Shown here piece after piece: positions 1 to 26,732 of a DNA stretch of 26,732 bases. Below the pieces are notes generated by a model that was given only the letters and a program-made list of their open reading frames with translations, was not told the origin of the DNA and did not search any database. Origin of the DNA: a virus; the IMG/VR virus record IMGVR_UViG_3300024432_001659, positions 1 to 26,732 of that record, one strand, 5' to 3'. How positions within the stretch are numbered: the stretch's first letter is position 1; every line of letters starts with the position of its first letter. The position numbers were made by a program, and so were the translations under genes.

Positions 1-2
1 GG

Positions 3-320
3 CAGGATGCATTTACGCATGACTTTAGCACCAAAGAAGTTATCATTGGGTATAGCAGTTCAGACATCCATCCTCTCAGTTCTTGGGAGTCAGGAGAATA
101 TGAGAAAACGACTTATAAGATTGACGGTAAAGGCACTGTGACTTTTACTGGCCCAATCGTTAAAGTGACCAAGAAGGTGACTTTTGAGAATAAAGATATA
201 GATAGAGATGTGCATAAAAGCCCACAAGATTGGCTGGATTTGCGGCGAGTAGAGGCTGACTTAAATAAAGAGGTGGAGAAAACAGTCCAGATCTGTCGTG
301 CCTGTAAGGCTGCTGAATGA
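3..320 (+). CDS. Unidentified phage head-region protein, C-terminal part
   Basis: The frame is open from the left edge, so the gene starts outside the window; 105 residues are visible before TGA at 318-320. The visible part has a beta-rich segment (DGKGTVTFTG, followed by alternating K/V/T residues) and then a charged helical tail ending in a CRAC segment. I do not recognise the family. Its place just before the prohead protease suggests a portal-associated or minor head protein, but that rests on position only. A GTG at 138 could serve as a start, but the upstream codons read as ordinary protein, so a longer gene is more likely. Confidence 0.6.
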   Translation, partial: QDAFTHDFSTKEVIIGYSSSDIHPLSSWESGEYEKTTYKIDGKGTVTFTGPIVKVTKKVTFENKDIDRDVHKSPQDWLDLRRVEADLNKEVEKTVQICRACKAAE

Positions 321-380
321 GCAAGCGTTTTGTGTTTTGCTGGCCCACAAGTCTAATATTTATATGAAGGTCAAATTATT

Positions 381-1832
381 ATGAGAAAGCCTGTACTTTT
401 AGAATCACTCATCGCCGAAGTAGAAATTTTGGGCGAGAAAATAATCAATGAAGTCACAGGTGATATGGAATTATACATAAAAGTCAAAAAGTGGCAAGAA
501 GCAGACACTATTAATAAAAATGGTCGTCGGTATAGAAGAGGATTGCTTCAGCGAGAAATTGATATTGTTACAGAACGTATTGGGAAAGGCGAGGCAATTT
601 GGGGCCATCCGTGTCACCCTAAAGATGGGCAGGGCAAGACTGATGAAGTTTCTCATAAATGGACAAAAGTGGAGATGGATGAGAACGGTATTTGTAGTGG
701 TCTTGTAACGGTTTTGCCTACAACGACAGGAAAGAACATTCAGGTGCTTTTGAAATCAGGACCAGTAGGGTTGTCTACTAGAGGTTTTGGAACTGCTACT
801 GAGAAAGAAGAAGAGATTGATGGAGTAAAGACAAAATTTCTAGATATCAATGATGACTATGGTATGGTAGTCCCTGGTGATTGGGTGACTTCTCCATCCG
901 TGAGAGGTGCCGAAGGTCAAGCAGAGGCTATAATGGAAATAGAGTCTGAGCTAAATAAAGGTTTGGACTTAATAAAAAATACTGACGAAAAAAAAGGAGC
1001 TAACATGAAAGACGTTAAAGAATTAAGGGAGAAGCATCCTGATTTGGTGAAACAGGTTGAAGACGAAAAAGAGACTGCTCTGAAGGCTGAGGCCACAAAG
1101 CCGGATGAGAAAAAGGATACAGAAATCGCTGAATTGAAAACAACGGCTACCACGAAGGACGAGAAGATCACGACATTGGAGAGTGAAATCACGACTCTTA
1201 AAAAAGCCAGTGAAACGGCTCTTGGCGAGATTCGTAAAGTCATCTCTTCAGCTTCAGACATTAAAGGTGTGCTCCCTGAAACCACTGAAGACGATCCTGA
1301 TCCTCTTCCTGATGGTGATCCGGTTTTAAAAGATGAGCTGAAAAAAGTCAAAGCAGATCTGAAAGTCGCTGAGGAAAAGAATGTCACTTTGGAATCTGAA
1401 AAGTCATCTAAAGAGACTACAGAAAAAGATAAAGCTGATGCTGCTAAACTTCAAAAAGACATGAGAGAAAAACTGGATGCTCTTCTTAAGAAAGATGAGT
1501 ATAAAGTTTATGCCACGTTCATTGAAGAGGAAGTTGTCAAAGATGAGAAGATCATCATTAAATCCGTAGATGAAGTTGAAGCTGATGTGAAAACAGCATT
1601 TGAGAAGATCAGCAAAATTCGTGCCAGTGGGATGAAGGATGGAATTCTTCTGGATGGGATCAAGGAAAAGGGTCGTATTGCCAATCCAGAAGGCGGTACG
1701 GCTGAGGAGAACAAAAAAGAAAGAAAGGTCAAGTTACATGCTCTGTATCAGCAAACGATCCAATCAGGATTTAAGGGTTCGTATGACCAATGGGCCGAGA
1801 AATATCCCAAGCTCGTTGAGAGCGTGATTTAA
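381..1832 (+). CDS. Prohead core protease fused to capsid scaffold (T4 gp21-like, peptidase U9 type)
   Basis: A 483-residue protein with two parts. Residues 1 to about 185 resemble T4-type prohead proteases: NKNGRRY (45-51), GHPCHP (75-80, with the likely catalytic His76), GLSTRG (130-135, likely nucleophile Ser132) and DWVTSPS (167-173). The rest is very rich in Lys, Glu and Asp with long coiled-coil stretches, as in assembly scaffolds that are digested during head maturation. It ends in a less charged region (LYQQTIQSGFKGSYDQW) that may bind capsid. The known role of the family is to cut scaffold and capsid subunits inside the prohead. The gene directly precedes the major capsid gene. A strong internal ribosome binding site and ATG at 1005 suggest that the scaffold half is also made alone. 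AAGG lies about 15 bases before the ATG. Confidence 0.88.
   Translation: MRKPVLLESLIAEVEILGEKIINEVTGDMELYIKVKKWQEADTINKNGRRYRRGLLQREIDIVTERIGKGEAIWGHPCHPKDGQGKTDEVSHKWTKVEMDENGICSGLVTVLPTTTGKNIQVLLKSGPVGLSTRGFGTATEKEEEIDGVKTKFLDINDDYGMVVPGDWVTSPSVRGAEGQAEAIMEIESELNKGLDLIKNTDEKKGANMKDVKELREKHPDLVKQVEDEKETALKAEATKPDEKKDTEIAELKTTATTKDEKITTLESEITTLKKASETALGEIRKVISSASDIKGVLPETTEDDPDPLPDGDPVLKDELKKVKADLKVAEEKNVTLESEKSSKETTEKDKADAAKLQKDMREKLDALLKKDEYKVYATFIEEEVVKDEKIIIKSVDEVEADVKTAFEKISKIRASGMKDGILLDGIKEKGRIANPEGGTAEENKKERKVKLHALYQQTIQSGFKGSYDQWAEKYPKLVESVI
1005..1832 (+). CDS. Nested scaffold protein from internal in-frame start
   Basis: ATG at 1005 is in frame with the protease-scaffold gene and sits 5 bases after AAAAAGGAG, one of the best Shine-Dalgarno sequences in the window. 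The product would be 275 residues starting MKDVKELREKHPDLV: exactly the scaffold half, without the protease half. Nested genes of this kind are known in other phages (lambda C/Nu3), giving scaffold in large excess over protease. The AAGGAG could be chance in a Lys/Glu-rich stretch, but its spacing and its place at the domain boundary argue for real use. Confidence 0.6.
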   Translation: MKDVKELREKHPDLVKQVEDEKETALKAEATKPDEKKDTEIAELKTTATTKDEKITTLESEITTLKKASETALGEIRKVISSASDIKGVLPETTEDDPDPLPDGDPVLKDELKKVKADLKVAEEKNVTLESEKSSKETTEKDKADAAKLQKDMREKLDALLKKDEYKVYATFIEEEVVKDEKIIIKSVDEVEADVKTAFEKISKIRASGMKDGILLDGIKEKGRIANPEGGTAEENKKERKVKLHALYQQTIQSGFKGSYDQWAEKYPKLVESVI

Positions 1833-1849
1833 ATAGGAGGATTAATAAA

Positions 1850-3094
1850 ATGAAATACAGTGAAGAGATAGGAAGTTTTCTTGAACGTCAGAAGAAATCA
1901 CTGTTGCTGACGGATGGTGCTGATGAAAGCACCCATTTCCTGACGCCTCGGGAGCAGGCAGGGCAAGATTTTGTGGCTTTTGATAGAAAGCGCCAACGAC
2001 CAATTGGTATGAAGGAAATGCTGTATGAAAATACCATTGCCTGGTTGATGGATGCTGGTCGTGGAATTCTAAAAAGTGAATGGATGGACTTGGTGACTGA
2101 AGAGGCTCTTTCTGAAGACACCACGACTTCAAAGATTCAAACTTTTACCACGAGTCTGTTGCCAGCGGTGCGGGCAATTTTTACCAATCTGGTCGCTATG
2201 GATTTGGTGAGTCTTCAGCCTTTAGGTGGGCCAAGTGGTTTTATCTATTGGATGGATCATAAGTACGTTTCAGATCATGCTGCAGATGATATTAATGCTG
2301 GTGACAAATTGGCTGATCATCAAGATGCTAAAACCTATACGGACAGCAAAGAGAAAGACACTGATGTTAAACAGATTGAAGCATCTTTGACATCAAAGCT
2401 GATTTACACGGAGATCAAAAAGGTTGCAACTCGCTGGACGATGGAAGCTGAACAGGATTTTAGCTCACAATGGAAGATGAATTTGGAAGCTGAGTTGATG
2501 CCCGAATTGAGTAATCAGATTATTCGTGAAGTGAATCGTAAAATCATTTCTGCTCTCTTGGCTGGTGCCAAGAATAATGTTGATTGGGATATCACCGTTC
2601 CTGATACGGACTCCACGTCTGCCGATAAGATGGCTTATTACCAAACCTTGTGGCATAGTATTCAGTGGGCTAATGCCCAGATTATTGGTGAAAAGTATCA
2701 GCCGGCAACTTGGATGATGATGAATCACAATACCTATTACTATTTGGAAAGACTGCAGAATTTCAAAGCCGATCCTAATGTAGGTGAAGCTGGTGCTACT
2801 TATACTCGCTTTGTTGGCACTTTGAGTGGGCTGTATAAGGTCTATGTGGATCCTTGGTTTGAGGACAATAAGATTCTTATGGGAATCAGAGGTGGAAGCT
2901 GGCGTGATTCAGTTGCTTATTATGCTCCATATATTCCTTTGTTCTTGAGCGACAAGTATATCTATAACAATGACTTTACGCAATTCATTCGTGGAGCCGC
3001 AACTAGATATGCTTATGGTGTCATTCCTGAATCCAAAACTCAAAGTCCTATCAAAAATGGTGGACTTGCTACGATCACTTTAACTGGCAGTTGA
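1850..3094 (+). CDS. Major capsid protein (HK97 fold, T4 gp23-like)
   Basis: A 414-residue protein. The segment from about residue 105 (LLPAVRAIFTNLVAMDLV, then SLQPLGGPSGFIYWM) matches the conserved start of the gp23-type capsid core, where T4-like proteins have PLVRR..., a V-Q-P-M-x-GP-x-G motif and an aromatic or aliphatic strand. The first 90 or so residues are polar and helical, and could be a delta-like segment removed by the protease encoded just upstream; ALSE/D at 86-90 resembles a gp21-type cleavage site. The start is well supported by GGAGG ten bases before ATG. The GC content and codon use look richer than in the glycan genes, as expected for a highly expressed gene. It forms the icosahedral shell. 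Confidence 0.87.
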   Translation: MKYSEEIGSFLERQKKSLLLTDGADESTHFLTPREQAGQDFVAFDRKRQRPIGMKEMLYENTIAWLMDAGRGILKSEWMDLVTEEALSEDTTTSKIQTFTTSLLPAVRAIFTNLVAMDLVSLQPLGGPSGFIYWMDHKYVSDHAADDINAGDKLADHQDAKTYTDSKEKDTDVKQIEASLTSKLIYTEIKKVATRWTMEAEQDFSSQWKMNLEAELMPELSNQIIREVNRKIISALLAGAKNNVDWDITVPDTDSTSADKMAYYQTLWHSIQWANAQIIGEKYQPATWMMMNHNTYYYLERLQNFKADPNVGEAGATYTRFVGTLSGLYKVYVDPWFEDNKILMGIRGGSWRDSVAYYAPYIPLFLSDKYIYNNDFTQFIRGAATRYAYGVIPESKTQSPIKNGGLATITLTGS

Positions 3095-3222
3095 TCCTAG
3101 ATCAGCAAAACTGGGTTTGATATTGAAGATTGCTCTCCTTTAGGCTGGTGCGTGGTTTAAAGGAGAGTGGGTCATATAAGTTGCCTTAAAGGAGGCAAAA
3201 GTCTTTTAAAGGAAAGATAATT
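3092..3222 (+). promoter_or_regulatory. Capsid-cargo spacer with strong hairpin and repeated Shine-Dalgarno-like motifs
   Basis: Non-coding gap after the capsid stop codon. It holds a small TGATC/GATCA hairpin over the stop codon (3092-3104), a perfect 10-base inverted repeat CTCTCCTTTA / TAAAGGAGAG (3133-3142 and 3158-3167, 15-base loop), and a 6-base stem TTGCCT/AGGCAA (3181-3198). AAAGGAGA, AAAGGAGG and AAAGGAAA recur at about 3160, 3188 and 3208; the first two are inside stems and the third is free, next to the TTG start of the following gene. There is no T-run after the main hairpin, so a classic terminator is unlikely. An RNA-processing, mRNA-stability or read-through-limiting role fits the drop in expression expected between capsid and cargo. 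Confidence 0.5.
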
Positions 3223-4236
3223 TTGATTTTTAAAATCGCTTTTAATGGAACTTCAACGATTCAATCTTTTTTCACTTCTTCCAGTGCTTGCCCTCTTACA
3301 GTAGAGCCTTATCAGGCTGTGGATGTTTCACAGATTCATGGGGATACTTCTGGCACTCTTTTGCCAATAAATTCATTTCTTGATTATCTAGATATCAAAG
3401 GAATAAAAAGATTTTATATACATCGTACTTTTGCGCTTGGTGATATTCTTCAGTTGGTACCGGTGGTAAGAGCTTTGAGAAAACAAGGTTATGATCCATA
3501 TTTAAAAACTATAAGATGGGCAAAACCGATATTGGATTTATTGGATATAGAGTCGGTTATGGTTACTTCACGGCGTTATTTGTCACGAGGTGAATATGGG
3601 ATTATGATGGATTGGTTGGTGGAGCAAGATCATCGTCGGGCAGAACTTTCTTGTCTTCATAGAGTGGATATTTATTTTAAGGCTTTGGGTGTTGAGGATT
3701 CGTTAGATGAATTAGATTGGAGTATGAATATGGAAAAGTTTCCATCTTCTGGTGTGAAAGGAAAATATATAGCACTTCAAACAACGGGAGCAAATTCAAG
3801 AAAACGATTATCGTTCAATACAAAAAATTTTATGGTAAAAGCTTTTAAGAAAGCTGGAATTCCTGTAGTCATTATTGGTGAAGGCAATATGATGCCATTA
3901 GGACAATTATTTGCCGTGATAGCTGGCGCAAAGTGTTTGGTCACTATGGATTCTGGTCCTTTGTGGATAAGTCATTTTACTAAGACGCCAGTGATTGCTA
4001 TCTTTGGCCCCACTAGACCGGCTGAACGGCTGACTTATCATCCCTTGTGGCCAGAGAAGGCGATTGGTATAAGACTGAATGAAAAGATGGATCCACCTTG
4101 TGAATCTTGTTTTGAGAATATGAAAAAATGTAATGGTAGAGTTGATTGCTTGAAGATCTCAGGTGAGCAATTATATGATTTGATTCATCCGTATGCAATA
4201 AGGTTTTTAGAGGCTGGTATTAGCTATGAAGGGTAA
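3223..4236 (+). CDS. GT9-family glycosyltransferase (heptosyltransferase-like)
   Basis: A 337-residue GT-B fold enzyme of the ADP-heptose:LPS heptosyltransferase superfamily. The N-terminal motif is HRTFALGDILQLVPVVRAL (from about residue 66), with the GD-containing loop typical of GT9. The C-terminal sugar-nucleotide site is TMDSGPLWISHF...IAIFGPTRP (about 240-265), followed by the Cys-rich tail (CESCF...KKC...DCL) common in this family. It probably transfers a heptose or related sugar from an activated donor. The start is a TTG with AAAGGA ten bases upstream. The first 55-60 residues are not part of the usual fold. It is the only glycan gene upstream of the first long repeat, and its stop codon lies inside that repeat. 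Confidence 0.8.
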   Translation: MIFKIAFNGTSTIQSFFTSSSACPLTVEPYQAVDVSQIHGDTSGTLLPINSFLDYLDIKGIKRFYIHRTFALGDILQLVPVVRALRKQGYDPYLKTIRWAKPILDLLDIESVMVTSRRYLSRGEYGIMMDWLVEQDHRRAELSCLHRVDIYFKALGVEDSLDELDWSMNMEKFPSSGVKGKYIALQTTGANSRKRLSFNTKNFMVKAFKKAGIPVVIIGEGNMMPLGQLFAVIAGAKCLVTMDSGPLWISHFTKTPVIAIFGPTRPAERLTYHPLWPEKAIGIRLNEKMDPPCESCFENMKKCNGRVDCLKISGEQLYDLIHPYAIRFLEAGISYEG

Positions 4237-4314
4237 GACTATTACACCTAAAACGATCAACGCTGACAAACGCTCTGAGAGCGTTGAGTATAAAGTTAGG
4301 GAAATTTGAGAGAG
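4224..4314 (+). repeat. Cassette-border repeat, copy 1
   Basis: First of three dispersed direct repeats sharing the core GGTAAGACTATTA (here followed by CACCTAAAACGATCA) and a 3' part CTCTGAGAGC. It contains a perfect 7-base stem with a 3-base loop (AACGCTC TGA GAGCGTT, 4269-4285); the same right arm can also pair with CAACGCT at 4258-4264, so two exclusive folds are possible. The upstream GT9 gene ends inside the repeat. From ATG 4226 the repeat reads as a 27-residue frame beginning MKGKTITPKTI and ending at TGA 4307-4309. The next gene starts 15-20 bases after it. Copies 2 and 3 start near 13296 and 21273. Confidence 0.9.
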
Positions 4315-4328
4315 TAAGGAAAGAGAAT

Positions 4329-7109
4329 ATGACACTTAAAAGATACAAACTTCCAAATGGGGTTCTTTATGTTAATACTAGCAGTTCTACAATAGAACAT
4401 ATTATTGATAATGGAGTGCCTACGAAAATTCTACCTAAAAAGGCCCATTTGGCTGGAGATATGAAAGGTTTGCCCTTAGAAGAATATTTTGCTAGTCCTG
4501 AAATTTGGGATGCTAAATGGCAGGTTTGTCAGGCTGTTGAGAAAAAGGGCAAAACGACCGTGGTGATAGATGCTAAAAGAGTGAGCAAATGTGGTGATCA
4601 AATTATGCTGACTGTGTTGCCAAAAGCTTATAAAGAAACTTGGGGCGATAAGGCGCAAGTAGATGTGGTGGTTCCTAAAATTTATTTGGATGTATGGAAG
4701 CACAATCCTCATGTGCGTAGTGTTTCAGTTGAAGTGAATGGAGAGATGAAATACGATAAGGTGCTAGATGTGACAACTTTGGGTTTAAAATTTAGGCGTA
4801 AAGTTAAGGAACATTGTGCCGACATGATTGTTCATGGTTTAGGCTTGACGCTTATCAATAAAACTCCTGTCTTGGTGCTTACTGATGAGGAAAAAGATTG
4901 GGCAGAACAAGAGTTAAAAAGATTGAAGAAAACAAGTCGTCCTATAATTGGTGTGAGTATCTATTCGGCCGTGAAATCTAGAACGTATCCTCATATGATT
5001 GAAGCAACTATTGCTTTAAAAAAGAAGGGATATTCAATTGTGCTTTTGGATGATAAGCAGAAAAACGATGAATATAAATATACGTTTCGCCAATCAGCGG
5101 CATTAGTGGGGGAATGTGATTTAATTCTGACTGCTGATTCAGCAATTCTTCATGTAGCAGGAGCATTGGGGAAACGTGTCGTTGCTCTTTTTGGATATAC
5201 GGAAGGCGTTGTGTTTACGGAGTCTTATGAAAAAGCTCGTCCACTCCAAGCTCCATGTCCGTATGATAAAAAGCCTTGCTGGTGGGAGATGGATTGTATA
5301 AAAGGGCCAAGGGATCATTTAGCCAGAACAAATCTGGAGCATGCGCATTGTCTTCGGGAGTTAAAATCTGATGTGGTGGTGAAAGCTGTTGAAGACCAGT
5401 TCATATTGCCAAAAAAACTTTTACTGGTGATGCTAACTTATAATGCGTTGGAGATGACAAAAAAGGCTGTGGAAAGTATAAGAAGTTATCACAATTATGA
5501 ATTATTTGTGGTTGATAATCAGTCTAATGATGGTACTCAAGCATGGCTGAAAGAAAAAGAAATTGAGTTCGTTTCTGTAAGAACGTCTGTCGCTGGTGCT
5601 CAAAATATTGGGATTGAAAGATTTAAAAAAGGTGATTATGATCATATAGTTTTTTTGAATAATGATATAGTGATGAGGTTTGATTGTTTGGATCAATTAG
5701 TGTCTTGTGCTGAGGAGAGTGAAGCTTTTGGTGTTATGAGCACTCAAGTGGCAGGAGCTTCTTGGAAGATGGATTCTTTACAACCGAAAGATACAAAATG
5801 GGAGATTGTTAAAGAGATTCCAGCAGGTTCTTATTCATGTACTCTTTTTACTAAAAAATGTATTGAGATAGTTGGTACATTTAATGAACGATTTAAACCA
5901 CGCTATATTGAAGATAATTGTTATACTCTCAGAATTAGAGCTTTGGGAGGAAAATTTGTAAAAACTCATGGTGCTTTATTTTGGCATTTTTTGGGCGTTG
6001 TAATAAAGACGGTAGAAAAAGCTAAAGGAGCGTCTCATACTGATTATTGGTGGAATAATATTGGTGTTTTCAAAGAGATGTATGGATTTGCGCCACATGA
6101 AAAGCAAGACCTGAAAAGATTGGGCTTGGAATGGCGTAAAAGAGATTTGGCAGAAGAGATTGGTAAGTTTATAAAAGCTAGTGGTGGAAAACCTAGAGTT
6201 GTGATCAGGCGGAGCATGGGTGGGTATGGTGATATTCTTTTCACTACTGTCGTGGCTAAAGCATTGAGATATTTGTTTTCTAAAAGTGCTGTAGAAATAG
6301 TTTATCATGTGCCTGAAAAATTTATATCTTTGCTGAGTAAAAATCCTAATATTGATAAGGCCTGTGTTGGGAATACTTCTGATCGTGATTTTACTATTAA
6401 TTTGACTGATGTGGAATTTAGAGCAGAACTTCAAGAGATGCAAAAATATGGTGAAATTAAAAGTGCTAGAACGGAGATTTATTTAGACGTTCTTGGTTTG
6501 GATAAGCATTTGCCAAAGAAAGGTGATTGGCTTAAGCCGGATTATCATGTGACTGAAGGAGAGAAAGCTTTTGGGGAATCTATCTGGCACTCTCTTTATG
6601 ATAATGTCAAGGTTGAGAATTTAGAGGCAGAAAACCCTCATGATGAAAAGCGTATCGTTGTTATTCAAAAGGGATCAAATATGCTGAAGCATTGGCCATA
6701 TTGTAAGGAGTTGATAGCAAAGTTAAAAACGCATAAGATGTGGGATGTGATGGTGTTGGATGAAGAAAGTGGGCAAGTAAAATATGATTTTAGAAAAGCG
6801 GCATCAATAGTTTCTGTATCAGATCTGGTGATATCTCCTGATTCTGGTGTTTCAAATTTAGCAGGAACTTTAGGCGTTCCAGCTTTGACTATTTTTTCAA
6901 ATAGGAATGGTAAGAATTTTATTAAGATGTTTTCATCTATGATTCCGATTCAAGGATTTTGCCCACATAGGGAACAAGATTATTGTGATTTTTTTTGTCC
7001 TTGTCTTGGTGCTGGGCCGCATAGAAAAAAGGAAAATAAAATTGTGCCAGATTGTTTGAAAAAGTTAAAAGTAGATTTGGTTTATGAAGTGGTTAAGGAG
7101 GTTTTGTAA
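4329..7109 (+). CDS. Three-domain glycosyltransferase, GT9-GT2-GT9
   Basis: A 926-residue fusion. Domain 1 (about 75-350) is GT9-like: CGDQIMLTVLPK near residue 86, and ADSAILHVAGALGKRVVALF near 268 followed by a Cys-rich tail. Domain 2 (about 362-600) is a GT-A, family 2 transferase: LVMLTYNALEMT, VVDNQSNDGT, FLNNDIVMR as the DxD-like metal site, and an ED pair in RYIEDNCYTLRI as likely catalytic base. Domain 3 (about 618-925) is another GT9: RRSMGGYGDILFTTVVAKAL and ISPDSGVSNLAGTLGVPAL. It could add three sugars in sequence without releasing the chain. I chose ATG 4329 (AAGGAAAGAG upstream) because the TTG at 4284 in the same frame lies in the repeat hairpin. Its stop overlaps the next start by one base (TAATG). 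Confidence 0.85.
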   Translation: MTLKRYKLPNGVLYVNTSSSTIEHIIDNGVPTKILPKKAHLAGDMKGLPLEEYFASPEIWDAKWQVCQAVEKKGKTTVVIDAKRVSKCGDQIMLTVLPKAYKETWGDKAQVDVVVPKIYLDVWKHNPHVRSVSVEVNGEMKYDKVLDVTTLGLKFRRKVKEHCADMIVHGLGLTLINKTPVLVLTDEEKDWAEQELKRLKKTSRPIIGVSIYSAVKSRTYPHMIEATIALKKKGYSIVLLDDKQKNDEYKYTFRQSAALVGECDLILTADSAILHVAGALGKRVVALFGYTEGVVFTESYEKARPLQAPCPYDKKPCWWEMDCIKGPRDHLARTNLEHAHCLRELKSDVVVKAVEDQFILPKKLLLVMLTYNALEMTKKAVESIRSYHNYELFVVDNQSNDGTQAWLKEKEIEFVSVRTSVAGAQNIGIERFKKGDYDHIVFLNNDIVMRFDCLDQLVSCAEESEAFGVMSTQVAGASWKMDSLQPKDTKWEIVKEIPAGSYSCTLFTKKCIEIVGTFNERFKPRYIEDNCYTLRIRALGGKFVKTHGALFWHFLGVVIKTVEKAKGASHTDYWWNNIGVFKEMYGFAPHEKQDLKRLGLEWRKRDLAEEIGKFIKASGGKPRVVIRRSMGGYGDILFTTVVAKALRYLFSKSAVEIVYHVPEKFISLLSKNPNIDKACVGNTSDRDFTINLTDVEFRAELQEMQKYGEIKSARTEIYLDVLGLDKHLPKKGDWLKPDYHVTEGEKAFGESIWHSLYDNVKVENLEAENPHDEKRIVVIQKGSNMLKHWPYCKELIAKLKTHKMWDVMVLDEESGQVKYDFRKAASIVSVSDLVISPDSGVSNLAGTLGVPALTIFSNRNGKNFIKMFSSMIPIQGFCPHREQDYCDFFCPCLGAGPHRKKENKIVPDCLKKLKVDLVYEVVKEVL

Positions 7110-7909
7110 TGAGAATTTATGTTGGAATAATTGCGTATAATGAGGAAGATTTTATTGAAGCTTCTATACGTAGTGTTTACGATTATGTGGATCAGGTCGT
7201 AGTAGTTTCTGGGTCACCTTGGGGAGAGTCTACGGACAAGACTGTAGATATTGCTAACTCAATTGGCCCAAAAGTGAAGGTACTTAGTGGGACTTGGAAG
7301 AATAAAGGCACGGATCACAAAATGGTGCAAAGATTGGCATATCTTAGTGAAATGCCAAAGAATTCAAAAGATTGGTGCATTCTCCATGATGCTGATGAAG
7401 CTTTTGATGCTGAGAATATTATTAAGTTAATAGAATATTTGAAAAATGCTGATTCAAGAACTATGCTTTTCAGTTATCAATGGCGTCATATATTTGGTGA
7501 TTGCTGGCATTATATTCATGGTGGAAGTTGGGATCATCCAAGAAGAGTTGGAACATTTAGATTAGTGCCAGGAGTGACGCAATTTAATCATCATATGGTT
7601 GGTGTGCATAAAGGCTTAGGCAATTTTCAAAAATTAGGCATTCCTGGGCACATAAAACTTGATGATGTTGTGTTTTTTCATTATGGGCAAGCACAGAATA
7701 AGAAAAAACAAATATTCAGATCTAAATATTATTTTAATCGGGATGCTAAATTTAGGCAAGGGAATGAAACATGGGAGGAATATTATCAAAGAAAATTTGT
7801 TCCCGATTGGGAGAGACGGATGCAACAGCCAAACGTGAAGCTTTATGATGGTCTTCACCCTGAGTCTATTCGGCCACTTATTGGGACGTATTGGAAAAAG
7901 GATGAATGA
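7109..7909 (+). CDS. GT2-like glycosyltransferase
   Basis: A 266-residue GT-A enzyme. It opens with MRIYVGIIAYNEEDFIEASI, the nucleotide-binding start of family 2, followed by VVVVSGSPWGESTDKT. The metal-binding DxD-type motif is WCILHDADEAF. The C-terminal half is rich in His, Trp and Tyr (WDHPRR, HKGLGNF, FFHYG) and lacks membrane segments, so this is a soluble transferase. It starts one base inside the preceding stop codon and its own stop overlaps the next ATG by four bases (ATGA), so it is probably coupled to both neighbours. Donor and acceptor cannot be read from the sequence. Confidence 0.8.
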   Translation: MRIYVGIIAYNEEDFIEASIRSVYDYVDQVVVVSGSPWGESTDKTVDIANSIGPKVKVLSGTWKNKGTDHKMVQRLAYLSEMPKNSKDWCILHDADEAFDAENIIKLIEYLKNADSRTMLFSYQWRHIFGDCWHYIHGGSWDHPRRVGTFRLVPGVTQFNHHMVGVHKGLGNFQKLGIPGHIKLDDVVFFHYGQAQNKKKQIFRSKYYFNRDAKFRQGNETWEEYYQRKFVPDWERRMQQPNVKLYDGLHPESIRPLIGTYWKKDE

Positions 7910-8859
7910 ATAAACGAATAATTGTTGATGGTAACAGTACCGGCTCTATGCTGTATTGGACAGATAGGTTTTCCTTGTTTTTTCATTTAATAAAAAATAA
8001 GCTTGGCTTTGATATTCGGTCAGCAGTTACTCATAATGATTTTAAAAGAATGACGGCAGGGGTGGATTTGATATTAGCTTTTGCTTGTGAGCAACGACCA
8101 CGAAGGCATATGGAAGGTTTGATAACATTGAATAAAAATGTAAAATTTATTCTTTATATGCATGATGTTCATTGGGCGAAAATAAAACGGAATGAAGGGA
8201 CTACGAAATTGTTGACTAGAGCAGATCTGATTATGGTACCATATTATACATATTTCAAAAAAGTCTGGCCTCAGTTTGTGGATAAAACGATTTTCTTTCC
8301 TCATTTTTTTGCTTCTCAAGATAGGTATTGCAATTTAAAATATAATGATAATCCAAAAATGAAATGTTTGCTGACTGGAAATATTAAACAAGATCGTTAT
8401 CCAATAAGGTGGGTTGTTCAGCGAACTGCTGAAAAAAATCCTGAAGTAAAATCATTGATAGACATTCTGCGTCATCCACGTCATTCTAAAACGCAATATT
8501 GGACGCGAAAAGAAGGCGGCCAGAAACAGCAATATGCCAAGACTGTTCATGAATATTTTTGTTCCGTGGCTGATGCTTCAAGATGGCATTTGCTGCTGAC
8601 GAAATATTTTGAGATTCCAGCAACAGGTGCGTTGCTGCTTGCGGATGAGCCGCAAGATGGTAGAAGAACAGGACTTATTCCTGGTGAGCATTATATTGAA
8701 GTCACGAAAGATAATGTTTTGGATCAAATAAAAGATTGTTTAAAAAATCCAGGAAATTATGAGAAGATACGAAAGCGAGGGATGGAATTTGTAAGAGCTA
8801 ATCATGGGATTAATAATAGATTAGGACAATTTAAAAAGATTTTGGGAAGAGTGGTATGA
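7906..8859 (+). CDS. CgeB-like glycosyltransferase (GT-B)
   Basis: A 317-residue protein. The C-terminal third has the features of the glycosyl-transferase group 1 subfamily found in CgeB spore-maturation proteins: KYFEIPATGALLLADEP (from about 240), LIPGEHYIEV, and a final helix with IRKRGMEFVRANHGINNRL. The N-terminal Rossmann half contains the D-L-I-L-A-F and KFILYMHDVHW segments. CgeB-like enzymes are frequent in glycan clusters with methyltransferases, including surface or appendage glycosylation loci. It overlaps both neighbours with ATGA junctions. A second, divergent CgeB-like gene lies at 11434. Confidence 0.75.
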   Translation: MNKRIIVDGNSTGSMLYWTDRFSLFFHLIKNKLGFDIRSAVTHNDFKRMTAGVDLILAFACEQRPRRHMEGLITLNKNVKFILYMHDVHWAKIKRNEGTTKLLTRADLIMVPYYTYFKKVWPQFVDKTIFFPHFFASQDRYCNLKYNDNPKMKCLLTGNIKQDRYPIRWVVQRTAEKNPEVKSLIDILRHPRHSKTQYWTRKEGGQKQQYAKTVHEYFCSVADASRWHLLLTKYFEIPATGALLLADEPQDGRRTGLIPGEHYIEVTKDNVLDQIKDCLKNPGNYEKIRKRGMEFVRANHGINNRLGQFKKILGRVV

Positions 8860-9128
8860 AAAAGACTTGCCTGAAGTGTGGATTTTGCTGCTGGAAATAT
8901 GAAGTGATTCCATTGAGTGATGATGAGGTGAAAAGTGGTAAGTTTAAAACAAGAATAAATCCAAATTTCCTAAAAGAGCTTGCTGTCTCTGTGAAAAATA
9001 TGTATATTCTTGTATTAGGAAGAAAGAAAAGAGTGTGCTGTTATTTTGTTGCTGATAAAAAACTGTGCTTAATCCATGATGGTAAGCCTAATGCTTGCAA
9101 AATATTCTTTTGTGGACAATGCACATGA
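8856..9128 (+). CDS. YkgJ-like cysteine-cluster protein
   Basis: A 90-residue protein with an N-terminal CLKCGFCCWKYE cluster (C5, C8, C11, C12) and a second group of cysteines near the end (CCYF, KLCLIH, ACKIFFCGQC). This arrangement is that of the YkgJ (UPF0153) family, thought to bind zinc or an iron-sulfur centre; the biochemical role of the family is not settled. At 90 residues it is near the lower end for the family. It begins and ends in ATGA overlaps, so it is an integral part of the glycan operon. A role maturing or assisting a neighbouring enzyme is possible but is not shown by the sequence. Confidence 0.7.
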   Translation: MKKTCLKCGFCCWKYEVIPLSDDEVKSGKFKTRINPNFLKELAVSVKNMYILVLGRKKRVCCYFVADKKLCLIHDGKPNACKIFFCGQCT

Positions 9129-9961
9129 AAGAAGTCATGCTGGATGTAGGAGAATTGGGTTGGAGCCTTTATTTGAGTGCGCACATAAGGTGGTTGAAGC
9201 ACCACGGTCGGTCTTTTTTATCCGTGATGGTTTTGCCAGGCAGAGAGGTTTTGTATCATGGATTGGCTGATAAAATTTTTCTTGTGCCCGATTGCTTTTT
9301 TACAGATTTCAATATGAATCAACAGAATAGATTTACTTTTCAAAGACTTAAAAGTCAAAAACTAAGAGGATATTTTAATTCTAAACTCCCAAAAGAATAT
9401 TTTGTTTCTAGAACTCAGCCGCTTGATGAACCTTCATGGAAAAAAGTATTTGTTGGAAGAATGTTGTTTAGGCCGTATGTTTCTGAAATGGTTTGGCAAG
9501 GAATTAAGAGGGATGAGATCCATGTATTTCCTAGGTGTAGAATGGCGAAATATTTTAGGTCTAGAAATTTGTCAAGGGAATTTTATATTGCTTTAATAAA
9601 CCGATTATGTGATGAGTTTGAGGATTGTTTGATTCAGACTATGGGAACAAAATCTGGAGCTTATGATATAGTTATTGATAAAGTAAATTATAGGAATTTG
9701 CTGGATCAGACATCTATTGAGAATCTGATAAGTGGTGCTCCACTTGTTAGGTGTGCTATAGGCAGTCAGTCTGCCCCATTGAAATTAATGCTGCTTCAAG
9801 GAGTGCCATCTTTTATGATAGGTCACGAAAAGAAGAGGCATATAGAGATTGAAAATTGGATGAAGACTAAGGCAGGATTTTACGAGATAAATAGAAATGG
9901 GTATAATGATTTTAATAGTCCTGATTGTATAGATAAAATTGTGGAGTTTTTAAAAAAGTGA
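9125..9961 (+). CDS. Putative GT-B-type glycosyltransferase, family not recognised
   Basis: A 278-residue protein starting MKEVMLDVGELGWSLYL at the ATG that overlaps the previous stop (ATGA); this start is preferred to one 30 bases upstream because the junction type repeats through the operon. It opens with a beta-alpha nucleotide-fold pattern. The C-terminal segment CAIGSQSAPLKLMLLQGVP is followed by a helix-rich end; its S-Q-S-A-P-L-K pattern resembles the donor-site loop of GT9 and related GT-B enzymes (D-S-G-x-x-x-L). I cannot assign a family. Context (glycosyltransferases on both sides) supports a transferase. Confidence 0.5.
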   Translation: MKEVMLDVGELGWSLYLSAHIRWLKHHGRSFLSVMVLPGREVLYHGLADKIFLVPDCFFTDFNMNQQNRFTFQRLKSQKLRGYFNSKLPKEYFVSRTQPLDEPSWKKVFVGRMLFRPYVSEMVWQGIKRDEIHVFPRCRMAKYFRSRNLSREFYIALINRLCDEFEDCLIQTMGTKSGAYDIVIDKVNYRNLLDQTSIENLISGAPLVRCAIGSQSAPLKLMLLQGVPSFMIGHEKKRHIEIENWMKTKAGFYEINRNGYNDFNSPDCIDKIVEFLKK

Positions 9962-10944
9962 AAAGAAATATAGCCGTTATAGGTTGTGGGTATTGGGGGA
10001 AAAATCACGTTCGTGCATTGGATGAATTAGGGTATCTTGGTGCTATTTGTGATTCAGATCTGAATAATAAAATAGTTGGTGATGGTGTTGCAAGTTCTAA
10101 GGAAAAATTGGTGCATAAATATAGGCACGTTGCGCAGTTTACGGATTATTGGGATGTGCTGGAGGATGGATCAATAGACGCTGTAGTGGTAGCGACCCCT
10201 GCTAAGACTCATTCTGAAATAACTATTAATGCGCTTGATGCTGGCAAACACGTTTTGGTAGAAAAGCCTATGGCGATAAGCACCGCTGAGGCAGATAGGA
10301 TGATGCTGGCGGCATCATTTTCACATAAGATACTTATGGTTGGGCATATATTAGAATATCACCCAGCTGTTATAGCATTAGAAAAATATATCAGAGATGG
10401 TCATCTTGGCGAATTACAGTATTTTTATTCTAGTCGTTTGAACATAGGTAGAATAAGAAGAGAGGAGAATGTGCTTTGGAGTTTTGCTCCTCACGATATT
10501 GCTTTGATCAGAACTATAGTTGGTGTATCACCTTTATTTGTAGGAGTTAAAGAGGCTTCATATTTGACTGAAGGCGTGTCTGATATTACAATTATGCATC
10601 TTGATTTTCCTGGTGGAATAAAAGCGCACATATTTGTCTCTTGGCTTCATCCTGTGAAAGAGCAAAAGTTTGTTGTTATAGGTAGTAAAGCTATGGCTGT
10701 TTTTGATGATCAGACGAATGAGAAAGTGAAAATATATGAACATAAGATTGAATGGAAAGAGCCATCAGAAGTTGCGCATATTGATAAGGCTGAATATAAA
10801 ATTCTTTGTGGTAGTTTTGGTGGAGCAGAGCCGTTAAAAGATGAGCTAAAGCATTTTGTAGAATGTTGTGAAACTGGTAAGGCTCCAAAGACTGGTGGTG
10901 CTGAAGGCAGAGAGGTCTTGAACATACTGGAGGGACGAAAGTGA
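9958..10944 (+). CDS. Gfo/Idh/MocA oxidoreductase, WbpB/WlbA-like UDP-sugar 3-dehydrogenase
   Basis: A 328-residue NAD(P)-dependent enzyme: Rossmann motif [15 protein letters not shown] (7-21), the EKP motif (102-104) typical of Gfo/Idh/MocA, and a C-terminal sheet domain containing [20 protein letters not shown] (catalytic-region His and Asp at 179-180). That last segment is characteristic of WlbA/WbpB-type enzymes, which oxidise C3 of UDP-GlcNAcA on the way to 2,3-diamino sugars. The next gene is the matching acetyltransferase, which supports this. The start is GTG, overlapping the previous stop (GTGA). The 6-dehydrogenase and the 3-aminotransferase of the pathway are not in the window. Confidence 0.8.
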
Positions 10945-11432
10945 GAAACAGGCTTTGGATAGTGGCAGGAATATTTGTTCACGAAAGTTCTTATGTAGAT
11001 AAGGATGTAGAGATAGGAAAAAACACTAAGATCTGGCATTTTTCTCATATTCAAGCAGGTGCCAGTATTGGAGAGAATTGTATCATAGGACAGAATGTCA
11101 ACATTGGCCCAGGAGTGGTGATTGGTGATAATGTGAAAATACAGAATAATGTCTCAGTCTATGAAGGTGTTACTATAGAAGATGATGTCTTTTTAGGACC
11201 AAGCTGTGTGTTTACAAATGTAAGGAAGCCAGAAGATTTTGGAATGAGAAAGTTCATCAAAACGCATGTGGGTAAAGGTGCTGTAATAGGTGCTAATGCT
11301 ACAATAATTTGTGGCATAAAGATAGGTGCTGGTGCTTTTATTGGAGCCGGTTCTGTGGTGACAAAAGATGTGCTTTCTGATGAATTGGCTATGGGCAATC
11401 CAGCCAAATCTAAATATACACTAAAGGATTGA
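10941..11432 (+). CDS. Hexapeptide-repeat N-acetyltransferase, WbpD/WlbB-like
   Basis: A 163-residue left-handed beta-helix protein with many hexapeptide repeats ([30 protein letters not shown]). The segments [20 protein letters not shown] and [12 protein letters not shown] are the hallmarks of WbpD/WlbB, which use acetyl-CoA to acetylate the 3-amino group of UDP-2-acetamido-3-amino-glucuronate. It directly follows the WbpB-like gene with a GTGA overlap, the order seen in O-antigen loci. The enzyme acts as a trimer. A loose QdtC-like alternative (acetylation of a 3-amino deoxyhexose) cannot be excluded. The first 12 residues look unlike the family; the GTG start may add a short extra tail. 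Confidence 0.8.
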
Positions 11433-11433
11433 A

Positions 11434-12354
11434 ATGAAAATATTATTAGCATTCCCTATGGCTGATGGGCAGACTGGCCCAGCTATTAAATATGCTTTTG
11501 AAAAGCTTGGGCATGAAGTGAAGGCCGTGGATGCTAAATTAAATCCAAGGAAATCTCATTTTACAGCAATACATTTTGAACCTGATCTGATTTTTTGTTC
11601 ACGAACAAAAGAGTTAGCAGATCAAGTTAGGTTAATTAAATTGGTTATTGATACAAAAATCTGTATGTGGAATGTTGATACTAGAACAAATATTACAGAA
11701 TGGAAACATCTTTTTCCTCTTATTAAATTATGTGATTACTACTTTGTTGTGGCGTCAAAGCTAATTTCAGAATGGAGGAAAATTAATCCAAACACTTTTT
11801 GGATTCCTCAGGGATTACAGAACGAGGTTTACAAAAAGCCGTTGATTATAACAGACAAGGATAGAGAGAAATATTCCTGTGATGTTGGCTGGGTTGGAGA
11901 TATTGATTCAGGTGGGCATATTTTTAGACGCTCATTTATAAAGGCTGTAAAAAGCATGGACATAGGTTTCAGAGTTTGGGGACGTAAAGGGAAGTCAAAA
12001 ATATATAATGAAGAGCATAATAAAATGGTCTCATTATCAAAAATTAATTTAGGCATGTCAGGCTGGCCGGAAAATGAAAATTGTGTTTCTGTTCGGGATT
12101 ACAAGATTTTGGGAGCAGGGGGGTTTCTTTTGGAATTTGATAGGAAGAGAATACATGATATTTTTCCAGGAAATACGTTTGATGTATATAGCGATCCTGA
12201 GGAGCTTGTTGATCAGATTGAATTTTATTTAGAAAATGATACGCAAAGGAAAAGTATAGCAGAGATGGGTTATAATTGGGTTCATAAAAATGCTACTTAT
12301 ACGCATAGAATAAAAGAAATGCTGAATATTATGAAAGGAGATCTAAAATGTTGA
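11434..12354 (+). CDS. CgeB-like glycosyltransferase (GT-B), second copy
   Basis: A 306-residue protein. The C-terminal half carries the CgeB/group-1 pattern: INLGMSGWPENENCVSVRDY, KILGAGGFLLEFDRKRI, a DPEELVDQI segment and a final helix EMGYNWVHKNATYTHRI. The middle has a typical GT-B linker (WIPQGLQNEVYKK) followed by VGWVGDIDSGG. It starts one base after the preceding stop and runs seven bases into the next gene. It is only distantly like the CgeB-type gene at 7906, so these are separate acquisitions or old duplicates rather than a recent copy. The donor is unknown. Confidence 0.75.
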   Translation: MKILLAFPMADGQTGPAIKYAFEKLGHEVKAVDAKLNPRKSHFTAIHFEPDLIFCSRTKELADQVRLIKLVIDTKICMWNVDTRTNITEWKHLFPLIKLCDYYFVVASKLISEWRKINPNTFWIPQGLQNEVYKKPLIITDKDREKYSCDVGWVGDIDSGGHIFRRSFIKAVKSMDIGFRVWGRKGKSKIYNEEHNKMVSLSKINLGMSGWPENENCVSVRDYKILGAGGFLLEFDRKRIHDIFPGNTFDVYSDPEELVDQIEFYLENDTQRKSIAEMGYNWVHKNATYTHRIKEMLNIMKGDLKC

Positions 12355-13292
12355 TAGCTCATTATTATCCTAATCCATTTGCTGCTAAATTTGAAAAGTA
12401 TCTGCCTGAGCACAGATTTTTAGCTAATAAATGTACCAAAGATGTTGATCTTATTTACTGCGGAAGTGTGTCGCGAATTCATTGGGCCTTAATTGCTAAG
12501 AATGAATTTAAAAAACCTTTGGTTTGCTGGGTTTGGGATATTCCATATAATTGGAGGTCGTGGTGCAGGACAGATAAAGAAAGAGCAGAGCATAAATGGA
12601 GAGACAAGAAGATCATGAAAAATGTTGCTGGCCTTCACCAATGTGATAAGATCATAAGTGCTAGTAAATGGACACAGAAAACTCTTAAGGAACAGTTTGA
12701 TATAGACTCTGAGCAGATGTATTTTTATATAGATACTGAAGAGTTTGATGCCGTTCCTGAGCAGGAGAATAAAGGTCATGTTATTCAGATCAGCCGGTAT
12801 GCTCTTAACAAGAGATTTGATTTGACCATACAAGCTATGAAAGGAATAGGTAGAGAATTGGTCTGTATAGGGATGGGTAAAAATTCAGATATTGATCTCG
12901 TTAAGCTTGCTAAAGATATTGGAGTTGATGTCACCTTTTATCAAAATCTTGAAAGGAAGAAAGTCATTGAGCTTATAAAGCAATCTGAACTTCTTGTGAG
13001 TCCTTCAGTATTTGAAGGATGGGGGTTGAGTCCAATTGAAGCATTATATTGTAATAAGCCAGTGCTTTTGAGTGACTTGGAAGTGTTCAAAGAAGTGTAT
13101 AAATATTATGCTCCTTGCCATAAAAGAGATGATGCTGAGGATATGAATAGGAAAATTTGTGATCTTCTTTGTAGAGAAAGTGAGCGACTTAGTGCTGTTC
13201 AAGCTTGTAGGCCATTTATAAGTGATTTTACTATTCCTAGATTCGTGACCAGATGGAACAAATTGATTAAAGGCTATATGAAAGGTCAATGA
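12348..13292 (+). CDS. GT4-family glycosyltransferase
   Basis: A 314-residue GT-B enzyme. The N-terminal half is acceptor-side (VCWVWDIPYNWRSW; KIISASKWTQKTL). The C-terminal half has QISRYALNKRFDLTIQAM, a classic GT4 linker, and SPSVFEGWGLSPIEALYCNKP (only part needed here: the E-x7-E catalytic or binding motif), followed by PVLLSDLEVFKEV. These are standard for retaining GT4 transferases such as mannosyl- or glucosyltransferases. It is a few residues shorter than the common 350-400, at the N-terminus. It is the last gene before repeat copy 2; its final codons (TATATGAAAGGTCAA) themselves resemble the start of the repeat. Confidence 0.82.
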   Translation: MLIAHYYPNPFAAKFEKYLPEHRFLANKCTKDVDLIYCGSVSRIHWALIAKNEFKKPLVCWVWDIPYNWRSWCRTDKERAEHKWRDKKIMKNVAGLHQCDKIISASKWTQKTLKEQFDIDSEQMYFYIDTEEFDAVPEQENKGHVIQISRYALNKRFDLTIQAMKGIGRELVCIGMGKNSDIDLVKLAKDIGVDVTFYQNLERKKVIELIKQSELLVSPSVFEGWGLSPIEALYCNKPVLLSDLEVFKEVYKYYAPCHKRDDAEDMNRKICDLLCRESERLSAVQACRPFISDFTIPRFVTRWNKLIKGYMKGQ

Positions 13293-13295
13293 TAC

Positions 13296-13378
13296 TAATG
13301 AAAGGTAAGACTATTAGACCTAAAACGATCACCGTTCCTAGAGCCTCTGAGAGCTTGGTTAATAAGATAAGAAGGCAA
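13296..13378 (+). repeat. Cassette-border repeat, copy 2
   Basis: Second copy of the dispersed repeat: ATGAAAGGTAAGACTATTAG, CCTAAAACGATCA and CTCTGAGAGC are shared with the other copies; the perfect stem of copy 1 is reduced to CTC/GAG. Similarity fades after about 13360. From ATG 13298 it reads as a 30-residue frame (MKGKTIRPKTI...) whose TGA overlaps the ATG of the next gene at 13387. About 20 bases upstream, the end of the GT4 gene repeats ATGAAAGGT, as if two repeat starts had been joined here. Confidence 0.9.
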
Positions 13379-13386
13379 GTGGTAAG

Positions 13387-14205
13387 ATGAAGATTATTGG
13401 AATTATGTTGACATGGAATAATCTAGTATTTTTTAAATATTCTTTGCAGCAAGCATTAAGCTTTTGTGATGAAGTTTGGGTTGTTGATGGCTGCCATTCC
13501 CATAAGTATCCTTGGCATTCCACGGATGGAACTTATGAGTATCTTAAAAATTATAGGCATGAAAAGTTGAAATTTGTTGACATAGAAAGAATAGATGGCA
13601 GATACGATAAAGTTCAGCGGTTTTTAAGAGAGACAATTCCTAAAAAATCTCAATATTGGAAACCTGGGAATTGGGTATTTCAGTTGGATGATGATCTTTT
13701 CTTTTTTGAAAAAGATTTGATTAGAATAAGAGAAGCGATGCAGAATAGTGAATATCCAGCTTTGGAATTTAATATGCGGTATTTTATTTATAATTTTAAA
13801 TTGAATTTTTTACAAAAAAGTCTTGATCTTTGTTATAAAATTGTTGATGATTTTGGGAAAAAGTTTGTGATGAAGGGAGTGGGTTATCCACGTTATAGAT
13901 CTGGTGCAAAATATCATACTAATTATTTAAAAGATATAATTGTTCATCATTATACTTATGTGAAAATACCTGAACGAATGGCTCCTCGCTGGGAAATGTC
14001 AATAGAAAAAGGAACAAAGCGTTCAAAAGGTCGTTTTGAAAAATGGATGAATATTGATCTGAATAAGATGGATTTTATTCAATTGGGAAAAGAATTAAAT
14101 AGGATCAGACCAGGTGGAGGATTAAATATATATACAGAAAGACACCCAAAAGTATTAGATAATCACCCTTGGGTGAATATTGATGATGTAAGGAAATTGA
14201 AATGA
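13387..14205 (+). CDS. GT-A glycosyltransferase, first of a tandem pair
   Basis: A 272-residue family-2-like transferase. It opens MKIIGIMLTWNNLVFFKYSL, then FCDEVWVVDGCHSHKYPW, and has the metal motif FQLDDDLFFFEKDLIRI (from about residue 97). The C-terminal part is rich in aromatic and basic residues (HHYTYVKIPERMAPRWEM). The next gene is a clear duplicate, with the same length and motifs; the two share one stretch of 164 identical bases (13600-13763) while the sequence on either side differs at roughly one base in five. It starts directly after repeat copy 2 and overlaps the next start by four bases. Confidence 0.78.
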   Translation: MKIIGIMLTWNNLVFFKYSLQQALSFCDEVWVVDGCHSHKYPWHSTDGTYEYLKNYRHEKLKFVDIERIDGRYDKVQRFLRETIPKKSQYWKPGNWVFQLDDDLFFFEKDLIRIREAMQNSEYPALEFNMRYFIYNFKLNFLQKSLDLCYKIVDDFGKKFVMKGVGYPRYRSGAKYHTNYLKDIIVHHYTYVKIPERMAPRWEMSIEKGTKRSKGRFEKWMNIDLNKMDFIQLGKELNRIRPGGGLNIYTERHPKVLDNHPWVNIDDVRKLK

Positions 14206-15008
14206 AGATTATTGGCCTTATGCTAACATGGAATAATTTAGAATTTTTTAAATGTTCTTTACATCAAGCGTTGAATTTCTGTGATGAAGTGTATGTAGTT
14301 GATGGTTGTCATTTTCATAAATACCCTTGGCATTCTACAGATGGAACTTATGAATATATTAAGAATTATAGGCATCCTAAATTGAGACTTGTTGACATAA
14401 GAAAGAAACGCAATAGATACGATAAAGTTCAGCGGTTTTTAAGAGAGACAATTCCTAAAAAATCTCAATATTGGAAACCTGGGAATTGGGTATTTCAGTT
14501 GGATGATGATCTTTTCTTTTTTGAAAAAGATTTGATTAGAATAAGAGAAGCGATGCAGAATAGTGAATATCCAGCTTTAACGTGTGATGTTAGATATTTC
14601 ATATATAATTTCAAATTGAATTTTTTGCAAAAAGGTGGAAGCGTTTGCTATAGAATTTTGGATGAATTTGGAATGAAATATGCAGGTCGTCCTTGTTATA
14701 AGAATGGTGTAGGATTTAAGGCTCTATACTTAAAAGACATAATTGCGCATCATTATACTTATATGAAAAAGCCAGCAAGAATGAAAGCTCGCTGGGAAAT
14801 GTCAATAGAGAAAGGCGCAAATTCCTCAATAGGTCGTTTTCAAAAATGGATGAATATTGATTTGAATAAGATAGATTTTGCTCAATTAAAAGAAGAATTA
14901 AATAGGATCAGGCCGGATGGAGGCTTGAATATATATACAGGAAAATACCCAAAGGTGTTAGATAATCATCCTTGGATGAACATTGATGATATAAGGAGAT
15001 TGAGATGA
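14202..15008 (+). CDS. GT-A glycosyltransferase, second of a tandem pair
   Basis: A 268-residue duplicate of the preceding gene, with the same opening (MKIIGLMLTWNNLEFF), DGCHFHKYPWHSTDGTYEY, the DDD metal motif and the same ending (LDNHPWMNIDDIRRL). The centre, including the metal site, is identical in DNA to its neighbour (14415-14578), while the segments likely to face donor or acceptor after it differ (for example CYRILDEFGMKYAGR). That pattern suggests a shared catalytic core with changed acceptor or donor choice. It is coupled to both neighbours by ATGA overlaps. Confidence 0.78.
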   Translation: MKIIGLMLTWNNLEFFKCSLHQALNFCDEVYVVDGCHFHKYPWHSTDGTYEYIKNYRHPKLRLVDIRKKRNRYDKVQRFLRETIPKKSQYWKPGNWVFQLDDDLFFFEKDLIRIREAMQNSEYPALTCDVRYFIYNFKLNFLQKGGSVCYRILDEFGMKYAGRPCYKNGVGFKALYLKDIIAHHYTYMKKPARMKARWEMSIEKGANSSIGRFQKWMNIDLNKIDFAQLKEELNRIRPDGGLNIYTGKYPKVLDNHPWMNIDDIRRLR

Positions 15009-15679
15009 CCAAAGATGAAGAGTTTGAATTCTTTTTTTCAAAATTTGGAGTGACTTTAGAAGAGGTTAGAAATAGATTAAAAAAACTTTATTTGAGTGAA
15101 GGCGTGAATACTGAAGGATTGCTGTCTTTGTATATTTCTATGGTTTCTTTAGTGATGGATGATGTAAGAAACATATTGGAGTTAGGTACAGGTTTGGGGG
15201 AACGAACAATAGTTCTTTCTAGACTTTTCCCGATGGCTAAAATATATACTCTTGATCTTCCTGAAAGTGATAAGGATTTTAATATAGCATGGAGAGGACT
15301 ACCAAAGAAAATTGACGGTCCTGGGAAGTTTAAAAGGAATATTGACAGGGAAAATATTACATACATAAATAGCAATTCTTTTTTTCTTCCTTCATTAGAA
15401 TTGCCAAAAGAATTTGAGTTTATTATTGTTGATGGTGGTCATACATATCCTGTAGTTGCATGGGATATTATGTTTTCTTATTCTCATCTTAAGAAAAATG
15501 GATTTATGCTCATGCATGATTATTCTGTTGATGCTGGAACGCTTAATGTTAGAGATGTTGTTGAATGGATGGCTGAACGAATAGATGAGAAAGTATGGTA
15601 TTTTCCAGGTTCATTTCAGTCAGAAAAAAACAAAAGAGTTAAAGTTCCTTGTGTGAGAAAGGGGGATTGTAGAAAATGA
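15005..15679 (+). CDS. Class I SAM-dependent methyltransferase (Methyltransf_24-like)
   Basis: A 224-residue protein with ILELGTGLGERTIVL (SAM-binding motif I), YTLDLPESD (acidic residue for the SAM ribose), and EFIIVDGGHTYPVVAWDI, whose D-x-x-H-x-Y pattern is typical of the TylF/CmcI-like and other metal-dependent sugar O-methyltransferases. MLMHDYSVDAGTLNVRDVV follows as expected. In this setting a sugar O-methyltransferase is the natural reading, but the acceptor is not determined. Its first 40 residues (helical, charged) are not part of the core. Both ends show ATGA overlaps. Confidence 0.75.
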   Translation: MTKDEEFEFFFSKFGVTLEEVRNRLKKLYLSEGVNTEGLLSLYISMVSLVMDDVRNILELGTGLGERTIVLSRLFPMAKIYTLDLPESDKDFNIAWRGLPKKIDGPGKFKRNIDRENITYINSNSFFLPSLELPKEFEFIIVDGGHTYPVVAWDIMFSYSHLKKNGFMLMHDYSVDAGTLNVRDVVEWMAERIDEKVWYFPGSFQSEKNKRVKVPCVRKGDCRK

Positions 15680-16317
15680 GAATACTTTTACTTTCAGCCC
15701 ATATAGATGATGCAGATACAGGATGTGGTGGAAGTGCTGCTAGATATTCCTATGAAGGTAATGAAATATATTATGCTGTATTTACTTTGGCTGAAGAATC
15801 ATTGCCGGATGGTTTGCCTAAAAATATTATGGTGAAAGAACTTAAAGAGGCAACCAGGATTTTAGGGATTCGTCCAAGTAATTTGATAATTAAAAAATAC
15901 CCAGTTAGAAGGTTTCCTCAATATAGGCAGGAAATCTTAGAAGATATGGTGCAGATGAATAAAGAAATAAATCCTAGTTTGGTTTTTATGCCTTCTAAAT
16001 TTGATACGCATCAGGATCACGTTGTCATTGCTGAAGAAGGATTCCGTGCATTCAAATCATCTTCAATTTTAGGCTATGAAATGCCTTGGAATAATGTAAG
16101 TTTTGAGTCGTCAGCTTTTATTAGTCTTAAGTCTGAATACATTGATAGAAAAATAAGAGCATTAAAGTGCTATGTGTCTCAAAGATTGAGAGCAGCAAGA
16201 CAAGGGAGAAGGCCGATCAATTCAGAAATGATCACAGCTTGGGCGCATCTTAGAGGCCATCAGATTTATGTGGATTTCGCTGAGGCATTTCATGTATTAA
16301 GGTGGATTGTAAGATGA
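15676..16317 (+). CDS. PIG-L/LmbE-type N-acetyl-sugar deacetylase
   Basis: A 213-residue zinc-dependent deacetylase. The metal site is SAHIDDADTGCGG (His9 and Asp12; family form A-H-P-D-D-E), with the second signature THQDH (111-115; His115 as third ligand). The proline of the usual motif is Ile and the Glu is Ala-Asp, small variations also seen elsewhere. PIG-L enzymes remove the acetyl group from GlcNAc in lipids, mycothiol, bacillithiol and glycan precursors. The next gene is a formyltransferase, which would act on the free amine made here. It starts in an ATGA overlap with the methyltransferase gene. Confidence 0.82.
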   Translation: MRILLLSAHIDDADTGCGGSAARYSYEGNEIYYAVFTLAEESLPDGLPKNIMVKELKEATRILGIRPSNLIIKKYPVRRFPQYRQEILEDMVQMNKEINPSLVFMPSKFDTHQDHVVIAEEGFRAFKSSSILGYEMPWNNVSFESSAFISLKSEYIDRKIRALKCYVSQRLRAARQGRRPINSEMITAWAHLRGHQIYVDFAEAFHVLRWIVR

Positions 16318-17201
16318 AAAAGAAAATAATATTTTTTGGAAACAAGGGCTGGGGAATTTACGTTCTGGATTATTTGATATCTCGTGGTTATGAAATTCCA
16401 TTAGTCATTCTTCCTCCTGGCATTAATAAAGAAAGAGCTATGGGAATAAGTGAGCTTTTGCCATCATCAACTATAATCATAAGATACCATAGCGATAATG
16501 AAGAGGCCATCGCTGGCGTGATAAAATCATTTAAGGATTATTTGATTCTTGCTTGTTCATATACATCTATTATTCCAAAGAGTATCGTTGAGCTTGGGGT
16601 CGTAAATATTCATGGCGCAATTTTGCCTCAGCATCGTGGCTCTAATATGCTGAATTGGGCAATCATCAACGGCTGGAAAGAGACAGGGATTACATTGCAC
16701 TATATGGAAGAGACATTGGATTCAGGAAGCATAATTGCCAATATTACATATCCAATATATTCATATGAAAATGTTAATGATGTTAAGATGACAATGTTTT
16801 CAAAAACGACAGAACTCCTGGATGAAAATTTACCGGCTTTAATGGGGGGAAAGGTTAAAGGTTCTGAGCAAGATCATACACTTGCTAGGTATTATCCAAA
16901 ACGAAAGCCAGAAGATGGCAGGATTGATTGGAGTAAAAATGCTGAAGATATTTATAATTTGATTAGAGCATTAGTTAGACCATATCCTGGTGCTTTTACT
17001 CATTATACATCATCAATAGTGATTGAAAAAGCTCGTATAGAAATTGATAATAGGGTTCACTCTTGTCCTGGGAGAATCACAAAACACGAGAATGGTGTTT
17101 GGGTGACTGCTGGATATAATATTGTCGTTATAGAAGAAATTAGAGAAGGAAGTTTACGAGAATTATATAATTTTTTACCTATAGGAAAATATCTTGAGTA
17201 A
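16314..17201 (+). CDS. Sugar N-formyltransferase (Fmt/ArnA-N-like)
   Basis: A 295-residue protein of the formyl-tetrahydrofolate transferase family: the catalytic triad Asn98, His100 and Asp136 lies in NIHGAILPQHRGSNMLNWAI and in LHYMEETLDSGSI. A C-terminal beta-rich subdomain (GRITKHENGVWVTAGYNIVV) follows, like the ones in methionyl-tRNA and sugar formyltransferases. Phages do not need a second tRNA enzyme, and the genes around it are for glycans, so it probably formylates an amino sugar, as in VioF, WbkC or ArnA. I chose ATG 16314, which overlaps the previous stop (ATGA), over GTG 16302. Confidence 0.8.
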   Translation: MKKKIIFFGNKGWGIYVLDYLISRGYEIPLVILPPGINKERAMGISELLPSSTIIIRYHSDNEEAIAGVIKSFKDYLILACSYTSIIPKSIVELGVVNIHGAILPQHRGSNMLNWAIINGWKETGITLHYMEETLDSGSIIANITYPIYSYENVNDVKMTMFSKTTELLDENLPALMGGKVKGSEQDHTLARYYPKRKPEDGRIDWSKNAEDIYNLIRALVRPYPGAFTHYTSSIVIEKARIEIDNRVHSCPGRITKHENGVWVTAGYNIVVIEEIREGSLRELYNFLPIGKYLE

Positions 17202-18285
17202 ACAAATTAATGTTCTTTTGACAGGCATAGGTTGTCCTGGCGGTGTTTCAATAATTCAGAGCCTAAAGGCTGACCCAAACATTGAAATTATTGGCACAGA
17301 TATGAGAGAGGATGTCCCTACAAACCATCTGGTGAAAAAATTCTATCAGGTTCCTGGCGGGATGGAAAAGGACTACATTGATGTGATATTAAACTTGGTG
17401 AGGAAAGAAGAGATAGATGTGATTTTACCTTGTGCTACATTTGAACTGGACGCTCTTTCTGCCAGCAAAACCATATTTCAGGATTATGGCTGTGAAGTTT
17501 GTGTTTCTGATTATAGAGGCCATGTGATCGCTAATGACAGACATCTGATGTCAGATGTCTTTGGGGCTTATCCATTTATACCAGAATTTGCCACTCCAAA
17601 GAATTGGGAAGAGATGTGTTATAGCTTAGGCGTATTGGGGTATCCAGAATATAAAGTTGTGATTAAACCTTTTGTGAATCACGGAAGTATAGGGCTAAGA
17701 ATTGTTGATAATAATGTTGATGTATATGAGCAATATAGGCATAAGAAACCATATTCAATAAATATTAATTTTAATCAGCTTGAGGAAATTTTTAAAGGTA
17801 GAGAATTTGATGACATTCTTATGCAGGAATATCTTCCAGGTCAAGAATGGGAAGTTGATTTATTGCTTGATCCAATAAATCACAAAGTGTTAGCTGGTGG
17901 GCTCCGTGAGCAAGGTGATGTCATTATGAGTGCTTCTGAAAAGGCCGTTTTGGTATTTCGTGATGATGTTTATCAAATAGGTAAAGAGATGGCTGAAACA
18001 TTAAAGTTAAGCTATACAATAAATTTGAGTATAAAATTAGCAGAGGATGGTATACCTAAAGTGACAGAAATGAATCCACGATTAGGTGCTGGGATGTTCT
18101 TGCCAATTTCTGGTGGAGTGAACTTTCCATTGCTATCTGTTCATATGGCTATGAATATGGAGATTGATGTTCCTAAATTTAATTATGGATTATCAATGTA
18201 TATTTATAGAGGCTATTTGGTTATGGATGAAGATGGAAAAATAGTTAATCAAACAGTTTGCCATGAGGGAGGAAAAGATGGGTAA
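17194..18285 (+). CDS. ATP-grasp ligase (carbamoyl-phosphate-synthase/PylC-like)
   Basis: A 363-residue protein with the ATP-grasp layout: an N-terminal pre-ATP domain (INVLLTGIGCPGGVSII, then DVILPCATFELDAL), a Lys in VVIKPFVNHGSIGLRIV contacting ATP, the acid pair in LMQEYLPGQEWEVDLLL, and metal ligands in VTEMNPRLGAG. These enzymes join a carboxylate to an amine or other nucleophile through an acyl-phosphate; several modify sugars with amino acids. Here it may amidate or aminoacylate a glycan unit, but the substrate is not shown. The start is TTG with AGGAAAAT upstream, overlapping the formyltransferase gene by eight bases. Confidence 0.75.
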   Translation: MSKQINVLLTGIGCPGGVSIIQSLKADPNIEIIGTDMREDVPTNHLVKKFYQVPGGMEKDYIDVILNLVRKEEIDVILPCATFELDALSASKTIFQDYGCEVCVSDYRGHVIANDRHLMSDVFGAYPFIPEFATPKNWEEMCYSLGVLGYPEYKVVIKPFVNHGSIGLRIVDNNVDVYEQYRHKKPYSININFNQLEEIFKGREFDDILMQEYLPGQEWEVDLLLDPINHKVLAGGLREQGDVIMSASEKAVLVFRDDVYQIGKEMAETLKLSYTINLSIKLAEDGIPKVTEMNPRLGAGMFLPISGGVNFPLLSVHMAMNMEIDVPKFNYGLSMYIYRGYLVMDEDGKIVNQTVCHEGGKDG

Positions 18286-18823
18286 GGAACGCCAAGCATC
18301 TTATTATGATGTTTATTATAGGAAAACAGGCGTGGCGATCTCTCCACCAATGATACCAATAATTGCATATATTGCTGGTGTGCTGAGAGAACGAAAAGTG
18401 AAAAGTGTGTTAGATATTGGCTGTGGTGCTGGCGCTATGCTTGCTGAATGTGAGAAGGCTAACATAATTAGTTATGGATTTGATTTTAGTCCTGAAGCTA
18501 TAAAACTTTGCAAAGAATCTTATAAATTAAAAAATACGTGGGTAGGTGATGCTAGATATTTTAGTAATTTTGTGAAAAAATATGATGCTTATTTGTGTTT
18601 AGAAGTTTTGGAGCATATACAAGATGATTTTGGTGTGATTAAACATTTAAAATCTGGAGTTTTATTTATTTTTTCAGTGCCATCTTTTATAAGTCAAGCC
18701 AGTTCTCATGTGAGATGTTTTAAAGCTGATAAGCAAATTAGGATGAGATATGATAAATTTGTGAATATTGAAAATATTAAATTATTTGGGAAAAGACGAG
18801 TTACGATTGGGAGGATAAAATGA
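18278..18823 (+). CDS. Class I methyltransferase, small
   Basis: A 181-residue SAM-dependent methyltransferase: SVLDIGCGAGAMLAECE (motif I), YGFDFSPEAIKLCKES (motif II, acidic ribose contact), LCLEVLEHIQDD (motif IV). I use ATG 18278 because GGGAGGA lies six bases before it; an ATG 15 bases earlier is in the same frame. The C-terminal end is short and basic (KRRVTIGRIK), about 40 residues less than the typical Methyltransf_11/23 protein, so one beta strand of the core may be absent. It overlaps the previous and following genes. The target is likely a sugar hydroxyl or carboxyl. Confidence 0.72.
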   Translation: MGKERQASYYDVYYRKTGVAISPPMIPIIAYIAGVLRERKVKSVLDIGCGAGAMLAECEKANIISYGFDFSPEAIKLCKESYKLKNTWVGDARYFSNFVKKYDAYLCLEVLEHIQDDFGVIKHLKSGVLFIFSVPSFISQASSHVRCFKADKQIRMRYDKFVNIENIKLFGKRRVTIGRIK

Positions 18824-19362
18824 AGCCATTAGACATTAGGGACATTTCAATCATAGATGCACTGCCAACATATTGTTGTAGAGGTTTGACTGAGGACAGT
18901 TGGAGGACTATTTTGAATGTTGGCTGTGGAGAGGGAAGGATTGACTGGCATCTTTCACTAATGGGATTCCAAGTTTATTCAACGGATATTATAAAGCCTA
19001 AAAGCACTGATGGTTTGAATTTCTCAGAGGCTAATATTTTTGATTTGAAAAGCTTTCCTATTCCTAGTGCTTCTGTTGTCATTTGTAGCCAGGTATTAGA
19101 GCATTTGAAAGGGCTTAAAAGAGCAGTAGGGAATTTGTTGATGTTGGCCGAAATCAGATTAATCATAACTGTGCCACGACTGAAATCTTACAGCTGTCAG
19201 TACCACGTCTGGCATTGGGATGATCTTTCTATACGGGAATTTGAAAAATGGTGTAAGCCATATTCAGTTGCCATAACAAAAATAAGAACGAAACCAGAGG
19301 ACGTAAAGATGAAGCAATGGGCTTATTTGATTGTGGTGGATAAAAGGCAATGCTATGAATAA
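18820..19362 (+). CDS. Class I methyltransferase, small, second
   Basis: A 180-residue protein with ILNVGCGEGRIDWHLSL (motif I), VYSTDIIKPK, and VICSQVLEHLKGLKRAV (motif IV), followed by LIITVPRLKSYSCQYHVW. It follows the other small methyltransferase with an ATGA overlap but the two are not close in sequence. The sequence after motif IV contains H-V-W-H-W-D-D, typical for the Methyltransf_11/23 group acting on small molecules or sugars. Its end overlaps the sulfotransferase start by eight bases. Acting in tandem with its neighbour on one glycan is plausible but is not shown. Confidence 0.72.
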   Translation: MKPLDIRDISIIDALPTYCCRGLTEDSWRTILNVGCGEGRIDWHLSLMGFQVYSTDIIKPKSTDGLNFSEANIFDLKSFPIPSASVVICSQVLEHLKGLKRAVGNLLMLAEIRLIITVPRLKSYSCQYHVWHWDDLSIREFEKWCKPYSVAITKIRTKPEDVKMKQWAYLIVVDKRQCYE

Positions 19363-20077
19363 AGTGCATTTAGTTTCGTATCCTAGAAGTGGCAACACGT
19401 GGGTGAGATTTTTAATAGCTAATATTCAGCATCCTGATCTAGACATTGGCTATAAAGAATTAGATAAACTTGTTCCAGATATACATCAACCTCATTCTTG
19501 GAAAGGAGAAAAATTTAATTGGTCACCTGTGGTATTTAAGTCTCATGAAATATTTCGTGATGATTATGAAAAGCTTATTTATTTATACAGAGATGGTCGT
19601 GATGTGGCACTTTCTTGTTATTATTTTTATCAGGGCGTATGGAGTAATCCAGAGTGGCGAATTGTTCCTAGCAGGATGAATTTTACACAATATTTGAGAA
19701 AGTTTGTTATGGATTGGAACACCTATGGAGGGTGGAAGGAACACGTTAGTTTTTGGGTTGTGCGCAAGATATTAAATACTGATGTTTTATTTATTAAATA
19801 TGAAGATCTGATTCGTGATCCTTATATGGGTTTGATAAAGATGCTTAAATCCTTAAGTATAAATTGTACATATGAGCAAGTTTGTGCTGCTGTACATAAA
19901 TCCACATATAGCAAATTAAAAGCAAGAGCGCCAGGTGATGGTCAGCATCCATATTCTTCTGGTACCAAGGGAACAGCCGGAGGGTGGAAAAAGATTTTTA
20001 CGGAAGAGCAAAAGAAAATTTTTTGGGATTATGCTGGAAGCGTGATGAAGAAATTAGGATATATTGAGGAGGAATGA
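19355..20077 (+). CDS. PAPS-dependent sulfotransferase
   Basis: A 240-residue sulfotransferase: SYPRSGNTWVRFL (8-20) is the 5'-phosphosulfate-binding loop (family Y-P-K-S-G-T-T-W), VVFKSHE (59-65) holds the catalytic-type His64, YRDGRDVALSCYY (78-90) is the 3'-phosphate site, FIKYEDLIRD the conserved Tyr-Glu-Asp segment, and GTAGGWKKIFTEEQK the late motif (family K-G-x-x-G-D-W-K). It should move sulfate from PAPS to a sugar or other hydroxyl. The second ATG at 19355 gives the family start; an in-frame ATG 24 bases earlier would add eight residues of no family likeness. It ends in a strong GAGGAGG region. Confidence 0.82.
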   Translation: MNKVHLVSYPRSGNTWVRFLIANIQHPDLDIGYKELDKLVPDIHQPHSWKGEKFNWSPVVFKSHEIFRDDYEKLIYLYRDGRDVALSCYYFYQGVWSNPEWRIVPSRMNFTQYLRKFVMDWNTYGGWKEHVSFWVVRKILNTDVLFIKYEDLIRDPYMGLIKMLKSLSINCTYEQVCAAVHKSTYSKLKARAPGDGQHPYSSGTKGTAGGWKKIFTEEQKKIFWDYAGSVMKKLGYIEEE

Positions 20078-20223
20078 TGTCCAAAATAAAAATCAGAATT
20101 GAGAAAGGCGAGAAGATAAAGGCTGTGTTTCAAGAAGCTCCTCTTGTGTCTTTTCCAGGTAGGCAATATCGTAATTGGGTTTGGGATGAAAAAAGAAGAG
20201 GATGGGTAAGGAGAGAAAAATGA
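20074..20223 (+). CDS. Small basic protein of unknown function
   Basis: A 49-residue frame (48 if the second ATG is used), MMSKIKIRIEKGEKIK..., ending RRGWVRREK. The start overlaps the sulfotransferase stop (ATGATG) and AGGAGG sits upstream, so translation is likely. The product is very basic, with one Trp-rich segment (RNWVWDEKRRGW) and no membrane segment. It resembles nothing I recognise; binding nucleic acid or an acidic glycan are possibilities only. Its stop overlaps the ATG of the epimerase stub. Confidence 0.5.
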   Translation: MMSKIKIRIEKGEKIKAVFQEAPLVSFPGRQYRNWVWDEKRRGWVRREK

Positions 20224-20267
20224 AAATATTAGTGACAAGTGGAGCTGGATTTAAACTTTTAGAATAG
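20220..20267 (+). pseudogene. Remnant of an NAD-dependent sugar epimerase/dehydratase (5' end only)
   Basis: ATG 20220 overlaps the preceding stop and starts MKILVTSGAGFKLLE, then TAG. The opening matches the Rossmann start of extended SDR sugar epimerases (MKILVTGGAGFIG). After 10-11 family-like residues the frame leaves the pattern and stops. It is best read as the scar of a gene lost by deletion, leaving only the first codons joined to unrelated sequence, just upstream of an intact gene of the same superfamily. Confidence 0.55.
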
Positions 20268-20317
20268 CACTTGTGATGTTGGTGCTTAAAACTCTAATAT
20301 ATTAGTGGAGGCTTCTT
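20268..20317 (+). promoter_or_regulatory. Spacer before the GDP-fucose-synthase-like gene, with a 12-base palindrome
   Basis: A short non-coding stretch after the epimerase stub. It contains the perfect palindrome CTAATATATTAG (20294-20305), possible -35/-10 pair TTGTGA (20271-20276) and TAATAT (20295-20300) at 18 bases, and GGAGG before the next ATG. The gene-to-gene overlaps that characterise the cargo are broken here, which would fit a separate start of transcription, but the promoter match is weak. Confidence 0.3.
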
Positions 20318-21268
20318 ATGAATCTAAAAGGTAGAAGAATCCTTATAACAGGAGGATCAGGCTTTTTAGGAAGAGTATTGGTCAAGAAATTGGAAAAGAT
20401 TGGGGCACAAGTATTTGTGTGCCGATCTAAGCATTATGATCTTGTGGATTATAAAGCTTGTGGAAGATTGTTTAGATATATGGTGCCTAATATTGTGATC
20501 CATTTAGCAGCATTTTATGGTGGAATTGAGATCAATCAAAAGTATCCAGCTAGAATTTATTTTAAGAATTTAATAATGGGAGCAAATGTAATTGAGATGT
20601 GTAGAAAATGGGATGTAGAAAAGTTTGTTGGTATAGGCACAGCTTGTTCTTATCCTGGCTATTTGGAAGGAGATCTGAAAGAAGAGAATTTATGGGATGG
20701 TCCTTGCCATGAAAGCGTTAAAAATTATGGGCCTACAAAAAAGATGCTTCAAATTCAGTGTGAAGCCTATAAAAAACAATATGGTTTAAATGGGATTCAT
20801 CTGATTTTGACCAATCTTTATGGAGAATGGGATTCATATAATCCAGAGAGGTCTCATGTAGTTGCTGCGCTTATTAGAAAATTTGTAGAAGCCAAGATGA
20901 ATGGTAATGATGTGGTAAGAGTTTGGGGGAATGGAAAGCCTATTAGAGAATTCATTTATGTTGGGGATGTGGCGGATGCTATAGTGCGTGCTACGGATGT
21001 TTATAATGATTTAAGTCCTTTGAACATAGGCACTGGAATTGGAACGAGCATAAGAGAACTTGCTGGCTTGATAATGATGCTGACCAATTATAAAGGCAAT
21101 CTGTATTGGGATACAGAAATGCCTTCTGGTCAATCTAAAAAGGTTCTAGATATCACAAAGATGAAAAGGGTTTTAGAATGGGAGCCTAAAACTTCATTAC
21201 AGGATGGTCTTAAGGCGACTATCTCTTGGTTTGAGCAAAACTATACAGAGGCTATAAAGAGGTGGTGA
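20318..21268 (+). CDS. GDP-L-fucose-synthase-like epimerase/reductase (SDR)
   Basis: A 316-residue extended short-chain dehydrogenase: nucleotide site ITGGSGFLGRVL (10-21), VIHLAAFYGGIEINQ (60-74), the serine/threonine region GTACSYPG, and the catalytic NYGPTKK with Tyr137 and Lys141. SHVVAALIRKFVEAK, WGNGKPIREFIYVGDVADAI and LNIGTGIGTSIREL are signature segments of GDP-L-fucose synthase, which turns GDP-4-keto-6-deoxymannose into GDP-L-fucose. The preceding GDP-mannose 4,6-dehydratase is not in the window, so the precursor must come from the host or from elsewhere. A clear GGAGG precedes the ATG. It is the last gene before repeat copy 3. A relative making another 6-deoxyhexose is possible. 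Confidence 0.75.
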   Translation: MNLKGRRILITGGSGFLGRVLVKKLEKIGAQVFVCRSKHYDLVDYKACGRLFRYMVPNIVIHLAAFYGGIEINQKYPARIYFKNLIMGANVIEMCRKWDVEKFVGIGTACSYPGYLEGDLKEENLWDGPCHESVKNYGPTKKMLQIQCEAYKKQYGLNGIHLILTNLYGEWDSYNPERSHVVAALIRKFVEAKMNGNDVVRVWGNGKPIREFIYVGDVADAIVRATDVYNDLSPLNIGTGIGTSIRELAGLIMMLTNYKGNLYWDTEMPSGQSKKVLDITKMKRVLEWEPKTSLQDGLKATISWFEQNYTEAIKRW

Positions 21269-21272
21269 AAGG

Positions 21273-21361
21273 CTATGAAGGGTAAGACTATTAGACCTAA
21301 AACGATCAACGCTCCTAGAGCCTCTGAGAGCTTGGAGTATAAGGCTAGATAAGTGAGAGAG
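21273..21361 (+). repeat. Cassette-border repeat, copy 3
   Basis: Third copy. TATGAAGGGTAAGACTATTA, CCTAAAACGATCAACGCT, CTCTGAGAGC and GAGTATAA are shared with copy 1; the bases in the middle (CCTAGAGCC) are shared with copy 2. From ATG 21275 it reads as a 25-residue frame, MKGKTIRPKTINAPRASES..., ending at TAA 21350-21352. It lies between the last glycan gene and the first connector gene, so it marks the right edge of the cargo. The next gene starts after GAGAGAGACACG, a weak ribosome site. Confidence 0.9.
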
Positions 21362-21366
21362 ACACG

Positions 21367-22074
21367 ATGACGCCAGAAAAATTACGATTAGCAGTAAACT
21401 CTGAATGCGGAAAGATTCAGAGTGACATAGAATTGGATAATGATGATATTGATCGCGAGGGTGGATATATGATGGTAAGGATTGATGAAAAGATTACAGA
21501 CAAGCGTTTGCGTAGTTTTGTGGGCGAGGCAAATGTTAGGGAATATGATCCTCATGCTGATACCGTTAGGGTGACAAAAGTGTATCCTTCTGACACGCAA
21601 TTAGATGACAAGTTGGTTCTTGGTAGTCATCATTCTGCCGGTAGTGGTTTGGGTGGCGCTCTTGGTGACACCGTTATTGATCCATATTTTTGGCCTTCTC
21701 TTAATCTTATTGATAATCAGCGTAGGGCAAAAGGTTTGCCGAAATTAACATGGGGGTGGAATCATATAAGAAAAAAAATCACAATTGATCCAATGCCGTT
21801 TCAAGACGGCGATAATTATTGGTATCAATCGGTAGAGAGATCAAATTGGACGTTGGCTAATTTGCCGTCAGATCTGGACGAGCTTATCGTCACCGGTACT
21901 GTGTGGAAGTGTTTAGAAATAGTATTGGGTCAGCGTAGTCAATTGGGAGGAATTCCTAGAGAAGGTGGATTTGTGAATTATCCTGCTGGCACTATGGGTG
22001 ACTGGGTAGTGAGAAAGAAAGATGAATTTTTTGACATGCTTAAATTAAAAACAGTACTATATGGCTCAAAATGA
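21367..22074 (+). CDS. Putative head-tail connector (neck/adaptor) protein
   Basis: A 235-residue protein without a motif I can name with certainty. Its first 25 residues look like a helix (TPEKLRLAVNSECGKIQ), the middle has aromatic-rich strands (YFWPSLNLIDNQRR, WYQSVERSNWTL), and the C-terminal part is a helix bundle-like LDELIVTGTVWKCLEIVL with REGGF and a final KKDEFFDMLKLK. This position, first after the capsid (once the cargo is removed) and before gp10-like and terminator-like genes, is that of the connector or head-completion protein in siphovirus gene order. The identity is from context. Confidence 0.5.
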   Translation: MTPEKLRLAVNSECGKIQSDIELDNDDIDREGGYMMVRIDEKITDKRLRSFVGEANVREYDPHADTVRVTKVYPSDTQLDDKLVLGSHHSAGSGLGGALGDTVIDPYFWPSLNLIDNQRRAKGLPKLTWGWNHIRKKITIDPMPFQDGDNYWYQSVERSNWTLANLPSDLDELIVTGTVWKCLEIVLGQRSQLGGIPREGGFVNYPAGTMGDWVVRKKDEFFDMLKLKTVLYGSK

Positions 22075-22565
22075 TAAAGGCAAAATTTATAGTTGATTAT
22101 TCTCTTTTTGAAGAGAAGATGGGGGCTATGGGCACAAAGGTTATTCCTTATGCTAGAATCCAAGCTCAGCAGATAGCTAAGTTTGGGAATAGGATGATAA
22201 AGGTATTTACATTGCGTGGCGGGACTCGTACCAAAGGTCGTAAAAAGATTGCTGAAAAGTGGGACTTACAGCAATCAAGAAAAGCCTATACAGATATTTA
22301 TACAATAAGGAATTTATATCCTAACCAGGACGTGATTGCTATTTTTGAAGATGGGGCAATGGTTCACAATATTGTGCCTAAGAAAAAGAAAGTATTATTT
22401 TGGGTGGATCCAGATAGTGGGGAGGAGATATATGCTAGGAACGTACACCATCCTGGCGTTCCTGCTTCTCATATGATGGAGAAAACAATACGTGCTCTTG
22501 ATCCAAAAATTGATCTTTGGCAAAGAGCAACATTTGCTATGGCGGACACAGTAGTGAGGCGATAA
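22071..22565 (+). CDS. Putative neck / tail-completion protein (HK97 gp10-like)
   Basis: A 164-residue protein. It begins with a basic strand, then a long helix (ARIQAQQIAKFGNRMIKVF) and a basic glycine-rich loop (LRGGTRTKGRKK), which is reminiscent of gp10-like neck proteins, in which a helix and a basic loop occur early and the C-terminal part carries a helix (MMEKTIRALDPKIDLWQRATF). Its start overlaps the previous stop. The gene order (connector, this, two tail-completion proteins, tube) supports a neck role; the family link is weak by eye. Confidence 0.5.
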   Translation: MIKAKFIVDYSLFEEKMGAMGTKVIPYARIQAQQIAKFGNRMIKVFTLRGGTRTKGRKKIAEKWDLQQSRKAYTDIYTIRNLYPNQDVIAIFEDGAMVHNIVPKKKKVLFWVDPDSGEEIYARNVHHPGVPASHMMEKTIRALDPKIDLWQRATFAMADTVVRR

Positions 22566-22567
22566 TT

Positions 22568-22996
22568 ATGCCATATTATGGATTGGGCACTAAAGAAGAA
22601 ATATTGAAAGATATAGATACTCAATTGAATACGATTGATGGAATTAAATTTGTTGATTATCAAAGAGTGTTGGCTTCAGGTATTGGCCCAGAAAAATATC
22701 CTGGTTCTTTTATAAATGATGTGAGTACCGATAAAGAAAGGTTGCTGAAAGATTTGTATCGTAATGTTTTTGGGTGCTCACTTGTATGCTGGGTTTGGGC
22801 AACAACCGAGCAAGAGTTGGCTACATTAATGAATGCTTTTGAGGTGATAGTAAGAGGCAAAATAATGGCAGATCCTACAAGAGGCAATAAAGCTTATGAT
22901 ACCGTAATAGAAAATGTTAGTACGGATGGAGGCTCTCGTTGGCCGCAAGGGATGACGATTGTAAATACAGCTATTGTTTATTATAGCGTGGATTAA
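22568..22996 (+). CDS. Putative tail-completion/terminator protein, first of two
   Basis: A 142-residue protein starting MPYYGLGTKEEILKDI just after the previous stop; the longer in-frame start upstream would overlap the previous gene by about 50 bases and is not preferred. It reads as an alpha/beta protein: helix, strands, a helix (ATTEQELATLMNAFEVIV) then strands ending VNTAIVYYSVD. The next gene has the same length and order, with a final strand YNFDMDLEMKYYLDE, so the two could be distant duplicates filling the head-completion and tail-terminator slots. There are no diagnostic motifs. Confidence 0.45.
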   Translation: MPYYGLGTKEEILKDIDTQLNTIDGIKFVDYQRVLASGIGPEKYPGSFINDVSTDKERLLKDLYRNVFGCSLVCWVWATTEQELATLMNAFEVIVRGKIMADPTRGNKAYDTVIENVSTDGGSRWPQGMTIVNTAIVYYSVD

Positions 22997-22998
22997 CA

Positions 22999-23427
22999 AT
23001 GGAAAATCGTAGAACTGTTTTAGCAAAGCTGGCAGTAAAGATGGCTGAAGTTGATGAAATTAAAAAAGTAATAAGAGTGTATGTGAAGAATTTTGATCTG
23101 ACTCAATTTACGCAAGCGCAACTGCCATTGCTGGCCATTATTGAACCGGCTGAAGAAACTGATGATGAGATGACTAGTCAAAAGTCGTTAATGGCATTAG
23201 CGACTCAATTCTCAATACATTTTTTACATTGGGGCATTACTCCTGATTCAACTTATGAAACTCTTGTGAAAGCAATTAGGGACAAAGTAGGTGCTAATTT
23301 TGATCTTGATGGTGTGGTCACAGAGGCTAGAGTGAGTGATCTTTCTGTAATAGGTGGTGAAATGCCTTTATATAATTTTGATATGGATTTAGAAATGAAA
23401 TATTATTTGGATGAGATGGTAACTTAA
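22999..23427 (+). CDS. Putative tail terminator protein, second of two
   Basis: A 142-residue protein beginning MENRRTVLAKLAVKMAEVD. Its organisation (N-terminal helix, central strands LPLLAIIEP and ATQFSIHFLHWG, a helix YETLVKAIRDKV, then strands ending in LEMKYYLDE) fits the tail-terminator fold of the gpU/gp17 type, in which a ring caps the tube. It directly precedes the basic small protein and the tube gene, the usual place of the terminator. It starts two bases after the previous stop. The function is by fold impression and gene order. Confidence 0.5.
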   Translation: MENRRTVLAKLAVKMAEVDEIKKVIRVYVKNFDLTQFTQAQLPLLAIIEPAEETDDEMTSQKSLMALATQFSIHFLHWGITPDSTYETLVKAIRDKVGANFDLDGVVTEARVSDLSVIGGEMPLYNFDMDLEMKYYLDEMVT

Positions 23428-23439
23428 AAGGAGGACAAT

Positions 23440-23805
23440 ATGCCTAAGTCTAAAGATAAATCAACAAAGATTAAAAAATCTGTTATAGGGTCAAAAATAA
23501 AAACCCCTAAAAGGAAAAAAATTGAAGAGATAAAACCTAAAGAAGAAAAGGTGCTGGATTGGGTGGAAGATAAAGTGGCTTTGCCACCTGAACCAAAACT
23601 GGTGCCTAAAAAGGTAAAAATTATTACAGGTTATCTTGCCAAATATGTTGGTAAGCATAAACATATGTCACTTTCTCCAGGTATAGGACACGTTGTGCCT
23701 GGAAAATTTTATAAAGTAGACAAAAGCTTGGCTTATACTCTCAGACAGGCCAAAGATTGGGTAGTCAAGGAAGAGTGTAAGTATGTTGATGCTACTAAAA
23801 CTTAA
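23440..23805 (+). CDS. Small basic phage protein of unknown function
   Basis: A 121-residue protein. Residues 1-35 are almost entirely Lys/Ser/Thr/Ile (SKDKSTKIKKSVIGSKIK, then TPKRKKIEEIKPKEE), likely disordered; a proline stretch follows (ALPPEPKLVPKK). The folded part is about 60-121 with MSLSPGIGHVVPGKFYKVD. That last segment resembles short phage head or tail proteins with a small beta domain, but I cannot name it. GGAGG before the ATG indicates good translation. It sits between the tail terminator candidate and the tube. Confidence 0.6.
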   Translation: MPKSKDKSTKIKKSVIGSKIKTPKRKKIEEIKPKEEKVLDWVEDKVALPPEPKLVPKKVKIITGYLAKYVGKHKHMSLSPGIGHVVPGKFYKVDKSLAYTLRQAKDWVVKEECKYVDATKT

Positions 23806-23816
23806 AGGAGGTAGAG

Positions 23817-24953
23817 ATGAGCGAAATAGCATATGCAAATCAAGAGCAAATGTTCGCTATAGCAGAAACTACATCTGGAACGTTGAAAAAGCCCACGGCT
23901 TCTGAAAGAATGTATTCAGTCGGGCCTGTGGATTTTGGGCAAGATCAAGAGTTCCTAGATGATGAACAGGTCAGAGCAACAGCATCAAGACTTAAACAAT
24001 TGACAGGTCGTATGATGCCTGGAGAGTATGGCTTTGATTCTTATGTGAAGCCTAGCGGAACTGTAGGTGCTGAGCCGGAACATGATCTTTTGTTCAGGTC
24101 TTTGATGGGGGCTGGTGATATTGATGGAGATGGGAACTATGCCTATACGTTGGAAAATGAGTTGCCTTCATTTTCTTTTTGGGTGAAGAAAGGCCATACT
24201 GTTTTTGCCTTTAGAGGAGCAACAGTTGAAGGAGCGGATTTTGGTATTTCTGGTGATGCCCTTTCTCTTATTAGTTGGAGCGGAAAGTATATGAGGGAAT
24301 TGAGATGTGGAACGTCTTCTACTATTTCAATTAACGGTTCTGTTCTGACAATGCCGCCAGCAGCTTGTGAAAGCTATAGTGAAGGAATGTGGATTTATGT
24401 AGGGGCTACCAAGACTGGGCCTGGCTATCGGATTTTAAAAGTCAATCCGGCAGGAAATAAGATGACTTTAAATGGAAACCCTCCTGGCCCTGCTCGTCAG
24501 GAAGTTTCGCCATGGTGGCCAACGGCTGGAGAAGAGAAAGGATATCCGCAGCATGGTAAGCTTGGAAAGGTCACTGTCAACGGTCGTGAAACTATTGTTT
24601 TGACTGCCAATGTTAGTATGGTGAATAACATTAAATACTACATTGATGAGAAGAACAACGTGATGACTGCTGAACGATATGGTCGTCCTAAAATCCGAGA
24701 GATTGAAGGCAGTTTGGAAATGTATTTCTTGAAAAGAGGCCCAAGTTATTATTACAGATCTGAATATCAAATTCCTAATGCGTTGGTTATTCCTGTCGGT
24801 AAAGTAGATGGGAAAATTATGGAACTTCAGATTCCATACGCAGAATATAGAACGCCAAAGATCAGTGGTGATGAAGAATTTCAAGAAAGCGTTCCTTTTA
24901 TTGCCGTAGCTAGTACCGGCTTGAATGATGAATTCAAAATTGTTTTTAAATAA
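23817..24953 (+). CDS. Major tail tube protein
   Basis: A 378-residue protein. Near the N-terminus, IAETTSGTLKKPTASERM and QEFLDDEQVRATASRLKQL resemble the start of siphovirus tube proteins, which often open with a segment about target sites and a D-E-x-x-R. The second half has GKLGKVTVNGRETIVLTANVSM and KIREIEGSLEMYFL, typical strands of the tube-domain fold. The C-terminus EFQESVPFIAVAST fits a tube or decorating domain. There is an extra segment of about 80 residues (from about 165), with Gly/Pro-rich loops, that the shortest tube proteins lack. Strong GGAGG. Its place, between terminator and assembly chaperones, agrees. Confidence 0.75.
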   Translation: MSEIAYANQEQMFAIAETTSGTLKKPTASERMYSVGPVDFGQDQEFLDDEQVRATASRLKQLTGRMMPGEYGFDSYVKPSGTVGAEPEHDLLFRSLMGAGDIDGDGNYAYTLENELPSFSFWVKKGHTVFAFRGATVEGADFGISGDALSLISWSGKYMRELRCGTSSTISINGSVLTMPPAACESYSEGMWIYVGATKTGPGYRILKVNPAGNKMTLNGNPPGPARQEVSPWWPTAGEEKGYPQHGKLGKVTVNGRETIVLTANVSMVNNIKYYIDEKNNVMTAERYGRPKIREIEGSLEMYFLKRGPSYYYRSEYQIPNALVIPVGKVDGKIMELQIPYAEYRTPKISGDEEFQESVPFIAVASTGLNDEFKIVFK

Positions 24954-24965
24954 TTTTGAAAAATA

Positions 24966-25010
24966 ATTAGGAGAGACAGACCGTGAGATCTGTTTCCCTC
25001 AAAAATTTTT
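24966..25010 (+). terminator. Weak hairpin after the tail tube gene
   Basis: ACAGA (24976-24980) pairs with TCTGT (24989-24993) with an 8-base loop; the stem is prolonged by GAG/TTC pairs with one mismatch, and AAAAATTTTT follows at 25001-25010. It could limit read-through from the abundant tube gene into the chaperone genes, but it is imperfect and the T-run is separated by several bases. Confidence 0.35.
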
Positions 25011-25025
25011 AAGAGGAGGCTTTAA

Positions 25026-25559
25026 ATGAAGCTTGAGAAAAAAGATATTGGTTCTTGGATCAGTAAGGCTGGAAAAACAGAACAAATTAAGGAATTCCGG
25101 TATCCTTACATTAAGGAATTTTTTGTTGACGTTGCGCACGCCAGCCGGTTTATTTTAAACCAAATTCGTCAATTGGCGGTAGAAGAGTACACTGATCGTA
25201 GGACTCGTACTAAAGAAGAAAAGCTGGATGAAGACAAAGTGAATTTGGGATATGCTGAGCGTATCATTAAAGGTTGGAGGGGCTTAACCGTCAAAGGGGC
25301 GGATGAACTTATTCCTGGTACGTTAGATGAAGCTGAGTTCCAATTTGAAGAGGAAAAGAAAAAGAATCCTGATTTCAAAATTCCATCTCGTGAAGACATT
25401 CTGAAAACTGAAGTTGAATTTTCAATTGAAACAGCTTTTGAGATCATCACTAATTCTGGTGATTTTATGACATGGATATTGGATGTGAGCGGGAACACTG
25501 AGCATTATTCAAAGGTTGGTGAAAGGAAGAAAGAGGAATATGAAAATTTAAAGCCATAG
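25026..25559 (+). CDS. Tail assembly chaperone, short form (lambda G-type)
   Basis: A 177-residue mostly helical, charged protein (MKLEKKDIGSWISKAGK; FEIITNSGDFMTWILDV). It sits between the tube and tape measure genes, exactly where tail chaperones are found in siphoviruses, and its end overlaps a second frame (open from 25544) as in the lambda G/GT system. The proposed role is to coat the tape measure while the tube assembles. AGAGGAGG lies upstream of the ATG. The family is not obvious from motifs, so the call rests on position, size, composition and the frameshift site at its end. Confidence 0.72.
   Translation: MKLEKKDIGSWISKAGKTEQIKEFRYPYIKEFFVDVAHASRFILNQIRQLAVEEYTDRRTRTKEEKLDEDKVNLGYAERIIKGWRGLTVKGADELIPGTLDEAEFQFEEEKKKNPDFKIPSREDILKTEVEFSIETAFEIITNSGDFMTWILDVSGNTEHYSKVGERKKEEYENLKP
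25544..25550 (+). other. Probable programmed -1 frameshift site A AAT TTA
   Basis: In the frame of the short chaperone the codons here are GAA AAT TTA AAG CCA TAG. A AAT TTA fits the canonical X XXY YYZ slippery heptamer (the Rous sarcoma virus site has the same seven bases). A slip back by one base makes AAA GCC ATA GCG GAG GTG follow, joining the frame that runs to 25993, and this happens three codons before the zero-frame stop. The downstream frame first opens at 25544, so the site lies at its very beginning. Confidence 0.75.
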
Positions 25560-25993
25560 CGGAGGTGGCAGGTGGTCTCAAAAAATCTAAAAAGAATTGT
25601 GATGACTGCAAGAGATTAAGAGATCCTGAATCCTTCGCTAAGGGATCGGCAGTAAAGATTTTTGAGGCATTTGATTGTGAGGAATGTGAGGTGAAAAAAG
25701 GTCAGCCGATACCTGAAAATGAAAATATACTTGAGCTGTATAATTCCATTCCACATAATTATGATGGATATACTGGATTGAGGATATTGGATGTAAATGC
25801 TATAAAGTTTTTGTTTGAGGTATTTGATGTTGGGAAGAATATACAGGATGATTATTATAGAAAATTAGTGTATCTCCATGGAGAGATTGTGAATGCTAAT
25901 GAAAAGGTAAGAGTACAAGAGGAAAAGAAAAGAGAAGCAGATAGAAAATGGAAAGAAGAAAAAAGCAGGATGAAAAGCAAGAGGCTTCATTAA
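25550..25993 (+). CDS. Tail assembly chaperone extension (T part of a GT fusion)
   Basis: The frame is -1 relative to the short chaperone and has no good start of its own: the first candidate, GTG 25565, has its GGAGG overlapping the codon itself. By frameshift, the first 175 residues of the short form join 147 residues from this frame, giving a protein of about 322 residues. The extension has a Cys pair pattern (NCDDCKRLRDPESF and FDCEECEVKK), then a central alpha region and a charged coiled-coil end (EEKKREADRKWKEEKSRMK). In lambda the T part binds the tube subunit and G binds the tape measure; the same division is likely here. Confidence 0.72.
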   Translation, partial: KAIAEVAGGLKKSKKNCDDCKRLRDPESFAKGSAVKIFEAFDCEECEVKKGQPIPENENILELYNSIPHNYDGYTGLRILDVNAIKFLFEVFDVGKNIQDDYYRKLVYLHGEIVNANEKVRVQEEKKREADRKWKEEKSRMKSKRLH

Positions 25994-26011
25994 TGGATTA
26001 AATGAATTAAA

Positions 26012-26732
26012 ATGGCTGCTAGAAAAGATATAGTCCTTCGGCTTTCATTCATGGATGATGGTTCAGCTAAAGTCAAAAAAATCACCACGACTGTGAGAAA
26101 GCAGTTGAAGTCCACAGGTGCTGCTGCTAAAAAAATGGGTAGGGATTTCAAGTCTATGACTGATCATGTGAAGGCTTCTTTTGCTTCACAAGGTAAATTT
26201 AAAAAGATGCTGAAATCTACATGGGCTCAGATGGCAATGGGTATGGGCGTAATGACTGGTGTCACTATGGCTATGCGTTCTATAAAGAGAGCCGTTACTG
26301 ATGTTGTTGCTGTAGGTAGGGAATTTGAAGCTGAATGGGCCAACGTCACAACGATGATTACGGATGTTAATGTTAATACAGAAGAGATGAAAAATCAGCT
26401 GATAGGCTTGTCGCCAATTCTTGGAAGCACAACTGAATTGGCCAAAGGTATGTATCAGGTATTATCAGCATCTATTGAGCCAGCTAAGGCGATTATGTTT
26501 CTTGGCGAGGCGGCAAAGTCTGCCCAAGCTGGTGTTACTAGTGTTTTTATTGCTGTGGATGCATTGACTACTGTTATCAATGCTTATGGTATGGAGACTG
26601 AAAAGGTCACGGCAGTCTCTGATGTGATGTTTCAGACAGTTATGAGAGGTAAGTTGACATATGAGGGATTAGCATCAACATTAGGCACCGTTGTTCCTAT
26701 AGCAGCAAAAGTTGGCATTAGTTTAGAAGAGG
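26012..26732 (+). CDS. Tail tape measure protein, N-terminal part (TP901 type)
   Basis: The frame from ATG 26012 stays open to the end of the window (240 residues visible). The segment from about residue 107 (EFEAEWANVTTMITDVN, then PILGSTTELAKGMYQVLSA, AKSAQAGVTSV and TYEGLASTLGTVVPIAAKVG) matches the conserved core of TP901-family tape measure proteins. The N-terminus is a basic helical region (KVKKITTTVRKQLKS) and a hydrophobic stretch (MAMGMGVMTGVTMAM). It sets tail length and follows the chaperones as expected. No strong Shine-Dalgarno is seen. The C-terminus is outside the window. Confidence 0.88.
   Translation, partial: MAARKDIVLRLSFMDDGSAKVKKITTTVRKQLKSTGAAAKKMGRDFKSMTDHVKASFASQGKFKKMLKSTWAQMAMGMGVMTGVTMAMRSIKRAVTDVVAVGREFEAEWANVTTMITDVNVNTEEMKNQLIGLSPILGSTTELAKGMYQVLSASIEPAKAIMFLGEAAKSAQAGVTSVFIAVDALTTVINAYGMETEKVTAVSDVMFQTVMRGKLTYEGLASTLGTVVPIAAKVGISLEE

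Follow-up and report, generated by a model that had tools for sequence, protein, structure and literature searches.

The gene pair and its surroundings

The DNA analyzed here (the window) derives from an uncultured virus and covers a 26.7-kb fragment, the 26,732 nt of the record IMGVR_UViG_3300024432_001659. Two overlapping reading frames, G and T, sit between a tail protein gene and the tape-measure gene (Table 1). G matched the family phrog_313, annotated as "tail assembly chaperone," and its profile aligned over 111 columns with those of seven T5-like G proteins. The first-pass annotation had called the two frames a chaperone pair, and for G this identity is supported by the phrog_313 match and by the tape-measure gene lying directly 3' of the pair. 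T showed no good match to protein families, and its similarity to T5-like T proteins was weak (E 6e-4, probability 28) but collinear. A search of solved structures with the G sequence returned no match. AlphaFold models of G (pLDDT 38) and T (pLDDT 56), built from two-sequence alignments, were too poor for a fold search and were set aside.

Table 1. Features of the G/T locus and its neighbors in the window
Feature	Position	Strand	Basis
Tail (tube-type) protein 5' of G	23817..24953	+	phrog_290 minor tail protein, E 1.4e-11
G, tail assembly chaperone, 177 aa	25026..25559	+	ORF; phrog_313, E 1.5e-8; hhalign to T5-like G, E 1.2e-12
Slippery heptamer A AAT TTA	25544..25550	+	In register, opens exactly with -1 frame; kept in L001, as A_AAT_TTT in nine far loci
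Second, overlapping slippery heptamer T TTA AAG	25547..25553	+	In register; T TTA AAA in L001; absent from far relatives
T domain, -1 frame, 146 aa of 322-aa fusion, including stop TAA	25553..25993	+	Open frame; 83% identity in L003; homologous T in nine far loci (combined profile)
Zero-frame stop TAG of G, at stem base	25557..25559	+	Reading frame and fold
5' arm of predicted stimulatory stem, UAGCGGAGG; inner part CAGG 25569-25572	25557..25565	+	MFE fold, z -3.3; same stem in L001, z -2.9; codon-preserving shuffles
GTG, sole possible early T start; GGAG abuts without spacing	25565..25567	+	Sequence; also in L001
3' arm of predicted stem, CCUUCGCUA; inner part CCUG 25625-25628	25632..25640	+	MFE folds of window and L001
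Tail tape measure protein, N-terminal part, runs off record	26012..26731	+	PF10145, 3e-17; phrog_36688, 2.5e-23

Two in-register heptamers in the overlap

G starts at ATG 25026 and ends with the zero-frame codons GAA AAT TTA AAG CCA TAG. In the -1 frame, the stop TGA at 25541-25543 is followed by an open stretch that begins at 25544, where A AAT TTA also starts, and lasts until TAA 25991-25993. The two frames thus overlap at 25544-25559, with T in the -1 frame relative to G. These codons and frames confirmed the earlier statement that A AAT TTA lies in the zero-frame register (X_XXY_YYZ) where the -1 frame first opens. The claimed fusion length of 322 residues was also correct, as a -1 shift would give a G-T fusion of 176 + 146 aa with the junction ENLKAIAEVAGG. 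The earlier account of the heptamer was right about A AAT TTA and incomplete in missing the overlapping T TTA AAG. The full slippery run, AAATTTAAAG, holds both in-register heptamers, and slippage at either leads to an identical protein. Peptides predicted from the fusion sequence include AIAEVAGGLK and YENLKAIAEVAGGLK. The peptide LKAIAEVAGG, proposed earlier for proteomics, does span the junction but is not a tryptic peptide, because trypsin cuts after the junction lysine.

Of the 8371 in-frame codon pairs within the window ORFs, 76 (~0.9%) formed a heptamer X_XXY_YYZ. With three usable slots, the chance of some heptamer is ~3%, and that of AAATTTA itself is ~0.1%. Its retention in relatives, as judged from the sequences described below, takes the match well beyond chance. 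A search of the phage frameshifting literature for AAATTTA or AAAUUUA found nothing relevant. Upstream of the site, AGAGGA at 25532-25537 resembles a Shine-Dalgarno sequence. Equal anti-Shine-Dalgarno pairing occurred at 16% of coding positions, so no upstream stimulator is claimed for the window.

Conservation of the heptamer in close and distant relatives

Single-protein scans of viral_contigs found one close relative only, IMGVR_UViG_3300031539_003944 (L001/L003/L056), with identities of 78% for G and 83% for T, and neither G nor T recovered a relative when scanned against genome_contigs. The window's own lineage consists of these two sequences. L001 keeps both heptamers, the G stop, the GTG at 25565, GGAGG, and the stem. 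Its T, like that of the window, carries CDDC together with C(E/D)xC (window 25598-25690), which are absent from T5-like and far-relative T proteins and may, from their sequence, bind metal as a pair of CxxC motifs.

Far relatives were collected by a degenerate-pattern scan for the motif IIKGWRG followed by an HMM search, which yielded nine loci, six of them distinct. Profiles combining the window pair with the T5-like proteins matched these loci with E values of ~1e-39 to 1e-43 for G and ~1e-18 to 1e-22 for T. A profile built only from the window and L001 matched G (E 1e-9 to 1e-13) and not T. T was in the -1 frame in all nine far loci, and the overlap of each contained a single heptamer, A_AAT_TTT in GAA AAT TTT ACN AAG. 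No start codon was present in the first 30-odd codons of T in any of the nine. The conservation that the first-pass annotation had named as a check was thus found, as A_AAT_TTA in L001 and as A_AAT_TTT in the six distinct far relatives, with T in the -1 frame throughout; none of these seven had kept the two frames and lost the heptamer.

Immediately 5' of the heptamer, the far relatives L029 and L050 carry AGGTGATC or GGTGATC, 4 nt before A_AAT_TTT. Its pairing with the 3' end of 16S rRNA is unusually strong, only 0.2-0.3% of coding positions being as strong. This sequence may be a stimulator or merely the codons for VGDLENF. Two further contigs with related tape measures, L008 and L009, were rejected as relatives of the pair, their chaperones being unrelated by profile A1. 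Both have T in the -1 frame, and the GC-rich contig L008 carries GGGAAAC (2524-2530), a lambda-like -1 site, in register just before the G stop.

A predicted stem downstream of the heptamer

In the window, UAGCGGAGG is predicted to pair with CCUUCGCUA in a stem whose 5' arm begins 6 nt past A AAT TTA and 3 nt past T TTA AAG, and two further C-G pairs could extend it. The same stem folds in L001, from 8 nt after the heptamer. Against codon-preserving shuffles, the stems of the window and L001 had z scores of about -2 to -3.8; depending on the folded length, 1-3% of the shuffles reached the observed energy in the window and 0-2% did so in L001. Among the 888 sliding windows of the record, the window stem (z about -2.9 to -3.3) ranked only between the 1st and 5th percentiles, which is supportive, not decisive.

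The far relatives showed predicted hairpins (z -3.4 to -6.3) of 9-11 pairs that started 4-8 nt past the heptamer and contained the zero-frame stop in the 5' arm. In these few sequences, the 3' arms and loop lengths differ, and each 3' arm is complementary to its own 5' arm. Folding of the downstream RNA, also suggested in the first-pass annotation, therefore gave a predicted stem in all eight distinct sequences, at ~4-8 nt after A_AAT_TTN. The usual spacing between heptamer and structure is 5-9 nt (PMC5009743), a range that includes the window (6), L001 (8), and most far relatives; L024 and L030 have 4.

Probable frameshifting and its alternatives

The register of the heptamer, its conservation together with the -1 frame of T, the absence of T starts in far relatives, and the stem make -1 frameshifting very probable here. 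From these sequence features, we infer with high confidence that slippage at AAATTTAAAG makes G plus the 322-aa G-T fusion, as in a lambda-type chaperone pair. A minority of ribosomes would shift by -1 at this run and continue into T. The core of the site would be A_AAT_TTA (A_AAT_TTT in distant relatives), extended here by the overlapping T_TTA_AAG. The ribosome is probably kept on the site by the predicted stem-loop, which begins shortly 3' of it and has the zero-frame stop at its base. The predicted products are G alone and a minor G-T fusion; by analogy with lambda, G would coat the tape measure and T would recruit the tail tube protein.

Which of the two heptamers is used is less certain. 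A shift at T TTA AAG rather than at A AAT TTA is quite possible, although we lean against it, and would leave the protein product unchanged while placing any likeness to the Rous sarcoma virus site beside the point. T TTA AAG belongs to the lambda-like class X_XXA_AAG, which is shift-prone for E. coli ribosomes, bacterial translation experiments have used U_UUA_AAG for shifting (PMC5009743), IS6110 has been drawn with UUUUAAAG (PMC5896891), and T TTA AAR is kept in L001. However, far relatives have only A_AAT_TTT, so that the shared core is A_AAT_TTN, and the window stem would then lie only 3 nt 3' of the site, or 5 nt if counted from GCGGAG.

T could instead be made as a separate protein that would begin M-AGGLK, by termination at the TAG of G and reinitiation at the GTG, which lies 5 nt after the stop and is kept in L001 together with GGAGG. 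This seems very unlikely, because GGAG runs directly into the GTG and leaves no spacing for ribosome binding, GGAGG falls inside the predicted stem, and start codons are lacking from the first 30-odd T codons of the nine far loci, whose G and T are homologous. These points fit the earlier remark that the second frame lacks a good start and make an own start of T unlikely, most clearly in the far relatives; the window and L001 still have the GTG. That a sequencing or assembly error split one continuous G-T gene beside a coincidental heptamer can practically be dismissed: a heptamer is expected by chance in one of the three slots in ~3% of cases, but the same frame relation recurs in independent contigs (L001 and nine others from other samples), which contradict such an error, and G and G-T in two frames are the standard layout before tape-measure genes.

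Comparison with other frameshift systems

The heptamer of Rous sarcoma virus gag-pol is A AAU UUA, and its likeness to the window is in the slippery letters only, the genes being unrelated and the ribosomes eukaryotic. Phage lambda uses the slippery site G_GGA_AAG for gpG/gpG-T and so differs from the window in its heptamer. To our knowledge, no frameshift stimulator is known for lambda, whereas the window and every relative have a predicted stem. The sequence kinship seen for the window G is with T5-like G. The two systems are alike in having overlapping frames before a tape-measure gene, a -1 shift near the end of G, and a fusion expected in the minority; lambda needs G and G-T in a 30:1 ratio (PMC5009743). 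The -1 cassettes of E. coli dnaX and IS911 share with the window a heptamer, a short spacer, and a stem-loop (PMC5009743), the last being only predicted for the window. They differ in that the heptamer is A_AAU_UUA in the window and A_AAA_AAG in the cassettes, and in that the upstream Shine-Dalgarno-like element of the window is not above background.

Apparent opposite shift direction in the T5-like branch

The T5-like set consisted of 12 records (L011 to L020, L022, and L023; Demerecviridae with a phrog_313 pair). T was in the +1 frame in all 12, and the second chaperone usually had no nearby start codon. Each G plus T coding sequence held exactly one in-frame TTT CGN (12 in 2961 codon pairs), which in every case lay in the overlap and among the final 13 codons of G. 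No downstream structure was seen in these records. UUU_CGN is also the motif of the influenza PA-X site. In plant amalgaviruses, UUU_CGN is a described +1 site (PMC5052127), and according to a T5-like genome paper, a frameshift signal is absent (PMC6256483). Contrary to that report, the sequences of all 12 records suggest a likely +1 frameshift at TTT CGN. For T5, such a shift would give a junction peptide ending LDTFVAQK; the annotation of its T uses an internal start.

The T5-like TTT aligned on the TTT of A AAT TTT in the far relatives. The window lineage has a longer G end, and its alignment to the T5-like shift codon is less certain; in the window, T is -1 relative to G and the overlap lacks TTT CGN. 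The two pairs are alike in homologous G proteins, weakly similar and collinear T proteins, genome place, and shift codons at the same alignment position. In contrast to the A_AAU_UUN site, stem, and -1 frame of the window, the T5-likes have a single UUU_CGN, no structure, and the +1 frame. The window branch at -1 and the T5-like branch at +1 at aligned codons thus appear to be opposite recoding directions at a homologous place. We somewhat favor the reading that one homologous chaperone family shifts by -1 (A_AAU_UUN with a stem-loop) in the window and environmental phages and by +1 (UUU_CGN without structure) in T5-likes at the same codons, the direction having been exchanged in place and the amalgavirus-type +1 site of T5 having been overlooked.

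Among long-tailed phages, frameshifting in tail chaperones is very common, and its -1 form is already known as a kind. Tailed phages differ in its direction, which can be -1, -2, or +1 (PMC5009743). What is new here is the putative stem-assisted A_AAU_UUN site together with an apparent switch of direction within one recognizable sequence family. A -1 site with a stem and a +1 site at what appears to be the same place in homologous genes would offer a way to study how a recoding signal changes direction, and T5, a laboratory phage reported without a frameshift signal, becomes directly testable.

Other features of the window

Between the tail protein gene and G, a strong hairpin followed by a T run lies at 24965-25012 (z -5.9 for the 100 bases from 24951). 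L001 has a resembling hairpin at ~1612-1650. The window hairpin is probably a partial terminator below an abundant tail protein. Between the capsid and tail genes, ~18 kb of the window (3223-21268) holds sugar-metabolism-like genes. The apparent types, judged by eye, are glycosyltransferases, a formyltransferase, a deacetylase, methyltransferases, a sulfotransferase, and a sugar-nucleotide epimerase, which look like unusual cargo for a phage structural region.
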